IMG/VR virus record: IMGVR_UViG_3300009502_000024
Span: 32,642-96,641 of that record
Direction: 5' to 3' (one strand)
Source: a virus
Length of the DNA stretch: 64,000 bases
In this document: positions 1 through 64,000 of the stretch, one piece after another
How positions within the stretch are numbered: position 1 is the stretch's first letter
Layout: every line of letters begins with the position of its first letter
Program-made: the position numbers and the translations under genes
The notes under the pieces: model-generated
Told to the model about the DNA's origin: nothing
Databases searched by the model: none
What the model saw: only the letters and a program-made list of their open reading frames with translations

Positions 1-1
1 T

Positions 2-37
2 AATTTGATTAAGAGTAACAACGTCATTAATATGTGA
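2..37 (+). CDS. possible C-terminal tail of an upstream gene (partial)
   Basis: One frame is open from the window edge to a TGA at 35-37 and would give an 11-residue tail ending NNVINM. The other two plus frames stop at once. It may be the end of a gene cut by the window, but so short a stretch proves little. Confidence 0.2.
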   Translation, partial: NLIKSNNVINM

Positions 38-55
38 AAAAAGAGGTTCCGAGTA

Positions 56-64
56 ATACTTATA
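56..64 (+). promoter_or_regulatory. ATACTTATA motif, variant of the putative late promoter
   Basis: ATACTTATA lies 33 nt before the first virion gene. It differs at one position from the ATATTTATA nonamer found before many other virion genes in this window. Confidence 0.35.
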
Positions 65-97
65 ACAAGAGACTAATAAAGAATAGGAATATAATAT

Positions 98-739
98 ATG
101 GGATATAACGATAATCAAACGGTGACAATAGATGCAATTCTAACTAAAAAAGGGAGAGAATTATTGGCAAAAAATGGAAACCTTAACATAACTAGTTTTG
201 CGTTGGCAGATGATGAAATTGATTACTCCCTTTATCAGCCAAATCATCCAAATGGGAGTGCATTTTATGATATTGCACTGAGAAATATTCCAATATTTGA
301 GCCGTTTACGGATGAAACACAAGTTATGAAATACAAATTAGTTACATTAAATCAAGGAGTGACGTCTATTCCTGTTATTACGATTGCCCAAGACAAAATT
401 AGTGTCAATCGAGATTTTACTGGTCAGATTCTTATTTCTCCTTCTACTAATCCCGCCTATAATTTAACCGCCGGATATACCGCTATTTTGGGAAATAAAA
501 ACGTAGGAATTATTGTAGTTCAAACAAATAATTCTCTTAATTCGGTCTCAAATACAGTGCCAACATTTGCAGGCGATATTAATACCGCAAGTTCTCAGGT
601 GGTTGTGGGAATGACATTTTTATTCGTTCCTAATTCTCAATTAGGAAGAACAACCACAACGGATTTAACGATTGTTGGAAATGAATCGGGGGGAAGCACA
701 AGCATCGAAGTAACTGTTATTGTTCCTACTACAAGTTAA
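98..739 (+). CDS. putative virion structural protein
   Basis: 213 residues with no membrane segment or signal peptide. The N-terminus (DNQTVTIDAILTKKGRELLA) and the bulk, which is rich in beta-branched, Asn, Thr and Gly residues, resemble small structural proteins of large myoviruses, though no family name can be given. It sits 9 nt before another structural gene and heads the virion block. No Shine-Dalgarno is seen; the start is an ATG in an AT-rich leader. The exact role (baseplate, tail or fibre) is unknown. Confidence 0.55.
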   Translation: MGYNDNQTVTIDAILTKKGRELLAKNGNLNITSFALADDEIDYSLYQPNHPNGSAFYDIALRNIPIFEPFTDETQVMKYKLVTLNQGVTSIPVITIAQDKISVNRDFTGQILISPSTNPAYNLTAGYTAILGNKNVGIIVVQTNNSLNSVSNTVPTFAGDINTASSQVVVGMTFLFVPNSQLGRTTTTDLTIVGNESGGSTSIEVTVIVPTTS

Positions 740-748
740 AATTGATTT

Positions 749-1888
749 ATGATATTCAACACTTTTCAAGATACGGATATTGTCACCGGACGAACAACTC
801 GGGTAGCCAGCGGATTTTGGCCAGGCGGCGTGACTAATTGGAGCCAAAGTTTATTTGTGGACGATTTATGGGACTTAACCGGATCAATTGCTACACCCTC
901 GCCTGCGTACGGGACGTCTCTTTATGATGTTCGGCGAACCATGTATTATGTGAATGTGTTTCCAAATGCGACATATCATGAACAACACGATCCTTATTTT
1001 TCTGCTACATATGGACATATTGCTGGGAGCGGTTCATTTAATATTGAAACTTCGAGTATTTTAGTAAATCCGACTAAAGCAATTTATACACAATATAAAA
1101 ATCTGCTTTTGGGAACCGGAGACGTAGATGGAAAATTTAGTTTTAAAATCGGAAGTGCGGGAGGAACTACTAATGCAAATGATATATTTGTTTTAACTTT
1201 TTCAACCTATAAAATGAAAGATCGGTTAGACGAAGGGATTTTTCAAATTTCATTTTCCGGCTCATATGGATGTAAAACTTATATAGATGATTCTATAACT
1301 GACACTCAAGTAAAAACGGTATATAATTTAATCTCAGGATCATTAGAATCAGGTGTTGCTCCAAATGCAACATATGATGGAGTTGGATTATTTTATCCGA
1401 ATAATGGTATGTTAGTTATTAATGCTCAAAAGTTAGATGATATAATTGGAATGCAGGCGTCAACTACTGTAAATTATAATTCCGATGGTGGTGGAAAATA
1501 TTATTATTCCAGTGCGTCTTTTTCAACCGATTATAGTCAAAATTCTAAAGTTATCGTGGAGGCGATTAAAGCGGCAGGATCGAATACCTCGATTCAAATG
1601 AAAATACGAAAATCCGAATATGTTCCGGCAAGACATTATTTTATTCGCATTAAAAATAGAGACTTTAATTATAGCAACAATCCGACATATGTTTACGATG
1701 GGACCGATGGAAACCATGCCAATGGAACTATTCGTAATAGCGATTTTGTAGACAATCCAAGAACTTATCTGACGACAATCGGATTATATAATAGTGATAA
1801 TGAATTAGTAGCTGTTGCAAAATTAAGTCGCCCCGCCGTAAAAACTTTCGATAATGAAATCTTGTGCAAAGTTCGAATTGATACGTGA
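749..1888 (+). CDS. virion structural protein with shared C-terminal IGLY...AVAKL motif
   Basis: 379 residues, rich in Gly, Ser, Asn and Tyr, as is usual for beta-rich tail or fibre proteins. Residues near the C-terminus read TTIGLYNSDNELVAVAKLS and then P-x-x-K-T. The same signature (TIGLFDGLDLVAVAKLGSP) ends the 786-residue protein at 8234-10594, so the two share a terminal domain although their N-terminal parts differ. The gene follows its neighbour by 9 nt. Probably a particle surface or tail component; the precise function is unknown. Confidence 0.6.
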   Translation: MIFNTFQDTDIVTGRTTRVASGFWPGGVTNWSQSLFVDDLWDLTGSIATPSPAYGTSLYDVRRTMYYVNVFPNATYHEQHDPYFSATYGHIAGSGSFNIETSSILVNPTKAIYTQYKNLLLGTGDVDGKFSFKIGSAGGTTNANDIFVLTFSTYKMKDRLDEGIFQISFSGSYGCKTYIDDSITDTQVKTVYNLISGSLESGVAPNATYDGVGLFYPNNGMLVINAQKLDDIIGMQASTTVNYNSDGGGKYYYSSASFSTDYSQNSKVIVEAIKAAGSNTSIQMKIRKSEYVPARHYFIRIKNRDFNYSNNPTYVYDGTDGNHANGTIRNSDFVDNPRTYLTTIGLYNSDNELVAVAKLSRPAVKTFDNEILCKVRIDT

Positions 1889-1956
1889 CAATGAGCCATT
1901 AATTAAACTGAGAGCCGATAGTGTTTTGGAAAATGTCATTGATCAATTTTAGATTG

Positions 1957-1965
1957 ATACTTATA
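1957..1965 (+). promoter_or_regulatory. ATACTTATA motif before the mucin-like gene
   Basis: A variant of the ATATTTATA nonamer, 7 nt before the ATG at 1973. It lies in the 84-nt gap between two virion genes. Confidence 0.4.
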
Positions 1966-1972
1966 TTTAACA

Positions 1973-3292
1973 ATGTTAAAGCAAATTCAACGCAATAATT
2001 TTCTTACGGTGCCATTTGTTGCTTCTAAAAAATGGAATTTACGTAATATTGATAATGAGGCTTTAGCTGTTATTGATGATGAATACATTGCATTAGAATA
2101 TGTAGATTATTATGGCAATCCTCTTCTTAATCGTGATTGTAACATAACGCTTGAACAGCAACGTAATAATAATGTTATTTTTGAAATAGGTAGAAAATCT
2201 ACCGGAATTTTTTATCCAGATCAGGAAGAAAAAAATGATACTGGAACTTATATTCGACTGGTATATGATCAGACAAAATTAGCTTTTTATAATGAATATA
2301 AGAATCCTTTGAAAATTTTTGGGGTGGAGAATATTGATTTTGGTAATAGTAGAATGTTTCGATATATTGCAGATGAGTTTCGAATGTTTACTCTTCCAAA
2401 AGCATTTTTTGGAGATTCTATTAAAAAGAAAAGCGTATCCTTTATGGATAATGCATTGGATGATTATGTTCAAATAAATGATGATGGATATGGAAATTTG
2501 ATAGCTACAAAAAATCTTTTTTCTAAAATTCAAGAGGTTAGAAAGTTTTCAAATGCTTATAAAGAAGGAGATGCCGCAAATGAATGTCCCCCAGTTGTGA
2601 TTCCTACAACCACTACGACTACATCTACCACGTCTACTACATCTACGACTACTGCACCGACAACAACTACTACGACTACTACAACTACTGAAGCTCCTCC
2701 ACCAACAACTACTACAACAACCAGCACAACTAGCACTACCAGTACTACAAGCACAACATCAACAACCAGTACAACTACTGAAGCTCCTCCTCCACCAACA
2801 ACAACAACTACTACGACTACTACAACTACTGAAGCTCCTCCTCCTCCAACAACAACAACTACTACGACTACTACAACTACTGAAGCTCCTCCACCAACAA
2901 CTACTACTACGACTACTACAACTACCGAAGCTCCTCCACCAACAACTACCACTACCACTACGACAACTAGTACCACATCAACGACAACAGCGCCTCCTAC
3001 ATGTCCTGAATGTTCCACTTACTCCGCTACAACAGTATATTGTCCGAATACTGTTTTGTTATTCTCAACACAGGCTCAGTTCTGTCAAGATTTAAAAGAT
3101 GCTTGGGGATTCGGAAGCGGTCATTCTGTTTTTATTTGGAAACCAATATATGATGGTATTAATGGAGCAACGGTTATTTCTAATCTTGCTACATTATGTG
3201 GAATGACGTTTACCCAAACATCCACTACATTGGGGAATACAACTTGTGAAATAACTCCTCCCGAAACAGAGTTTCGGTTTACTGTGCCGTAA
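1973..3292 (+). CDS. virion protein with mucin-like Thr/Pro-rich domain
   Basis: 439 residues in three parts. Residues 1-205 look like a phage virion domain (FGVENIDFGNSRMFRYIADE, then DNALDDYVQINDDGYGN and NLFSKIQEVRKF). Residues about 211-343 are almost only Thr with Ser, Ala, Pro and Glu, in repeats of T6-10 blocks, STT triplets and EAPPP. This composition is that of a mucin-type O-glycosylation domain. Residues 344-439 form a Cys-containing C-terminal domain. The next gene, 9 nt downstream, is a tandem glycosyltransferase with polypeptide GalNAc-transferase-like motifs, followed by further sugar genes. Inference: a surface-exposed glycosylated stalk or fibre. Glycosylation itself is not shown by sequence. 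Confidence 0.7.
   Translation: MLKQIQRNNFLTVPFVASKKWNLRNIDNEALAVIDDEYIALEYVDYYGNPLLNRDCNITLEQQRNNNVIFEIGRKSTGIFYPDQEEKNDTGTYIRLVYDQTKLAFYNEYKNPLKIFGVENIDFGNSRMFRYIADEFRMFTLPKAFFGDSIKKKSVSFMDNALDDYVQINDDGYGNLIATKNLFSKIQEVRKFSNAYKEGDAANECPPVVIPTTTTTTSTTSTTSTTTAPTTTTTTTTTTEAPPPTTTTTTSTTSTTSTTSTTSTTSTTTEAPPPPTTTTTTTTTTTEAPPPPTTTTTTTTTTTEAPPPTTTTTTTTTTEAPPPTTTTTTTTTSTTSTTTAPPTCPECSTYSATTVYCPNTVLLFSTQAQFCQDLKDAWGFGSGHSVFIWKPIYDGINGATVISNLATLCGMTFTQTSTTLGNTTCEITPPETEFRFTVP
2606..2995 (+). repeat. degenerate ACN-rich tandem repeat encoding the Thr tract
   Basis: About 390 nt built almost entirely of ACN threonine codons with recurring GAAGCTCCTCC units (Glu-Ala-Pro-Pro) every 50-70 nt. Third positions vary widely (aca, act, acg, acc), so the protein composition is conserved rather than the DNA. 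Copy number may vary by slippage. Confidence 0.85.
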
Positions 3293-3301
3293 TAAAATAA
3301 T

Positions 3302-5545
3302 ATGTTATCTGTTATAATTCCCTGTTGGAGAGATAATTCCAATTTAATTAATACTTTACAATCGATGTATTCAACTTCCACATCGGAATTTGAATGTATT
3401 ATTGTGGACGATGCCTCTCCTATTCCTGTCATTATTCCAAATGAGTATAAAAATAAATTACGACTGATAAGAAATAATAAACAACTTGGTTGTGGTAGAT
3501 CCAGAACATTAGCCGCTAAATTAGCTACTCAGAAATATTTATTTACCATTGACAGTCATACAGACTTCGAACAGGGGTGGGATGATGTTATAAAAAAGAA
3601 CTTAAAATTTGTAGATAATAATACTATTATTTATTTTCCTCTTAAAATTAGTAATACTTGGGATCGTAATTTATACGATTTTTGCGATATACGTTATGGA
3701 AGTTTAGCTTATCTATATAATCCCCGAAATAAAAACTTTTTAGGCGTAGAACAAATAGTCAATACAAAAATTGAACCTAATTGTTTACATGCATCATATG
3801 TTATTAAACGAGATTATTTTTTATATTTAAAGGGTTTACTTGATGTAAAATATTGGGGTTCCGATGAATTAATATTAACTATTAAAATATTAATGACAGG
3901 AGGAAACATAAAACTAATTCAAGATGTTATATTAACACACGTTGATTTACGGAGTGGAATGCACATTAGAAACTTGTATTATATCTATTATAATATTCTA
4001 CGAATTGCAAAAACACTAATGAGCGTAGAAGAGTATAATGAGTTTTTGAGTTTCATAGATAAAACTCAAATACCCGTTCAATCATTTAAATTCTTAGATG
4101 ATGATGTAGAAGAAATAGAAGAATTTAAAAAGTATTATAAAGAGATTTTTATTCACGATTTTTCTTGGTTAAAAGAAAAATTAAATTTTGATTTATCCGA
4201 CAAAAATAATCCTTTACATTACAATGCATTATTAAATCGAGATACTATAAATAAACGATTAGAAAATCAAAAATTAATACACAAAGAATGGCCTGTAGTC
4301 AAAAATACATGGGAAAAGGCAGACGCATTTATAAACTCGGTAGCAAGCCGAGGAATTTTATCGACAACGATGAATTTAATTGGGATAGATAATAATTCCG
4401 GAGAAAAAGTATCGGAAGAAATTTATACTATAAGGCATAATTCTTGTTTTGGAATAACCGGTTCTAACCAATGTTCTCAACTTAAATATGCGGAGAACTT
4501 TGGTCATTATTGCGGAGCGTGTGGATGTGGGCAAACAAAATTAGCTAAATTGGATGGAGATGGATATAGATATACAAAACTTCATTATCCGTATCTTGAA
4601 TGTCCATTAAAAAAACATGGATTTTCTAATTATATTGAAAAAAAATCAATTCTTTCAATTATTATAACTTGTTGTAATGAAAAAAAAGAGTATCTTAATA
4701 GAACAATTGATTCTATAAGAAAAACCGCTGGGAATGAACCAGAAATAATTATCATTGACGATGCTTCTATTATTCCTATTGAAAGCAATGAAAGAGTAAT
4801 ACGAAACGATGTTAGAATTGGGGTAGGAAGATCGAGACATAAAGGGGCTATAGCGGCTTCCAATCAATATTTACTCATTACAGATGGTCATATGATTTTC
4901 GATAATGGGTGGTATGAAAATTTCATTGAACGGGCAAAGACAGCCAAACTAAATGACATGTTCTGTGGAACCTGTTTGGGATTAGACGAAAAAGACAAAG
5001 ATTTATCCGCCCATAAAGGAGCATACCACGGAGCAAGAATAGAGCTTTACAACGAAAAAGAAAATCAAATATTAGAAGGAAAATGGATACCCGAAAAAAG
5101 TGAAATGGAATATGAAATATCTTGCTTAATGGGAGCGTTATATTTTGTCAGGAAAGACTGGTTTTTAAAGATTCGTGGATTATCCGATATTAAAATGTGG
5201 GGATCGGATGAGCCGTTTCTAAGTCTGAAAACACTATTATGCGGCGGACATATTTTTTTGCTAAAAAATGTGAGAGCGGGACATGTTTTTAGAGATAGTG
5301 CGCCATACACTACAGGAGTAGAATATTTGGTCTATAATAAAATTAGAATGGCAAAAACATTATTACCGGATGAATTGGCTAATAAACTTATAGATAAATT
5401 ACCGAAGGATGGTAATTTTAATGCAGCAATGAAAATGTGCGAATTGGAGAAAACTGAAATTGAAGAATATAAAACATATTATAAATCTATTTTTATAAAA
5501 GATTTTTATGAATTTTGTAAAGAATACGATATAAAATTATTATGA
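3302..5545 (+). CDS. tandem GT-A glycosyltransferase, polypeptide GalNAc-transferase-like (GT2/GT27)
   Basis: 747 residues with two GT-A domains. Domain 1 (about 1-230) has LSVIIPCW, VDDASP, the metal-binding DSH at 84-86 and WGSDE at 185-189. Domain 2 (about 447-700) has LSIIITCC, IDDAS, DGH near 527 and WGSDE near 633, followed by a GGHIFLL and GHVFRDSAPYT segment. The order DSH/DGH, WG-x-(D/E)-(N/E) and GHVFR...PYT is that of eukaryotic-type polypeptide GalNAc-transferases (GT27), which put the first sugar on mucin Ser/Thr. A Cys-rich linker (about 378-440, with HYCGACGCGQ) separates the domains. It directly follows the mucin-like gene and overlaps the next gene by 4 nt. The donor sugar is not determinable. 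Confidence 0.75.
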   Translation: MLSVIIPCWRDNSNLINTLQSMYSTSTSEFECIIVDDASPIPVIIPNEYKNKLRLIRNNKQLGCGRSRTLAAKLATQKYLFTIDSHTDFEQGWDDVIKKNLKFVDNNTIIYFPLKISNTWDRNLYDFCDIRYGSLAYLYNPRNKNFLGVEQIVNTKIEPNCLHASYVIKRDYFLYLKGLLDVKYWGSDELILTIKILMTGGNIKLIQDVILTHVDLRSGMHIRNLYYIYYNILRIAKTLMSVEEYNEFLSFIDKTQIPVQSFKFLDDDVEEIEEFKKYYKEIFIHDFSWLKEKLNFDLSDKNNPLHYNALLNRDTINKRLENQKLIHKEWPVVKNTWEKADAFINSVASRGILSTTMNLIGIDNNSGEKVSEEIYTIRHNSCFGITGSNQCSQLKYAENFGHYCGACGCGQTKLAKLDGDGYRYTKLHYPYLECPLKKHGFSNYIEKKSILSIIITCCNEKKEYLNRTIDSIRKTAGNEPEIIIIDDASIIPIESNERVIRNDVRIGVGRSRHKGAIAASNQYLLITDGHMIFDNGWYENFIERAKTAKLNDMFCGTCLGLDEKDKDLSAHKGAYHGARIELYNEKENQILEGKWIPEKSEMEYEISCLMGALYFVRKDWFLKIRGLSDIKMWGSDEPFLSLKTLLCGGHIFLLKNVRAGHVFRDSAPYTTGVEYLVYNKIRMAKTLLPDELANKLIDKLPKDGNFNAAMKMCELEKTEIEEYKTYYKSIFIKDFYEFCKEYDIKLL

Positions 5546-6132
5546 ATGATATAGTAGAAAATATAATTAAAGAAAAACCAGAATCAATTCACAAATTAAT
5601 ACCATCTGAATTTTTTACGAAGTATGATTCGTATGACTATGTGTGGAGTGGAAATTGTTTTGAATGGTATTATGCCATTAGCAAAGTGATACAACCAAAA
5701 ACATTTATGGAAATCGGGGTCAGATTCGCATTTAGTTTTTTACCATCTATGATTGGCGGAGATAAACTTGAATATGCTCTTGGTTGGGATTTAGAAACGT
5801 ATGGAAACAATACAATAGCAATTGACAATCTTACAAAATATTATCACGGATCATCTAAATGGGAAATATTACATGTAGATTCACAACTACAATCGGAACT
5901 TCCTCAATTTTTTGATTTAGTAAGTATTGATGGTTGTCATGAATATGATGGAAAAATTCACGATTTAAAAATGGCAATGAATAATTCTAGATATGTTATA
6001 TTAGATGATTATGATTATCATTCCGATGTTCGTAGAGCAACAGACTTCTTCTTAAAAGAATATAGAGATAGAATTGAATGGAATGAATATATAAAAACAT
6101 TTAGAGGAAGTCAACTTATAAAATTTAAATGA
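5542..6132 (+). CDS. class I SAM-dependent methyltransferase (Methyltransf_24-like)
   Basis: 196 residues. FMEIGVRFAFS fits the SAM-binding glycine-poor motif I, SIDGCHEYDG matches the acidic-loop motif of the Methyltransf_24 group, and YVILDDYDYH fits motif IV. Members often methylate sugars or modify glycans. Start and stop overlap both neighbours by 4 nt, which places it in one translational unit with the glycosyltransferases. A role in capping or decorating the phage glycan is inferred from this position. Confidence 0.65.
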   Translation: MNDIVENIIKEKPESIHKLIPSEFFTKYDSYDYVWSGNCFEWYYAISKVIQPKTFMEIGVRFAFSFLPSMIGGDKLEYALGWDLETYGNNTIAIDNLTKYYHGSSKWEILHVDSQLQSELPQFFDLVSIDGCHEYDGKIHDLKMAMNNSRYVILDDYDYHSDVRRATDFFLKEYRDRIEWNEYIKTFRGSQLIKFK

Positions 6133-6797
6133 AATATTTAGACTTTTTTGAAGATGTATATTATATCAATTTAGATTATAGAATTGATAGGAAAATACTA
6201 TTTGAAAAAAGAGCATCTGATGTAGGAATTATTCCTAATAGATTTTCAGCAATACAACCAACTGAAATAGAATGTCAATCGATTACTCCTTTTAAAGAAA
6301 TAAGAAGATTTAAAGTTGGATGTACAATGTCTCATCAGGCAGTAGTTAAAATAGCTAAAGAAAAAAATTTTTCAAATGTTTTAATATTTGAAGATGATTG
6401 TCTATTTTTGGAAGGATTTCAATCAAAAGCTCAATTATGTGTTAATGAATTAAAAAATTTACATTGGGATATTATATATTTTGGTGGAGAACCTAATAAT
6501 CAATGTGTAGATATATCAGATAATTTGGTAAAAATAGAAAATGGCGGAGTTTATTGTTGTCATGCTTATGCTGTTAATAATACATTTTATGATAAAATAC
6601 TAAATGTAAATCCTCATCAGATAGATGTTATAGATATATTTATTTTAAACTATGAATGTTCACGAAGAATATATCTTTTAAGTAGAGATTTACTAGCTGT
6701 TCAAGATGGAATTTTTTCAGATTTAAAACAAGGATTAAATGAAGCTGCAGCTTCTTATATGAAAAAAGGGTGGGATAAATACGTTAATAAAAAATAA
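6129..6797 (+). CDS. glycosyltransferase family 25 (LPS-type) protein
   Basis: 222 residues. VYYINLDYRIDRK at the start, then GCTMSHQAVVKIAKE and VLIFEDDCLFL, are the order of signatures seen in GT25 glycosyltransferases (INL-x-x-R-x-R, GC-x-x-SH, EDD). The EDD triplet should bind the metal-nucleotide sugar. The gene is markedly AT-rich, more so than the virion genes, which suggests separate acquisition. It overlaps or abuts its neighbours by a few nucleotides. Confidence 0.7.
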   Translation: MKYLDFFEDVYYINLDYRIDRKILFEKRASDVGIIPNRFSAIQPTEIECQSITPFKEIRRFKVGCTMSHQAVVKIAKEKNFSNVLIFEDDCLFLEGFQSKAQLCVNELKNLHWDIIYFGGEPNNQCVDISDNLVKIENGGVYCCHAYAVNNTFYDKILNVNPHQIDVIDIFILNYECSRRIYLLSRDLLAVQDGIFSDLKQGLNEAAASYMKKGWDKYVNKK

Positions 6798-7450
6798 TGG
6801 AAAAAATTATACATCAAATTTGGGTTGGTAAATATAAAATGCCAAAAAGAGAAAAATCATTTGTTGAATTAATGAAACAAAAAAATTCCACATGGGAACA
6901 TATGTTGTGGACAGATTTAGAAGTATTACAATTAAATATGCCCCCAAATATAAAAAATGCTTATAATTATTTCTTAAAAGACGATGATTATGTTGCTCAA
7001 GCAGATATTTTAAGATTATTTTTAGTTTATGAATTTGGAGGTATATATCTAGATGTAGATTTTGAAACCAGAAAGGGATTTGATGAATTAAATCTTTTAT
7101 CATATGATGGATTCATATGTTATCATGATACAGATATTAGAGTTGATACCATTCCTAATGGTATATTTGGTAGTAAAAAAGGTAATAAATTATTTGAATT
7201 TTTAAATAAAAATATATCATCTAATTATCATACTCCTTATGTTGTAGGAAAATTTATTAAACAATATTACAATTTAAATCTAGAAAAAACAGAACATCTT
7301 GGTGAAAATGGATTGTTAAATTATTTTAAAAGAGATAATATATTTTATATGCCATTTAATGACTTTCATAACAATTATTATTTTCATCATGCGTTATATT
7401 CTCATTCACCAGAAATGAAACGAAAATTTAAAGAAGGAAAAATAGAATGA
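6797..7450 (+). CDS. glycosyltransferase family 32-like (DXD sugar transferase)
   Basis: 217 residues. It begins KIIHQIWVG, continues with QADILRLFLVYEFGGIYLD and VDFET. IPKIIHQIW...A-x-x-(S/A)D-x-x-R...GG-x-Y-x-D-x-D is the GT32/Gly_transf_sug signature, and the DVD supplies the metal-binding DXD. Length is normal for a phage or capsule-type family member. It is part of the 4-nt-overlap glycan operon and very AT-rich like the gene before it. Confidence 0.75.
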   Translation: MEKIIHQIWVGKYKMPKREKSFVELMKQKNSTWEHMLWTDLEVLQLNMPPNIKNAYNYFLKDDDYVAQADILRLFLVYEFGGIYLDVDFETRKGFDELNLLSYDGFICYHDTDIRVDTIPNGIFGSKKGNKLFEFLNKNISSNYHTPYVVGKFIKQYYNLNLEKTEHLGENGLLNYFKRDNIFYMPFNDFHNNYYFHHALYSHSPEMKRKFKEGKIE

Positions 7451-8178
7451 CAAATCCAAAAATTACATGCCTCACGTCTACTTATGGTAGATTATCAAAA
7501 TTAAATGAAGCAGTTTCCTGCTTTTTAGATCAAGATTATGAAAATAAAAAATTAATAATTCTCAACAATCATCCAACACCTTTAATTTGTGATTTACCAC
7601 AAATTATTGTATATAATGAACCAATATATCCTACTCTAGGAGATTGTAGAAATAGATTAATAGAATTAGCAGACGGTGATTTTATCAGGACGTGGGATGA
7701 CGATGATCTTTATATGCCTTGGACACTTTCTCAAGGAATAAAATATATAAAAGATAGTCCTGCATGGAAACCAAAAAAATCTTGGTTTTGGTTAAAAGAA
7801 AAAAATCCTGAATTGGCTGAAAACGTATTTGAAGCTGCAATATTAATTAGAATTGACATTGCTAAAAAATATGGATATTTAAAATCTTCTGGAGGAAATG
7901 AACATGAAACTTTATGTAAAGGCATAGAAAAGGAGGGCGGTTGTAGTAACGACGACCTTGGTGATTTAGCATCTTATGTATATCGGTGGGGATGGGGAAG
8001 TTGGCATATTTCAGGAAGTTTAGGTAGCAATACCATTGAAAATAGAACAAAAACGTGGTGTGAACATAATAATGATGTACAAAACGGAATTATAAGAAAA
8101 GTAGATTTATCCGAATATTGGAGTCATTTCCCAACGTGGAATCCAAATTTACGAGCTTTCAACAAACAACTAGTTTAA
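7447..8178 (+). CDS. glycosyltransferase family 2
   Basis: 243 residues. ITCLTSTYGR at the N-terminus, LGDCRNRLIELADGDFI and TWDDDDLYMPW form the GT2 nucleotide-binding and DXD region. It is the last gene of the glycan cluster and ends 55 nt before the next virion gene, so the cluster is bracketed by virion genes on both sides. Acceptor and donor cannot be told from sequence. Confidence 0.7.
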   Translation: MTNPKITCLTSTYGRLSKLNEAVSCFLDQDYENKKLIILNNHPTPLICDLPQIIVYNEPIYPTLGDCRNRLIELADGDFIRTWDDDDLYMPWTLSQGIKYIKDSPAWKPKKSWFWLKEKNPELAENVFEAAILIRIDIAKKYGYLKSSGGNEHETLCKGIEKEGGCSNDDLGDLASYVYRWGWGSWHISGSLGSNTIENRTKTWCEHNNDVQNGIIRKVDLSEYWSHFPTWNPNLRAFNKQLV

Positions 8179-8233
8179 TTGGCTCGGTTCTTTTCAAATT
8201 AAATAAGCGTCAAGCTGATATGTATTAAGTAGA

Positions 8234-10594
8234 ATGTATATTGAAGTCCACAATGCAAATTACGGATATGCCACTGCCACGTATGGGGATTACGTTGCCA
8301 TCGGTAATCCAGTTTTCCTACGATATACCGGGAGCACTCCTGATGTATACTATACCGGATCGGTAGATGTTTTCCGATATAATAAAACAACCGATCAACA
8401 CGATTTAATTAACACTCTTTTTGTTCACGGGGCGGGATTAGAAACCCTATTAGCCACCGAACTAATTGATCCGTTATTACATACAGAATATGGATCTTAC
8501 TGGTCGGCAGACTTGGACATCTGGATCGACAGAGAGAAATATTATTCTTCTATAGAAGATGGGACAGGTGTTTCTCTGGATATGTATGCCAAAACACTGG
8601 TAGCGGGAGTTCCATATTATAGAGTAAGATTTAAGACCGATTATGTTGAATTATTTGCTTCGGGATCCGCCGTCGATATTTATGATTTCACACGAAAAGA
8701 GACAATTCCCGGCACAGACCCTTATGTTGGTTCTTTGATGAATCCACATAGTTATATAACTGAATCATTTGGAATAGGAGTGGGAATAAATAGCGAATGG
8801 ATAGCAGTAGGATCTCCACTAGTAAGTTCTTCCTGCGGAATGGTATATGTTTATCAAAATATCTCAACTGGAAGTAATAATTTTAGTTGGTCTCTTTTTC
8901 AAACAATAACTTCTCCAAATCCCATGCCAGAGCAGCAGTTTGGACGAAGTGTAAAATTAAATAAACAAAGTGGATATTACAGTTCTAGTATGGTGGTTGG
9001 ATGTGGACTATCTTCTTCAAATGAAGCTTATTATTTTGAGTTTATTAGCGGAAGTTGGATTTCCAGTTATACTTTTAAACCAACCACCGATATTTACCCT
9101 TTAACATTCGGCAATTATCCTCCGTATGCTCCGACGATGAGTCTAAATAGTGGGTTTGGATACGATGTCTCTTTATTTAATAATTCGGTTATTATTGGGG
9201 CGTATGCAGATAGATTGGTATACGAGTATACCGGCTCCTCTCAATTTCAACAGGGTGCCGTGTATATATTTGAAAAATGTCATGACGTGCCGTTATCCAA
9301 GTTTCGATTGGCGTTAAAAACATATGGAACCCCCCTCACATTAAGAAACAATAGAATGGGATTTTCGGTTGATATGTTTGATAAATATGCCGTTGCCGGT
9401 ATACCCAAAATAGATTCATTAGATATGACGCCTTGTTTCGTTCAAGGTACATTAGGGCAACTTCACTATTGCGATCAAGCATTGGAAGACATGTTGCAAG
9501 GTCAAGCTATGTTACTTGAAAAGAACACTTCTTCTTTAGATTGGGAAATTATAAATGTTTATCAAAAGAAAAAACGCTTTTTAAGTCCGCATCGACACTT
9601 CGGATGGGATGTTTCCGTTGACGGAAGGTCTATGGTCGTGGGTGCCCCCATGTATTATAGCGGTTCCAGATTTATTAATATTGAGACAACTGCCAGCAGT
9701 GGAGTTACCATTGATGATATCGCAGGTAAAGCATATATTTATAATTTTCCTAATCTCCGACCCGAATTTCATGTTGGAAACGTATTTTACCGAAATGGAA
9801 AAATTGTTATAATGACGTCCGGATCGGCATTCAATGGACTGTTTTTAAATCCCGTAAGCAATATAAATTATGAATATGATTTAACTTACAACAGTCAAAG
9901 AACAATTCATGAACAACAGATTTTATGTAATGTGGAACCGGGAGAATTTAATGTTAGTACAAATCCATCCGCAATAATGTTACCTTCTTCGACATTAGAT
10001 CTAAATAAAAATGGGAAATTTGATTTTCAAGATGTAGACGTTCTTTTAAGATATTTACAATATAAACAAGATTCAACCACCGACTGGAGTTCTTCTATCT
10101 TGTCCGCCGATGATGAAATAAGTTTTTATAACTATAACGCATCACAGTGGAATAACACCGATTCAGTATGGAGTTCGAGTTTTTATAGATTTGAAAACGT
10201 CGATACCACTTTTATAGATTCTTTGGATATCAATTTCGATAATAAAATTAATGGCTCAGATATGATCGTATTGTGGAAATATTTTTCAAATAGATTGGAA
10301 GAAAAGAATTACAATACCTGTGTTAATATTAACTGTAAAAGAAAATTGGTAAGTGAAGCGATTAGTTATCTAAATTCAATTTCAAAAAGACATTATCTTC
10401 CACAAATTTCTCCGGAGTTTTTTAACTATGATACTTTAAGCGCAGGGGATAAAACCGGATCATTTCTTGCACCGATGGTATCTACAATTGGGCTATTTGA
10501 CGGGCTAGATCTAGTTGCAGTGGCCAAATTAGGATCGCCGGTCAAACTCCCTAAAACATTATCAACAAATTTTTGCATCAAAATGGATTATTGA
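8234..10594 (+). CDS. large virion protein with FG-GAP-like propeller and dockerin-like Ca-binding pair
   Basis: 786 residues. At least four repeats of the FG-GAP type occur (for example FGIGVGINSEWIAVGSP, FGYDVSLFNNSVIIGA, FGWDVSVDGRSMVVGAP, each followed by a G-x-(V/A)-Y-(I/V)-(Y/F) strand), so a beta-propeller is likely. Near residues 590-690 come two EF-hand-like units, LDLNKNGKFDFQDVDVLLRY and LDINFDNKINGSDMIVLWKY, with the D-x-N-x-(D/N)-G-x-(I/F) pattern and spacing of a type I dockerin pair. The C-terminus carries the TIGLF...VAVAKL signature shared with the protein at 749-1888. Probably a receptor-binding or fibre protein; the partner is unknown. Confidence 0.65.
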   Translation: MYIEVHNANYGYATATYGDYVAIGNPVFLRYTGSTPDVYYTGSVDVFRYNKTTDQHDLINTLFVHGAGLETLLATELIDPLLHTEYGSYWSADLDIWIDREKYYSSIEDGTGVSLDMYAKTLVAGVPYYRVRFKTDYVELFASGSAVDIYDFTRKETIPGTDPYVGSLMNPHSYITESFGIGVGINSEWIAVGSPLVSSSCGMVYVYQNISTGSNNFSWSLFQTITSPNPMPEQQFGRSVKLNKQSGYYSSSMVVGCGLSSSNEAYYFEFISGSWISSYTFKPTTDIYPLTFGNYPPYAPTMSLNSGFGYDVSLFNNSVIIGAYADRLVYEYTGSSQFQQGAVYIFEKCHDVPLSKFRLALKTYGTPLTLRNNRMGFSVDMFDKYAVAGIPKIDSLDMTPCFVQGTLGQLHYCDQALEDMLQGQAMLLEKNTSSLDWEIINVYQKKKRFLSPHRHFGWDVSVDGRSMVVGAPMYYSGSRFINIETTASSGVTIDDIAGKAYIYNFPNLRPEFHVGNVFYRNGKIVIMTSGSAFNGLFLNPVSNINYEYDLTYNSQRTIHEQQILCNVEPGEFNVSTNPSAIMLPSSTLDLNKNGKFDFQDVDVLLRYLQYKQDSTTDWSSSILSADDEISFYNYNASQWNNTDSVWSSSFYRFENVDTTFIDSLDINFDNKINGSDMIVLWKYFSNRLEEKNYNTCVNINCKRKLVSEAISYLNSISKRHYLPQISPEFFNYDTLSAGDKTGSFLAPMVSTIGLFDGLDLVAVAKLGSPVKLPKTLSTNFCIKMDY

Positions 10595-10596
10595 TG

Positions 10597-10605
10597 ATAT
10601 TTATA
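10597..10605 (+). promoter_or_regulatory. ATATTTATA motif, putative late promoter
   Basis: Exact nonamer directly after the stop of the propeller protein and 18 nt before the ATG at 10624. Confidence 0.45.
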
Positions 10606-10623
10606 GTTAGGAAATAACAACAT

Positions 10624-10956
10624 ATGCCAACACTTAATATTAAAACGGAAAATGCGAGACCCGCATTGACTCAAAATCTTAAAGACTTATATGCCGCAAT
10701 GCATGTAGGGGGGACGTATGATGCTAAAGCTCAAGTCATTACAGATGGGACTCATAATGAATTGTTAGATGTGTTTGGAACGGGAGAAGCCAGTAAAACC
10801 GTTAAAGGATTCAAAACTAAAATGCAAGAATGGGCAACTGAATTCATAATGGCAAAAGACGCACCGAATGAAGGGAAAGAAACAACTGGATTGTTAACTA
10901 GCGTGTTTGGACACCATTCCACTACTCGTTATAGTAATGGCCGAATTCAAGATTAA
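10624..10956 (+). CDS. conserved-looking small protein, function unknown
   Basis: 110 residues, no membrane segment, no motif recognised. It has its own upstream ATATTTATA motif and lies at the end of a virion block, so a late or structural role is possible. It is followed after 14 nt by a GIY-YIG protein. Confidence 0.5.
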   Translation: MPTLNIKTENARPALTQNLKDLYAAMHVGGTYDAKAQVITDGTHNELLDVFGTGEASKTVKGFKTKMQEWATEFIMAKDAPNEGKETTGLLTSVFGHHSTTRYSNGRIQD

Positions 10957-10970
10957 AAAACTAAAAAGTT

Positions 10971-11384
10971 ATGTCGGATTTAGGACATTGGATGCTTCCT
11001 GCTGATGCATTACAGGATATTCCTGTAGATTCCATTGGATTTGTTTATTGTATTACTAATAAAACTACTAATAAAAAATACATTGGCAAAAAACTATTAG
11101 AAAATAAAAAGAAAAGAAAGCCATTGAAAGGTAGGGTTAATTCTAGAAGATATAAAGTAGAATCTAATTGGAAAGAATATACCGGATCATCTCCTATATT
11201 AAATGCAGATATAGAAAAATGCGGCAAAGAAAACTTTATATTTGATATTTTATCTTTTCAACCATCTAAACTTCTGTTAGCATATTGGGAAACTAAAACT
11301 ATTATAGATCGAAATGCTATTTTTAGTAATGAATACTATAATGAAGTTTGTAACTTACGAATACGCAATAGAAAATCACAATGA
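10971..11384 (+). CDS. GIY-YIG endonuclease-like protein
   Basis: 137 residues. FVYCITNKTTNKKYIGKK gives the two strands of the GIY-YIG fold (here FVY...YIG), followed by the basic RVNSRRYK region containing candidate catalytic Arg and by YWETK with the candidate catalytic Glu. No separate DNA-binding repeat is seen, so it is a compact Seg-like phage nuclease. It overlaps the next GIY-YIG gene by 4 nt. It may be a homing endonuclease or a DNA-processing enzyme. Confidence 0.65.
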   Translation: MSDLGHWMLPADALQDIPVDSIGFVYCITNKTTNKKYIGKKLLENKKKRKPLKGRVNSRRYKVESNWKEYTGSSPILNADIEKCGKENFIFDILSFQPSKLLLAYWETKTIIDRNAIFSNEYYNEVCNLRIRNRKSQ

Positions 11385-11683
11385 AATCCGGTTATTTATA
11401 TATTGTTATAAATCCTGCCTTTCCGTTATGGTGCAAAATAGGCATCACTACCAATCTTAAAGAACGAATTTATTTGTACCAAACTTGTGATCCCCACCGA
11501 GGATACAAACTGGTGTATTCCCTTTATCATCCGGATTACAAAGAAGCTGAGAAAAAAATAAAAAAAGCTATAAAACCATTCGCAAAATCAATTAAAAACG
11601 AATGGGCCGAAATTGATTTGGAAATGTGTAAAAGTCGCCTTCAAGAGTCGCTCGAATCCTATCAATCTGGCGAGTGGATGTGA
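11381..11683 (+). CDS. T5orf172-type GIY-YIG protein
   Basis: 100 residues. GYLYIVINP and WCKIGITTNLKERIYLYQT match the T5orf172/MUG113 subgroup of the GIY-YIG superfamily (Y-x-Y...(V/I)KIG-x-(T/S)-x-(N/D)-x-x-x-R). The family often sits in phage nucleases of unsettled function. Its stop codon lies about 5 nt from the right-end hairpin of the adjacent tnpB element, so the element landed right behind it. Confidence 0.6.
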   Translation: MKSGYLYIVINPAFPLWCKIGITTNLKERIYLYQTCDPHRGYKLVYSLYHPDYKEAEKKIKKAIKPFAKSIKNEWAEIDLEMCKSRLQESLESYQSGEWM

Positions 11684-12905
11684 AAACTCCCCTACCCTAA
11701 AGGGATAGGGGCTTCTATGCTGTTCACAGCAAGAGATTGTCTTCCCAATCTCAAAATGTTTCTTGCCGCATTTATGTCTCTATCCATAGATAGACCACAC
11801 GAACAATTGAAAACTCGATCTTTCAACTCCATTATCGTTCTCGTTCCACATTGGCTGCAAGTTTGACTAGTATAGGCAGGGTTGATTTTTATCAATATCT
11901 TATCAGCATATGCTGCTTTATAAGATATTATGTTTCCAAACATACTCCACGCTACATCATTTATCTGTTTACTACACCATCTTTTCTTTAACAATTTATT
12001 TGTTTCAATATCTTCTATAAATATAAAATCATATCTGTTTAATATACCATTTGTTGTTTTGTGAAGAAAATCATTTCTCTTATTTACAATTCTCTCATGA
12101 ATTCTTCTAGCAACTTTCCATTTTTTCTGTCTCTGTTTTTTTGCTAATTGCTTTTGCTCTTTCTCAAAAAATCGTGGATTGTTTATTTTAGTTCCATCAT
12201 CAAAAGTGGCAAAAGATAGAATCCCAACATCTATTCCAGTTTCTTTACCTGTTCTTCTAAATTGTTTTTTATTATTTGGAATATCGCAACAAGATATAGA
12301 AACGAACCATTTATTTGTTGGGGTTTTGGCTATGGTTATAGTTTTTGGAGTTCCAAATAATTTTCTATGTAATACAATATCAACTTCTCCTACTTTTGAT
12401 AATAATAATTTATTTTCTTTTATTTCGCACCCATTATTATATTGCGGGTAACAAATAGAAAAATATCTACCTTTTCCACGAAATCTAGGATATCCCGGAG
12501 TATCTCCATTTTTCAATCTTCTAAAAAATCCTTGGTATGCTAAATCAACTCTTATTGCTACATTTTGTAAACATTGAGAATATACAGAAGTTAGTTGGGG
12601 ATATGTTTCTTTTAAAATTGGTATTTGTTTGATTGAATCATAACAAGACACAGACTTCTTTTCTTTTTCCCAACTATTCTTTCTAATTTCAAGTAAATGA
12701 TTATAGAGAAACCTACAAGTTTCCAACTGGTTATTCAGGATTGTCTCCTGTTTCTTTGTTGGATATATTCTGTATTTATATGTAAGTTTCATTTTCTACA
12801 TATATGTATATCAAAGAATGTGAAAACGTTGATTTATTTTGAATTATTTTTCTCTTGGTCGAATTCATCCCCAAGGCTAAAGCCGTTGGGGTTTTCTTCT
12901 CCCAA
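11684..12905 (-). mobile_element. IS200/IS605-type element carrying only tnpB
   Basis: The element is bounded by two imperfect hairpins of the same design. The right-end hairpin at 11689-11711 pairs CCCCTACCC with GGGATAGGGG around a TAAA loop. The left-end hairpin at 12869-12891 pairs CCCCAAGGC with GCCGTTGGGG around a TAAA loop. Each has one bulged base. No tnpA lies inside, so mobilisation would need a transposase in trans. It sits between two genes and breaks neither. Outer borders are estimates. Confidence 0.7.
11692..12792 (-). CDS. tnpB: TnpB RNA-guided nuclease (IS200/IS605 family)
   Basis: 366 residues, near the usual TnpB size. Residues 1-40 show the typical start (YKYRIYPTKKQETILNNQL). 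RuvC motifs are intact: GIDVG with the first Asp, FIEDIE with the Glu, and MDRDINAARN with the last Asp. The zinc-finger pairs CSQCG and CSCG are present. TnpB proteins cut DNA guided by an RNA from the element's right end. The stop codon lies inside the right-end hairpin, as in other elements where the guide RNA overlaps the 3' end. All key residues are present, so activity is plausible. Confidence 0.85.
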   Translation of the reverse strand: MKLTYKYRIYPTKKQETILNNQLETCRFLYNHLLEIRKNSWEKEKKSVSCYDSIKQIPILKETYPQLTSVYSQCLQNVAIRVDLAYQGFFRRLKNGDTPGYPRFRGKGRYFSICYPQYNNGCEIKENKLLLSKVGEVDIVLHRKLFGTPKTITIAKTPTNKWFVSISCCDIPNNKKQFRRTGKETGIDVGILSFATFDDGTKINNPRFFEKEQKQLAKKQRQKKWKVARRIHERIVNKRNDFLHKTTNGILNRYDFIFIEDIETNKLLKKRWCSKQINDVAWSMFGNIISYKAAYADKILIKINPAYTSQTCSQCGTRTIMELKDRVFNCSCGLSMDRDINAARNILRLGRQSLAVNSIEAPIPLG

Positions 12906-12952
12906 GATTATAAAAAGTTGTGTTTTCTTGAGTTTCTGATAGTGTTTACCTC

Positions 12953-13918
12953 ATGATTTTACAGTCGAATCTCCTTTCTCTTCTTAATGAATTGATTGGT
13001 CAGAATGCCAAACTTCGAAAAGGAGGCACTCAGGCAGTTTATTTTTGTAAATGTGGGCATTACAAGCGAAAACTTGAAGTTTTATTAGACCCGCCGTTTT
13101 ATTTTAATTGTTGGGTGTGTCATTTTTCCGGAAATATTTACACGCTGTTCAGAGAATACAATGCCCAACCATCTCATTATAATCGGCTACAAGATATCGT
13201 CGGAGATTCGGGCGGTTTCCATTTAAAAGGAGACGAAAATAAAAAAACAGACTTGTCTTTACCCGAGGATTTTATATCTTTGGCCACTCCCCCAAAGCCC
13301 GATGCGCTTTATTCAGAACACATGCAGGAGTATCGTAGAGCAATGGCATATTTGAAAGGCCGTGACATAACGATAGAGGATATTTGTCGGTATAATATGG
13401 GTTACTGTGAAGCCGGAATTTATAGGGATTGTATTATTGTCCCATCTTACGACGATGAAGGAAAACTTAACTATTTCTCGTCTCGTTATTATTATCCGCA
13501 TCCGTGGCTGAAATACAAGAATGCCCCGTTTTCAAAGAACATTGTCGGGTTCGAATGCTTCATCAATTATGATGCCGACATTGGAGTTACAATAACGGAA
13601 GGAGTATTTGACGCAATATCCGTTCGAAACAATGCCATCCCAATGTTTGGAACATTCCCATCAAGAAAACTATTGGATTGTCTTGGATTACATAGAGTTA
13701 AACGTGTTAATATATGTCTAGATTCAGATGCTATTAAAGAAGCATTAAAAATATATGAAAAACTTGTTCTAGACGGGACTGCATCCGAAAATATTCACCT
13801 TCTGGTTCTACCTGAAAAAGATCCATCCGAAATGGGATTTGATTGGATTCATCGTATTATAACTCAATCCAAACCAATTTCTATGAAAGAGGTTGTGGAA
13901 TTAAAATCAAAATATTGA
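12953..13918 (+). CDS. DNA primase (zinc finger plus TOPRIM)
   Basis: 321 residues. An N-terminal zinc-binding module (YFCKCGHY near 30, FNCWVCHFSGN near 57) precedes a TOPRIM domain: ITEGVFDAIS with the catalytic Glu near 222, and ICLDSDAIKEALK carrying the DxD motif. It makes RNA primers for lagging-strand synthesis, or acts with a helicase elsewhere in the genome. Length fits a compact phage DnaG-type primase without a helicase-binding domain. The start ATG follows the tnpB left end by about 45 nt. Confidence 0.75.
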   Translation: MILQSNLLSLLNELIGQNAKLRKGGTQAVYFCKCGHYKRKLEVLLDPPFYFNCWVCHFSGNIYTLFREYNAQPSHYNRLQDIVGDSGGFHLKGDENKKTDLSLPEDFISLATPPKPDALYSEHMQEYRRAMAYLKGRDITIEDICRYNMGYCEAGIYRDCIIVPSYDDEGKLNYFSSRYYYPHPWLKYKNAPFSKNIVGFECFINYDADIGVTITEGVFDAISVRNNAIPMFGTFPSRKLLDCLGLHRVKRVNICLDSDAIKEALKIYEKLVLDGTASENIHLLVLPEKDPSEMGFDWIHRIITQSKPISMKEVVELKSKY

Positions 13919-14078
13919 TGTAAACGGAAATCTAAGACCCAAAGATGCATTAAGAGAAAAAGAAATAAGAGATCATTTGAAATGTACATTTGTAAGAATA
14001 AAAGAAACCAATTTCAATGAAGAAGACGCAATAAAAATTATTTATGAAAGTATTACAAGTTCGGAATCAAAACTTTAA
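13905..14078 (+). pseudogene. C-terminal remnant of an endonuclease-like gene
   Basis: A frame open from 13905 to the TAA at 14076-14078 has no start codon of its own and overlaps both neighbours. Its translation (PKDALREKEIRDHLKCTFVR and on) resembles the C-terminal R-x-K-E-I-x-x-x-L-x-C-x-F-(V/I)-R segment of Bro/MSV199- and Vsr-type virus endonucleases. Probably what is left of a lost homing gene. It could also be chance reading. Confidence 0.35.
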
Positions 14079-17000
14079 AAGAATAATCCATCTGGCAGAT
14101 GTTCATATTCGTCTTTTAAAACGACATATAGAATATAAAGAAGTATTCGATAAATTTTTTGAAGAGATATCCATATTATCGAAAGAAGAAACTTGTATCT
14201 GTATTCTCGGAGATGTTTTTCATTCAAAAACCGATCTTCAACCGGAATCTATAGAACTATGTAATTATTTTCTGTCGGGGTGTGCTAATAGGTTTCCAAC
14301 TATTTTAATAGCGGGAAATCACGACGCTATTTTATCTAATAAAACAAGATTGGATTCGTTATCTCCAATCGTCAAGGCGTTAAATAATCCTAATTTGTAT
14401 TATCTTAACAAAACCGATTTATATGGATTTGGAAATATCCTATTTAACAACATGTGTATTTTCGATGATCCAGAGAAATACATGAAGGGATATGATATTC
14501 CAGAGGTATATCGAAATCAATATTCTCATATTATAGCACTTTTCCATGGAGCAGTGGATGGGTCAGTTACAGATACCGGATTTCGAATGAATAATCCCGC
14601 TATCATGCCCCCGTTATTTGATTGGCATCATATCGCATTATTAGGAGATATACACAAAAGACAGAATATACAGGAAGCAATACCAGAAGAACATAAACCG
14701 TGCATTCATTTTTGCGGCTCATTATTGCAACAAAATCATGGAGAATCTTTACACGGTCATGGATATACATTATGGGATTTAAAAGATTATTCTTATAAAC
14801 ACGTTGAAGTTCTCAATGATTATGGACATTTTACATTAGAATTAAATGGCGGGCAAATATTAACTAATTTAGACGATTTGCCGAAAAAAACATATCTTCG
14901 AATAAAATGTTTAGATACTATACCTTCAGAGGTCAAAGCTACCGAAGCAAAACTTTCATTGCTTACAGAAATAGTTGAAACTGCCAGAATTCGTATTGAG
15001 TCTGAAACAGATAAACAGGCAAAAAAAGAACGAGTTTGTAAAGATGTGAAATTGGCAGAAATTGCAGATGTCGATTATCAAAATAAACTTATTACTGAAT
15101 TTCTAGAAGTTAAAGAGAATCTTCGAGACAAATCTAAGGTTGATAAAATTCTTCTTATTAATAGAGAAGTTAATACCGAAATTAAAAAAGATGAGTTTGC
15201 TCGTAATATTAAATGGATTCCTATTAAATTCGAATGGTCGAATATGTTTGTTTATGGAGAAAATAACGTTATAGATTTCACTCAAATGCGTGGAACCTAT
15301 GGCGTATTTGGACCAAATACATGTGGCAAATCCAGTATATTTTCCGCATTGTGTTTCTGTATGTTTGATAAATGGGATAGAGGATATAAATCTATCGTGG
15401 CTCGTAATGTTTCTACACAGGGATTTCACTGTAAGTTTGAATTTGAAATTAGTGGTATACGTTACTTTATAGAAAAAACCGGAGAAACCACTAAGGGTGG
15501 GAACGTTCGTGTCGAAGTTAATTTTTGGAGAATAGTGGACAGGGTTGTGCAAGATCTGACAGATGTGATGCGCCGTAAAACCAATGATGTTATTCGTGAT
15601 TATGTTGGAACATTTGAGGATTTTATTGTTACCACGTTGTCAGTTCAAACTGTAACTAAAAACACGATTTCATTTATTGATTTAGGAAATACTGAACGAA
15701 AAGATCTTTTAGTTCAGTTTATGGGGCTTAATGTTTTTGATAAATTGTATGATGCGGCTTATGCTAAAGGAAAAGAGTTAACTATTGAACTTAAACCACA
15801 TAAAGATAAAAATTATATAAAGGACTTGGATGATACCGAGGCAACATTAAAATACACGCAGTTAGCGATTGGGGAATGTCAACATGTTGCGGAGGACGTA
15901 TCTCGACAGGTCAAAGAAGTCAATGATAATATTGTGATTGAAACCACAAAATTAATAAAATTGGATAACGAAGTGCCTACTGATATTCTTTTTCTGGAAA
16001 AGAAACGTTTATCTTCCATCGCAGAGACGGAAAAACTAATAAAACAGATTGGCATTGATAAACCGAAATTAGAAATTTATCGCAAAAAAATGCTGGAGTT
16101 GAACGAACAACTTTCAGAAATCATTGCGGCAGATTTGGTTAAAGAACATAAAAAATATAATGAAATTTGTAAGCAATTGAATGATGAAACTCGTAAATAT
16201 GAACTTAAAAAAGTTGAGATTAAAAATAAACTAGATAAATTAAAAAAACTGGAGGAATATAAATACGATCCGAACTGTGTTTTTTGTGTCGAAAATGTGT
16301 TCGTAAAAGATGCCCGACAAACGAAATCCGTTCTAAAAACGGATCAGGAAGAGATGAACATAGCATTTGCCTCTATCACAAAACTCAAAGAACAACAGAA
16401 GGAATGTGATTGGGTAGATGCCGCATATCAGCATTATACTAAATTATTAAATGATCATAGTAAAGCTAAAGATGATTTTACTACATTAAATACCAAAATC
16501 CTTTTAACCGAGAAAGATGTCGAAAAGGGAACCCAATCACTGTTAGAAACCGAACGTAAAATCGAACTTTATCATCGAAATCAAATTGCATTGGAAAATA
16601 ACCAAAAGATCAACCTAATCATTTTAACATATAAAAATACTCTAAATAAACTTGAATCTACATTTAATTCTAATAATAAAAAACTACTTGAATTGGTAGG
16701 GAAAGAACAAGTTCTAAAGGGAACGGTTCAAACTGTAACGGAAACCATTCAAAAAATGATTGATACTGAGGAAAAAAGGGAATTATATGAGTATTATTGT
16801 AGGGCGGTCGGACGCAATGGCATTCCTTACGTGGTTATTTGTAATACTATACCAGAGATTACTCGGGAAATTAATGCTATTTTAACACAAACTACTGATT
16901 TTACGGTGGATATAGAATACGATGAGAAAAATATTACCCCTTATGTTAATTATGAAACAAAAGGACGCTGGGTAGTTGAGTCTTTAAGTGGGTTTGAACG

Positions 17001-17256
17001 GGTTATAACTTCAATTGCAATCCGAGTTGCTTTATGTAATATATCTAATCTACCCAGAAATAACTTCCTAATCGTGGATGAAGGCTGGGGGGCTCTTGAT
17101 GCTCATAATTTATCATCTGTCCCGGTTTTACTATCGGTGTTAAAAAGTCATTTTGATTTTATAATAATCATTTCACACTTAAATGTATTGAGAGATTATA
17201 CGGATAATCAAATAGAAATAAAACAAATAGGAAATTTTAGTAAAGTTACATTTTAG
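14044..17256 (+). CDS. fused SbcD-SbcC-type recombination nuclease (gp47-gp46-like)
   Basis: 1070 residues in one frame. The N-terminal 270 form a calcineurin-like phosphoesterase: HLADVHI, LGDVFHS, GNHD near 92, LFHGAVDG and LLGDIHKR. From about 390 on it is an SbcC/Rad50 ATPase: Walker A GPNTCGKSS near 422, QTVTKNT in the Q-loop region, long charged coiled-coil flanks around a zinc hook CVFC near 745, then LSGFERV signature and Walker B FLIVDEGWGALD near 1008. In T4 gp47 and gp46 are separate subunits; here nuclease and ATPase are joined. Acts in DNA end processing and recombination-dependent replication. Confidence 0.85.
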   Translation: MKVLQVRNQNFKRIIHLADVHIRLLKRHIEYKEVFDKFFEEISILSKEETCICILGDVFHSKTDLQPESIELCNYFLSGCANRFPTILIAGNHDAILSNKTRLDSLSPIVKALNNPNLYYLNKTDLYGFGNILFNNMCIFDDPEKYMKGYDIPEVYRNQYSHIIALFHGAVDGSVTDTGFRMNNPAIMPPLFDWHHIALLGDIHKRQNIQEAIPEEHKPCIHFCGSLLQQNHGESLHGHGYTLWDLKDYSYKHVEVLNDYGHFTLELNGGQILTNLDDLPKKTYLRIKCLDTIPSEVKATEAKLSLLTEIVETARIRIESETDKQAKKERVCKDVKLAEIADVDYQNKLITEFLEVKENLRDKSKVDKILLINREVNTEIKKDEFARNIKWIPIKFEWSNMFVYGENNVIDFTQMRGTYGVFGPNTCGKSSIFSALCFCMFDKWDRGYKSIVARNVSTQGFHCKFEFEISGIRYFIEKTGETTKGGNVRVEVNFWRIVDRVVQDLTDVMRRKTNDVIRDYVGTFEDFIVTTLSVQTVTKNTISFIDLGNTERKDLLVQFMGLNVFDKLYDAAYAKGKELTIELKPHKDKNYIKDLDDTEATLKYTQLAIGECQHVAEDVSRQVKEVNDNIVIETTKLIKLDNEVPTDILFLEKKRLSSIAETEKLIKQIGIDKPKLEIYRKKMLELNEQLSEIIAADLVKEHKKYNEICKQLNDETRKYELKKVEIKNKLDKLKKLEEYKYDPNCVFCVENVFVKDARQTKSVLKTDQEEMNIAFASITKLKEQQKECDWVDAAYQHYTKLLNDHSKAKDDFTTLNTKILLTEKDVEKGTQSLLETERKIELYHRNQIALENNQKINLIILTYKNTLNKLESTFNSNNKKLLELVGKEQVLKGTVQTVTETIQKMIDTEEKRELYEYYCRAVGRNGIPYVVICNTIPEITREINAILTQTTDFTVDIEYDEKNITPYVNYETKGRWVVESLSGFERVITSIAIRVALCNISNLPRNNFLIVDEGWGALDAHNLSSVPVLLSVLKSHFDFIIIISHLNVLRDYTDNQIEIKQIGNFSKVTF

Positions 17257-17288
17257 CGAAAACGTCGGTTGGAGATATATGTATATGA

Positions 17289-20030
17289 ATGAGTTTGTTA
17301 TCATCATTTGGGAAGCAAGGCGAGACGCTCGGGTTGCTTACCCTTAAAGCGGACATCGAAGATACAGCACAGCTATCTAAATATTTCGCATTGACGGAGT
17401 TTGACCCTGTTTTTACCGCAGGGAAAAACTCCGTTGCTTTTAATGGATCTAATCTGTTAAAGGATAAATCCGAGGTTAAAGTCGAATGTATAGATTCTCA
17501 TGGCAATTCCTTATATATGGAAAATGCCAGAGCAATCAATTCACAGTTCACGGATGCGTCCAAATTTGTTTTAGCGGTTCATATCTATGAGGAAGTTTAT
17601 AATGGACCAGGAAAATTAATCCTTGTAGGAACTACCGTTCGAGGAGAAATCGTCAGATGGATAGGAAACATCACTATAGATAAAACCCTCGATAATAGTT
17701 CTAAAGTCAGATTTTATTATAAACCCACACTGGAAATCCGTCCTTTATTATATCCACTTATAGATACAGGAGTGGCTCAAACAATTTATCCTCCCCTTCC
17801 GGCCACAAGAGGCGCAACTGCAATTGCAACTATAACAGGCAAAATCGAGCATATAGAAATTACTATCGGAGGAAGGGACTATACATATGCGCAGGTTGGA
17901 CTTAAGCGTGGTCCATTCTATACACAGTGGGTCAGTGCAGATGTGGTGGTAGATATACATGGAAGTATTATATCCCTTGTTATAACCGGACAGATGCCAC
18001 CATGGGAAGGTGTGGTGGAAAGAATAGAAATAAAAGGAGATGGATATGGTGCATTTGGAACTCCAGTCAAGTTAAATCAAGTTGCGTCTATTATTTTGCA
18101 AGATGGCGGAATAGGATATACGTATAACCCTGTAGTTACAATTACCGGAGTTGCTGGAACTGGAGCAACAGCAACCGCAACTGTATTTAACAGCGTCGTA
18201 ACTTCTGTTGAACTCACAAATTCAGGGTCTGGATATACCGCCATTCCTACTGTTAATTTTGAGGTTCCTCCTTATGTTCCCCCGGCGATATTAAATGTTC
18301 CAGTATCTTTTACTGGAAGTTTTTATACGTATGCAACTAATCCGCTTAGAGATGCGGATAAGTTCACACTTAATGCTAAACAAACGGAGGTTGATTATCG
18401 TCTAATATTATCTGGATCAACCGATGATTTTAAATTAGATTCGCCGACATTTCCTTCTAATTCATTTAATAGTCAAATGGAAGGACAGACTATTAATTTA
18501 AATATAAGTGAAATTTTACTTCCCTTTTCTTATCAAACAGTATCCTCAAGTATAACCCAATCTTTTACAATTAAAAAAGTAAAGGACAATAAAACCATTC
18601 AATTATCGGAACCCTTTTATTATGCGGATGGAAAAAATGAATTTGTTGCTCATATTACTAAAGGAACATTCAATTGTTTATATGACTATGTTTTATATAA
18701 CACAAACCCAGATTCTGTAAAAAAAATAAAAACATCTCCAACTGAAACAGTAAATGTTGAAGAATCTCACGCCGAAATTACGTATAGAAATCTCCGAACT
18801 TATTCGGGATTTGTAGCTCGACATAAATTATATCGAAAAAGCGCATTTGCTCCGGGCGATTTTCAATTAATTTCAGATGAATTATTAGGATCATTAGAGT
18901 TATTACAAGACACGGTGACTTTTAATAAATTTTATGATAGAATGGGAGTATTTTATAATCAACTTCATGTTGACAAATATTGGTTTACCAGTTCAAACGC
19001 TATAAGTGTTCAAGCACAATCTTCTCCTCTTAATTCAATGAAGATTTCGGGAAGTACTCCAACCACGTTTGATGGTCATCAATATGTTATCATAAAAAAT
19101 GATTCTACCGGTGGTATTAATGATAATATATATTATCCTTACAACGAAATAGAATTTAATCGACAATCGGGATCATCCTACAATGCTAATTTTGTACCTC
19201 TTAAGAAAGACGCACTATATGCACTTTCTTTTAATGTGACAATGGAAAAAGAGGCATTGGATACAACTGCCAATGTTGCATTCTATTTTACTAGTTCCAT
19301 TCCCAGTATAAAGTTAGAAAAATCATATGAATCCCCACACGGATTGAAATTAGGAGCGGTATCTACAACAGATAAAACTGCCATAAAATATTTTACGGAT
19401 AAACAAGTATTATATTTTACTCCAACTAATGATTATTATGGAACTTTAGTAGTAATACCATATCATTGCAATGTTATATTATCGGATATTTCTTTAAAAT
19501 TGTATGGAGATCATGGGTTTTCTCCGGATATTCTTTTTATTAGAATACCGTTTCCGTTAAAAGTCGCAAATGAAGCATTTAACTTGAAAGCGGAGTTATT
19601 AGATATTAATTCTAATGTGGTTTTTTCTAACATTACATCAACCCAAACGTTTGATACAATTGGCGCTAGTTTGAATGGGGCTGGAGTTAGTAATTTAAAC
19701 GCCGTCATTTCAGTTGTACCAACGGACGGCACAACGCCCCCCACGGTTGTAGTTACAGGAACCCCATATCTCCCAGATTTAGCCGCTGCTACGGATCTTA
19801 TTAGATTTGTTGGATGGCACATTCCAACCGATGTAGGAGAAAAAGGAAAACTGTGCTATACCAATGTATCTCAATTATTTATTGATTCAGACGAATATAT
19901 TGTATTAAATTCGTATGAAAGTGGAATAGAACATATTGCGAAATCCGTGGCAGTTAGATATGACTTTTCTGTCGGCCAAGGTCGCAAAATCGTGGTTAAT
20001 ACTCTTGGAGTTAAAGAATCGTTCCCGTAA
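17289..20030 (+). CDS. large virion structural protein
   Basis: 913 residues, beta-rich, no membrane segment. Three copies of a short repeat around residues 200-330 carry the pattern G-(R/I/S)-(D/G)-Y-T-x-x-x-V (for example GGIGYTYNPVVTITG and GSGYTAIPTVNF), which is common in phage surface proteins. Remaining parts are rich in Ser, Thr, Asn and aromatic residues. It lies between the recombination gene and the packaging genes. Probably a tail or fibre component. Confidence 0.55.
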   Translation: MSLLSSFGKQGETLGLLTLKADIEDTAQLSKYFALTEFDPVFTAGKNSVAFNGSNLLKDKSEVKVECIDSHGNSLYMENARAINSQFTDASKFVLAVHIYEEVYNGPGKLILVGTTVRGEIVRWIGNITIDKTLDNSSKVRFYYKPTLEIRPLLYPLIDTGVAQTIYPPLPATRGATAIATITGKIEHIEITIGGRDYTYAQVGLKRGPFYTQWVSADVVVDIHGSIISLVITGQMPPWEGVVERIEIKGDGYGAFGTPVKLNQVASIILQDGGIGYTYNPVVTITGVAGTGATATATVFNSVVTSVELTNSGSGYTAIPTVNFEVPPYVPPAILNVPVSFTGSFYTYATNPLRDADKFTLNAKQTEVDYRLILSGSTDDFKLDSPTFPSNSFNSQMEGQTINLNISEILLPFSYQTVSSSITQSFTIKKVKDNKTIQLSEPFYYADGKNEFVAHITKGTFNCLYDYVLYNTNPDSVKKIKTSPTETVNVEESHAEITYRNLRTYSGFVARHKLYRKSAFAPGDFQLISDELLGSLELLQDTVTFNKFYDRMGVFYNQLHVDKYWFTSSNAISVQAQSSPLNSMKISGSTPTTFDGHQYVIIKNDSTGGINDNIYYPYNEIEFNRQSGSSYNANFVPLKKDALYALSFNVTMEKEALDTTANVAFYFTSSIPSIKLEKSYESPHGLKLGAVSTTDKTAIKYFTDKQVLYFTPTNDYYGTLVVIPYHCNVILSDISLKLYGDHGFSPDILFIRIPFPLKVANEAFNLKAELLDINSNVVFSNITSTQTFDTIGASLNGAGVSNLNAVISVVPTDGTTPPTVVVTGTPYLPDLAAATDLIRFVGWHIPTDVGEKGKLCYTNVSQLFIDSDEYIVLNSYESGIEHIAKSVAVRYDFSVGQGRKIVVNTLGVKESFP

Positions 20031-20039
20031 ATATTTATA
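20031..20039 (+). promoter_or_regulatory. ATATTTATA motif, putative late promoter
   Basis: Exact nonamer beginning at the base after the structural gene's stop, ahead of the HTH gene and the terminase genes. Confidence 0.4.
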
Positions 20040-20091
20040 GAAAAATATAGAAAAATATACTTTTTGAATAAGAATGTTCATATATACTAAT

Positions 20092-20256
20092 ATGAAACTA
20101 TCTCATTGGGCAAAAACTCAAGGCATTACTTACCGGACCGCATGGAATTGGTTTAAAGCAGGGAAAATGCCGGTGAAGACTATTCAAACTAAAACCGGAA
20201 CAATATTGGTTGAAATCTCATCTCCAATTAATTGTATAAAAAAGTCAAAGCCATGA
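20092..20256 (+). CDS. orphan IS607-type MerR-like HTH protein
   Basis: 54 residues from the ATG at 20092. MKLSHWAKTQGITYRTAW, then WFKAGKMP and KTGTILVE, match the N-terminal DNA-binding module of the IS607 TnpA at 36543 (MKLSHWAKEKGILYRTAW). The serine recombinase catalytic domain is absent: the frame ends after KKSKP. Either a remnant of an IS607 transposase or a stand-alone DNA-binding protein kept by the phage. Its place right before the packaging genes leaves a role there possible but unsupported. Confidence 0.55.
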   Translation: MKLSHWAKTQGITYRTAWNWFKAGKMPVKTIQTKTGTILVEISSPINCIKKSKP

Positions 20257-20301
20257 AATCTGAGTTTTGATGATGTAAAATAAGCATATTAAAAAGTAAT
20301 T

Positions 20302-20949
20302 ATGTATAAGAATAAATCGAATATTTCCATAGTAAAATCTTATTTGGCAGGGGAACGTCCATTTGTGAAGGTAGGATATTCCGTACCCGAAATTAAACGA
20401 GAAATCGGTTCTACCTGGGTTGATAATCAGGATGTAAAATGGGAACAAAAAGATGGATATAAAACCCGAATCAATGAACAAGCTAATATGATTAAAGCGG
20501 CAATGAAACGAAAATGCAAATGTGGACAGGAAATTCAATATGGAAGTAGATTGGATGAAGTATTCTTTTCTAAAACAGGTAAATGCTTTGATTGTATTAT
20601 TAAAGAAGAAACCGAATACCGAGTTTTAGGAGTCTATCCTCAATACGAAGCTTTCAAACTTCTATCGAATTATTTAGGATTTTTAGAAGATATGAAACAG
20701 AAAATTGAAGATAGTATAAAATATTTTCAAACAGAAGATGGAACTTTGCAAATCTTATGTAATAGTGAAGGATTTTTGGAAAAATTCAAAGGAATAAATA
20801 CCGAAGAATTATTGGTTTCTGCTAAAAATGATTTGTCCGAAATTACAAAGTTAATTTCAAAAACGTCCAAAGATAAAAAGAAAGCCAAAAAGACATTTAA
20901 TGAGGATTTAAAAAAGACCCGAAAGAATTTAACTTCTAGCATAAAATGA
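20302..20949 (+). CDS. zinc-ribbon protein next to terL (possible small terminase or packaging accessory)
   Basis: 215 residues. Residues 70-98 hold a CKCGQE...CFDC zinc-ribbon-like module. The C-terminal 80 residues are Lys-rich and predicted helical. It overlaps the terL start by 4 nt, a position often held by the small terminase subunit in tailed phages. No small-terminase motif is recognised, so the role is inferred from position only. Confidence 0.5.
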   Translation: MYKNKSNISIVKSYLAGERPFVKVGYSVPEIKREIGSTWVDNQDVKWEQKDGYKTRINEQANMIKAAMKRKCKCGQEIQYGSRLDEVFFSKTGKCFDCIIKEETEYRVLGVYPQYEAFKLLSNYLGFLEDMKQKIEDSIKYFQTEDGTLQILCNSEGFLEKFKGINTEELLVSAKNDLSEITKLISKTSKDKKKAKKTFNEDLKKTRKNLTSSIK

Positions 20950-21539
20950 GCGATAATACAGTAAAAAGATCTCTTCAAGAGATCATTAAAGAAGAATATA
21001 AAAAATGCTTAATAGATCCGGTATATTTCATGCGGAAATATGTCAAAATTCAGCATCCTATTCGTGGAACTATAGCGTTCGATCTTTATCCGTTTCAAGC
21101 ATCTACGCTGAAAGATTTTGCCGATAATGATTTCAGCATCGTATTGAAATCTCGCCAAATGGGAATATCCACACTAGTAGCGGCATATTCTCTGTGGCTT
21201 ATGATTTTTCATAAAGATAAAAATGTACTTATCATTTCTATTAAACAAGACGTATCTAAAGAAATTGTATCAAAAATTCGATTTGCAAATGATAATCTTC
21301 CGTCTTGGATGAGGGTAGAATGCAAAGAAGATAATCGACTATCACTTAAATTAGCCAATGGATCACAAGTATCAGCGGTCTCATCTGCTACAACCGCAGG
21401 GAGATCCGCAGCACTTAGTCTTTTAGTTTTAGATGAATGTTGCGAAAAATCTACAGTGGTGTATATTCGAAACAAGAAAACCGGCGAAACAAAACCGGTA
21501 AAAATTGGTGAATTATATGAATCAAATATATACGTGTAA
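20946..21539 (+). CDS. terL: terminase large subunit, N-terminal part with N-intein fragment
   Basis: 197 residues. Residues 1-164 are the N-terminal ATPase part of a gp17-like packaging motor: LYPFQASTLK, Walker A-like SRQMGIST and Walker B LLVLDE. The sequence then turns into an intein N-fragment starting at Cys (codon 21438-21440) and stops after 33 residues. The remaining intein and terminase are encoded at 22950-27086, after an endonuclease gene. A full motor therefore needs protein trans-splicing, joining VLDE to CAFIEK; T4 gp17 reads IEDCAFI at this place. No frameshift can restore the frame, because the intervening gene is complete. Confidence 0.85.
   Translation: MSDNTVKRSLQEIIKEEYKKCLIDPVYFMRKYVKIQHPIRGTIAFDLYPFQASTLKDFADNDFSIVLKSRQMGISTLVAAYSLWLMIFHKDKNVLIISIKQDVSKEIVSKIRFANDNLPSWMRVECKEDNRLSLKLANGSQVSAVSSATTAGRSAALSLLVLDECCEKSTVVYIRNKKTGETKPVKIGELYESNIYV
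21438..21536 (+). other. split intein, N-fragment (IntN, 33 residues)
   Basis: Begins with the splice-junction Cys (CCEKSTVVYIRN) directly after the Walker B Glu and contains block A and the following KIGEL segment. It lacks block B, which lies in the C-fragment. Such a short N-fragment is the atypical split known from TerL inteins like AceL-TerL (about 25 residues). Confidence 0.8.
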
Positions 21540-22953
21540 ACTGGATAATAAAGAATGCAAATCGCAGTCAGAATTTGTGGTTCATTTGAAAAAATGTCAT
21601 GGATTTAATACGAAAAGTTATTATGATTCGGTGATTAAACCCGGATTAAATGGGAAATGTTTAAATTGTACAAAAGATACGATTTTTTTAGGATTGCGGG
21701 AGGGATATCAAAAATTTTGTTCTAATAAATGCCGCAGTGAATATTTTAAAAATCACAAGGAGTTGCAAGAGTTACGAACACAAAAAATAAAAAAAACTAA
21801 GTTAGAAAAATATGGAGACGAAAATTATAATAATGTAGATAAAATGCAGAAAACATGTTTGAAAAAATATGGGAAAATAACAGCTACTGGCACCGAAGAA
21901 TATAATAAAAAACATCGTGAAACTTGTTTAAAGAGATATGGAGTGGAACATCATGCTCAATCCGACGAAGTAAAAAATAAGTCTAAACAGACATGTTTAA
22001 ATCATTATGGAGTGGAATATACGTTACAATCAAAGGAAATAAGAGATAGGATAGATAATACTGTTAATGAAAAATATGGCGGATATACATTGGCATCGAA
22101 GACATTATCGGAGAAAATGAAAAATACAATGATAGAGAAGTATGGCGTGGAAAATGCGCTACAAAGTGATGTCATAAAAGAAAAGCAACGGGCAACCAAT
22201 CGGGAGAGATATGGAGCATCTGTGCCAACTCAAAATAAAGATGTTATTTTAAAAATGAAGAAAAGTAACATAAAAAAATATGGAATTGAGAATACTTTTA
22301 ATCTTATACAGACAAAAAACACTTTTCTGGAAAAATATAACGTTATAAACCCATCTCAAATACCGGCAGTTCAAGAAAAAATTAAGGAAACGTGTCTGGA
22401 GAAATATGGTAGTAATACTTTTTTTGCCTCGGATTATGCAAAGGAAAAAATTAAAAATACATGCATGGAACGATATGGAGTGTCCTGTGTTTTATTGCTC
22501 CCCGAAATAAAAGAAAAATCGAAGCAAACCAACATTTTAAAGTATGGAGTTGCACACCCAATGCAAAATTCAATAATTAGAAACAAAGTAATGTCGGCTA
22601 TAAATAGAAAGTCGTATAAATTACAACAATATATGACCATTTTTAACGATAATATTGTATATCAATCTCTTCCGGAACTTGCATTTATTAAGCTGTGCGA
22701 ATCGAGGGGACTTCGAATTTTAAATGGACCGGTTTTACCGTATATTTTAGATGAAAAAAACAGAATGTATTATTCAGACTTTTTAATTTCCGACACGAAA
22801 AGTCAGCGAATAGTAGAAATTAAAAGAAAGCATGAATGGTGGTTTTCCGGATTAAAATCGGGAGAAATTAAAGCAAAAACGAAATGCGCAATAAAATTCA
22901 GTAAAGAAAATGGATATTTGCCGTATAAAATCATTTTCGAAAATAAGATATGA
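21517..22953 (+). CDS. free-standing Vsr-like homing endonuclease with 12 repeats, inside the split intein
   Basis: 478 residues from the ATG at 21517. Residues 1-85 carry Cys/His zinc-binding pairs (KECKSQSEF...HLKKCH, GKCLNC...FCSNKC). Then come 12 tandem units of about 23 residues with the pattern T-C-L-x-K-Y-G-V-x-x-x-x-Q-S-x-x-(I/V)-K-x-K. The C-terminal 100 residues hold a Vsr/PD-(D/E)xK-like nuclease (YYSDFLISD, RIVEIKRKHEWW). It overlaps the upstream frame by 23 nt and the downstream start by 4 nt (ATGA). Position and family match endonucleases in phage genes fractured by split inteins. It probably cuts intein-free terL alleles. Confidence 0.75.
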   Translation: MNQIYTCKLDNKECKSQSEFVVHLKKCHGFNTKSYYDSVIKPGLNGKCLNCTKDTIFLGLREGYQKFCSNKCRSEYFKNHKELQELRTQKIKKTKLEKYGDENYNNVDKMQKTCLKKYGKITATGTEEYNKKHRETCLKRYGVEHHAQSDEVKNKSKQTCLNHYGVEYTLQSKEIRDRIDNTVNEKYGGYTLASKTLSEKMKNTMIEKYGVENALQSDVIKEKQRATNRERYGASVPTQNKDVILKMKKSNIKKYGIENTFNLIQTKNTFLEKYNVINPSQIPAVQEKIKETCLEKYGSNTFFASDYAKEKIKNTCMERYGVSCVLLLPEIKEKSKQTNILKYGVAHPMQNSIIRNKVMSAINRKSYKLQQYMTIFNDNIVYQSLPELAFIKLCESRGLRILNGPVLPYILDEKNRMYYSDFLISDTKSQRIVEIKRKHEWWFSGLKSGEIKAKTKCAIKFSKENGYLPYKIIFENKI

Positions 22954-23285
22954 GCAATTTTAAAAAAATATCGGATTGGGAAGTATTAACTCCAAATGGG
23001 TGGAGCGAGTTTAAAGGGGTTCAGGTTCGTCAAAAAGATTGTTATATTAAAATGGTATTTGATGATGGAACAATTTTAGAATGTTCGGAAAATCATAAAA
23101 TTAAATTATTAAATGGTAAATTTGAATATGTTAAAAACATTGAACTTGGCACTTCGATTTTAGCATTAAATGGAAATAAAATTTTAGTATCTAAAGAGAA
23201 GATTGATGGGGAAATTGATTTATATGATTTGATAGAAGTGAAGAAAAACCGGGAATTTTATTCCAACGATATTTTATCAAGTAAT
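22950..23285 (+). other. split intein, C-fragment (IntC, 112 residues)
   Basis: The fragment starts with its own ATG. It holds EVLTPNGWSEFKGVQ, block B (DGTILECSENHKIKL), block F (LYDLIEVKKNREFYSND) and block G ending LSSN before the +1 Cys. Layout and length match the C-fragment of AceL-TerL-type inteins. Confidence 0.8.
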
Positions 23286-26200
23286 TGTGCATTTATTGAA
23301 AAGGCGGAAGAGATTTGGGCGGCAGCCCAGCCCACACTATCTTGTTTAGATAAAAATACACTTATTTTATCCGACATGGGTTTAATTCGTTTGGAAACTT
23401 TTATTAATAGCTCAACTAAACTGGAATTTAATCCTGTAAATATAAAAACACATGATGGCGATAATATGGTTGATGTTTCTTCTTTTTATAAATCCGAAAA
23501 ATCGGATTTATATGAAGTGGAATTTGAAAGTGGTGGCAAGATTGTTGGAACCGAGAATCATCCATTAATGACAAAAAGCGGGTGGAAAACTATTGGGGAT
23601 TTAAACGAAAATGAGGATGCTGTTTTATGTAAATATTCTCAAAATGTTTTTGGTTCATCTATAGATTATACTAAATTCAATCCCAATATTAGGAAGGATG
23701 CTATTGTTTATAAATTCTCCAATGAAGAAATTGCTTATTTGTGCGGGATTTGGACCGCTGAAGGTCACATTTGTAAAAAAACAGTTGGGATTACTAACAC
23801 AGATAAAGAAATAACCGATTGGTTAAAAGAAAAAGGATTTAAATGTTATGATGATAGACATTATTATTTAAGTTCGGGTTGGGTGGTTAATCTTTTAAAA
23901 TGGATAGGATGTGAAGGAACGGCTCATACAAAACGAATTCCGGAACGAATTCTTGCGGCATCCCAAGAAGAACAAATTGCGTTTCTTCAAGGATTGTTTG
24001 ATGGAGATGGTTGTTCATTAGGTTCCAAAGGAATTAAACTTACATCGGGTTCATATGAACTGCTTTCTAATGTGAGAGTTGTTCTATTGAATATGGGAAT
24101 AAATTCTTATATACGAAATGCAGTATGGAAATCAACAAAATCCACGGTTATTAAAGATAAAACTAGAATTTTCAGTGGGTATGAATTACATATTGGAGGT
24201 TTTGACGCCCATTCATTTTATTCTACAATTGGGTTTAGAATTAAAAGAAAACAACTTGGCTGGCAAAAGTTATCAAGAAAATCTATTAAACGGATTTTTC
24301 CAGATAAGACAATCGTTAAAAACTTAATTCTTGAAAGTGGGATGTCGGTTAGAAAATTTTCAAAAAAACACAAGTGTTATTATGATAGATATTTATGGTA
24401 TGAAGGAAAGGGATTAAGCATTACATCTGTTGAAACTTTGTTAGATGTAATGAATGGATTAAATACTTCCGAAAATTATAAATTATTAAAACAGCAATAT
24501 GACAAAGACATATCAGAATATTATGATAAAGTAGTTTCTATAAAATTCTTAAGAAATGATTATAGTTATGATTTAAGAGTTCCTTCAACCGAAAAGTTCC
24601 TTGCTAATGGTTATATAAACCATAATACTGGTGGTAAAGCTATTTTATTATCATGCGTAACAAAAGATACTATGGTGTTATCTTCAAACGGAATCTCGGA
24701 GATGGAAGATTTTATTGATACTTCAAAAACAGGGGGGTATCAGAGAAATGATTATGGGATTCTAGGAGTTGATAAAATAAGATACAGTAATTTAATATAT
24801 AACAATGGCATTCAAGATACTTTAAAAATTAAAACCAAATTTTCGGAATTAGAATGCACAAAAAATCATAAATTGTGGGCATTTAAAAAAGACACAAATT
24901 CATTTGGATGGTATAAAAGTGAAGAATTGGGAATAGGAGATTTCCTTTCAATGCAGATTGGTATGAATATTTGGGGAGATTATTGTAAATTAAACGGATT
25001 TAAACCATCCACTTCGAATAAAATTCATTCTCCTTTTTGTCCAACCGAAATAACTACAAACCTTGCATATTTGTTTGGTTTATATATTGCGGAAGGCAGT
25101 TCATACAAAGTAAAAAATAAATTGGGAGAAATGGTTGGAGGCTCAATAACTATAACATGTGGAGATGATATATCTTGGGTGTTTGAAACATTAGGATTAT
25201 TTTATAACTGTTGGGATGGAATACATTATACTGTTTCGAACAAAAACCTACTGGAATTATTTGAGTATGTTGGGTTCGATTTGTCTTTAAAAGCAATAAA
25301 TAAAAAGATACCAAAAAATTTATTGAAAATGAGCCGTGAAAATATACGGTGGATGTTGAAAGGAATATTTGATGGCGATGGGGGTGGAACAAAGAATATC
25401 GTTCAATTAACGTCTACGTCCAAAGAATTAATAAAACAAATTAGGTTTATTTTAATGAATTTTGGAATATTATCCGGAGTGTGTAATCATTCCAAAGAAA
25501 AAATGAACTCTTATCGGGGAAAGATAAAGCATAATAATGGTGCATTGGTTTTAGAAATGAATGGAAGAAATGCTTTAAAATTTTACAATGAGATAGGATT
25601 TAATCTAGAACGGAAACAAAAAAATAAATATAAATTATCTTTATCCAATTTAAAAAGAGCATGTAGTCACGATGTCGTTCCAAATACTTTATCTTTAATT
25701 AAATTATTAATCGATAAAACGTCACTTAATGGAAAAGAACTTTATGAAAAAACGGGATTATTTTTAAATGGATATTTGAATAAAAAAACTCCTTATAAAA
25801 CATCGCACCTTTCACGTCAAGACGTCCTGTTTTTGTATTCGCTTTTTGGGAATTTCCTTTCTGATGTAGAACAAACCAATTGGAATAGAATATTAAAAGA
25901 GAATATCGTATGGTGTGAAATTAAAAATATAGAGTCTTCAAAAAACGAAACTTTCGATTTCTCACTACCACAAAACGATGAGGATTTTTGGTGTCATTCA
26001 GTTATTTATAATGGATTTATTGGTCACCAAACTCCGAATGGCGTGGGTAATTTCTTCCATAAAATGTGGGTTCAAGCTGAAGAAAATAGAAGTAAATTCT
26101 TCCCGATTAAACTTCCATGGCATTTGCATCCGGAACGAGATAAAAATTGGCGAGATGAACAGGATAGAGTTAGTGAAAATTTAAAAAAGACCGCACAGGA

Positions 26201-27086
26201 ATTGGATTGTGATTTTCTGAGTTCTGGAGCGACAGTTATTGATTTGGTTCTGTTGGCATGGTTTAAACAGACCTATATGAAAGATCCGGTGGAGAAACGT
26301 GGAATTGATCAAAATTATTGGATTTGGCAATATCCATCTTACACTACGGATACTAGCTATGCAGTAGCCGCAGATGTGGCAAGGGGCGACGGAGAAGATT
26401 TTTCATCATTTCATGTTTTAAATGTCAAAACAATGGAACAATGTGCTGAATATAAAGGACATATTTCAACTAAAGATTTTGGAAATATGTTGGTTTCGGT
26501 GGCAACCGATTATAATAATGCTTTACTTATTGTAGAACGAGAAGGTCCGGGATGGGCAACTTTACAGCAAATTATTGATAGATCATATCCCAATACCTTT
26601 TATGGATCTTCGGATTTAAAATATGTAGACGTAGAACAACAAATGACCAATAAATATTATACTGAAGACAAGAAATTAGTGCCGGGATTTGCGACTACCC
26701 TTCGAACTCGTCCGACCATTATTTCAAATCTCTGTCAATATTTTGTGGATAAATCCATTACAATATATTCCAAAAGAACTTATTCTGAATTAGAAGTATT
26801 TATTTGGGAAAATCATAAGCCGCAAGCGGCTAGAGGGTATAATGATGATTTAGTTATGGCGCTGGCGATTGGAATCTGGGTAAGGGATACTGCGCTTAGA
26901 CTTCAAATGGAACGAACTAATCTTACTAGAGCAACATTAGATCAAATCGTAGTTAAAAAAACATCCGAAACCCCGATGTACAAAATAGGCCCACAGCGAG
27001 CAAAAGATACATGGTCAATGCCAGTGGGACCAACTAAATCTCCATGGGGCTCAAAAAACGAGTCCCTGACGTGGCTTTTAGATTAA
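22950..27086 (+). CDS. terL: terminase large subunit, C-terminal part with IntC and two further inteins
   Basis: 1378 residues. Order: IntC (1-112), extein CAFIEKAEEIWAAAQPTLS, intein 2 (428 aa), extein TGGKAILLS, intein 3 (459 aa), then the extein from TPNGVGNFF to the end. The C-terminal extein holds the gp17-like nuclease: AADVARGDGEDFS with the first Asp, LLIVEREGPGW with the Glu, and RGYNDDLVMALAIG with the last acidic pair. After splicing the total product would be about 543 residues, similar to T4 gp17 (610). All splice junctions have the needed Cys at the intein start, Asn or Gln at the end and Cys or Thr following. Confidence 0.85.
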   Translation: MSNFKKISDWEVLTPNGWSEFKGVQVRQKDCYIKMVFDDGTILECSENHKIKLLNGKFEYVKNIELGTSILALNGNKILVSKEKIDGEIDLYDLIEVKKNREFYSNDILSSNCAFIEKAEEIWAAAQPTLSCLDKNTLILSDMGLIRLETFINSSTKLEFNPVNIKTHDGDNMVDVSSFYKSEKSDLYEVEFESGGKIVGTENHPLMTKSGWKTIGDLNENEDAVLCKYSQNVFGSSIDYTKFNPNIRKDAIVYKFSNEEIAYLCGIWTAEGHICKKTVGITNTDKEITDWLKEKGFKCYDDRHYYLSSGWVVNLLKWIGCEGTAHTKRIPERILAASQEEQIAFLQGLFDGDGCSLGSKGIKLTSGSYELLSNVRVVLLNMGINSYIRNAVWKSTKSTVIKDKTRIFSGYELHIGGFDAHSFYSTIGFRIKRKQLGWQKLSRKSIKRIFPDKTIVKNLILESGMSVRKFSKKHKCYYDRYLWYEGKGLSITSVETLLDVMNGLNTSENYKLLKQQYDKDISEYYDKVVSIKFLRNDYSYDLRVPSTEKFLANGYINHNTGGKAILLSCVTKDTMVLSSNGISEMEDFIDTSKTGGYQRNDYGILGVDKIRYSNLIYNNGIQDTLKIKTKFSELECTKNHKLWAFKKDTNSFGWYKSEELGIGDFLSMQIGMNIWGDYCKLNGFKPSTSNKIHSPFCPTEITTNLAYLFGLYIAEGSSYKVKNKLGEMVGGSITITCGDDISWVFETLGLFYNCWDGIHYTVSNKNLLELFEYVGFDLSLKAINKKIPKNLLKMSRENIRWMLKGIFDGDGGGTKNIVQLTSTSKELIKQIRFILMNFGILSGVCNHSKEKMNSYRGKIKHNNGALVLEMNGRNALKFYNEIGFNLERKQKNKYKLSLSNLKRACSHDVVPNTLSLIKLLIDKTSLNGKELYEKTGLFLNGYLNKKTPYKTSHLSRQDVLFLYSLFGNFLSDVEQTNWNRILKENIVWCEIKNIESSKNETFDFSLPQNDEDFWCHSVIYNGFIGHQTPNGVGNFFHKMWVQAEENRSKFFPIKLPWHLHPERDKNWRDEQDRVSENLKKTAQELDCDFLSSGATVIDLVLLAWFKQTYMKDPVEKRGIDQNYWIWQYPSYTTDTSYAVAADVARGDGEDFSSFHVLNVKTMEQCAEYKGHISTKDFGNMLVSVATDYNNALLIVEREGPGWATLQQIIDRSYPNTFYGSSDLKYVDVEQQMTNKYYTEDKKLVPGFATTLRTRPTIISNLCQYFVDKSITIYSKRTYSELEVFIWENHKPQAARGYNDDLVMALAIGIWVRDTALRLQMERTNLTRATLDQIVVKKTSETPMYKIGPQRAKDTWSMPVGPTKSPWGSKNESLTWLLD
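23343..24626 (+). other. intein 2 of TerL (LAGLIDADG)
   Basis: 428 residues from CLDKNTLIL to GYINHN, followed by Thr. Block B is GGKIVGTENHPLM. Two LAGLIDADG motifs (LCGIWTAEGHI and LQGLFDGDGCS) define a homing endonuclease domain whose acidic residues are intact. Confidence 0.85.
24654..26030 (+). other. intein 3 of TerL (LAGLIDADG, Gln-ending)
   Basis: 459 residues from CVTKDTMVL to GFIGHQ, followed by Thr of the TPNG motif. Block B includes LECTKNHKLW. LAGLIDADG motifs LFGLYIAEGSS and LKGIFDGDGGG are intact. The C-terminal residue is Gln rather than Asn, a known but less common variant. Confidence 0.85.
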
Positions 27087-27091
27087 ATTCG

Positions 27092-27100
27092 CTATTTATA
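27092..27100 (+). promoter_or_regulatory. CTATTTATA motif before the portal gene
   Basis: One-base variant of the ATATTTATA nonamer, 6 nt after the terL stop and 36 nt before the portal ATG. Confidence 0.4.
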
Positions 27101-27136
27101 CACAAGAAATATACACAGACAAAGAAATACAAATAT

Positions 27137-30103
27137 ATGGGAGAGCCAATTAAACAATTTGAAGATGATGTGGTAGATATAAAGAAACAGTCTCTTTATG
27201 CTAGATTAAAACGACTATTTTCTACGGACGTAATTGTTCGTAATGTCGGCGGTAAGCAAATTAAGATTAAAGATACTGATAACATCATGTATGCAACGGA
27301 TCGCAATTCGTTGCGAGATAGATTTAATCGAATTCGAGCCACTTCGTATAATGCTTACTCAAGAGATTTTGCCCTGTCTTATCAGGCCGCAAGAATGGAT
27401 TTATTTCGAGATTATGATTGTGTCGGACCCGATACCATTATCCCATTGCCCGATGGTTCTCGTCCAACAATAAAAGAATTAACAGAAAAATATAAAGATA
27501 ACCCACAGGAACGTTTCTTTGTATTTTCATATGACCACGGAGGCGACTCGATTAAATTAGGAAAAGCATATCACCCAAGAATGAAAGGTCCACGTATTGG
27601 ATTTAAAGTAACATTGGATAATGGTCAATATGTAATTGGAAGTATTAAACATCCGTTCCTAATGCGAAATGGTGAATATAAAACAATCTTTGATTTGAAA
27701 GTCGGTGAGTCAGTAATGCCATTTAATATAAATGATGATAGAATTTATAAATGTGTAAATGAGACCGAAATCGGGATGTTTTTCGTGATGTCAGCGGCAT
27801 TAGAGGGAAATTATAATGTATCTCCTAAAATTGCATCCATTGAATGTATTGGAGAAATAGAAGTATATGATATGACCGTGGAAGAATATCATAATTTCGC
27901 TACTGATAGTTGTTTTGTATCAAACACAATGGATCAAGATCCCATCCTGGCATCATGTTTGGATATCGTGGCAGATGAGTGCCTTACTCTCAACGAATTA
28001 AAGGAAGTAATTGTTATTCATTCTAAAAACAACAATGTTAAGAAGATTCTTCATAATTTATATTATGATATTTTGAATATTGAAGGTAACATGTGGTCAT
28101 GGACTAGAAATTTATGTAAATACGGGGATTTCTTTTTAAAATTATATATTACTCCGGAATACGGTATTTACATGGTGGAGCCAATTTCTCCGTATAATGT
28201 TGAACGTATTGAAAATTGTGATCCCTACAACAAACGATATGTTAAGTTTCAACTTCGTCCTACGGATACTTCACAAGCCGAGATAGTAGAGAATTATGAA
28301 ATGGCACATTTTCGATTATTATCGGATAGCAATTTTCTTCCATATGGAAAGAGTTATATAGAAGGCGCAAGGCGAGTGTGGAAACAGCTTTCGTTGCTCG
28401 AAGATGCCATGTTAATTCATCGTGTTATGCGGGCACCAGAACGCCGGATTTTTAAAATTGACGTGGGAAATATTCCTCCTAATGAGGTTGATTCTTATAT
28501 GGAGAAATTAATATCCAAAGTACAGAAAGTTCCTTATATGGATGAACGAACCGGAGACTATAATCTTCGGTTTAATTTACAGAATATGGTACAAGATTTT
28601 TATTTGCCGGTTCGGGGTGGAGACAGTGGAACCGCAATCGAATCTCTTCCCGGCATGGAATGGACAGGTATTGAGGATCTAGATTACGTTAAAAACAAAA
28701 TGATGGCGGCTTTGAAAATTCCCAAGGCATTTTTAGGGTACGATGAGTCAATATCAGGGAAAAGTACTTTAGCTTGTATTGTTCCGGAAACAAAAATACC
28801 ATTATTAAATGAGAAAATTAGTACTGTAGAAGAATTAATTAAAGATTATGATGCTGGTATTAAAAACTACGTGTATGCTTTTGATGAAGCAACTAAAAAT
28901 ATTGTTCCCGGCGAGATAGAATGGGCGGGATTTACTAGAATGAACACTGATATAGTTAGAGTTCACCTTGATAATAGTAAATATATTGATTGCACACCGG
29001 ATCATCGCTTTATGTTAAGAGATGGGACATGGGTAGAAGCGCAAACCTTAACCCAAGGACAATCATTGATGTCATTATGTTTATCAGAAAATATAGAAAA
29101 CCATAAAGTAGTAAGAGTAGAGATATTGTCAGAAAAAAGAGATACTTGTGACATAACAATAAAAAAACATCATAATTTTGCAACATTGGCCGGAGTTATT
29201 ATTCATAACTCGGAAGATGTTCGTTTTGCGAGAACGATACAACGACTTCAACGTATTTTAACTTCCGAGTTAAGTAAAATTGCCATTGTTCATTTGTATG
29301 CACAAGGGTATAGGGATGAAGCATTAGTAGATTTTGAGCTTGAACTTACCAATCCAAGTACAATATTTGAGCGGGAGAAGGTTGAAATTTGGTCCGACAA
29401 AGTTGCAGTTGCAACTGATATGATGGAATCTAAACTATATTCTAAAGATTGGATTTATAAGAATATTTTCAATATGTCAGACGACGATAAGACTGTAGTT
29501 GAAGATCAGATTATTGAAGATACTAAACAGAAATATCGCCTTACATCAATTGAAGAAGAAGGTAATGATCCGGCTAAACCTGCTCAAAAAATAGGGGCGG
29601 ATGAACAAGATGGGGGAGGCGAAAGTGGAGGAGGTTCAGAGGGCGGATCGGATTTAGAAAGTTTAGGAGGCGGGCCTGAAGGCGGGGAGGGCGAAGGAGG
29701 AGGTGAACCTGGAGGCGGAGAGGGTGGAGGAGGTGAACTTGGCGGCGGGGCTCCTGGTGGGTTAAAAGAAGAAAAGGTTCAAGATCGAAGTGATAGAGAT
29801 CAAAGCGATAGGGATCAAACTGGGTTAAAACATTCGGAGGATTATCCCTTTGGAGAGGATTATGATGGCAGATTAGGGATGAAGTCCAAACCAGGTTCGG
29901 ATCGTAGAATTCAATATAAACCACGGGATGTTCAATTCGAGGGGGTTCGTATAAAACCAACAATCGATAAAGGAGTCTTAAGCAATTTAAAGGCGTTTTT
30001 AGAAAAACCACTATTGCAAGAGCAAATCGAACTAAGGGAAGAAACCGAAAAAACCGGTAAAAGAAAAACTTTACTCGATGAAGGTAATATTCGAGATGAG
30101 TAA
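27137..30103 (+). CDS. portal protein (gp20-like) with two mini-inteins
   Basis: 988 residues from the ATG at 27137. Upstream ATG 27044 overlaps terL and encodes unrelated Lys/Tyr-rich residues, so it was not chosen. The exteins give about 674 residues: an N-part (IKDTDNIMYATDRNSLRDRF), the middle gp20-like core (LASCLDIVADECL, MVEPISPYNVERI, YGKSYIEGARRVWKQL, APERRIFKIDVGNIPP), and IPKAFLGYDES followed by RFARTIQRLQRI. The C-terminal region is a Gly/Glu-rich low-complexity tract (about 29608-29765) and then a basic tail. It forms the dodecameric DNA gate at the head vertex. T4 gp20 is 524 residues; the extra length is the C-tail. Confidence 0.85.
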   Translation: MGEPIKQFEDDVVDIKKQSLYARLKRLFSTDVIVRNVGGKQIKIKDTDNIMYATDRNSLRDRFNRIRATSYNAYSRDFALSYQAARMDLFRDYDCVGPDTIIPLPDGSRPTIKELTEKYKDNPQERFFVFSYDHGGDSIKLGKAYHPRMKGPRIGFKVTLDNGQYVIGSIKHPFLMRNGEYKTIFDLKVGESVMPFNINDDRIYKCVNETEIGMFFVMSAALEGNYNVSPKIASIECIGEIEVYDMTVEEYHNFATDSCFVSNTMDQDPILASCLDIVADECLTLNELKEVIVIHSKNNNVKKILHNLYYDILNIEGNMWSWTRNLCKYGDFFLKLYITPEYGIYMVEPISPYNVERIENCDPYNKRYVKFQLRPTDTSQAEIVENYEMAHFRLLSDSNFLPYGKSYIEGARRVWKQLSLLEDAMLIHRVMRAPERRIFKIDVGNIPPNEVDSYMEKLISKVQKVPYMDERTGDYNLRFNLQNMVQDFYLPVRGGDSGTAIESLPGMEWTGIEDLDYVKNKMMAALKIPKAFLGYDESISGKSTLACIVPETKIPLLNEKISTVEELIKDYDAGIKNYVYAFDEATKNIVPGEIEWAGFTRMNTDIVRVHLDNSKYIDCTPDHRFMLRDGTWVEAQTLTQGQSLMSLCLSENIENHKVVRVEILSEKRDTCDITIKKHHNFATLAGVIIHNSEDVRFARTIQRLQRILTSELSKIAIVHLYAQGYRDEALVDFELELTNPSTIFEREKVEIWSDKVAVATDMMESKLYSKDWIYKNIFNMSDDDKTVVEDQIIEDTKQKYRLTSIEEEGNDPAKPAQKIGADEQDGGGESGGGSEGGSDLESLGGGPEGGEGEGGGEPGGGEGGGGELGGGAPGGLKEEKVQDRSDRDQSDRDQTGLKHSEDYPFGEDYDGRLGMKSKPGSDRRIQYKPRDVQFEGVRIKPTIDKGVLSNLKAFLEKPLLQEQIELREETEKTGKRKTLLDEGNIRDE
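27419..27925 (+). other. portal mini-intein A
   Basis: 169 residues from CVGPDTIIPLPDG to SCFVSN, followed by Thr. Block B is YVIGSIKHPFLMRNGE; blocks F and G are VYDMTVEEYHNFATDS and FVSN. No LAGLIDADG motifs, so it has lost or never had an endonuclease domain. Confidence 0.85.
28775..29209 (+). other. portal mini-intein B
   Basis: 145 residues from CIVPETKIPLLNEK to VIIHN, followed by Ser. Block B is YIDCTPDHRFMLRDG; block F is CDITIKKHHNFATL. No endonuclease motifs. It interrupts the conserved segment after IPKAFLGYDES. Confidence 0.85.
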
Positions 30104-30114
30104 TCAAAGTTATA

Positions 30115-30152
30115 ATAAATATACTCTTTTCAATGAGAAAGAGTATATTTAT
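30115..30152. promoter_or_regulatory. 15-bp perfect stem-loop containing the ATATTTATA motif
   Basis: The arm at 30115-30129 pairs perfectly with AAAGAGTATATTTAT at 30138-30152 across an 8-nt loop. No T-run follows, so a classic terminator is unlikely. The right arm holds the ATATTTATA nonamer (30145-30153) 19 nt before the next start. It could be an RNA-processing site or an operator. Confidence 0.5.
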
Positions 30153-30172
30153 AATTAAGTCAAAATACTACT

Positions 30173-31078
30173 ATGCAGATCCAGAAGAAAAAGCGGCATT
30201 CTAAGTTTAAAAATACTGGCATTCTCTTTGAACTATTGACACAGCAGTTAACCGCCGATATTGTCGGCGGTAAATCTGAGTCTAATGCAAAGAATTTGTT
30301 ATTCAAGTATTTTAAAGAAAACACAGAATTAAGTCAAGAATGGAAGCTATATAGCACTCTTTTGACGCATAAACTCAAAAATGAGGCACAGGCAGAACGA
30401 ATGCTTAGTATTATCCTAGAAGCTCGAAAGAAACTTAGTAATAAAAAATTAAACCAAGAAAAATACGAATTAATAAAAGAAATAAAAGAAACCTATCCTT
30501 TGGATGACTTACTTAAAGCGCCGGTTCGAAATTATCGCATATTAGCATCCATTTATAAAATCTTCGAAGATAATATTTCCCGAAATATTAAATTCAATAT
30601 CAATGAAGTATTTCAAGCTAAAACCTGTATAATAGAACATGTCATCGATAAACCAAAATCGATAATTAAAGAAACCGAAGATGAACAACTTCTTAATACG
30701 TATAAACAACAATCTTCGGAAACTCGTCTTCTTGCATATGAATTTTTACTTGAAAAACTTAATGCAAAATACCATACTTTATTGGACGATGACCAAAAAA
30801 CAGTTTTACGTGAATATATTTATAATATAGCTAATACTAATTCTCTGGGAAATTTCATTAAAATCAAGGGGATAGAAGTAAAAACACAGTTGACTGAAAT
30901 TGTTAAAAAGATTGAAGATAATGTTGCCCGAATTAAAGTAAATGAAGTAATTCATCAATTAAATAAAATAAGTCCGGAATCTTCTAAAGTGCGTGATAGT
31001 CAGATTATGGTACTGCTTTTATCCTATGAACTTTTAAAAGAAGTTCGCAAACAATTGGGAATAACTTTACATGGATAA
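30173..31078 (+). CDS. hypothetical protein between portal and prohead protease
   Basis: 301 residues, almost all helix-forming, rich in Lys, Glu and Leu, with no membrane segment or recognised motif. It begins basic (QIQKKKRHSKF). It overlaps the next gene by 8 nt. Position between portal and protease in a head operon suggests an assembly or scaffold-associated role, which is inference only. Confidence 0.55.
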   Translation: MQIQKKKRHSKFKNTGILFELLTQQLTADIVGGKSESNAKNLLFKYFKENTELSQEWKLYSTLLTHKLKNEAQAERMLSIILEARKKLSNKKLNQEKYELIKEIKETYPLDDLLKAPVRNYRILASIYKIFEDNISRNIKFNINEVFQAKTCIIEHVIDKPKSIIKETEDEQLLNTYKQQSSETRLLAYEFLLEKLNAKYHTLLDDDQKTVLREYIYNIANTNSLGNFIKIKGIEVKTQLTEIVKKIEDNVARIKVNEVIHQLNKISPESSKVRDSQIMVLLLSYELLKEVRKQLGITLHG

Positions 31079-31409
31079 AATAAAATTTCAAAGTTTAGTT
31101 CGGGAATGTATTAATGAATATTCTTCCCCAAAAGAGACAATTACTAAAACAGAGCTTAAAACGGTCATCAAAGAAACTATTCGAACCATTTTAAATGAAA
31201 TGGCAAATAAAGCGGAGGAAGAGGAAATTTTAGATGAAATGACTACAACGTCGGCGGTTGGTCCTATCAGTCTTCCCGGTAATGTCAGAGGAGGATGGGT
31301 ATCGGGTAGAGGCGGCAGTCATCGAGGAGTAGCCGGATCTGCTGCTCTTGGATATGAACTTACCTCGATTGGTAAGAAAGATATGAAACGTAAACAAGAC
31401 CCGGTGTAA
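31071..31409 (+). CDS. hypothetical small head-operon protein
   Basis: 112 residues. The N-terminal half is a charged helix (SLVRECINEYSS, VIKETIRTILNEMANK) and the C-terminal half is Gly-rich (GGWVSGRGGSHRGVAGS). The start resembles other proteins of this phage that begin with a Lys-rich helix and L-x-x-E. Function unknown. Confidence 0.5.
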   Translation: MDKIKFQSLVRECINEYSSPKETITKTELKTVIKETIRTILNEMANKAEEEEILDEMTTTSAVGPISLPGNVRGGWVSGRGGSHRGVAGSAALGYELTSIGKKDMKRKQDPV

Positions 31410-31414
31410 ATTAT

Positions 31415-31729
31415 ATGAAGAAAAAATTATTTGAAAGTTTAGGTGGTAATCAATTTAAAATAGCATCGCCACAACCAATGGGAATGATGGATGAGGTTTC
31501 CAGTGAACCCGCCACAGTTTCTTTAATCCGAGAAATAAGCAAGCTTTCCGGAGATGTAGCAAAATTACAGGAATTGCTCGAAGCCAGACAGCATACTGCG
31601 CCTCTAGCAGATAATTTCATTCAGTATTATATTGGAGAAATAACAAAGATAGATAAATTGATTTTGAAGGCTATCAATGATGTCGATGACCAGAAATCTA
31701 CAAATGATGATTCGCTGCCGCCCGTCTAA
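31415..31729 (+). CDS. hypothetical small head-operon protein
   Basis: 104 residues, mainly helical with a short coiled-coil-like stretch (LIREISKLSGDVAKLQELLE). It begins KKKLFESLGG, which contains an L-F-E site of the T4 prohead-protease type. It lies 5 nt after its neighbour and 74 nt before the protease gene. A capsid-internal or core protein is possible but unproved. Confidence 0.45.
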   Translation: MKKKLFESLGGNQFKIASPQPMGMMDEVSSEPATVSLIREISKLSGDVAKLQELLEARQHTAPLADNFIQYYIGEITKIDKLILKAINDVDDQKSTNDDSLPPV

Positions 31730-31803
31730 TTGATGACAAAAATAAAAAGTAGATTTTAAAATAAAACTTAGTCGCATAATTGAACAGCAGAACAGTCAAC
31801 CGT

Positions 31804-32883
31804 ATGAATGAACGAAAATTATTAGTAGAAGTCCAGACTTTCAGTGCCAATCCGAGAATGCTTCGGGAATCACTCGAAAAGCCGAATGCCCCATTTCGAG
31901 TCGAAGGTGTTTTACAACGGGCAGAAGTTCAAAACCAAAACGGTAGAGTATATCCAAAACAAGTCTTAATGCGAGAAGCACAAAAATATGCCGATACGTT
32001 TATTCGTGAAAGACGGGCGCTCGGTGAACTCGACCATCCAGACTCCTGTCTAACGCAATCAGGTCAAATTCTGACCAAGAATGGTTGGAAATATATTAAA
32101 GACATTGCGGACAATGAAGAGGTATTAACATTAAATCTTACTACTAATAAACCGGAGTATAACACAATAAATAAAAAGATAGACAGTGCATATAAAGGAA
32201 AGATGTATCATATTAAAGGAAAAAATATAGATACCACCGTTACTCCAAACCATCGATTTGTTATTGAAGATAGATATGGCAAGTTAATGCTTAAAACTGC
32301 CGCAGAATTATATGATTTAAATAAGAGTGTTAATACTCATTTAAAAATTCCGAAACTTAATGACTCCAATTATATTCACATAGACAATAGATTCATTGAT
32401 ATCAAAGAGATTGATTATGATGACAGAATTTATTGTGTATCCGTTTCAAATGAAACATTTTATTGTAGGGACAATAATAAATGTTTTTGGTCTGGAAATA
32501 GTGTAGTTAATTTAAAAAACGTTTCCCATAATGTTATCGGTATCCATTGGAGCGGTAATGATCTCATCGGCACAGTCGAGGTATTAACAACCCCCAGCGG
32601 TAACATTCTTCGTGAATTATTTCGTAATGGTATTAATGTAGGTATCTCATCCCGTGCCCTCGGTTCACTAAATAAAATTTCAGAAAGCACCTCGGTTGTA
32701 GGTGAAGACCTAGAACTAATCGCTTTTGATTTCGTCAGCAATCCCAGCACAGCAGGGGCATTTATGTTTATGAAAGATCAAAATTCATTACATGAAGGCG
32801 TTCAAAAAGCACAAAATCCGGTGAATAACAAGTGGGAATCGATAAATAAGATCGTTCGGGACATTCTTTCCAACATCGGTTAA
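31804..32883 (+). CDS. prohead protease (gp21-like) with a mini-intein
   Basis: 359 residues from the ATG at 31804; a TTG 24 nt upstream is less likely. Exteins total about 208 residues, close to T4 gp21 (212). The catalytic His lies in GELDHPDS and the catalytic Ser in VGISSRALG, with VSHNVIGIHW between them and FDFVSNPS later. This serine protease cleaves scaffold, capsid and internal proteins during head maturation. The intein sits directly behind the His motif, at DS-C, so unspliced enzyme should be inactive. Confidence 0.85.
   Translation: MNERKLLVEVQTFSANPRMLRESLEKPNAPFRVEGVLQRAEVQNQNGRVYPKQVLMREAQKYADTFIRERRALGELDHPDSCLTQSGQILTKNGWKYIKDIADNEEVLTLNLTTNKPEYNTINKKIDSAYKGKMYHIKGKNIDTTVTPNHRFVIEDRYGKLMLKTAAELYDLNKSVNTHLKIPKLNDSNYIHIDNRFIDIKEIDYDDRIYCVSVSNETFYCRDNNKCFWSGNSVVNLKNVSHNVIGIHWSGNDLIGTVEVLTTPSGNILRELFRNGINVGISSRALGSLNKISESTSVVGEDLELIAFDFVSNPSTAGAFMFMKDQNSLHEGVQKAQNPVNNKWESINKIVRDILSNIG
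32047..32499 (+). other. mini-intein in the prohead protease
   Basis: 151 residues from CLTQSGQILTKNG to CFWSGN, followed by Ser. Block B is IDTTVTPNHRFVIED; block F is RIYCVSVSNETFYCRDN. No homing endonuclease motifs. Spliced exteins read HPDS-SVVNLKNVSH. Confidence 0.85.
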
Positions 32884-32915
32884 ATTACCTCCAAAAAAAT
32901 AAATCTCCAAAAAGA

Positions 32916-32944
32916 TTGACATTATATCTTTATTGTAGTATGTA
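32916..32944 (+). promoter_or_regulatory. sigma70-like promoter of the endonuclease gene
   Basis: TTGACA at 32916-32921, a 17-nt spacer and TATGTA at 32939-32944. It lies 33 nt before the endonuclease start, in a short intergenic gap after the protease gene. The element thus seems to carry its own early-type promoter. Confidence 0.6.
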
Positions 32945-32977
32945 ATTATACAACAAAGTCAAATGTAATAATGTCTT

Positions 32978-34672
32978 ATGAATGAATTAAAAGATTGGGT
33001 TATCGATAATCTTCTGGGTAAAACCAAAAAAATAATAGCTAAAAAAACGGATGAGAGTTGGTTTTTAGAAAACGGATTTTTGGAGAAGTATCATCAAATA
33101 ATAAATACTACTTCATTTCTTTTTAATAATCCATCCATGTCACAACGGGTATGGCATATTATAAATGATAAACCAGCGGCGAATAAATGTAACAATCCAG
33201 AATGCAACAATTCCACTACTTTTTTATCATTTATCAGAGGATATTTGGGAACATGTTGTAATCGATGTGCTCAAAAAGTTCCAGAGACATGTGAAAAGAT
33301 CAGAGCAACGAATATGAAGAAATATGGACACGCATATGGACTTCAAAGTTCGGAAGTAAAAGAAAAACGAGTTTCTACCTGTTTAGAAAAATACGGAGTG
33401 GATAATGTATCAAAATTAGACATTATAAGTGCGAGGAAAAAAGAAACTTGTCTAAAAAATTATGGGGTGTCTTGGATATTGCAGGATACTGACCGAATTC
33501 AGCATGGGGTTATGAAAAAATATGGAGTTGATAATGTACAAAAATCCGCTGAGGTTCAATTAAAAACGACGATAACACGTCGCAGTGCATTTTACGATTC
33601 ATTGTTTTCCACGTTACGATTAAATGAGCGTGCGGTTCCCCTGTTTACGAAAGATGCATATATAAATGGAGGGTACTATGAAAAATATAAGTTTAAATGT
33701 AAAAAATGTTCCACTATATTTGAAGATTGTTTAGAAGATGGGGATATTCCACGATGCACCGACTGTTATAAGGGATCGTCTACGTTTGAAAAAGAAGTTA
33801 CGGAATATATAAAATTAATATTGGGGACATCAGTAACAATAATCGAGAATGACAAAAAAACTCTTTCGGGAAATTATGAACTGGATATTTTATTACCTTC
33901 TATAAACATTGCAATAGAATGCAATGGTCTTTTTTGGCATGGTGAGATGGGTGGAAATAAGTTAAGGAAATATCATCTTCAAAAGACTATTGAGTGCGAA
34001 AAGAAGAATATTCAACTTATTCATATATTTGAAGATGAATGGATAAATCATTCCGATATAGTTAAGATAAAACTTTCGCATCTTTTGAAACAAACAAAAT
34101 TAGAGACTATTTATGCAAGAAAATGTATAATAAAAGAAATTTCTTCTACTGAAAAAAATATATTTTTAAACACTTATCATATTCAAGGACAGGATACTAG
34201 TTCCATAAAAACCGGACTTTTTTATATGGATAAATTGGTAGGAGTTATGACATTTGGTCATAAAAGGATATTCATGAATCATAAACAAGACAATAAATCT
34301 GAATTTGAATTAATTCGATATGCAAGCTCATCACATGTTATTGGAGGGGCCGGAAAACTCCTTAACTATTTTATAAAGAAATATACTCCCACTAAAATAA
34401 TATCATATGCGGATAGAAGATGGACATTTTATAAAAACAATTTGTATGAAAAATTGGGATTCGAAAAAGTGTCAGATGGAACTCCGAATTATTGGTATTT
34501 CGGACGAGGAAAGGAATACAAAAGATATCATCGATTTGGGTTTAGAAAAAATGTTTTAGCGGCTCGATTGAAAATATTTGATTCTAATTTATCCGAATGG
34601 GAGAATATGAAAAATAACGAATGGGATAGAATTTGGGATTGTGGCAATTTAAAATATGTAATGACTTTTTGA
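32978..34672 (+). CDS. Vsr-like repeat homing endonuclease (4 repeats)
   Basis: 564 residues. Order: N-terminal zinc module (KCNNPECNNS...CCNRC), four K-Y-G-V repeats, a second zinc module (KCKKCSTIF...RCTDC), a Vsr/PD-(D/E)xK nuclease (YELDILLPSINIAIECNGLF, HIFEDEW), then a C-terminal domain with FGHKRIF, YADRRW and RIWDCGNLKY. Paralogues lie at 48312-49985 and 62054-63565. It stands alone between protease and the next head-region gene, with its own promoter, so it is a free-standing homing gene. Confidence 0.75.
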   Translation: MNELKDWVIDNLLGKTKKIIAKKTDESWFLENGFLEKYHQIINTTSFLFNNPSMSQRVWHIINDKPAANKCNNPECNNSTTFLSFIRGYLGTCCNRCAQKVPETCEKIRATNMKKYGHAYGLQSSEVKEKRVSTCLEKYGVDNVSKLDIISARKKETCLKNYGVSWILQDTDRIQHGVMKKYGVDNVQKSAEVQLKTTITRRSAFYDSLFSTLRLNERAVPLFTKDAYINGGYYEKYKFKCKKCSTIFEDCLEDGDIPRCTDCYKGSSTFEKEVTEYIKLILGTSVTIIENDKKTLSGNYELDILLPSINIAIECNGLFWHGEMGGNKLRKYHLQKTIECEKKNIQLIHIFEDEWINHSDIVKIKLSHLLKQTKLETIYARKCIIKEISSTEKNIFLNTYHIQGQDTSSIKTGLFYMDKLVGVMTFGHKRIFMNHKQDNKSEFELIRYASSSHVIGGAGKLLNYFIKKYTPTKIISYADRRWTFYKNNLYEKLGFEKVSDGTPNYWYFGRGKEYKRYHRFGFRKNVLAARLKIFDSNLSEWENMKNNEWDRIWDCGNLKYVMTF

Positions 34673-34675
34673 ATC

Positions 34676-34684
34676 ATATTTATA
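34676..34684 (+). promoter_or_regulatory. ATATTTATA motif 4 nt before a start codon
   Basis: Exact nonamer separated by only TTAT from the ATG at 34689. If it is a -10 box, transcription would begin at or after the start codon region, suggesting a leaderless mRNA or a start at a later codon. Confidence 0.45.
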
Positions 34685-34688
34685 TTAT

Positions 34689-35159
34689 ATGAAAAAACAA
34701 TATCTAAAACAACTCATTCAAGAATGTGTTAATATTCTAGTCACCGAAAATTTCTTAACGGAAGATGGCGGAGCCGCAGGCGGCGGACAAGGTGGTTCTG
34801 GCGCACCGGGAACGGGAACGGGGAATGTAACTGCTAATGTGGATCCTATCCGAACTCCAAAAGCGTTCGACCATCCGAGAGACATTAAAGCGGAAGGACA
34901 GGAAGAACCACCGTTATACGTCGAATATATTGGAAAAATGCAGGGCGAAGAACCGTTTGTAATGGGAGGTCGGCGATATGAATATGTGTGGGCCAAGTAT
35001 CCATCGGGGAAAAAAGACATCGGGGTTTATGTTTTTGGTCAAGATATGGTTGTTGCATATGATGTATTTCGAAAATGGTATAATATTAATGAATCTTTCA
35101 GTCCCGGTCCTCCAATAAAACCAATCAAGTTTAGCGAACTTGTTAAAAAAATAAAATAA
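34689..35159 (+). CDS. hypothetical protein with Lys-rich L-I-Q-E N-terminus
   Basis: 156 residues. It starts MKKQYLKQLIQECVN, then a Gly-rich linker (about 28-48) and a globular C-terminal part (YVEYIGKMQGEEPFVMGG, YEYVWAKYPSGKKDIGVYVF). The N-terminal helix ending in I-Q-E followed by a small residue resembles a capsid-targeting peptide with a prohead-protease site. Function otherwise unknown. Confidence 0.5.
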   Translation: MKKQYLKQLIQECVNILVTENFLTEDGGAAGGGQGGSGAPGTGTGNVTANVDPIRTPKAFDHPRDIKAEGQEEPPLYVEYIGKMQGEEPFVMGGRRYEYVWAKYPSGKKDIGVYVFGQDMVVAYDVFRKWYNINESFSPGPPIKPIKFSELVKKIK

Positions 35160-35196
35160 GTTGCTTTTCTGTATTTTTGGTATAGCCTACGTCAAA

Positions 35197-36153
35197 ATGC
35201 AAAAACAGTTACAATATAAAGACATTATTCTTCGTCCTAACAAGTCTAACGTAAATAGTAGAAATATGTGCGATATTTCCACATATATTGGAACAAAAAA
35301 ATACGCATCTCCGGTATGTTGCGCCAATATGCAGTCTCTCCTAACACCCGAGATATGTAAAATATTTGATGATCGGAATTGGTTTTATGTTTACCACCGG
35401 ATTAATGGAGTGTCGGATGTTGAAAATTTTGTAAAAACCGCCAATATAGAAAAATGGAAAACTGTATCTATATCAATTGGAATAGGAGATGAATGGTGTA
35501 ATCTTATTAATCGGCTGAACATAGAGGGGTTGACAGTTGATAGTTTTACAATTGATGTAGCATTATCTCATAATAATAATATCATAGTCACCATTAATAA
35601 AGTTAAAGAGAAATATCCAAATGCGTATCTCACAGTTGGAAATGGATGCACTCCCGAGTGGATTAACTGGTTAGAAGATTTTGGAGTAAATTGTGCAAAA
35701 ATCGGAATAGGCACCTCTGCCAGTTGTAGAACTCGTCAATATACTGGATTTGGATCAACAACGGTATCTTCGTTATTGGAATGCGTAGATGCCGCAAAAA
35801 CAATTGATATTATGAGTGATGGGGGGCTGACAATAGATAAAAATGGAGAAGTGTGGATTGGGGATGTAAACAAAGCATTATCGCTTGGAGCCGATTTTGT
35901 AATGTCCGGAGCATTATTTTCTAAATGTTTAAATTCTCCCGCCATTATAAATGGATATTATGGAAATGCATCGGAGAAAGCAAAAGGCAATAAGACTCAT
36001 ATTGAAGGAGTAACAATAAAAATAGAAACAAATGGACTAACAATTTCCGAAATGTGTGATTTAATAGAAGACAGCATTCGAAGTGGAATCTCATATAGTG
36101 GCGGAACTACGTTGGCGGCGTTTAAAACTGTAAAATGGAATATTGTTTTTTAG
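35197..36153 (+). CDS. GMP reductase / IMP dehydrogenase-like enzyme
   Basis: 318 residues from the ATG at 35197. A TIM-barrel IMPDH/GMPR pattern is visible: YKDIILRPNKS at the start, SPVCCANMQS, the loop KIGIGTSASCRTRQYTGFG with the catalytic Cys, IMSDGGL, DFVMSGALFS and a late KAKG...EG segment. No CBS domains are inserted, which favours GMP reductase (GMP to IMP with NADPH) over IMP dehydrogenase. It would shift the host purine pool during infection. The exact reaction cannot be fixed from sequence. Confidence 0.7.
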   Translation: MQKQLQYKDIILRPNKSNVNSRNMCDISTYIGTKKYASPVCCANMQSLLTPEICKIFDDRNWFYVYHRINGVSDVENFVKTANIEKWKTVSISIGIGDEWCNLINRLNIEGLTVDSFTIDVALSHNNNIIVTINKVKEKYPNAYLTVGNGCTPEWINWLEDFGVNCAKIGIGTSASCRTRQYTGFGSTTVSSLLECVDAAKTIDIMSDGGLTIDKNGEVWIGDVNKALSLGADFVMSGALFSKCLNSPAIINGYYGNASEKAKGNKTHIEGVTIKIETNGLTISEMCDLIEDSIRSGISYSGGTTLAAFKTVKWNIVF

Positions 36154-36154
36154 T

Positions 36155-36163
36155 TATAAATAA
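36155..36163. promoter_or_regulatory. TATAAATAA motif (T4 late-promoter-like)
   Basis: The plus strand reads TATAAATAA 5 nt before the ATG at 36169. This is the T4 late-box orientation, the reverse of the ATATTTATA copies elsewhere. Confidence 0.3.
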
Positions 36164-36168
36164 CAAAT

Positions 36169-36414
36169 ATGTATTATAAAATATCAGGACAGTCGAAATC
36201 GACATCGAAATGGCAAGATATCGGAACATTTGCAGATAAAAAATTTGCACTTAAAAAATTTAAAGAATATTCTACGCAATATCCCAATTGCTGGTGGAAA
36301 GTAATTGGCATAAAAGAAGTGATTAAAGAGATTATAATTGCGGATTCTAAAACGAAAAATGGAAAAAAGAATACTTCCAAGATATATCGATCTGAAAAAC
36401 GTGCCGTTGCTTGA
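36169..36414 (+). CDS. hypothetical small protein
   Basis: 81 residues, basic. YYKISGQSKSTSKWQDIGTF and FALKKFKEYS suggest a small globular domain; no family is recognised. It overlaps the 5' part of the gene split by IS607 by 56 nt. Confidence 0.45.
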   Translation: MYYKISGQSKSTSKWQDIGTFADKKFALKKFKEYSTQYPNCWWKVIGIKEVIKEIIIADSKTKNGKKNTSKIYRSEKRAVA

Positions 36415-36542
36415 ACATGTCAATCACGGACAGAAAGTCCGATTTCAATATTTCAAGAACAATACGTTTTGGTATTATCATAGGTAATTAATTTTATTGT
36501 TTTTTATTGTCTTTTCGTGTTTTTTGGTTATATGTATTCTAT

Positions 36543-37115
36543 ATGAAATTAAGTCACTGGGCGAAAGAAAAAGGAATACTTTACCGAACAGCATGGTTGA
36601 TGTTTAATCGTGGACAATTAACAGGAGCATATAAATTACCTACTGGAACAATTATTATTCCAAATGAAATCAATAAAATTAAGGAAGAATATATTATTAC
36701 TTATGCCAGGGTATCTTCTTCTGAAAATAAAGATAATCTCGAAACACAATCTAAAAGATTAATTGATTATTGTAATGCTAATGGATGGAAAACTCATGAA
36801 AATATAAAAGAAATTGGAAGTGGATTGAATGATAAACGTCCCAAATTAATTAAAATTATAAATGACGGTAAGGCGTCAATCATAGTGGTTGAACATAAAG
36901 ATAGATTAAGTAGGTTTGGGTCTTCTTATATTGAATTGGCATGTAAACATTTTAACTGTAAAGTTATTTATATAAATAATATTCGAGAAGAAAAAGAAGA
37001 TTTAGTACAAGATTTCGTAAATATTATAACTTCATTTTGTGCTAGAATATATGGTCAACGAAGAAGTAAACGAAAAACCGAACAACTAATCAAAGAACTG
37101 GAAACATCCAAATGA
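36543..37115 (+). CDS. tnpA: IS607 TnpA serine recombinase
   Basis: 190 residues from the ATG at 36543; a TTG at 36507 would only add unrelated hydrophobic residues. An N-terminal MerR-like HTH (MKLSHWAKEKGILYRTAW) precedes the catalytic domain: YARVSS with the nucleophilic Ser, LETQSKRLIDYC, and VVEHKDRLSRFG with the conserved Arg residues. The C-terminal helix is basic. It mediates excision and insertion. All key residues are present, so the element may still move. Confidence 0.85.
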   Translation: MKLSHWAKEKGILYRTAWLMFNRGQLTGAYKLPTGTIIIPNEINKIKEEYIITYARVSSSENKDNLETQSKRLIDYCNANGWKTHENIKEIGSGLNDKRPKLIKIINDGKASIIVVEHKDRLSRFGSSYIELACKHFNCKVIYINNIREEKEDLVQDFVNIITSFCARIYGQRRSKRKTEQLIKELETSK

Positions 37116-38326
37116 TTCGATCAACCAAAACAACTCTTAAATTCTCCAATACCACAAAATTGGATAATATCGACCTGTTCATCAACGAATATCGTAGAGT
37201 TGTTTCTCTGTTTGTTGATAAATTATGGAATATGGATGATGTCAAATGCCTCCTCGATAAATCTCTAACTTCTACCGTAGATAGTTGGTTGTCTGCTCGT
37301 TCCATTCAATGTGCCGGAAAACAAGCGTCTGGGATTGTTCGTGGTTGTAAAAAGAAACAATCCAAACGATTGTTCCAAATACGTAAATTCAAAAAATTGG
37401 GAATGCCTAAAAAAGCTAGGATTCTTCAAACAATTTATAATAATACTAAACTATCTAAACCAAATATTCAAATAATTCAACCAGAACTGGATTCGAGATT
37501 TGTTGAAATTGACTTGAATAATATTACATCATTTGATGGTTGGTTGACTTTAACCAGTTTGGGAAATGGATTGAAAATCGTTGTCCCTTTCAAGAAAACG
37601 AAGCATTTTAATAAAATGTTGGAGCATGGAGTGTTAAAAGATGGAATTAGAATATCAAATGATGATATAACTTTAATGTTTGAATTGCCATCTCCGGTTA
37701 AAGTTGAAAGTGGAAAAACCATTGGGATTGACATTGGACAAATTACTACTTTAACTTGTTCTGACGGACAAATTGTAGAAGCAGATATTCATGGTCACAC
37801 CTACAAATCTATCTGTGAAAAGTTATCAAGAAGGAAGAAGGATAGTAAGAATTTCAATAAGACTGATAGGCACAGGAGTAATTATATACATTGGGCGGTG
37901 AATAGGATAAATTTAGATGGAGTAAAGAAAGTAAACATTGAGAATATTAAATATTTGAGGAGAGGAAAGAGATCTTCGAGGTTATTATCTCATTGGAACT
38001 ACGCAGAATTATTTGATAAGTTGGAAGTAAGACTGAACGATGCTGGTGTCCAGATAAGTAAGGTTAGTCCGACTTATACCTCACAGAGATGCAACAAATG
38101 CGGATGGACTCGCAAGAGAAATAGGAAGGGAAAGCAATTCAAGTGTGATAAGTGCTCATATGAGTGTGATGCGGATTTGAATGGTTCCCTGAACATTTCT
38201 TTTGATCTTGTTTCAATTGGGAAGCAGGAACGATTACAGCAGAAGAATAGGAATGGATTCTATTGGGATGTTGTGAGCAAGGAACCTATAGTTCCTAGTG
38301 TCCGGAAAACTAGAGTGTTGTCATAA
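37112..38326 (+). CDS. tnpB: TnpB RNA-guided nuclease of IS607
   Basis: 404 residues. RuvC residues are intact: TIGIDIGQ with Asp, VNIENIKY with Glu and CDADLNGSLN with Asp. The zinc finger has CNKCG and CDKC. It is more diverged from the other two TnpBs in the window than they are from each other, notably in the N-terminal part. It starts within the last codons of tnpA. A guide RNA would come from the 3' end and the right element end, where GGAAC/GTTCC and TTGTC/GACAA pairings are visible (38281-38331). Confidence 0.8.
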   Translation: MIRSTKTTLKFSNTTKLDNIDLFINEYRRVVSLFVDKLWNMDDVKCLLDKSLTSTVDSWLSARSIQCAGKQASGIVRGCKKKQSKRLFQIRKFKKLGMPKKARILQTIYNNTKLSKPNIQIIQPELDSRFVEIDLNNITSFDGWLTLTSLGNGLKIVVPFKKTKHFNKMLEHGVLKDGIRISNDDITLMFELPSPVKVESGKTIGIDIGQITTLTCSDGQIVEADIHGHTYKSICEKLSRRKKDSKNFNKTDRHRSNYIHWAVNRINLDGVKKVNIENIKYLRRGKRSSRLLSHWNYAELFDKLEVRLNDAGVQISKVSPTYTSQRCNKCGWTRKRNRKGKQFKCDKCSYECDADLNGSLNISFDLVSIGKQERLQQKNRNGFYWDVVSKEPIVPSVRKTRVLS

Positions 38327-38491
38327 AAGACAATAAAATTAGTAACTATAAAACAGAGAAAGGATTATTATTCCCTATTTCTCTTCAAGAAGCACAGGCA
38401 GGGAACTCTACTTTTTTAGCCGAAGATAAAGCTATTTATTTTATTCGATGGATTAGAAAATGGATTAAAACAGATAAAGAAGAAGAAAAAA

Positions 38492-38944
38492 ATGAGAATA
38501 GTAATTACCGGACATCGGATGGAGAAGATTGCTCCGTATGATTTTGGATGGATACAAACCGCCATTGACGATGTTTTAGTTGAAATAAAAACTAAAAACA
38601 AAGATTTATTAGCTTATACTGAAATGGCGAGTGGAATTGATTTGTATTTTTGCAAATCATGTATTTTGCTTGGAATTCCATATATTGCCTGTATTCCGTT
38701 TGAAGGACAAGAAAACACTATGCAGGTGCGGGATGCCGAGTGGAGAAAGCAACTGTTGGAATCTGCCAAAGAGATAAAAGAAGTTAAAAATTCATGGATG
38801 GTGGAACACATGGATGTTGGAATCTGCGTTTTCGACGGTAACAAGGGAGGAACCGCCAATGTTTTCCAACAATTCATTGAAAAACGACGAAGTTTCTATT
38901 GGATAAATCCGGTTGGAAAAGTGACATGGAAATGTTTTCTGTGA
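38492..38944 (+). CDS. SLOG/DUF1273-like nucleotide-binding protein
   Basis: 150 residues. RIVITGHRMEK at the N-terminus, YTEMASGIDLYFCKSC and YIACIPFEGQE, then VGICVFDGNKGGTANVFQQF, follow the Rossmann-like SLOG/YpsA arrangement (glycine-rich GHR loop, G-x-D, GG-T). Such proteins bind nucleotide-derived ligands. The ligand here is unknown. Its start overlaps the end of the gene split by IS607, so both probably formed one operon. Confidence 0.65.
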   Translation: MRIVITGHRMEKIAPYDFGWIQTAIDDVLVEIKTKNKDLLAYTEMASGIDLYFCKSCILLGIPYIACIPFEGQENTMQVRDAEWRKQLLESAKEIKEVKNSWMVEHMDVGICVFDGNKGGTANVFQQFIEKRRSFYWINPVGKVTWKCFL

Positions 38945-38973
38945 TTGACTTTTCAGCATATGTCTGTTAACCT
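38945..38973 (+). promoter_or_regulatory. weak sigma70-like promoter
   Basis: TTGACT, 17 nt, TAACCT. It lies 11 nt before the ATG at 38985. The -10 is poor, so support is modest. Confidence 0.35.
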
Positions 38974-38984
38974 GGAGTGTAAAT

Positions 38985-39512
38985 ATGAAGAAAAACGAAA
39001 AATTTCGTCGGACGGCGGAACTGACGATGAAAAAAATCCGAGAAATTTCCAGACATATTCGAAATGTCAGTGATAATTGCCTTATTTTAGGCGAAAAAAT
39101 GATAGAACGGGGGGAAATCGATTTAGGAAGAAATCTTATTGCGAATGGGTATGCGCATGATTTGAGTAAGTTTACGGGAATTGAATTTGAGTTTATGGCT
39201 CCCGGTGTAAAATATGAAGAAGAAAATGCTAAAATGAAATTAAAATTAGCAATTCATCATCATCGGCAAATAAGTCCGCATCATGCGGAGCATTGGAATG
39301 GAATTGAAAACATGCCCGATGTATTTTTGGCCGAGATGCTATGTGATCTTAAAGCCAGATCAGAAGAATTTGGAACTTCTCTTATGGACTATATTGATAA
39401 TGAAGGACTTAAACAATGGCAAATCACCAAGGAAGCCCCGATATACAAAAAAATGATTGGTTATGTAAATTTACTTTGCACCAAACCATTTGAGAATATT
39501 GCACAGAGCTAA
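38985..39512 (+). CDS. DUF5662-like HD-type protein
   Basis: 175 residues. YAHDLSKFTGIEFEFM, AIHHHRQISPHHAEHWNG and MLCDLKARSEEFGTSLMDY match the DUF5662 phage family, with an HD-like set of metal ligands (H-D, H-H-H, D). A GGAG sequence 8 nt before the start is one of the few Shine-Dalgarno-like sites here. A phosphohydrolase role is possible but not established for the family. Confidence 0.6.
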   Translation: MKKNEKFRRTAELTMKKIREISRHIRNVSDNCLILGEKMIERGEIDLGRNLIANGYAHDLSKFTGIEFEFMAPGVKYEEENAKMKLKLAIHHHRQISPHHAEHWNGIENMPDVFLAEMLCDLKARSEEFGTSLMDYIDNEGLKQWQITKEAPIYKKMIGYVNLLCTKPFENIAQS

Positions 39513-39521
39513 AATATTCCC

Positions 39522-39549
39522 TTGACTATTTCTAAAAAACCAATATACT
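39522..39549 (+). promoter_or_regulatory. sigma70-like promoter for the SNSSSSSF cluster
   Basis: TTGACT, a 16-nt spacer and TATACT. The ATG of the next gene is only 7 nt after the -10 box, so the transcript should be leaderless or nearly so. Confidence 0.6.
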
Positions 39550-39556
39550 CACCACC

Positions 39557-40045
39557 ATGAAAAATAGAACATCATTTGTATCGAATAGCTCATCCAGTTC
39601 ATTTATCTGCGACATTTCCGGAGAAGACATCGAGGTATATGATTTGGACTTTAAATCATCTGGATTATGCCGGTGTACGGCGGGACACGTTTTTAAGGAA
39701 GAATATCTCTTTGAATCTTATAAACATTGTATCTCACATAAGGAAATGTTCAATAAATTAATTGAGATTACTGATAGCAAAAAAGAGTGTCAATACTATC
39801 AAAAATTAAATGATATTGAATTACGAAAGGTTTATGATGAAAAAATTAAATCAAATGGAAATCCAATTGGCGGAGATTATCCCGCAAATTGTTGCCCGAT
39901 TTGTTCTATAAATGTAATTACCGATGCCGATTTGGTAAAATATTTTTTAAAGAAATTTAATGTATCCCGAGAAGATATTATCAAGGATATTCGTGTTTTC
40001 TTCGGCGGTAGTTTTATTAAATTTCAAAGTTATATCAAGGAATAG
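39557..40045 (+). CDS. SNSSSSSF-leader protein 1 (Cys-rich)
   Basis: 162 residues. The start MKNRTSFVSNSSSSSFIC is the family leader. The body has CRCTAGHVF and CCPICSIN, likely zinc-binding, and ends with FLKKFNVSREDII and FIKFQSYIKE. Its body is related to the member at 44557 (matching zinc pairs and terminal helices). Function unknown. It is followed after 20 nt by the radical SAM gene. Confidence 0.65.
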   Translation: MKNRTSFVSNSSSSSFICDISGEDIEVYDLDFKSSGLCRCTAGHVFKEEYLFESYKHCISHKEMFNKLIEITDSKKECQYYQKLNDIELRKVYDEKIKSNGNPIGGDYPANCCPICSINVITDADLVKYFLKKFNVSREDIIKDIRVFFGGSFIKFQSYIKE

Positions 40046-40065
40046 AACTAATATAATTAGTAACT

Positions 40066-41139
40066 ATGACACTAATAATTGAAAACGGCATTAAGAAGTT
40101 TCGGTCGAAAGATTACAACTATAATTTTCGATTGGAGGACGGGTATTTTCAGCGATGGGGGAAAACAGTGGAGGATGATCCACAACAGTCTCCTGCTCCC
40201 GAAATTTTAGATATAGAAACATCGATTAATGGATGTCCCAAGGGAAAGGAATCCGGTAAAATCTGTAATTTTTGTTATAAAGGCAATTCGGCAGGTACGC
40301 CAGAGTATATGTCCTTTGAAAAATTTAAGAAAATTATCGATAAATTTCCTAAAGTGAATGGAATTCATTTTTTGACTCAAATGGCAGCAGGAATTACGAG
40401 TTTTAATGCTAATCCGGATTTATTCAAAATTTTTGAATATGCTCGTCAGCAAAATATTATTCCTAATCTTACCATTTCGGGAAGGGATACTCTGACAGAT
40501 GACGAAATTACAAAACTCGTCTCCCTTATTGGTGCCGCCGCATTTAGTATTTATAAAGAGGATAAGGATCAATGCTATAAATTGATTAATCGTTTTCTTA
40601 AAGCAGGGTTAAAGCAATGCAATGTGCATTATATGATCAGTCAAGAAACGCTTTCATTTTTATATGAAATATTGAATGATATTAAAAACGATTCTCGTTT
40701 AACTGGGTTAAATGCAATTGTATTTTTGGGACTAAAACCTAAAGGCAGAGGAAATACATTTCATATTCTTCCATATGAAGAATACGATAAATTGGTTACG
40801 TTTTGTTTTGATAACAATATTCGATTCGGATTTGATTCCTGTGGATCGCCCAAAGTAGAGAAATCGGTATCCGAAAGCAAACAGTTAAACGAAAAAGTTA
40901 AAAAATCTATTCTAATGGCATGTGAACGGTGTGAATCCAATTGTCATAGTTATTATATCAATGTAGAAGGAATTTCTTTTCCATGTAGTTTTGCTGAGGA
41001 TATGGAAAAGGGAACAAATATACTAGAAGTAAATGATTTTTTAAATGACGCATGGAATTCTCCGGTGTCTTTAAATTGGAGGGAACGTTTGCATGGGCTG
41101 GACCGTCAGTGTCCACTTTATCCTCAGATTAGAATATGA
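40066..41139 (+). CDS. radical SAM enzyme with SPASM-like Cys-rich C-terminus
   Basis: 357 residues. ETSINGCPKGKESGKICNFC supplies the iron-sulfur cluster Cys (C-x8-C-x2-C, a spacing wider than the usual C-x3-C-x2-C), followed by YKGNSAG. A TIM-barrel half follows (GIHFLTQMAAGITS, NLTISGRDT). The C-terminal part has CERCESNCHSYY, FPCSFAED and RQCPLYPQ, like a SPASM or auxiliary-cluster domain seen in peptide-modifying radical SAM proteins. It sits between members of the SNSSSSSF family, with 3 nt to the next one. Substrate unknown. Confidence 0.7.
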   Translation: MTLIIENGIKKFRSKDYNYNFRLEDGYFQRWGKTVEDDPQQSPAPEILDIETSINGCPKGKESGKICNFCYKGNSAGTPEYMSFEKFKKIIDKFPKVNGIHFLTQMAAGITSFNANPDLFKIFEYARQQNIIPNLTISGRDTLTDDEITKLVSLIGAAAFSIYKEDKDQCYKLINRFLKAGLKQCNVHYMISQETLSFLYEILNDIKNDSRLTGLNAIVFLGLKPKGRGNTFHILPYEEYDKLVTFCFDNNIRFGFDSCGSPKVEKSVSESKQLNEKVKKSILMACERCESNCHSYYINVEGISFPCSFAEDMEKGTNILEVNDFLNDAWNSPVSLNWRERLHGLDRQCPLYPQIRI

Positions 41140-41142
41140 CAT

Positions 41143-41562
41143 ATGAAAACTAGAAATGGATTTGTATCAAATAGTAGTTCTTCCTCATTTATTGTTGCAG
41201 TGAAGCAGCATTCAGATGCGTGTCCCACTTGTGGAAGAAGAGACCCAGATTTCCTTGATATGGTAGAACATATGGGCAATTCCGATGGATATGAGACGAC
41301 TAAACTTCATCATCGAACGGCACAAGATATTTGGGAGAAAGGGGAAGAAAGTAGAGGATATCAACCGCAAAACAGAGGAAAATCTCCATTATTTGGAGTG
41401 ATGATAGATGCCGAACATAAAGGATACAAGGTCGCTGAGATCGAAATATCCTATCATGATACTTCTACCACAGAGATGATGAGTCAAATGGAAGCAACCA
41501 AAAATCTTATTGTCTTATGGAGCAATCATAGAGACATTAAGCCGAAAAATATAAAATTATGA
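41143..41562 (+). CDS. SNSSSSSF-leader protein 2
   Basis: 139 residues. Leader MKTRNGFVSNSSSSSFIV, then CPTCGRRDPDF, a single zinc-knuckle-like pair, and a body with no recognised fold (AEIEISYHDTSTTEMMSQME near the end). It overlaps the following family member by 4 nt. Confidence 0.65.
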   Translation: MKTRNGFVSNSSSSSFIVAVKQHSDACPTCGRRDPDFLDMVEHMGNSDGYETTKLHHRTAQDIWEKGEESRGYQPQNRGKSPLFGVMIDAEHKGYKVAEIEISYHDTSTTEMMSQMEATKNLIVLWSNHRDIKPKNIKL

Positions 41563-42146
41563 AAACTAGAAATGGATTTGTAAGTAATTCTTCTTCATCT
41601 TCGTTTATTGTGGGATTTGATACAATACCCAAAACAGTTGAAGAATTGAAGAAGTTACTTTTTAAGAATGATGAAATTCTATCTGCGTATGATATAGAAT
41701 TGGACACCCAAAAAGCGGCAGATATAATTTTCGATGATATTAAAAATCAAAAACTTGCTACAAAAAAACGACTTTTCGATGTAATTAGAGCAGGTGAATT
41801 AGCAGATTATCCTGAAACGGAGTCAAACCATCCGGTTTATAAATTAATGGATGAGTTTTGCAAGAAATACCCCAAACAGCATTGGGGCACTCCAGGAGAA
41901 ATAGAAAATAAAGATACAAGAAAATTCGCTCAAAAAATTTGGGATATGCAGCATGCAAAATGGAAAGCGGAGAATAAATCGAGAGATGTGGCGGCAATGA
42001 AGTATGTTAATGAGACGGTTCTTCCTAAATTGAAAGATAAGAAAGTTTTTATTTTTGAATACGAAGATCATGATCCGGTTGGAAATGTATTGGAACATGG
42101 TAATGTTTTTAACCGAGTGGTTCATTTTCATATTAGTATGCATTAA
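41559..42146 (+). CDS. SNSSSSSF-leader protein 3
   Basis: 195 residues. Leader MKTRNGFVSNSSSSSFIV followed by a helical charged body (IPKTVEELKKLLF, RKFAQKIWDMQHAKWKAE) and a C-terminal VFIFEYEDHDPVGNVLEHG. No Cys pairs. Body unlike the other members. Confidence 0.65.
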   Translation: MKTRNGFVSNSSSSSFIVGFDTIPKTVEELKKLLFKNDEILSAYDIELDTQKAADIIFDDIKNQKLATKKRLFDVIRAGELADYPETESNHPVYKLMDEFCKKYPKQHWGTPGEIENKDTRKFAQKIWDMQHAKWKAENKSRDVAAMKYVNETVLPKLKDKKVFIFEYEDHDPVGNVLEHGNVFNRVVHFHISMH

Positions 42147-42152
42147 AAAATT

Positions 42153-42662
42153 ATGAAAATTAGAAATGGCTTTGTAAGCAACAGTAGTTCGAGTTCTTTT
42201 ATTGTTCGGCGGGGCGACAGGAGACCGAAGGGGTCGGTATGTGTACCAATGGTTGTTTTGACTGAGCAACAGGATACCATATTAGATAATTATGGTTTTC
42301 GTAAAACTACTGCTCATGTTCCAAGTGGAGTTCCTTCGTTTTATGACAAAAAAGCATGGAAATCTGAGGCGAGGATTATTAGTAAGGGTTTGAACGAACT
42401 TGGATACAATTGGGGATACGAAGTTGATTGTAATCAAGATGAAGTCATGGTATTCTTAATTGAGAATAAGATTCCATTCGTAGCAGAATGTCATTACGGA
42501 CATGAATCATTTATATATGATCCTAAAAATGATACTCTATACAAGGGAATTAATTATGGAACGATGATGGAAACCTACGGACCCAATAGTTATGAAATTA
42601 GTAGAGTAACATCCGTCACCGGTAAAGAATGGATAGAGAAAATAAACATTAAAAAATTATGA
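42153..42662 (+). CDS. SNSSSSSF-leader protein 4
   Basis: 169 residues. Leader MKIRNGFVSNSSSSSFIV, then RRGDRRPKGSVCVPMVVL and a globular body (WGYEVDCNQDEVMVFLIENK). It shares its ATGA with the split fifth member. Function unknown. Confidence 0.65.
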   Translation: MKIRNGFVSNSSSSSFIVRRGDRRPKGSVCVPMVVLTEQQDTILDNYGFRKTTAHVPSGVPSFYDKKAWKSEARIISKGLNELGYNWGYEVDCNQDEVMVFLIENKIPFVAECHYGHESFIYDPKNDTLYKGINYGTMMETYGPNSYEISRVTSVTGKEWIEKINIKKL

Positions 42663-42757
42663 AAATAAGAATAGGATTTGTTTCAAATAGTTCGTCGAGT
42701 TCATTTATATTATTTGGCGCTTATATGGACACTACTAAAGACGAGGAATTACATCAA

Positions 42758-43894
42758 CTACCCCTGCCTGAAGGCAGAGGTTTGTAAGACTCCTAAACTC
42801 TTAGAAGATTTACATACAATAGGCTGATTGATTGCAGCCCGAGAAATATTTATACTGGCATTGTAATCCGCATTAGTAGAATATCCACATTTCTTACAAG
42901 TAAATAATTCTTGTGTTAATCTATTGTCTTCTTCACAATGATTGCATTTACTGCAAATTTGAGAAGTATATGATGGATTAACAAATAATACTGGTATTCC
43001 TGCTATTTTTGCTTTGTAAGTAATGAACTCCCTCAATTGTCCGAAAGACCATTTACCAAGTCTTGCGTTATTATCCCGCAATTTCTTGTTAAACTTTTTA
43101 ACCGTTTTCTTGGAATAAAAATGTAAATCTTCCAACTTAATTCCTACTTCAAGTGCCTTTGCTTTCACAACAATCTTCTTACTTATACAATGATTTGTAT
43201 CTTTCTTATATCTGTTTTCTTTTTTACTAATTTTAACTAAATGTTTTCTCGCCGATTTTGTTCCTTTTGATTGTAAATTTGATTTTAATAAAGTAATCTT
43301 TTTTCTATGAGTTTCAACCTTATCTCCCGAATAAATTTCTCCATCGGATGTTACTGCAATATTAATTATTCCCATATCAACTCCTAAAAACTTATTGGTT
43401 TCTATTGGTTTCTTCTCAATTTCATCATAAACAAAGTTAACATAAAATTGTTTTTTTACTTTGTCATAGATCAACTCACATTGGCCACATAAGTTCAGAT
43501 CACTAAGTTTTTTATAAGATTGATATGGAATTTTAATTCTACCACTCAGAACCATTAGTGATACCATATTGTCTTTTTTAATGGTAAAATTTCTGGTATC
43601 ATAGTCTATGGAACCATATTTGTAATAATTTATCAATGTATTTCGCTGGTCTTTGTTGGCATAGGAAGAAGAAACTTTTCTTACTACGAGGATTGCCATT
43701 TGAGATGAAAGATTGTATTTCTGTTTTAATTCGTAATACACTGATTTCTGCAATAACATTTTATTAAATATTTTGGAATGGAATGCTTTTTCGGCAACCC
43801 AGTTACAGGCATTATTAAAATTCTCCATAACATCGAGTAATTGTTGATGTTGTGAAGCAGTTTCTAATAATTTACATTTAATGGTTATTTTCAC
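42758..43894 (-). CDS. tnpB: TnpB RNA-guided nuclease (IS200/IS605 family)
   Basis: 378 residues from a GTG at 43892-43894. RuvC motifs are intact: FLGVDMGI with Asp, IKLEDLHFY with Glu, and NADYNASINI with Asp. The zinc finger is CSKCNH and CKKCG. The stop TAG lies at the right-end hairpin. It is clearly related in build to the TnpB at 11692 but low in identity, so the two elements arrived separately. Confidence 0.85.
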   Translation of the reverse strand: MKITIKCKLLETASQHQQLLDVMENFNNACNWVAEKAFHSKIFNKMLLQKSVYYELKQKYNLSSQMAILVVRKVSSSYANKDQRNTLINYYKYGSIDYDTRNFTIKKDNMVSLMVLSGRIKIPYQSYKKLSDLNLCGQCELIYDKVKKQFYVNFVYDEIEKKPIETNKFLGVDMGIINIAVTSDGEIYSGDKVETHRKKITLLKSNLQSKGTKSARKHLVKISKKENRYKKDTNHCISKKIVVKAKALEVGIKLEDLHFYSKKTVKKFNKKLRDNNARLGKWSFGQLREFITYKAKIAGIPVLFVNPSYTSQICSKCNHCEEDNRLTQELFTCKKCGYSTNADYNASINISRAAINQPIVCKSSKSLGVLQTSAFRQG

Positions 43895-44012
43895 TTATTC
43901 AATCTTTCACCACATAACTATAATGTAAGAATACGAAAACATCAATTATTTTTATTTATTTTATGGTGGCAATTCCTCCCTTACCTAAAGGAAAGGGATT
44001 CCTTGCCACAAA
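42758..44012 (-). mobile_element. IS200/IS605-type element carrying only tnpB
   Basis: The right-end hairpin at 42761-42780 (CCCCTGCC, TGAA loop, GGCAGAGG) overlaps the tnpB stop. The left-end hairpin at 43966-44009 has the outer arms GTGGCAA/TTGCCAC and an inner CCCTTACC-TAAA-GGAAAGGG. The design matches the element at 11684-12905, and both share a GTTTTC-x-x-ATTCTT stretch upstream of tnpB. No tnpA. The borders are approximate. Confidence 0.65.
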
Positions 44013-44216
44013 AAGGTTGAAGAACACGGTCTCATACTTTGTGAGAGTGAGGAAGACGGCACATGTATAGGAGTAGGTGTCGAAGAAATGAAAGGAACCG
44101 AAACCCTTACCCAATTTAGAGAAAGAATTGCCAAACAATTCGCTGAAGTTGGACTTGAAGTGAAACTCTCAGATTTGCGTTTTATCGGCGGGAGTTGTCG
44201 TAGTTAATATTAAACG

Positions 44217-44245
44217 TTGACAAAATAATCACTATCTGATATAAT
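44217..44245 (+). promoter_or_regulatory. perfect-consensus sigma70 promoter
   Basis: TTGACA at 44217-44222, exactly 17 nt, TATAAT at 44240-44245. It lies 31 nt before the next SNSSSSSF gene and directly after the remnant of the split member. A 16-codon ATG frame (from 44252) precedes the gene and may be a chance leader. Confidence 0.8.
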
Positions 44246-44276
44246 ATCATTATGAAAGTTAAAAAAACATTAAAAT

Positions 44277-44552
44277 ATGAAAACACGAAATGGATTTGTT
44301 AGTAATAGTAGTTCGAGTAGTTTTATTATTTACCGCAAGTTATTGACAGAGGATAACTTGGAGAAAATTCAGAATTGGTGGAATGAGAATGAGAAAAATA
44401 TTCATGATGATGACGGGGCGTATTACAGTGGATATAATCGCTTCTCACATAATTTTATTTTAGCTAGATGTCATAGTCATAGCACACAATTCTCAAAGTT
44501 ATTGAAAGAATGTGGAGTGAAAGAGGAAGATTATATGATGGATTATCGTTAA
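44277..44552 (+). CDS. SNSSSSSF-leader protein 6
   Basis: 91 residues. Leader MKTRNGFVSNSSSSSFII, then a small acidic body (NLEKIQNWWNENEKNIHDDD) and a C-terminal LLKECGVKEEDYMMDY. First gene behind the perfect promoter; 4 nt before the next member. Confidence 0.65.
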   Translation: MKTRNGFVSNSSSSSFIIYRKLLTEDNLEKIQNWWNENEKNIHDDDGAYYSGYNRFSHNFILARCHSHSTQFSKLLKECGVKEEDYMMDYR

Positions 44553-44556
44553 AATT

Positions 44557-44901
44557 ATGAAAACAAGACAAGGATTTGTATCAAACAGTTCGAGTACATC
44601 CTTTACCTGTGACGTTTGCGGAAATGAGCAGAGCGGGATGGATATGTCTCTTAGAGATTGTAGTATGGTTAAATGTGTTAATGACCACACGGTTTGTCGT
44701 GATGAAATGTTGAACTACGAGAGTGGGAAAACCTATGATGTTCCCGCCGAGTTTTGTCCGTTATGTCAGATGAAGAAAGTATGTCACGATGATATTTACG
44801 GGTATGCCTTGCGGAAACTCGGAAAGACACGCAACGAATTGGAAGAGGAAATTAAAATCCTCTTCCCAACATATAAAGAGTTCAAAGATTATATTAAATA
44901 A
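44557..44901 (+). CDS. SNSSSSSF-leader protein 7 (zinc-ribbon)
   Basis: 114 residues. Leader MKTRQGFVSNSSSTSFTC. Three Cys pairs follow (CDVCGNE, KCVNDHTVC, FCPLCQMKKVC), then helices (ALRKLGKTRNELEEEIKIL, EFKDYIK). The body is a paralogue of the member at 39557. Likely a zinc-binding fold. Confidence 0.65.
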   Translation: MKTRQGFVSNSSSTSFTCDVCGNEQSGMDMSLRDCSMVKCVNDHTVCRDEMLNYESGKTYDVPAEFCPLCQMKKVCHDDIYGYALRKLGKTRNELEEEIKILFPTYKEFKDYIK

Positions 44902-44902
44902 T

Positions 44903-45178
44903 ATGAAAACAAGACAAGGATTTGTATCAAACAGTTCTTCTGCTAGTTTTATTGTAAGTCTTGAGAAGATCACCGCAAAAGATGCATTAAAGCTAATGGA
45001 CTATGATAAACTTCCAGCGGATGCAATGGGACGGGAATGGAAAGACGGATGGGATATTGAGGTGGATTTTACTAAAGGATTAATTCACGGATGTGCCATT
45101 ATGGATAATGGCGATTTGAGTGAATATTTGATAAAAGAAAACGTCAATATAAGTCTTTTTGTGTGGAAACACGATTGA
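44903..45178 (+). CDS. SNSSSSSF-leader protein 8
   Basis: 91 residues from the ATG at 44903; an earlier in-frame start would lie inside the previous gene and put the leader in the middle. Leader MKTRQGFVSNSSSASFIV, then ITAKDALKLMDYDKLPAD and a short body. The leader DNA here is nearly identical to the previous member, suggesting recent duplication of that part. Confidence 0.6.
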   Translation: MKTRQGFVSNSSSASFIVSLEKITAKDALKLMDYDKLPADAMGREWKDGWDIEVDFTKGLIHGCAIMDNGDLSEYLIKENVNISLFVWKHD

Positions 45179-45195
45179 AAAAGCCGGTAAAAAAT

Positions 45196-45507
45196 ATGAA
45201 AATAAGATCGGGTTTTGTATCGAATAGTTCGTCCAGTAGTTTCTGTATTCTCGGGGTTGATATTGATGCCGATACTATGGATAAAATAGAAGGAATGTAT
45301 ATGGAGCTAAAAGGAACTCGGGTGAGAACTCAATTTTCTATATCCCACGATAATGGAAAATATGTCGGCATCGATGTTACTACGATGAAAGATAATGAAA
45401 CTCCGCTTCAACTTAAACAAGAGATTGTTGATGTTCTGCATAAATGCGGGGTGGACATTGAAATCAATAATATTAACTTTATCGAAGATGGGGGTTATAA
45501 CGGATGA
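45196..45507 (+). CDS. SNSSSSSF-leader protein 9
   Basis: 103 residues from the ATG at 45196. Leader MKIRSGFVSNSSSSSFCI, body with ILGVDIDADTMDKIEGMY and a ferredoxin-like alternation of strands and helices (KYVGIDVTTMKD, DVLHKCGVDIEI). It overlaps the nucleotidyltransferase start by 4 nt. Confidence 0.6.
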   Translation: MKIRSGFVSNSSSSSFCILGVDIDADTMDKIEGMYMELKGTRVRTQFSISHDNGKYVGIDVTTMKDNETPLQLKQEIVDVLHKCGVDIEINNINFIEDGGYNG

Positions 45508-46232
45508 AAACACTATGTTCATATTTGGGTGGAAGTATTAGTTATGGATTAAACACTCCCACCTCGGACAAAGATGAGCGATTTGTGTTTTTAAACACAG
45601 ATGTATCTAAAATCGTCGGGTTAAGCCGACATGAACATGAATCTAACCAAACGGACACCGAAGATAAATTTGGATGGGAAATTAGACATTTTTTAAATTT
45701 GCTTCATAGGGGAAATACAATGTGTCTGGAAATATTGTATAACCAAAATTGGTTGGAAATTACTAAAGAGTTCATATACATTCAATCCTTTAAAGATAAA
45801 CTAATAGATTCCACTTGTTTATACAAATGCCTTCGAGGATATTGTCAATCCGAACGGGCATTAGTGTTGGGAAAAAGAACCGGTGTTCTTGGCGGCAAAC
45901 GAAAAGAACAATTAGAAAAATATGGATACTCGTATAAAAATGCAGTTCAATTTTTACGATTATGTTTATGCGGAAAAATCTTTTTTCAAGAAGGATACTT
46001 CCCGGTTAATATTCGCCAATTCGATGCGTCAGAAACGCTGTTTTCAATTAAAACCGAACCGGAAAAATATTCGAAAGAGGACGTTATAACTCTGATGGAT
46101 GACTATGAAAAAATGCTAGAACAATCATATGCCACCATTAAAATTAAACACCATTACGATGTTGACATTGCTAACCAAATCTGCTATGATCTATATGTGC
46201 CGATATTAGTAACTGTCAATAAAAATAGATAA
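45504..46232 (+). CDS. RlaP/YcgL-type nucleotidyltransferase (PF10127-like)
   Basis: 242 residues. The N-terminal GGSISYGLNTPTSDKDERF is the nucleotidyltransferase core G-(G/S)-x-x-x-G-x-x-x-x-x-S-D-x-D as in the RlaP group. HFLNLLHRGNTMCLEILY is the next conserved helix. The catalytic acidic residues D-K-D are present. Such enzymes transfer nucleotides to RNA or protein; the target is unknown. It is the last gene of the SNSSSSSF transcription unit. Confidence 0.65.
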   Translation: MKTLCSYLGGSISYGLNTPTSDKDERFVFLNTDVSKIVGLSRHEHESNQTDTEDKFGWEIRHFLNLLHRGNTMCLEILYNQNWLEITKEFIYIQSFKDKLIDSTCLYKCLRGYCQSERALVLGKRTGVLGGKRKEQLEKYGYSYKNAVQFLRLCLCGKIFFQEGYFPVNIRQFDASETLFSIKTEPEKYSKEDVITLMDDYEKMLEQSYATIKIKHHYDVDIANQICYDLYVPILVTVNKNR

Positions 46233-46248
46233 TTAAAAATAAACAAAT

Positions 46249-46689
46249 ATGTCAAAAATAAGCTTAGAAGAAGTTGAGGGAGTCCTGTTGCAGCATAAGA
46301 TTAGCGATACCGGTTCAATTATCAAAGATTTGGAAAAAATCCTTGAGGAATTGAAAGCGGAATCGGAAGCCAATGCGGAGGATAAGCCAACGTATGAATA
46401 TGTTGTCGTTATCCACGATCCAAGCGGAGAACTAAAAGCACAGAAGAAAGACGAGGTGCTTTCAGCTTACATCGTGCAACAGGAAGAAGGACAAGATGCC
46501 GGTTTGATTCTATCCAAACTTAAGGAATGTGCGACTACTCAAAACGAAACCGCCAAACGCAAGAAATCTCGATTGGATAGTATTCGTGATATTTTCGACG
46601 GTCTAAAATCTAAGTTTGCTAAAGAGAAGAAGCTCAAAATAAAGACCAAGGAACCAGTTCGGATTCTCTTGACGGACGGAAAGTTGTAA
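46249..46689 (+). CDS. hypothetical protein
   Basis: 146 residues, charged and helical (DLEKILEELKAESEANAE), with a Lys-rich C-terminal half. Codon use is slightly richer in G and C than in its neighbours. It ends 17 nt before a strong terminator. Confidence 0.5.
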   Translation: MSKISLEEVEGVLLQHKISDTGSIIKDLEKILEELKAESEANAEDKPTYEYVVVIHDPSGELKAQKKDEVLSAYIVQQEEGQDAGLILSKLKECATTQNETAKRKKSRLDSIRDIFDGLKSKFAKEKKLKIKTKEPVRILLTDGKL

Positions 46690-46706
46690 TAATCAATAAT
46701 AACATA

Positions 46707-46739
46707 AAGCCTCTGGATTAATTTCCAGAGGCTTTTTTT
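46707..46739. terminator. rho-independent terminator between convergent genes
   Basis: An 11-bp stem (AAGCCTCTGGA with TCCAGAGGCTT), 6-nt loop, then a run of T. It ends the plus-strand unit and lies 10 nt before the stop of the convergent minus-strand gene. Confidence 0.85.
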
Positions 46740-46748
46740 GTTTTTAGA

Positions 46749-47177
46749 TTAAACCTTTTCGGCGGGAGCAACTTTGTAATACCGTTCGACGATATGACGA
46801 ATATCATCAAATAAAATCGCACAGTGTTGTTTTTTTACGTAACATTCTTGGGCGATCTTCTGAAGTTCTTGAACTTTTTTACTACAGTCGGCGAAATTCT
46901 TTTTGATGATATTTTCTTGAAATACATCTGGGCATTCATTTATGGCATAATTCTGAGCTAATTCCATAAATTGACTAATGACTTTTGCTGACTCTACAAT
47001 AGCCTTTTCATCCTCGAATGACTTACCATATTCTCGGAACATGTATGCCATTTCTTTCAATTGACGTTTCATTTCCGGTGTCATGGGAGGTTTTACTTGC
47101 CCCATTTTATCGGGAATAGCGCCCATATTTTCAACGATTTGTTTGAGCGAAAATTCAGTTGTCTTTGGTAAATTCAT
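46749..47177 (-). CDS. hypothetical protein
   Basis: 142 residues, mainly helical. KPPMTPEMKRQLKEMAYMF and a Cys/Lys-rich terminal half (FADCSKKVQELQKIAQECYV). No family recognised. Its start is preceded by a CTATTTATA motif on the minus strand. Confidence 0.5.
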   Translation of the reverse strand: MNLPKTTEFSLKQIVENMGAIPDKMGQVKPPMTPEMKRQLKEMAYMFREYGKSFEDEKAIVESAKVISQFMELAQNYAINECPDVFQENIIKKNFADCSKKVQELQKIAQECYVKKQHCAILFDDIRHIVERYYKVAPAEKV

Positions 47178-47186
47178 ATTATTTAA

Positions 47187-47195
47187 TATAAATAG
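47187..47195 (-). promoter_or_regulatory. CTATTTATA motif (minus strand)
   Basis: Nine nt before the start at 47177, reading CTATTTATA on the minus strand. A variant of the nonamer seen on the plus strand. Confidence 0.4.
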
Positions 47196-47210
47196 CGTTA
47201 AATTTTCAAT

Positions 47211-47510
47211 TTAACCTCTTTCTTTATCTATTTCGGGCTGTGAATATTTATTGAAATATTCAATTATTTTTTCAAATTCTTGGAATATTTGAATTCCGTT
47301 TTTATCTTCCAGAAAAAAACACTCTCCTTTCGGTGTTTTCTTTTTATAAATTTTTATAGCAGGTTTTTCTAAAGACATAACATAATCCCCATCAAATTCA
47401 AATTTCATGTCTTTTAAATGGGAGGCGTCATTGAATTTCCAATCATCAATATTTATTAAACCTTTTTTCTTTTCATCCCCCACAATATTTAGAAGTTCAG
47501 TAAGTTGCAT
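47211..47510 (-). CDS. hypothetical protein
   Basis: 99 residues. MQLTELLNIVGDEKKKGLIN at the start, then a small beta-rich middle and a helical end (IFQEFEKIIEYFNKY). Function unknown. It lies 3 nt downstream of the preceding minus-strand gene. Confidence 0.45.
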   Translation of the reverse strand: MQLTELLNIVGDEKKKGLINIDDWKFNDASHLKDMKFEFDGDYVMSLEKPAIKIYKKKTPKGECFFLEDKNGIQIFQEFEKIIEYFNKYSQPEIDKERG

Positions 47511-47513
47511 AGA

Positions 47514-48278
47514 TTAAGTTTGTTTATGAAATACTGCCGCCAAGAAATTTGTTAAAATCTCAGATCCTTCTTGATCATCAATAGGAACAGATTTTATGAT
47601 TTTAATTTCATCACCGCCACCTTCCGCTTCTTTTAAAGAAGGTGGAGGGGGGGCGGGAGGCGGCTCATTGGCAGGAGGGGATTTTGGTTCGGGTGATGGT
47701 TCCGGTTCTGGCTCATCTTTTCCAGATCTATTTTTTACAATTGCAACATATATAAATCTACCTGCCGGATCGGAACTCGAATTTTGCGAGGGGACATCTT
47801 CCTGAAGATTCAAAGGCTCCCATAGTTTTTTTACCATAATTAGACTTGTGTTGCCATAGTCATCGGATTTATTATATCCAACCTTAAATTTATTGTGAAC
47901 AGTTGGTTCGGCATCATCGAAGTTTTGAATTGCTTGATTTTCTTTTGGAGTTAATTCGTATCCACGATACATTCCAAGAGTTTTTTTGAAATCTCCATGA
48001 AATGTTTTAGCACTTGCTATAGGGTTTGGAGAAGATTCAACTTCTTCTTCCTGAAGATTCATGGGTTCTTGAATCTCTTTAAGTGTTTTTAATAGTCTTC
48101 TCTTGGATTCTATATTACATTTTTGGAACCCATATTCTTGCATTAAAAAATCTTTAACATCCTCGGGCGTCATTGAATCCGCTGCCTTACCCGCTTGTCC
48201 GGATTTAGGAGTTTTTCCGTTTTGCATGTTATAAACTACATGCATGAATCTATTTTGCTCTGGCGATTTGCTTGGCAT
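47514..48278 (-). CDS. DUF3008-like N-terminus with Pro-rich C-terminal tail
   Basis: 254 residues. PSKSPEQNRFMHVVYNMQNG and then KAADSMTPEDVKDFL match the DUF3008 pattern common in phage proteins. Two copies of an (E/W)-EPMNLQEE / EPLNLQED segment occur near residues 70 and 158. Residues 190-225 form a Pro/Glu-rich linker (EPEPEPSPEPKSPP). It may be a virion or head-associated protein. Confidence 0.55.
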   Translation of the reverse strand: MPSKSPEQNRFMHVVYNMQNGKTPKSGQAGKAADSMTPEDVKDFLMQEYGFQKCNIESKRRLLKTLKEIQEPMNLQEEEVESSPNPIASAKTFHGDFKKTLGMYRGYELTPKENQAIQNFDDAEPTVHNKFKVGYNKSDDYGNTSLIMVKKLWEPLNLQEDVPSQNSSSDPAGRFIYVAIVKNRSGKDEPEPEPSPEPKSPPANEPPPAPPPPSLKEAEGGGDEIKIIKSVPIDDQEGSEILTNFLAAVFHKQT

Positions 48279-48281
48279 ATG

Positions 48282-48290
48282 TATAAATAT
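48282..48290 (-). promoter_or_regulatory. ATATTTATA motif (minus strand) 3 nt before a start
   Basis: The plus strand reads TATAAATAT; on the minus strand this is ATATTTATA ending 3 nt before the ATG at 48278. Confidence 0.45.
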
Positions 48291-48311
48291 GAGAATATAG
48301 AAGTAAAATGC

Positions 48312-49985
48312 CTATCCACCATGTTTATTTTTCGAAGATGGAACCCATTCATGTTTTAGATTCCCACAATCCCAGATTCGATCATATCCATTTAATTGCA
48401 TATTCTGCCATTCAGTTAAGTTACTGTCGAAATTGGGAAAAATATCTTTTAAATTGTGTTTTCTAAAATTATATCGGTATATTCTTTTATTATAATTCTT
48501 TCCCAGATACCAATAATTAGGTCCGGTGTTTTTATTTATAGAAGTAAATCCTAATGATTTATAAATATTTTTATCAGTATTACTCCATCTTACATCCGAA
48601 TAAGATAAAATATATTCGGGATTATAGTTTTTTATAAAATAGGACAATAACTTACTGCCAATTCCAATAACTCGTTTATTTAAATGCGTACAAAACCTAT
48701 ACATTTCCCATTGGTTCTTTTTAGCGATATTTCCTAAAGCTATTCTCAATGCCCCAAATGTCATCACCGCCACAAGTTCGTTATTGTAATATGCTCCCAC
48801 CCTCAATGATGCCATATCTTTTCCCTGAATATGATTGAGATCTAAAAACTCATTACATACATCCGCATTTAATAATCGAATATCACATTTTCTGGCATAT
48901 ATTTTATCAGAAAGATTTTTATTAAATATATGAATTAATTTATTTTTGACTATTTCCTGTTTGTATATCCATTCGTCTTCAAATATATGAATTAAACGTA
49001 TCTGCTTATCTTTACACGCCGTTGTTTTATTGAGGTGATAGTTTTTATATTTTTTCCCTCCGATTTCTGAATGCCAAAATAATCCGTCATATTCAATTGC
49101 AATATTTAGAGATGATATAAAAATATCTAATTCTTTACCGCTCAATATTTTTCGATCGTTTGATATAATAGTTTCATTGGGTAATATTGATTTTATAAAT
49201 TCTAATATTTTAGTTTCGGTTTGGGTTTTACTTATAGGATTGCAAATAAAACATCTTGGTATATTACCATTCAATAAAGTATCTTCAAATTTGGATTCAC
49301 AGAATTTACATTGAAACCAGTATTTAGTATCATATGATACATTCCCCCGATATTCCAATTCTGAAAATAATGGTATTATATTTGTAAATTTACTCCCATT
49401 TACTATAAAATTATAATGATTTATCCGGCGTGCCTGTAATTGTTTTTCTTTTATTTCTAAATTTTGAGATATATAAGGCACTCCATAAGTTTTAATGTTA
49501 GTCGCCTTTGTTTTCTTTTTATTCTCTTCCAACATCGCTACATTATTAACTCCATATTTATCCAAATTTGTTTTTTTAACTCGCTCTAATATTTCGGAAC
49601 TTTTTAATGGAATAGTAACTTTATATTTTTTATATAATGATTCTATTTGCCGGTTTCTTAATTCACTGTTTTGTTGAGGATTCCTTACCCCATATCGCTC
49701 TAAACATGTATTAATCTGTTTATCTCTTATTACTTTGTTCTGACTGGGGGATATTACTCCATATTTTTTTAAACACGTTTTTTTAGCTTTCTCCGATATA
49801 CACTCAAGTTTAGCTACATTATCAACTCCATATTTTTTTAGATTAAAATCCCGCCGACGAAGATTTGTTTTTTCAATATTCTCAGGCCGAGAACGATATT
49901 CCTCAAAACATCCCGTAGAACAATGCTGCTTATTCCGATGACGAGTATTAAATTCTTTATTACAATTTTTACATTTTTTTATCAT
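48312..49985 (-). CDS. Vsr-like repeat homing endonuclease (6 repeats)
   Basis: 557 residues. N-terminal zinc module (CKNCNKEFN...HCSTGC), six K-Y-G-V repeats, a second zinc module (CKFCESKFED...RCFIC), a nuclease core (KELDIFISSLNIAIEYDGLF, HIFEDEW) and a C-terminal part with FGALRIAL, YSDVRW and RIWDCGNLKH. Strong paralogue of the genes at 32978 and 62054. Inserted between the minus-strand block and the scaffold gene. Confidence 0.75.
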   Translation of the reverse strand: MIKKCKNCNKEFNTRHRNKQHCSTGCFEEYRSRPENIEKTNLRRRDFNLKKYGVDNVAKLECISEKAKKTCLKKYGVISPSQNKVIRDKQINTCLERYGVRNPQQNSELRNRQIESLYKKYKVTIPLKSSEILERVKKTNLDKYGVNNVAMLEENKKKTKATNIKTYGVPYISQNLEIKEKQLQARRINHYNFIVNGSKFTNIIPLFSELEYRGNVSYDTKYWFQCKFCESKFEDTLLNGNIPRCFICNPISKTQTETKILEFIKSILPNETIISNDRKILSGKELDIFISSLNIAIEYDGLFWHSEIGGKKYKNYHLNKTTACKDKQIRLIHIFEDEWIYKQEIVKNKLIHIFNKNLSDKIYARKCDIRLLNADVCNEFLDLNHIQGKDMASLRVGAYYNNELVAVMTFGALRIALGNIAKKNQWEMYRFCTHLNKRVIGIGSKLLSYFIKNYNPEYILSYSDVRWSNTDKNIYKSLGFTSINKNTGPNYWYLGKNYNKRIYRYNFRKHNLKDIFPNFDSNLTEWQNMQLNGYDRIWDCGNLKHEWVPSSKNKHGG

Positions 49986-50063
49986 ATACTGGGTTTGCCT
50001 GTGCCATCGTTTAATAAATATATACTACTTAACTATAAAAACCAAGTTTTTTTATTTCAAAAC

Positions 50064-50072
50064 ATATTTATA
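50064..50072 (+). promoter_or_regulatory. ATATTTATA motif before the scaffold gene
   Basis: Exact nonamer in the 219-nt gap ahead of the scaffold and capsid genes, 132 nt before the start. The rest of the gap shows a GCGGT/ACCGC pairing but no gene that can be supported. Confidence 0.4.
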
Positions 50073-50204
50073 TTCGTAGCGGTAATTAGTACATTCTAAA
50101 ACCGCAAACATGTGGCAATACGGTAACCCTTCTTATTTGCCGTCACATCGACATATTACCCACATTGTGGTTCTAATAACTACAGAGATAAAATATAAAA
50201 TATT

Positions 50205-51632
50205 ATGGATTCAAATTTATTGAAAGAGGCAATTGCAGACGCAAAGGCTGTCCGACAAACTGCTCTGGCAAATGCCAAAGCGGCATTGACAGAAGCATTT
50301 GGAGAACAACTTTCAGCGATGCTTGCCCCAACACTCGAAGAGGATACCATGGAGCAAACTCCTAATGGTCAAGATCCTTTAGCTCAAACGCAACCACCCG
50401 TTCCCGGCATGGAACAAGAATCGGTCAATGAAGCCGATATCGAAGAAATCATTCGTGAACTCGAATCTGGGATTTCACAGGATCAACAAGATCCAACTGG
50501 AATGGGTGCAAATGTTCCACCGCCAGTACCGGGAGCAGGCGCTCCGCCAGTACCGGGAGCAGGTGCCCCGCCATTGCCGGGAGCAGGTGCCCCGCCATCA
50601 CCCGAGATGGGAATGGGAGCAGGCGCTCCTCCATCGCCCGAAATGGGAATGGGTGCAGGTGCCCCACCACCAGTACCGGGAGCAGGTGCTCCGCCAATGG
50701 AAACCCCGCCAGTAACACCAGATGCAACACAAGGAGATGAAGAAATGGATGAAGAATTTGATATTAATGAACTTTTGGAATCGTTAAAAGACGAGGACGA
50801 AACGTGCAATCTCCCTCCGTGGGAAAAGAAAGGCAATGACGACGAGGAACAATTAGATGAAGGCGTTCCCGTTAAATCTTCAGGCATTGCAGGTTCTAAT
50901 AATAAGATGCCGTCATCCGATGCAAGTGCCTCTTCTCATATTGAGTCGGGTGGCAGAGATAAAGTTGGCGGTGGAGAAGGCTATAAAGCCGGACCCGAAG
51001 ATGCCACTACAGCTAAACGACCAAATCAGGCTAAAAATGCCAATAAAACAAATCTTTCTACTCCCGGTGGAGCATTAAAGGAAAATACCGGTGGTTCTAC
51101 TCCCGGCTATCCAGAAGGTGCTAAAAAGAAATCTACCGGTAATGATCCAAGTGAAGTCAGTGATACGCCAAATGCTGGTCCAGTTACTCCAGAAAAAATG
51201 TCTACTCCTGCTCTTCATAAGGAAAATGTTGCCCTTAAAGGACAACTCAAGGAAGCCGAGGATACCCTCACTTACCTTCGTACCCAACTTAATGAGATCA
51301 ACTTGCTAAACGCCAAATTGCTTTACACGAACAAGCTGTTTAAAGAATATAGCATGCATAACGATAAGAAAATGAAAATCGTTGAAATGTTTGACCTCGC
51401 CAAAAATGTTCGTGAAGTGAAAATGACCTATGCGGTTATCGCTGAGTCCCTCAATTTCGGTGCCGACTTTAAAAGAAAAGTGTCTTCTAAAGTTCAATCT
51501 ATCACCGAAGGCATGGCGAGTAAACCCATAGCCGGAACTGCCCCTCGACAAATCATTGCCGAAAGTGCGAGATCCGAAATGGTGTCTAAATTCCAACGAC
51601 TCGCAGGAATTAAGACCCCATCAAATAAATAA
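50205..51632 (+). CDS. prohead scaffold/core protein (gp22-like)
   Basis: 475 residues. Helical N- and C-terminal parts flank a Pro/Gly-rich repeat region (about 100-170) with units like PPVPGAGAP and [11 protein letters not shown]. The C-terminal part has a coiled-coil ([20 protein letters not shown]). Low complexity, high charge and the position directly before the capsid gene fit a core scaffold, which the prohead protease would cut. Similarity to gp22 itself is weak, so the call rests on context and composition. Confidence 0.65.
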
Positions 51633-51661
51633 TAGCGAGGAGAATTAAGGAAAAATCGTAT

Positions 51662-53380
51662 ATGGATAATGTAAAAGAATTGTTGACCAGTGCGCTGGAT
51701 CCACAAGCTCGCCTGAAGAAGGAAACCCGTGGACTCGTGTCTAAATGGGATAAAACCGGTCTTCTTGAGGGACTTAGGGATGATATCGCCAAGAGTAACA
51801 TGTCAGTGTTACTCGAAAATCAAGCAAAACAACTGATCGAAGAGTCTTCCGTCACCGGAACCTCCGCTAACAGTGAACAATGGGCTGGCGTGGCACTGCC
51901 ACTCGTCCGTCGTGTATTTGCTGAAATCGCAGCCAAAGAGTTCGTCTCTGTTCAGCCTATGAACCTGCCGTCCGGTTTGGTGTTCTACTTGGACTTCAAG
52001 TATGGATCAAACTCCGGTGTGTTCACTGCTGATTCTAGCACGAATTACTCATCGCTGTTCGGTGGAATCTCGGGTTCCGCCACTGCCGACCCGTGGAAAC
52101 TCGGCTCAACCAATGCCCCAGTGGGTGGTCTCTATGGACCAGGACGTTATGGCTATACCATTAATGATATAACTTCGAATAACCTCCCAATCACGGTTGG
52201 TACTGCATCCCTTGCAGATATTAACTTCGATACTGGTAACAGTAACGATCCCGTGAATGGAAGCATTTCATCGTCTCTCGCCGCAGGTATGTTGTTCACC
52301 GTAACCACAAATGGCTTACCGTCTGCTTCTCTTGCCCTCGCAAGTTCATACCCCGATATGAATGCAGTTCGCTCGTTCGCCCCCGCTTCTCCTACTATCT
52401 ACACTTGCTTCCCCGGCTTTACTCGTATCGCCGGAACCGAAGTATTGTTTGTAGTTAGTGCGTCAAAGGCTAATGCGGCATGGCTCGGAGCTGAATTAAC
52501 GGCATCCGTTAATTATTCCATCCAGCCAAAGGATACCAGTCGTGGTGACTTTGAAGATCGCTTGGGCAAAGCCTCTGGTGATACCGGATTGAATAAGGAT
52601 ATCGGTATTCCTGAAGTTAATCTTGAGTTGAAGAGCGAGCCAATTGTGGCCAAAACTCGTAAACTTAAAGCAGTTTGGACCCCAGAATTGGCACAGGACT
52701 TGAACGCCTACCACTCGGTAGACGCTGAAGCCGAATTGACCGCTCTGTTGTCTGAATACGTGTCTATGGAAATCGATCTGGAAATCCTCGACATGCTGAT
52801 TAATAACGTTCCTAATATCAATAAGGAACGTTGGAGCGCAGTGCTCAATCGTGAAATCGTCAAGACTGGCGCTAATTCGTATGCATTCCAAGATACGACT
52901 ACTGCCGGTACTGGTGGATATTACACCAAGGCAACTTGGTACCAGACCCTTGGTAACAAGGTTCAGAAAGTATCCAATAAGATTCACCAGCTAACGCTGC
53001 GTGGTGGTGCTAACTTCATGGTCGTCGGACCAGATGTCGCCACTATCCTCGAATCTATCCCCGGCTTCGTGGTCAACACGGACGGCGATAGTGCCAAATT
53101 CGCTATGGGTGTCTCTAAAGTCGGTAGCTTCGCAAGTCGCTTCCAAGTATATAAGAACCCCTATATGCAGGAAAACCTAATCCTAATGGGATTCCGTGGA
53201 AATAATTTCCTCGAAACCGGTGCTGTGTATGCTCCATACATCCCGCTCATCCAGACCCCACTGGTCTATGACCCAGTCAATTTTACCCCTCGCAGAGGTG
53301 TGATGACTCGGTACGCCAAGAAAATCGTTAGGCCCGAGTTTTATGGTCTAATCTATGTTTCTGACACCGATAGAGTCTAA
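51662..53380 (+). CDS. major capsid protein (gp23-like)
   Basis: 572 residues. PLVRRVFAEIAAKEFVSVQP, then MNLPSGLVFYLDF, and AVWTPELAQDLNAYHSVDAE with ELTALLSEYVSMEIDLEILD follow the gp23/HK97-fold pattern of T4-like capsid proteins. The N-terminal 55-65 residues are probably removed by the prohead protease: QLIEESS offers an L-I-E site. Codon use is much richer in C and G than in the rest of the window, as expected for a highly expressed gene. It is followed by a strong terminator. Confidence 0.85.
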   Translation: MDNVKELLTSALDPQARLKKETRGLVSKWDKTGLLEGLRDDIAKSNMSVLLENQAKQLIEESSVTGTSANSEQWAGVALPLVRRVFAEIAAKEFVSVQPMNLPSGLVFYLDFKYGSNSGVFTADSSTNYSSLFGGISGSATADPWKLGSTNAPVGGLYGPGRYGYTINDITSNNLPITVGTASLADINFDTGNSNDPVNGSISSSLAAGMLFTVTTNGLPSASLALASSYPDMNAVRSFAPASPTIYTCFPGFTRIAGTEVLFVVSASKANAAWLGAELTASVNYSIQPKDTSRGDFEDRLGKASGDTGLNKDIGIPEVNLELKSEPIVAKTRKLKAVWTPELAQDLNAYHSVDAEAELTALLSEYVSMEIDLEILDMLINNVPNINKERWSAVLNREIVKTGANSYAFQDTTTAGTGGYYTKATWYQTLGNKVQKVSNKIHQLTLRGGANFMVVGPDVATILESIPGFVVNTDGDSAKFAMGVSKVGSFASRFQVYKNPYMQENLILMGFRGNNFLETGAVYAPYIPLIQTPLVYDPVNFTPRRGVMTRYAKKIVRPEFYGLIYVSDTDRV

Positions 53381-53400
53381 CATAACTCCTTCAAATACAG

Positions 53401-53430
53401 GGACTTCTGAGAAATCAGAAGTCCTTTTTT
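53401..53430 (+). terminator. rho-independent terminator after the capsid gene
   Basis: A perfect 10-bp stem GGACTTCTGA/TCAGAAGTCC with a GAAA tetraloop and six T. It lies 20 nt after the capsid stop. Confidence 0.9.
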
Positions 53431-53491
53431 ATTTGTAGATACACGAAATAGATAACTATCTTTTTGGCATATCCACTCTCTAAGAATTTAG

Positions 53492-53520
53492 TTGAACTAT
53501 AGACAATTATCTGATATAGT
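53492..53520 (+). promoter_or_regulatory. sigma70-like promoter of the endonuclease-methyltransferase gene
   Basis: TTGAAC, exactly 17 nt, TATAGT. The ATG at 53528 is only 7 nt after the -10 box. A TTG at 53492 that could be mistaken for a start is the -35 box. Confidence 0.65.
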
Positions 53521-53527
53521 TATAACC

Positions 53528-55360
53528 ATGATAATAAATCAAAACGAAATAATAATAACGGAAGACGAGTCAAAAAAATGTAAATTATGTAACAATATAT
53601 TTAGATCGGGACGAGTAATGATATGGCATGTTCGAAAAGAACATAAATTAAATTTTAAAAGTTATATTTTACAAACATATTACAATAATGAAACTCCTAA
53701 ATGTTTAAAAACAGGAAAAGAACTAACGTTTAAACCACATCAATTAGGACCATGGTTTAGTAATTATTCTAAAAACAATTTTCCGAGAAAAAATCATTCT
53801 GAAGAATCTAAAGGAAAAATACGAATCGGATGCGAGAGAACTTCAATGAATAAATTCGGGGTTAAAAATGTGTTTCAAACAGAATGGTGCAAGGAAAAAA
53901 TAAAAAATACTATTAAAGAAAAATATGGAGTTAATAATCCGATGCAAATTGATGAGTTTAAACAAAAAATGATTAATTCATTTTTTGAAACGATAAAAAA
54001 TCGTCCAATTAAAACTTATATAAAAACTAATATAGATCCTAATCGTCCATCAAAATTAGAATTTGATTTTTCAAACAAACTGAAATGTAATAACATTGAC
54101 TTTATATCTCCTTTTGTATACAATGGAAAACGTTTTGATTTTTATATTCCAATTTTAAATACAATTATTGAACTCGATGGTGAAGCATATCATAAAGATC
54201 AGTTAGAATCATTAACTCTTAAAACAATAAACGGAAGTAGGAATGATTACAATAAAAATAATATAATAGATAAATCATTTTATGATTTTTATCGAATACG
54301 ATATCATATTGATCGGTTTATTTTTAACGATGTTGCATCTTTAAATAAAGCAATCAACGAAAATAAATATTTTCCGAATTATGGAATTAAATATAAACAA
54401 AAAATTGTTGAAAGGAAATATTTCAAACGGTATATCAGTTCCAAGGGAAAAGAAAACCTTTTAAAATATTCTTATTTATTCTTAAAATTCATTAGGGCAT
54501 TTCAGCCGGAGTTACCGTATCCGGATTTGGAGGAAGAATTGGGTAATATATTACAAAAGGTAGCTAATTATGATATAGCGAGGGTATATGATAAGGGCAC
54601 CGGGAATTTTTCGAGTAACATATCAATGGTAGGGAACAATTATTTAAAGCATTATTTTCATTCGTATTGGGGAGCAAAGTTTTCGGGTAATTTGAGTCCA
54701 AAGGAGGCATGGTTAGATAATAAGATAATGAAAGAGGTTATAGAATATCGGGTTGGGTGTAATAACAGCAATGAGGTATATGATTTTAGTTTACATCAAG
54801 TGGTGAGGGGATTATCAGCGAGGAGGATTACGGTATCTTTTTTTCCTTCTTTATTAGCCGCCAGCATTTATTCGGTTATATTAGGAGATAAAGAATATCC
54901 GGTGGTATTAGATCCTTGTTGTGGGTTTGGAGGAAGGTTACTAGGATTTAAGAGTAAATATCCTAATGGGACATATATTGGATGCGAGCCAAATATTGAG
55001 ACATATAATGAGTTACAGGATTTAGTTAAACGGGCGAATTGGAAGAATGTAACTATATATAATTGTAAATTTGAAGAATTTGAAGATGGAACTGACAACT
55101 ATGATTTGATATTTACTTCTATTCCATATTATGATATTGAGATATATAGTAACAATACTGGGTATGGATCATTTGATGGATGGAGGGATACATTTATTAA
55201 ATCGATAGAGAAATACCGGGGAAAGAATTGTTATATTAATGTAGCGACGGAAGTGGCGAATCGGTTACAATGGAATGACCGTCCGTATAAAATTTTAAAG
55301 AATACTTCACATTTTTGTAAAAGCCGGAATCAAAGAATGGAACCTATTGTTAGGTTATGA
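53528..55360 (+). CDS. endonuclease-DNA methyltransferase fusion
   Basis: 610 residues from the ATG at 53528. Residues 1-110: zinc finger (CKLCNNIFRSGRV...H) and MUCR/HEN-like N-terminus. About 115-165: two K-(F/Y)-G-V repeats as in the other Vsr-like endonucleases. About 172-265: nuclease core with SKLEFDFSNKL, YNGKRFDFYIP and IIELDGEAYH. From about 330: methyltransferase, with motif I DPCCGFGGRLLG near 460, IGCEPN, and the catalytic-loop LIFTSIPYYD near 528 (S-x-P-Y, an N-methyltransferase-like D/N/S-P-P-Y variant). Such a fusion could cut and protect at one site. Inserted between capsid terminator and the next gene. Confidence 0.7.
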   Translation: MIINQNEIIITEDESKKCKLCNNIFRSGRVMIWHVRKEHKLNFKSYILQTYYNNETPKCLKTGKELTFKPHQLGPWFSNYSKNNFPRKNHSEESKGKIRIGCERTSMNKFGVKNVFQTEWCKEKIKNTIKEKYGVNNPMQIDEFKQKMINSFFETIKNRPIKTYIKTNIDPNRPSKLEFDFSNKLKCNNIDFISPFVYNGKRFDFYIPILNTIIELDGEAYHKDQLESLTLKTINGSRNDYNKNNIIDKSFYDFYRIRYHIDRFIFNDVASLNKAINENKYFPNYGIKYKQKIVERKYFKRYISSKGKENLLKYSYLFLKFIRAFQPELPYPDLEEELGNILQKVANYDIARVYDKGTGNFSSNISMVGNNYLKHYFHSYWGAKFSGNLSPKEAWLDNKIMKEVIEYRVGCNNSNEVYDFSLHQVVRGLSARRITVSFFPSLLAASIYSVILGDKEYPVVLDPCCGFGGRLLGFKSKYPNGTYIGCEPNIETYNELQDLVKRANWKNVTIYNCKFEEFEDGTDNYDLIFTSIPYYDIEIYSNNTGYGSFDGWRDTFIKSIEKYRGKNCYINVATEVANRLQWNDRPYKILKNTSHFCKSRNQRMEPIVRL

Positions 55361-55396
55361 GTAGAAATCGATAAAAGAGAGTGTTCTTTGCAGTTC

Positions 55397-55418
55397 ATCT
55401 GATATTTATATATCAGAT
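55397..55418. promoter_or_regulatory. perfect 9-bp stem-loop enclosing an ATATTTATA motif
   Basis: ATCTGATAT (55397-55405) pairs with ATATCAGAT (55410-55418) over a 4-nt loop; the nonamer is at 55402-55410. The structure ends 5 nt before the ATG at 55424, so it could be an operator or a translational control hairpin. Confidence 0.5.
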
Positions 55419-55423
55419 TAATT

Positions 55424-57862
55424 ATGCCATTACTTCGAGATATATTATTAAATGAGAAGAAAGCGGTTATACCTGATGAGGATATTAAGGAGCGTTCATG
55501 GATAATTGTTTTTCGGTATAATCCTTCATTAGAAGTATTAATTGTAAGGGATTCAGATAAGCGGTGGACATTACCTGGGGGACAATTAGACAATGGAGAA
55601 ACGGCAGAGGAGGCGGCATACCGGGAATTAGAAGAGGAAACCGGTATAGTTGCTAAGAAGCTAGAATTTCTTAAAACGATTTATCATGACAAACCTAATA
55701 AACTTAAAGTATCTAATGTTTATTATACTGAGGTTTCTAAGACTATTAAAGTAAGAGCCGGTGATGATGCAGAGAAAAGCAAATGGATTACACCATCTGA
55801 GGCCAAGAAGTTATCTGATTTAAGTGATCCTAAAGTTGATGTTATTAAATTAGCGATGGAGAAGGTTTATGATGCCGGTAAAGAGCTTAAAGAGACGATT
55901 GAATTGGCTAGGAGCATGGGTTTACCTCTTCAATTACTTACGGAGTCTAAAAAGAAGCGAAAGACAAATGAGGGGTATTTAATTGTATTTGAGGGAATCG
56001 ACGGTTCGGGGAAAACGACAGCCCGTAAAAAGTTAAAAAAATGGTTGGAAGAAAAGGGGTGGAAAGTAGCGGTTAGTAAGTGGGGAAGTTCTCCCGAGAT
56101 TGCCAAACTTTTAAAAGTAGGAAAGCAACAAAAGTGGCTTACTCCGATGTTATTTTCTCTTTTACATGCTAGCGATATGGTATGGAGGCATCAAAACGAG
56201 ATAGCGCCATTTTTAAAAAAGGGTCATGTTGTTATTTGTGACCGATATCATTATACTAGTTATGTGAGAGATTGTTTACGGGGAGTTGATAAAAAGATTT
56301 TAGATGGGATTTATAAAGATTTTGTAGAACCGGATTTATTATTTCATTTCAAGGTATCTCCTCGCCTTGCGGTAGAACGATTACTAAAAGACAAAGGTTT
56401 TAAATATTATAGTAGTGGGATGGATATTGGGTATCATAAAAAGATGGAAGAGTGTGCATTGGTATATGAAAAGAAAATGGATGCCGAATACTGTAATATT
56501 CTTCCAAAGGTAAAAAGTTATAAAAGTGTAGACTCGGAGAGAAGTATAGATGAAATATTCGAAGAAATAAAGAAGTTTATTCATGAAAAAATAAAAGAAG
56601 TAGAACGTTCTCCAAAGGAAGTGATTGAAGACAATATGATAAAAATGTCAGATTTGATGAGAGATTCCATTTCGAGTGAAGCGGGAGATTCGTTCAAAAT
56701 TTTATGTGAAGAATTTCATGAACATAAAGATTGGTTTCTGTATGAGGGATCGGATAAAATAACTACGGTATTTGAAGATAATTCTCGACAAACATTTAAG
56801 GTTCATTTTCGAGATAATCGCAATGAAAACCGAGAGAAACACCGCATGAAAGCGGCTAGGACATGGAAACGGTTAGCAATGGAAATAAGGAAAAACGCAG
56901 GGTTAAGTGAAGGTGGGAATCCTATTATTATTCCATGGCAAGAATGTTTTTCCCGAGCATTGAAAAGCGATGGGATGAAAGAATTTGTGGATGACGGATC
57001 AGCCGCCCCGATTTTTGAAACATATATTTACGAGACAGCATCTCTCAATGAGATGACATACGATGAGTTACAACGGAGCATGCAAAGATATCGTACCAAA
57101 GCAGATATCAATAGAGGAACTACTACGGGAGCAGATGGTAGAGAGCAAAGATCGAAAGAGGTTAAAGTTAGATCATTAAAAATTATTAGTACATTAGGTC
57201 GAGATAAAGAAGAGCATGAAACCTCCACATTTAGTTATAAATCCAATGGAAGCGATCAACGATGGAATGGATTAATCCGGTTTATAGAAAACAAAAAAGA
57301 TGGGGAATCAATTCCGGTGGCTCCAAAAAAAGATGATCAGGACGTGGAAGTAAATTGTGACTGTCCGGATTATAAATATGTCTGGGCCAAAGCAAATTCG
57401 GATGTAGATGCGGGAGAGACAGGAACAAAGACTACAGGGGGATTTTCAGCAGGAGGCGCTGTATCTAAGATTGAACCTAAATCGATGCAATATAAGACAC
57501 AGGCAGCTCCAGGAAAACCGGTGAATATTTTTGAAGTTGGAGAAGGAGAAGTTGTTAATGTCGATAGGAGAGGGGGATTTCAAGGGGGAAATACTAATAA
57601 TGGGACAGATGGTAAAAGAATTCGAAATCCAGATAACACTCCTGGACTGTGCAAACACTTAATTGCATTAGCGGATTATATTGAAGGAAGAACTGTGAAT
57701 CCAGTAGCTTCTACAGAACCGGGAAAAAAAGAACCATCGGTGGTTGCTAAACCATCTGCTCTTAAAAAGACAGGTAAACCGGTAAATATATTTGAATCTA
57801 TTAAACAATTTGCCATGACAAATCCAACTTTTATGGTTAAATACGAGGACGAAAATGATTAA
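55424..57862 (+). CDS. Nudix hydrolase - thymidylate kinase - SWIM zinc-finger fusion
   Basis: 812 residues with three modules. Residues 20-150: Nudix hydrolase; the Nudix box has the full GX5EX7REXXEEXG pattern (from about 47, GQLDNGETAEEAAYRELEE). Residues 180-390: thymidylate kinase, with Walker A VFEGIDGSGKTTA, CDRYHYTSYV and a lid-like HYKK region. Residues 400-812: unassigned region ending in a SWIM zinc finger, VNCDCPDY...LCKHLIALADY (CxC...CxH). Nudix domains hydrolyse damaged or excess nucleotides; dTMP kinase makes dTDP. SWIM fingers bind DNA or protein. Seven-nt overlap with the next gene. Confidence 0.75.
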   Translation: MPLLRDILLNEKKAVIPDEDIKERSWIIVFRYNPSLEVLIVRDSDKRWTLPGGQLDNGETAEEAAYRELEEETGIVAKKLEFLKTIYHDKPNKLKVSNVYYTEVSKTIKVRAGDDAEKSKWITPSEAKKLSDLSDPKVDVIKLAMEKVYDAGKELKETIELARSMGLPLQLLTESKKKRKTNEGYLIVFEGIDGSGKTTARKKLKKWLEEKGWKVAVSKWGSSPEIAKLLKVGKQQKWLTPMLFSLLHASDMVWRHQNEIAPFLKKGHVVICDRYHYTSYVRDCLRGVDKKILDGIYKDFVEPDLLFHFKVSPRLAVERLLKDKGFKYYSSGMDIGYHKKMEECALVYEKKMDAEYCNILPKVKSYKSVDSERSIDEIFEEIKKFIHEKIKEVERSPKEVIEDNMIKMSDLMRDSISSEAGDSFKILCEEFHEHKDWFLYEGSDKITTVFEDNSRQTFKVHFRDNRNENREKHRMKAARTWKRLAMEIRKNAGLSEGGNPIIIPWQECFSRALKSDGMKEFVDDGSAAPIFETYIYETASLNEMTYDELQRSMQRYRTKADINRGTTTGADGREQRSKEVKVRSLKIISTLGRDKEEHETSTFSYKSNGSDQRWNGLIRFIENKKDGESIPVAPKKDDQDVEVNCDCPDYKYVWAKANSDVDAGETGTKTTGGFSAGGAVSKIEPKSMQYKTQAAPGKPVNIFEVGEGEVVNVDRRGGFQGGNTNNGTDGKRIRNPDNTPGLCKHLIALADYIEGRTVNPVASTEPGKKEPSVVAKPSALKKTGKPVNIFESIKQFAMTNPTFMVKYEDEND

Positions 57863-58394
57863 ATTAAAATCATTATTATTGGAGATGATGAAAAAGATAG
57901 AAGTGCCGGACGAACCCGGTACCGTTTCTATTCCATCCGATCATCTTCGTTTATATCACTACACAAATATATCTCCTGAAATTATTAAAAGGGAAGGTTT
58001 ATTACAATCCAAATCAAGAGGGAGCACATATGGTGAACCTAATGGGGTATGGGCTTCGTTAGAATTACCACAGAAATATAAATTGTATGCAGAGTTTTCA
58101 ATGGCAATAGATGACCGTAGGTTTACTGGGGGCGGATTGGGTCCGGATGTGAGCAAGGGGGCGGAATGGTATAAAGGAAGAGGCAATGATTTTGTTATAT
58201 TCGGAGATGTTAAACCGTCTGAAATTATAGCAATTCATGAACCGTGGCATCACTCATATAGATATTTAGTAAAAGATAAGAAATTAATTGCCGAGGTTTT
58301 AGCCGGAAATTTCGATGATTTGTTAAAAGGAAATAATCCCACCGAGGCGAAAGCAATTCTTGCTATAAAAACCAACTTCGGCAATAGTCACTAA
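57855..58394 (+). CDS. ADP-ribosyltransferase-like protein with capsid-targeting-like leader
   Basis: 179 residues. The start MIKLKSLLLEMMKK is shared with the proteins at 59918 and 60810 (MIKLKxLL-x-E). Then LRLYHYTNISPEIIKREGLL, the (L/V)YH-(Y/V)-T-x...I-x-x-x-G-(L/V) hallmark of the ADP-ribosyltransferase/KptA-type fold, with GVWAS and EIIAIHEPW following. The catalytic Glu cannot be assigned with certainty. Phage ADP-ribosyltransferases such as T4 Alt modify host RNA polymerase. Confidence 0.55.
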   Translation: MIKLKSLLLEMMKKIEVPDEPGTVSIPSDHLRLYHYTNISPEIIKREGLLQSKSRGSTYGEPNGVWASLELPQKYKLYAEFSMAIDDRRFTGGGLGPDVSKGAEWYKGRGNDFVIFGDVKPSEIIAIHEPWHHSYRYLVKDKKLIAEVLAGNFDDLLKGNNPTEAKAILAIKTNFGNSH

Positions 58395-58404
58395 TTTTTT
58401 TAAA

Positions 58405-59190
58405 ATGAAAAAAAGCCAACTTAAAGAACTGGTGCGAGAAATAATTAAACGCACGTTTTGGATGCGAGAACAGAGACTAGATGAATCACAAAAAGGCGAG
58501 TGGTGGATTTATTCAGATGGAAGCACTCAATATGCGAATGGCGATATAGGAGATTCCGGACATGAAGGATATGTTATAGAACATGTAGCTCGTGAAATAT
58601 ATGAACATTTTCTTGGAGATCTATCGGAAGAAATGGGATATCTTGGAGAATATAACGAAGATATTAAACAAGCGTTAATATCCGATGGAAACCTTGATGA
58701 GGAAGAGTCGAATATATGGGATGACGGAAAACCAACTCAAATTTTAACTAAAAAACTTCTTGAGGATAAAGTCTATAATAATGCCCAACAAGCATCGGAT
58801 GCGGTGATTATTGCGTGGGGGCCTAGTAGTATAGATGCCCGTGAGTATGCCATGGAGTATTTAGGGTGGAAGAGATTAACTACTAATAGAGGTGGAACGA
58901 ATGTTCAGACATGGTTTTTACGGCAGGAAGATTTGGATGTTATTAAACGAGGTATTTATGATGCATGGGGAGATAGTGATTATGGAGATGAAAAATCGGA
59001 TGATAGTAAACATAAAGTTACACTTGAGGTAATAGCCAATCATAAAGTGTTTAGTGATATTCCTATGGAAGAATTAGAAAAGGCGGCAGTCGGAGATATT
59101 ATAACGCATCAAAGAGGGCTAGCATGGATGCGAGAGCGTAAAAAATCGGCCCCGATAATTGATCCGATTAATTTTACAAGGATGGGTTAG
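58405..59190 (+). CDS. hypothetical protein with Lys-rich L-x-x-E N-terminus
   Basis: 261 residues. N-terminus MKKSQLKELVREIIKR, then a segment WWIYSDGSTQYANGDIGDSG and GHEGYVIEHVAREIY, seen in large-phage hypothetical proteins. The rest is acidic, with no catalytic motif recognised. It stands between ADP-ribosyltransferase-like genes, with converging neighbours downstream. Confidence 0.5.
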   Translation: MKKSQLKELVREIIKRTFWMREQRLDESQKGEWWIYSDGSTQYANGDIGDSGHEGYVIEHVAREIYEHFLGDLSEEMGYLGEYNEDIKQALISDGNLDEEESNIWDDGKPTQILTKKLLEDKVYNNAQQASDAVIIAWGPSSIDAREYAMEYLGWKRLTTNRGGTNVQTWFLRQEDLDVIKRGIYDAWGDSDYGDEKSDDSKHKVTLEVIANHKVFSDIPMEELEKAAVGDIITHQRGLAWMRERKKSAPIIDPINFTRMG

Positions 59191-59918
59191 ATTTGTTTAA
59201 CATATTTTATCGGAATAGAATGTTCTACGATTACAGTATATGGAGACATGTCGCTGGGCATTTCATCCTGTCCGGTTTCCCGATTCAATGAAGAACGAAT
59301 ATGGGTTCTAATTAGATATTCCATTATATCTGGTTCGAAATCCAGGTTTAATTTTTTGAGGTTAGATTCTTTCATGAACCGGTTTAAATCTAATTCTAAA
59401 CAAATATTCCCATAAGTTCCAAGCGCATATTCTTCTGAATTGGTGCTTGTAAATATTCCACGTGAATATCGATTAGTCAATCCAGTTCCGCCACTTCCAA
59501 TAACAACGCCCTGTTTTTGAATTTCTTCGAATTTTTCTTCGGTAGTATAATGATATACTTTACCGGGATTTTCTTGTAGGCATTCAAGTGTAGATTCTAT
59601 CCATGGATTGTAAATTTTAGAAGGATCAATATCCAGTGAGGCTTCTCCCTTATCATATATCCATTGATCGATATCTTTTATTAAACTTACCGTTTCGGCA
59701 TCTTTATCATATTCCACATAGATATTATGTTTTTTATCCCACAAGTTTAAAACTTTACCACTCAAATATTTTTTTCCGGCTAAATCATATTTTTTGATTA
59801 ATTTGAGGAGTTCTTCTTTTTCGATGTCATATACAAAATAATCGATATAATCATACCAATCTTCCCATTGTTCGGAATCTTCGAGCTCTCCTTCGAGAAG
59901 TAATTTAAGTTTTATCAT
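59187..59918 (-). CDS. ADP-ribosyltransferase-like protein with capsid-targeting-like leader
   Basis: 243 residues. Start MIKLKLLLEGELED, an L-L-E-G site in prohead-protease style. The catalytic-like part begins KVYHYTTEEKFEEIQKQGVV, then SRGIFTSTNSEEYALGTYG (S-T-S-like strand) and ends with VIVEHSIPIKYV. Transcribed opposite to the gene at 57855. A mono-ADP-ribosyltransferase is plausible; target unknown. Confidence 0.55.
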   Translation of the reverse strand: MIKLKLLLEGELEDSEQWEDWYDYIDYFVYDIEKEELLKLIKKYDLAGKKYLSGKVLNLWDKKHNIYVEYDKDAETVSLIKDIDQWIYDKGEASLDIDPSKIYNPWIESTLECLQENPGKVYHYTTEEKFEEIQKQGVVIGSGGTGLTNRYSRGIFTSTNSEEYALGTYGNICLELDLNRFMKESNLKKLNLDFEPDIMEYLIRTHIRSSLNRETGQDEMPSDMSPYTVIVEHSIPIKYVKQI

Positions 59919-59919
59919 A

Positions 59920-60810
59920 TTAAAATGGAGATTCTTCTATTTTTACAAATTCAAGAACACTGGGAGGAACAGCATAAACAGTATAAAATGCGTCTCCTTG
60001 ACTATCCTGACTACAGATTTTATCAATATCAACATTGGGTAAATTAATTTTTTTAACTCGAAATATTGCAATGTCATGATATTTTTCATCATCGAAACTA
60101 TGAAAAGCATGTTCGGCTATTTTATAGACCCACCAATCTAATGTGCCCAAATCCGAGAAGAATATTTTTCCTTTACTATATTCTTTATAATTAGAAACCG
60201 TGACGGGTTTACCTCTTATTTTTAATCCTTCTTTTTGAATTAGCGGGACATATGGAGCCAGCGTTACATGGTAATAATATTCATCGGATTTCGATCTTAA
60301 TTCTTCTTCTAAACCATATTTTTGTAACTGTGTTTTAAATGAATTATCCGTGCCTTTTGCTATTTCAGGAACTTTACCGAGCCATGTTTTACTCCACTCC
60401 ATCGATTTGTTAACATCAAATCCTTGATAATCATCTTTTACCCAGAGCCATTTATGGTGCCAAATGTTATTTGATTGTCCTTCTCGAATATTACCATCGG
60501 GAAAAACTGCTATATATTTTCCTACATGAGGCTCTCTGGCAGTATCAAAATCACTGACTTCATCAAATCGAATAAGATTGGTTTTGTGGTCCCACATAAC
60601 CGAATTAAATTGAAAGGTAGGTATTTTTTGTTTTAATATTTCTACTGCATTTTTGAGTAAACTATTAGGAATTACTTCTGAAGCATATTTTCGGTGAACA
60701 TAAAGTTGTGAACCAACTAGTTTTCCAACTTGATTTTTATATCGCTTAATTGTACTTCCCTTAAGTGTTTTCAGAGCTTCTTCAATAAGTAAGTTTTTTA
60801 ATTTAATCAT
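59920..60810 (-). CDS. ADP-ribosyltransferase-like protein with capsid-targeting-like leader
   Basis: 296 residues. Start MIKLKNLLIEEALK. Residues 5-170 form an unassigned N-terminal domain (YKNQVGKLVGSQLYVHRKYA, then a WVKDDYQGF segment). The C-terminal part has YYYHVTLAPYVPLIQKEGL and GKIFFSDLGTLDW, an ADP-ribosyltransferase/KptA-like arrangement. Stop and start of the two minus-strand genes are 1 nt apart, so they form one operon. Confidence 0.55.
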   Translation of the reverse strand: MIKLKNLLIEEALKTLKGSTIKRYKNQVGKLVGSQLYVHRKYASEVIPNSLLKNAVEILKQKIPTFQFNSVMWDHKTNLIRFDEVSDFDTAREPHVGKYIAVFPDGNIREGQSNNIWHHKWLWVKDDYQGFDVNKSMEWSKTWLGKVPEIAKGTDNSFKTQLQKYGLEEELRSKSDEYYYHVTLAPYVPLIQKEGLKIRGKPVTVSNYKEYSKGKIFFSDLGTLDWWVYKIAEHAFHSFDDEKYHDIAIFRVKKINLPNVDIDKICSQDSQGDAFYTVYAVPPSVLEFVKIEESPF

Positions 60811-60817
60811 GTCGATT

Positions 60818-60826
60818 AATAAATAT
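60818..60826 (-). promoter_or_regulatory. ATATTTATT motif (minus strand) before the ART-like operon
   Basis: One-base variant of the nonamer, 7 nt before the minus-strand start at 60810. A plus-strand copy lies 51 nt away, so this 80-nt gap looks like a divergent promoter region. Confidence 0.4.
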
Positions 60827-60877
60827 AACCATAATAACTGAAATTCGGAAAACGATAGAGTTATCTTGAATAGGATG

Positions 60878-60886
60878 ATATTTATG
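60878..60886 (+). promoter_or_regulatory. ATATTTATG motif 4 nt before a start
   Basis: Variant of the nonamer, separated by TTAT from the ATG at 60891, the same spacing as at 34676 and 63729. Confidence 0.45.
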
Positions 60887-60890
60887 TTAT

Positions 60891-62066
60891 ATGGATAATA
60901 TACTTTCAGATCAAGATAGCATCAGATTTACCGGCAGTGGTTCTAATCCTGCTGGTAACACTCCTTATGGTTTTTACGACAACGACGCAATTTTCCTTAC
61001 GGAATGTTATAGAGGAATGTTATGGGCATCTAGAAAATTGGGTTATCCGATAACCGACATTGAAATGATTGACATTAATTTCTACGCCTGTTATGAAGAG
61101 GCAGTCAATGAATACGGTAAAGAAGTAAATCAATTTAATATTGTTAACAACATGCTCGTGTTTCAAGGTCAAAATCTTGAAACTTTAGGTAGTGTAAATG
61201 GCAGGAACGTTCAAGGAACCGGTCTTAGTCAAATGATTATGTTGGCGAAGGATTATGGTTCGGAAACCGGTGCTGGTGGTAGAGTAGATTGGAAACGAGG
61301 TTATATCCAAGTTAATGCGGGTATACAAGACTACGATCTTCAGGCATTATGGGGAGATGCTAAAGAAAGCTGTAACAAAATGGAAATAAAACGTATATTC
61401 CATGACCGACCCCCTGCCTCGGCTCGAATTTATGACCCATTTTCGATGACAGGAATGAGTTATAGTAATGTTTTGACTGAGCTAGGATTTGGGGCATATT
61501 CTCCGGCTGTTCAATTTTTAATGACCCCAATTTTCGAAGATTTGCTTCGGATGCAATCGATTGAATTTAACGATATGGTACGTAAATCGGCATATAGTTT
61601 TGAGATTGTAAATAATAAAGTAAGGGTATTTCCCATTCCGACATATAGCTATAAGATGTGGTTTGAATATATTCTTGAAAAAGATAGATTAGAGAGTTTA
61701 TTATCGGCATCTGGGTCGAATGTAGTATCTGATTACTCGAATGTTCCGTATGTTATGCCTATATATTCCAAGATTAATGAACCTGGGAGACAATGGATAC
61801 GCAATTATTTTCTGGCCTGTTGTAAAGAGACTTTAGGACAAATTCGTTCAAAGTATCAGACTATTCCTATTCCGAATGGAGAAACTACTCTTAACGGTCC
61901 GGAGTTGATTCAGGCGGCACAAACTGAGAAAGAATCACTATTAGAGAATTTGAGATTAATGCTTGAGCAATCGGGGAAATTTTATCAATTGGAAAAACAA
62001 TCTGAATTAACCGAACAAATTAATAATACATTAAAGGGAGTTCCTTTGTATATTTACGTGGGATGA
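60891..62066 (+). CDS. neck or head-completion protein (probable)
   Basis: 391 residues. It begins with a Gly/Ser/Asn-rich stretch (RFTGSGSNPAGNTPYG) and continues with a helical body (CYEEAVNEYGKEVNQF, LTELGFGAYSPAVQFLMT, WIRNYFLACCKETLGQIRSKY). Position before a gp14-like gene and content fit a T4 gp13-type neck protein of large myoviruses. The call is by context and overall pattern, not by a known motif. Confidence 0.5.
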   Translation: MDNILSDQDSIRFTGSGSNPAGNTPYGFYDNDAIFLTECYRGMLWASRKLGYPITDIEMIDINFYACYEEAVNEYGKEVNQFNIVNNMLVFQGQNLETLGSVNGRNVQGTGLSQMIMLAKDYGSETGAGGRVDWKRGYIQVNAGIQDYDLQALWGDAKESCNKMEIKRIFHDRPPASARIYDPFSMTGMSYSNVLTELGFGAYSPAVQFLMTPIFEDLLRMQSIEFNDMVRKSAYSFEIVNNKVRVFPIPTYSYKMWFEYILEKDRLESLLSASGSNVVSDYSNVPYVMPIYSKINEPGRQWIRNYFLACCKETLGQIRSKYQTIPIPNGETTLNGPELIQAAQTEKESLLENLRLMLEQSGKFYQLEKQSELTEQINNTLKGVPLYIYVG

Positions 62067-63565
62067 AAGTTTAACTGATATTTTGTACACCCGCAATCCC
62101 AGATTCTATCCCATCCGTTATTTTTCATATTTTCCCATTCAGAAAGAGCGGGGTTAAAATTTGGGAGTCTATTGGACAGAGAGTTCTTTTTAAATCCGTA
62201 TCGATGATATCTTTTAGAGTGATCTTTAGTATAGAAATAATTGGGATTAGTTTCCAATATTTTTGAAAATCCCATTTTGGAATATATTTCCCCGGTTCCC
62301 CATCTTCTATCGGAATAGGAGATAATTTTTTCAGGGGAATAGTTTTTGATAAAGTAATTTAATAATTTTCCAAATCCACCTATCACGGAGCGATTTATTT
62401 TCGAACAGAATCTGTACATTTCCCAATGATTATTTACGGGAACTGATCCAAGAGATTTTCTTAATTTTCCAAATGTCATTACAGATATCAACTCATTTTT
62501 ATAATACAAACCGAGTTTTATTAAGGATGCATCTGATCCTTGCAGGTGATTTTCATTGAGAAATAAATTAGAGTCTACACCGGGCACTATTTTAGTTTCA
62601 CATTTTCTGGCATATATTTTTACGGGAGATGTTTTGAGTATGGATTGCAATCTACTTTTTACAATTTGTTCTTTGAATCTCCATTCATCTTCAAATATAT
62701 GGATAAGCCGGATTCCTTTGGTTTGACATTGCAATGTTTTATCGAGATGATATTTCTTTGAAATTCCTCCAGTTAATTGACTATGATAGTATAATCCATC
62801 AAATTCTATTCCTAATTTATGAGAAGGAATGTAAATATCTATTTCTTTACCGGACAAAATGGTTCTATCATTTTCCTTTACATCTATTACATTTAAAGTG
62901 GTTTTAATATAATCTATAATATCTTTTTGGCATTTTGAAATATAGTTTGGAAAACAAATTGGACATCGAGGTATATGTCCATCTTGGAGATGATTATGAA
63001 ACAAACTTTTACATAATTTACATTCGAATTTATATGTTAATTCGACCCCCAAGTATTCTTCTTTTGAAAATAATGGGGTGACATTTTTATATCTTACATC
63101 GGTAAAAAATCTCTCATAATTCTCTTGTAGAATATTTGACCGAATTTCTTTAGATTGAATTGGATAATCGGTTCCATATTTTTTACGATTGGTTTCTTTT
63201 ATTTGTTGTTTGCATTTATCCAATTTTAGATTACAATCTTCCCCATAATGTTTTAAGCAAGTTTCTTTCTTTTTCTCTTTTATGAGAGGAGATATTGATG
63301 GATTTTTTACTCCATAAGTTTTTAAACAACTGGCTTCTTTTTTCTGTTTAACATTGGTGGAATTATTGGAACATTTGCGAGAGCAATACGATCTAAAACC
63401 GGAGAATATATCATTTAAAACGGTAATATTTCCGCATTGGATGCAGTTTCCGACATTGATTATTTCCGGATGAATCCATTTATACAATTTCTCTTTAAAG
63501 GAATTTCCGGAAAAGTTAGTTAGAATGGACGAATAACATTCGGGATAATCTCGGCGAATAATCAT
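62054..63565 (-). CDS. Vsr-like repeat homing endonuclease (3 repeats)
   Basis: 503 residues. N-terminal zinc module (NCIQCGNI...YCSRKC), three K-Y-G repeats, a second zinc module (CKLCKSLFHN...RCPIC), the nuclease core (KEIDIYIPSHKLGIEFDGLY, HIFEDEW), and the C-terminal block FGKLRKS, YSDRRW, DRIWDCGCTKY. Paralogue of 32978 and 48312. Its stop overlaps the neck gene's end on the other strand by 13 nt. It was inserted between two neck genes. Confidence 0.75.
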   Translation of the reverse strand: MIIRRDYPECYSSILTNFSGNSFKEKLYKWIHPEIINVGNCIQCGNITVLNDIFSGFRSYCSRKCSNNSTNVKQKKEASCLKTYGVKNPSISPLIKEKKKETCLKHYGEDCNLKLDKCKQQIKETNRKKYGTDYPIQSKEIRSNILQENYERFFTDVRYKNVTPLFSKEEYLGVELTYKFECKLCKSLFHNHLQDGHIPRCPICFPNYISKCQKDIIDYIKTTLNVIDVKENDRTILSGKEIDIYIPSHKLGIEFDGLYYHSQLTGGISKKYHLDKTLQCQTKGIRLIHIFEDEWRFKEQIVKSRLQSILKTSPVKIYARKCETKIVPGVDSNLFLNENHLQGSDASLIKLGLYYKNELISVMTFGKLRKSLGSVPVNNHWEMYRFCSKINRSVIGGFGKLLNYFIKNYSPEKIISYSDRRWGTGEIYSKMGFSKILETNPNYFYTKDHSKRYHRYGFKKNSLSNRLPNFNPALSEWENMKNNGWDRIWDCGCTKYQLNFHPT

Positions 63566-63728
63566 TTCATAGTGAAATCTATGTGAATTAATGATATTGA
63601 TTGCTAATTCGGATGTTAATTTCGATATAATAACGTTCCATTCTTTTTTCTACCGATGTTACTATTATGTATCACGATGGGAGAAAAACACAAGTTATTT
63701 TATTGTTGAGTACTTTGATAACTCAGTG

Positions 63729-63737
63729 ATATTTATA
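63729..63737 (+). promoter_or_regulatory. ATATTTATA motif 4 nt before a start
   Basis: Exact nonamer followed by AGAT and the ATG at 63742. The 176-nt gap before it holds no other feature that can be supported. Confidence 0.45.
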
Positions 63738-63741
63738 AGAT

Positions 63742-64000
63742 ATGACATTTGGGCGATATTATTCTGATCGAGACCGTAGATTCATCAATTCAGTTAACCG
63801 TGAGTTGATTGGGGACATTATACAATGTTTAGTAGACATTCACAAGTTATGTCCGGATCAGAGTAAGATAAATATGTATGGGGAGTCTGCGGTGACGGAG
63901 GGAGGGAAAGTATTTTTTCCAGGGGTATCAGTGACTACATTAGTGGACAAGAGGGATATAGAGACGACGGCGGATGAATTTGGGACGGATAGGAAGCAAA
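63742..64000 (+). CDS. neck protein, gp14-like (partial, cut by window end)
   Basis: 86 complete codons are visible and the frame is open to the window edge. RYYSDRDRRFINSVNRELIG, then IIQCLVDIHKLCPDQSKINM and GESAVTEGG; the N-terminal helix, IHKLCPD and Y-G-E-S motifs match neck or head-completion proteins of T4-like phages. The downstream part is unseen. Confidence 0.55.
   Translation, partial: MTFGRYYSDRDRRFINSVNRELIGDIIQCLVDIHKLCPDQSKINMYGESAVTEGGKVFFPGVSVTTLVDKRDIETTADEFGTDRKQ

What the first reader, a model, noticed from the sequence alone, without database searches (positions are those of the whole stretch)
1973..8178. A mucin-like virion protein with its own GalNAc-transferase-like glycosylation cluster
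Directly seen: a virion protein with about 130 residues of Thr/Ser/Pro repeats is followed after 9 nt by a tandem GT-A enzyme carrying DSH, WGSDE and GHVFRDSAPYT, then a methyltransferase and GT25, GT32 and GT2 enzymes. The genes overlap by 1-4 nt, and the cluster is flanked by virion genes. Known: polypeptide GalNAc-transferases (GT27) put the first sugar on mucin Ser/Thr and have the same motif order. Inference: the phage makes an O-glycosylated, mucin-like particle surface, which would be new for a phage of this kind. It could mask epitopes, bind mucus, or shield from proteases.
Basis: partly seen in the sequence, partly recalled or inferred. Interest (0 to 1): 0.87.

Follow-up and report, generated by a model that had tools for sequence, protein, structure and literature searches.

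The report
Phage mucin-like tail protein glycosylation cassette
A very large bacterial virus carries, among its tail-building genes, a protein with a long mucin-like threonine stretch followed at once by a set of sugar-attaching enzymes, the first resembling the animal enzymes that start mucin sugars; some related and unrelated viruses pair such stretches with different sugar enzymes, so the virus probably sugar-coats this protein.

Summary
A 439-aa protein with a 132-residue Thr/Pro/Ser repeat (89 Thr) is followed after 9 nt by a tandem GT-A enzyme, a methyltransferase-like gene and GT25, GT32 and GT2 genes overlapping by 1-4 nt, inside a baseplate/tail block of a jumbo phage (368,758-bp contig). 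Among solved structures a profile of the GT domains finds 16 pp-GalNAc-T (GT27) sequences first (E 2e-22 to 7e-13). Domain 2 keeps DGH, the metal His and GHVFR..PYT; there is no ricin-lectin domain, so it is GT27-like, not a proven GT27. Strongest evidence: in 34 of 34 judgeable relatives whose orthologous protein lacks a repeat, the next tail gene follows within 49 bp, whereas 4 of 5 repeat-bearing orthologues have an inserted gene cassette (the fifth contig ends too early), with differing enzymes (GT27-like; PF11397; GT6). More widely, poly-Thr phage contigs have GT2 genes within 2 kb more often than collagen-repeat controls (7/60 vs 0/78), though most have none. Best reading: phage-encoded O-glycosylation of a mucin-like tail/baseplate protein. 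Glycan, first sugar and virion location are untested. Virion glycosylation by phage enzymes is known from mycobacteriophages; this is a new variant.

The parts
98..739 (+). ORF 'o98' (213 aa), conserved tail/baseplate-block protein upstream of the cassette
749..1888 (+). ORF 'o749' (379 aa), conserved neighbour; C-terminal motif T.IGLYNSDNELVAVAKLSRP resembles that of 8234-10594 (IGLFDGLDLVAVAKLGSP)
   Evidence: translations; synteny; alignment
1973..3292 (+). Thr-rich protein (439 aa): N-terminal domain aa 1-205 ('ThrN' family), mucin-like repeat aa 212-343, C-terminal domain; proposed glycan acceptor
   Evidence: ThrN recognised in 47 of 85 loci
2606..3001 (+). Mucin-like repeat, (T,S)n with (T10-11)EAPPP blocks: 89 Thr, 11 Ser, 20 Pro in 132 residues
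3302..5545 (+). Tandem GT-A enzyme (747 aa), GT27-like; proposed initiating O-glycosyltransferase
   Evidence: PF00535 5.5e-30; PDB best hit GalNAc-T2 2e-14; profile
3302..4189 (+). GT domain 1 (aa 1-296): DSH, WGSDE, a His at the metal-His position; no VFR..PYT
4190..4636 (+). Cys-containing middle region (aa 297-445), unassigned
   Evidence: Pfam best DUF7804 E 0.13
4640..5527 (+). GT domain 2: DGH, WGSDE, GHVFRDSAPYT; closest to GT27
   Evidence: Foldseek with a low-confidence model
5542..6132 (+). Methyltransferase-like protein (196 aa), possibly sugar methylation
   Evidence: Methyltransf_24 E 0.013, weak; clear Methyltransf_24 matches in other Thr-linked cassettes, L368 (3e-16) and L332 (8e-7)
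6129..6797 (+). GT25-type glycosyltransferase (222 aa)
   Evidence: PF01755 1.8e-12
6797..7450 (+). GT32-type (DXD, Gly_transf_sug) glycosyltransferase (217 aa)
   Evidence: PF04488 5.3e-11; the CAZy number is recalled
7447..8178 (+). GT2-type glycosyltransferase (243 aa)
   Evidence: PF00535 4.8e-8
8234..10594 (+). ORF 'o8234' (786 aa; FG-GAP repeats, dockerin-like), the gene that directly follows the Thr-rich protein's orthologue when there is no cassette
   Evidence: synteny

Best explanation
A phage-encoded O-glycosylation module acting in the infected cell. The Thr/Ser/Pro repeat of a tail/baseplate-block protein is the acceptor. The tandem GT27-like enzyme encoded 9 nt downstream puts the first sugar on Thr/Ser before assembly; the overlapping GT25, GT32 and GT2 genes extend the glycan and the methyltransferase-like protein may cap it. 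The result would be a stiff, glycan-covered stalk on the tail or baseplate. Shown here: gene order, repeat, GT families, GT27-first similarity with the metal-site motifs, and the repeat/cassette link across orthologous loci. Inferred: that the repeat is the acceptor, virion location, cytoplasmic timing, order of enzymes, and biological use (most likely protection and reach of the tail protein). GalNAc as first sugar is a guess, about 35%.
For: Orthologous-locus test: the order o98-o749-ThrN-o8234 recurs across the family. Of 35 loci with a recognised ThrN and a separate o8234 ORF, the 34 without a repeat (at most 18 T/S/P in any 30 residues) have a gap of at most 49 bp, and the only one with a repeat (L368, 27 of 30) has a 3.9-kb cassette: PF11397 7.9e-57, GT4-like 4e-5 (below cut-off), Methyltransf_24 3e-16, one unassigned gene. 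L345 (syntenic): repeat, then a phrog_4417 gene of unknown function, GT6 (5.6e-11) and a weakly GT25-like gene. L202: repeat, then a homologue of L345's first cassette gene, then contig end. With the window, 4 of 4 judgeable repeat-bearing loci against 0 of 34 (Fisher 1.4e-5); counting L361 as lacking a cassette, 4 of 5 (6e-5). The repeat-bearing loci in the tree lie in separate clades. GT27-first. Wider sample: PF00535 within 2 kb of a poly-Thr tract in 7/60 records vs 0/78 collagen controls (p 0.0024); 5 within 500 bp vs 0.84 expected (p 0.001). GT27-like profile in 5/41 poly-Thr records vs 0/50 controls (p 0.016). PF11397 in 2/41 vs 0/50, not significant (p 0.20), but both downstream of the Thr ORF on its strand. 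An unrelated phage has a GT27-like domain (GalNAc-T2 first, 1.2e-5) in an ORF ending about 1 kb before a (TTTTTEAPPP)n ORF.
Against: No glycan or virion data. Three of the four repeat-plus-cassette loci were reached through the repeat or the cassette; the unascertained comparison alone is thin (L368 1/1 vs 0/34, p 0.029; with L361 counted against, 1/2, p 0.056). L361's repeat gene is followed by another T/S/P-rich ORF, not a GT, before its contig ends. 50 of the 85 loci could not be judged. Most poly-Thr records show no GT2 gene (41 of 60); of 45 T6EAPP records 5 have one, and these include the window's own contig and two records whose pattern is not in an ORF, though many records are short fragments. 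Collagen controls also have GT2 within 5 kb more often than random placement (4 vs 1.3, p 0.025), so tail blocks may attract GTs in general. Closest GT homologues (L030, L031) have no TSP-rich ORF in the stretch held. Poor structure model (pLDDT 57.9; TM about 0.4). Weak methyltransferase call. phrog_4417 has no known function.
Confidence: 0.72

Rival explanations
1. The Thr/Pro repeat is an unmodified flexible linker, and the GT cassette is unrelated cargo that inserts into a hypervariable stretch of the tail block.
For: Poly-Thr stretches are common in phage ORFs and most sampled records show no GT2 gene. An endonuclease-like gene also inserts in this block (L359, my reading). Collagen-repeat controls show a mild GT proximity too. 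L361's next ORF is not a GT.
Against: No cassette in 34 of 34 repeat-less orthologues, but in 4 of 4 judgeable repeat-bearing ones. Separate clades with different enzymes at the same place. GT27-like and PF11397 enzymes, relatives of protein-glycosylating families, are present.
Confidence: 0.14
2. The GTs modify the host surface (LPS, capsule or S-layer) for superinfection exclusion, or act on another phage tail protein such as o8234.
For: GT25, GT32 and GT2 families are also used in surface polysaccharide synthesis (recalled; Pfam names PF01755 'LPS biosynthesis protein'); the phage has further GT and nucleotide-sugar genes elsewhere.
Against: The genes overlap each other and follow the Thr gene by 9 nt inside the tail block; the first enzyme is closest to protein-glycosylating GT27; repeat-less relatives with o8234 lack the cassette.
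Confidence: 0.1
3. The GTs glycosylate hypermodified phage DNA.
For: Known for phage GTs in general (as cited in PMC12619734, passages).
Against: Position in the tail block, GT27-like first enzyme and link to the repeat. No specific search for DNA-modification genes was made.
Confidence: 0.03

Closest known systems
Mycobacteriophage virion glycosylation (Che8 gp110, Corndog gp38, Myrna; Freeman et al. 2023, seen only as cited in PMC12363180 and PMC12619734)
   Same: Phage-encoded glycosyltransferases decorate virion proteins
   Different: There the targets are capsid and tail-tube subunits (glycans at C-termini, per PMC12619734); here a Thr-rich repeat protein in the baseplate/tail block with a GT27-like enzyme and a multi-gene cassette. 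GT homology to those enzymes was not tested.
Mucin-type O-glycosylation by pp-GalNAc-Ts (CAZy GT27)
   Same: Best PDB similarity over the catalytic domain; DXH plus third metal His; VFR..PYT stretch; Thr/Ser/Pro-rich neighbour protein
   Different: Two catalytic domains in one protein, no ricin-B lectin domain found, phage-encoded and without an obvious secretion signal; activity untested
Trypanosoma cruzi OGNT and Skp1 GlcNAc-transferase (CAZy GT60; the link to Pfam PF11397 is recalled)
   Same: GT60 OGNT1 makes GlcNAc-alpha-O-Thr on mucin-like proteins (PMC9472816, passages); a PF11397 protein directly follows the TSP repeat in L368 and lies downstream of poly-Thr ORFs in L163 and L100
   Different: Found in relatives and other phages, not in the window; the L368 protein also belongs to phrog_24687, annotated 'glycosyltransferase', so the family is already known in phages; activity unknown
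Serine-rich-repeat adhesins with linked glycosyltransferases (streptococci; PMC7948813, abstract and start of the introduction)
   Same: Intracellular O-glycosylation of a repeat protein by dedicated GTs
   Different: Bacterial cell-surface adhesins exported by accessory Sec; initiation by GtfA/B (recalled)

Membership tests
GT27 (pp-GalNAc-T) | DXH metal motif | tested here: met
   DSH in domain 1, DGH in domain 2; the latter aligned to the DSH of GalNAc-T2. Motif definition from PMC11074326 (passages).
GT27 (pp-GalNAc-T) | Third metal His and following VFR/PYT stretch | tested here: met
   Domain 2 GHVFRDSAPYT aligned to GHVFRKQHPYT; domain 1 has the His only.
GT27 (pp-GalNAc-T) | Closer in sequence to GT27 than to other GT-A enzymes of known structure | tested here: met
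   Profile: 16 GT27 sequences 2e-22 to 7e-13, next 3e-6 over positions 3-103 only. Domain 1 alone is less clear.
GT27 (pp-GalNAc-T) | C-terminal ricin-B lectin domain | tested here: not met
   No such Pfam hit in the 747 aa at E 0.1; middle region unassigned.
GT27 (pp-GalNAc-T) | UDP-GalNAc to Thr/Ser activity | not testable with these tools
   Needs an enzyme assay.
GT27 (pp-GalNAc-T) | GT-A fold with GT27 as nearest fold | tested here: inconclusive
   All 50 listed Foldseek rows are pp-GalNAc-Ts, but model pLDDT is 57.9 and TM about 0.4.
Phage virion glycosylation systems | Phage-encoded GTs linked to a structural-block protein gene | tested here: met
Phage virion glycosylation systems | Glycan detected on virion protein | not testable with these tools
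   Metagenomic phage; needs mass spectrometry.
Mucin-like domain | Long Thr/Ser/Pro-rich tandem stretch | tested here: met
   132 residues, 100 T+S and 20 P.

The most novel reading that the evidence does not exclude
Tailed phages possess a modular mucin system: a Thr/Ser/Pro repeat is built into a tail-block protein together with an interchangeable cassette whose initiating enzyme differs by lineage (GT27-like, PF11397/GT60-like, GT6-containing sets), gained as a pair at the same place several times. The phage carries its own counterpart of eukaryotic mucin-type O-glycosylation.
Probability: 0.44. Interest if true: 0.88.

Novelty: new variant of a known kind. Interest (0 to 1): 0.77.

Why it matters
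If true, phages make mucin-like surfaces with their own enzymes, linked gene to gene, which would explain some of the long threonine runs in phage tail proteins and give a rule for predicting which of them are glycoproteins. It would supply enzymes that may O-glycosylate Thr-rich sequences in a bacterial cytosol, and candidates for how the mucin-initiating families of eukaryotes relate to prokaryotic and viral enzymes. It also changes how phage tails and their receptor contacts should be read in structures and in host-range work.

Tried and rejected
Looked for relatives of the GT and the Thr N-domain in the INPHARED phages: no match. A close-relative scan with the Thr N-domain in IMG/VR found only the same phage; the family became visible through the neighbour gene o98. 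AlphaFold of the Thr protein from one sequence: pLDDT 37, not used. AlphaFold of GT domain 2 with a 4-row alignment: low confidence, used only as a hint. Three other repeat-adjacent GTs were searched against PDB: two are not GT27-like (L344, L338) and L368's PF11397 protein has no meaningful match, so the general rule is 'a GT', not 'a GT27'. The MT gene of the window and that of L368 barely align by BLASTP (E 0.06); the GT25-like genes of window and L345 match weakly (1e-4); window domain 1 and L368's PF11397 protein share a short weak match (1e-4); so cassette content is mostly different. Paper searches with no paper holding all terms; one search returned one unrelated review; some searches returned only related or background papers; two searches were for an entry code and for GT60. 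The library holds only openly licensed PMC papers, so this does not show absence from print.

Rows dropped before counting: of the 117 T12 loci 92 passed the coding test (63 of 80; 29 of 37) and the 60 with contigs of at least 15 kb were searched. The 50 Thr records are 41 T12 records plus 9 T6EAPP records, among them L071 and L093, already known to hold GTs; with them the GT27-like profile gives 7/50 vs 0/50 (p 0.012), without the 9 it gives 5/41 (p 0.016). Two of those 5 (G049, G082) are short matches to the PF11397 proteins and one (G073) lies more than 50 kb from its tract. L141 and L208 look like related phages (my reading); without L208 the results are 6/59 vs 0/78, p 0.0055, and 4 vs 0.81 expected within 500 bp, p 0.007. 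The ThrN table holds near-identical rows (39 distinct starts among 47). The ThrN HMM was built with the window and L345 in it, so its matches to them (and to L077, L110) say nothing; those to L202, L347, L348 and L349 are independent, and the L349 and L348 ones are ambiguous because these ORFs also match o749.

Full report
What is there. The window lies inside a 368,758-bp contig (IMGVR_UViG_3300025162_000016, handle G001) that contains it without a difference, starting at base 39621. The six ORFs of the finding are as described. The Thr-rich ORF encodes 439 aa; residues 212-343 are the repeat, with 89 Thr, 20 Pro, 11 Ser, 7 Ala and 5 Glu, largely (T10-11)EAPPP blocks and (TTS)n. Its Thr codons are mixed and not clustered, which suggests that the amino acid rather than a DNA tract is kept. 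No other ORF of the contig comes near it in T/S density (51 of 60 residues against 30 of 60 for the next of 245 ORFs of 150 aa or more). Nine bases on starts a 747-aa protein with two related GT-A domains (31% identity); then come a methyltransferase-like gene and GT25, GT32 and GT2 genes with overlaps of 4, 4, 1 and 4 nt. The methyltransferase assignment is weak in the window itself (Methyltransf_24 E 0.013).

Where it sits. Upstream are a gp25-type baseplate wedge gene (PF04965) and large structural-looking ORFs, then o98 and o749; downstream is o8234 (FG-GAP repeats). In Flavobacterium phage immuto the corresponding stretch is annotated: baseplate assembly protein, baseplate wedge protein, three hypotheticals, a putative nucleic acid binding protein, the o98 homologue, two hypotheticals (the o749 homologue and a gene that resembles ThrN but also o749), tail fiber, tail spike. 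The Thr-rich gene is thus in the baseplate/tail-fiber block; presence of its product in the particle is inferred.

The first enzyme. Among PDB sequences the whole protein matches pp-GalNAc-T2 best (2e-14) and the first 16 rows are all GT27 enzymes (8uhv is T. gondii GalNAc-T3). A profile of domain 2, domain 1 and two homologues finds 16 GT27 sequences at 2e-22 to 7e-13, 15 of them across most of the domain, and only then bacterial GT2 enzymes (3e-6 and worse) over roughly the first third. Domain 2 keeps DGH, WGSDE and GHVFRDSAPYT at the places of DSH, WGGEN and GHVFRKQHPYT. In GT27 the Asp and His of DXH and a later His bind the manganese (PMC11074326, passages). Domain 1 keeps DSH, WGSDE and the His but not VFR..PYT, and is less clearly GT27-like (2.9e-8, with a bacterial GT2 ranked fourth). 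No ricin-lectin domain was found; the middle 150 residues hold clustered cysteines and match nothing convincing. A structure model from four rows is weak (pLDDT 57.9); Foldseek lists only pp-GalNAc-Ts in its 50 printed rows, with TM about 0.4. I call the enzyme GT27-like: it likely works like one, but one defining feature (the lectin domain) is absent and activity is untested.

Test of linkage in orthologous loci. The order o98, o749, ThrN, o8234 recurs. Of 85 loci examined (80 plus L345 and L347-L350), 47 have a ThrN ORF recognised by single-sequence search and 35 of these a separate o8234 ORF after it; the other 50 could not be judged (no recognised ThrN, one ORF matching both, or contig end). 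In 34 of the 35 ThrN has no repeat (at most 18 T/S/P in 30 residues) and o8234 starts within 49 bp. The one with a repeat (L368, 27 of 30, TPTPTP type) has 3.9 kb in between: a PF11397 glycosyltransferase (7.9e-57; also phrog_24687), a GT4-like gene (4e-5, below cut-off), a Methyltransf_24 gene (3e-16) and an unassigned gene. That PF11397 corresponds to CAZy GT60, the family of the T. cruzi and Dictyostelium protein GlcNAc-transferases, is recalled. L345, reached through the poly-Thr scan, has o98, o749 and a Thr-repeat protein (36% identity to the window's, a figure raised by the shared Thr runs; assigned by place and alignment, not by the single-sequence search), then a gene of phrog_4417 (function unknown), a GT6 gene (5.6e-11) and a weakly GT25-like gene. 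L202, also from the poly-Thr scan, has a Thr-repeat ThrN (4e-12) followed directly by a homologue of L345's first cassette gene, then the contig ends. L361 has a T/S/P repeat and is followed by a second T/S/P-rich ORF before its contig ends; L362's contig ends inside its S/P repeat. So 4 of 4 judgeable repeat-bearing loci have a cassette and 0 of 34 repeat-less ones do (Fisher 1.4e-5); with L361 counted as lacking one, 4 of 5 (6e-5); with only the loci not chosen for either trait, 1/1 (0.029) or 1/2 (0.056) against 0/34. On a tree of o98+o749, in which several nodes have low support and L202 is not included, the window, L345, and L368 with L361 fall in three clades, each with repeat-less relatives as nearest neighbours. 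Cassette contents are mostly different.

Test across unrelated phages. PF00535 occurs in 19 of 60 Thr records and 8 of 78 controls (p 0.002); within 2 kb of the tract in 7 of 60 against 0 of 78 (p 0.0024); within 500 bp in 5 against 0.84 expected by random placement (p 0.001). Without one of two phages that look related the results hold (6/59, p 0.0055; 4 against 0.81, p 0.007). At 5 kb the Thr set has 11 of 60 and the control 4 of 78 (p 0.025), but the control also exceeds random placement (4 against 1.3), so part of the signal is that tail blocks attract GTs. In the T6EAPP set only 5 of 45 records have PF00535; one is the window's own contig and two (L065, L076) do not have the pattern in an ORF, so 2 of the other 38 coding records do. 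The GT27-like profile finds 5 of 41 poly-Thr records (7 of 50 with nine added T6EAPP records, two of them known beforehand) and 0 of 50 controls (p 0.016); two of the five are short matches to PF11397 proteins and one is far from the tract. PF11397 is found in 2 of 41 (none of the nine added) and 0 of 50 (p 0.20), both times downstream of the Thr ORF on the same strand, at about 0.7 and 1.5 kb. In record G044 an 822-aa ORF with a GT27-like domain (GalNAc-T2 first, 1.2e-5) ends 990 nt before a (TTTTTEAPPP)n ORF on the same strand; the DNA is rich in overlapping ORFs, so the gene calls there are less certain. Other neighbours of Thr genes are GT2 enzymes of other kinds, one fused to a Methyltransf_24 domain (L332).

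Mechanism. None of the six proteins shows a long hydrophobic start (longest run 5 residues in the first 35; no signal-peptide program was run), and phage tails are built in the cytosol, so transfer would be from nucleotide sugars in the infected cell (established knowledge plus inference). The contig carries a nucleotide-sugar cluster (heptose-7-phosphate kinase-like, RmlC-like, NDP-sugar dehydrogenase, aminotransferase, transketolase halves) and a GDP-mannose 4,6-dehydratase-like gene elsewhere, plus more GTs, so sugar supply need not come from the host alone. Of its two epimerase-family genes one is the dehydratase-like gene and the other was not classified further, so whether it can make UDP-GalNAc is open, and so is the first sugar. 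T. cruzi OGNT1 (GT60) makes GlcNAc-alpha-Thr on mucin-like proteins (PMC9472816, passages), so the L368 cassette may start with GlcNAc where the window's starts with GalNAc or GlcNAc.

Against. There is no glycan evidence; three of four repeat-plus-cassette loci were found through one of the two traits; L361 is an open or contrary case; most poly-Thr records show no GT2 gene; and the two nearest GT homologues (L030, L031) have no T/S/P-rich ORF in the stretch held.

Compared with what is known. Phage-encoded glycosylation of capsid and tail-tube proteins is reported for mycobacteriophages (cited in PMC12363180 and PMC12619734, passages; the original paper is not held). Serine-rich-repeat adhesins show the same logic of a repeat protein glycosylated inside the cell by dedicated GTs in bacteria (PMC7948813, abstract). 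What is new here, as far as the searches named could show, is the mucin-like acceptor candidate in the baseplate/tail block, the GT27-like and PF11397 enzymes beside it, and the repeated pairing of repeat and cassette at one locus.

Noticed in passing
G001 (L013, L014, L016): 191,800-214,148 and 244,346-245,404, outside the window: Nucleotide-sugar and GT clusters: heptose-7-P kinase-like, adenylyl/cytidylyltransferase, RmlC-like, transketolase halves, NDP-sugar dehydrogenase, RfbH/PseC-like aminotransferase, GMD-like, three further GT2 domains.
   Followed up: partly
G001 234,737-236,466: A second GT25-like plus GT32-like gene pair, in the same order as the window's 6129-7450 pair (5.9e-8 and 4.3e-18).
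   Followed up: no
L334 4785-5867, L163 7176-8153, L100 1844-2914: Radical-SAM-like proteins (C...CWYCPV motif, my reading) recur beside poly-Thr ORFs and GT genes in three phages; role unknown.
   Followed up: no
window 39557-40045, 41143-41562, 41559-42146, 42153-42662, 44789-45178: Five small ORFs share a motif close to FVSNSSSxSFI near their start (internal in the last as called) and then diverge; reason unknown.
   Followed up: no
window 20946-30103, 31780-32883: Terminase-, portal- and protease-like ORFs look interrupted by intein-like and homing-endonuclease-like stretches (my reading of the translations).
   Followed up: no
window 11692-12792 (-), 36507-38326 (+), 42758-43894 (-): TnpB/OrfB-like transposon proteins, one with a resolvase-like neighbour (my reading).
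   Followed up: no
L041 1558-3447 (Clostridium caldaquaticum): Two adjacent bacterial GTs related to the window's domain 2 (27% identity for the second), with DAH and HLFRK..PYK motifs; a possible bacterial branch of the GT27-like enzymes.
   Followed up: partly
L344 (G023) 12480-18767: Unrelated phage with two Thr-rich genes bracketing two GTs, two methyltransferases, one further small ORF and two endonuclease-like ORFs.
   Followed up: partly
L361 13552-14450: A second, separate Thr/Ser/Pro-rich ORF directly after the repeat-bearing ThrN orthologue, at the contig end.
   Followed up: no
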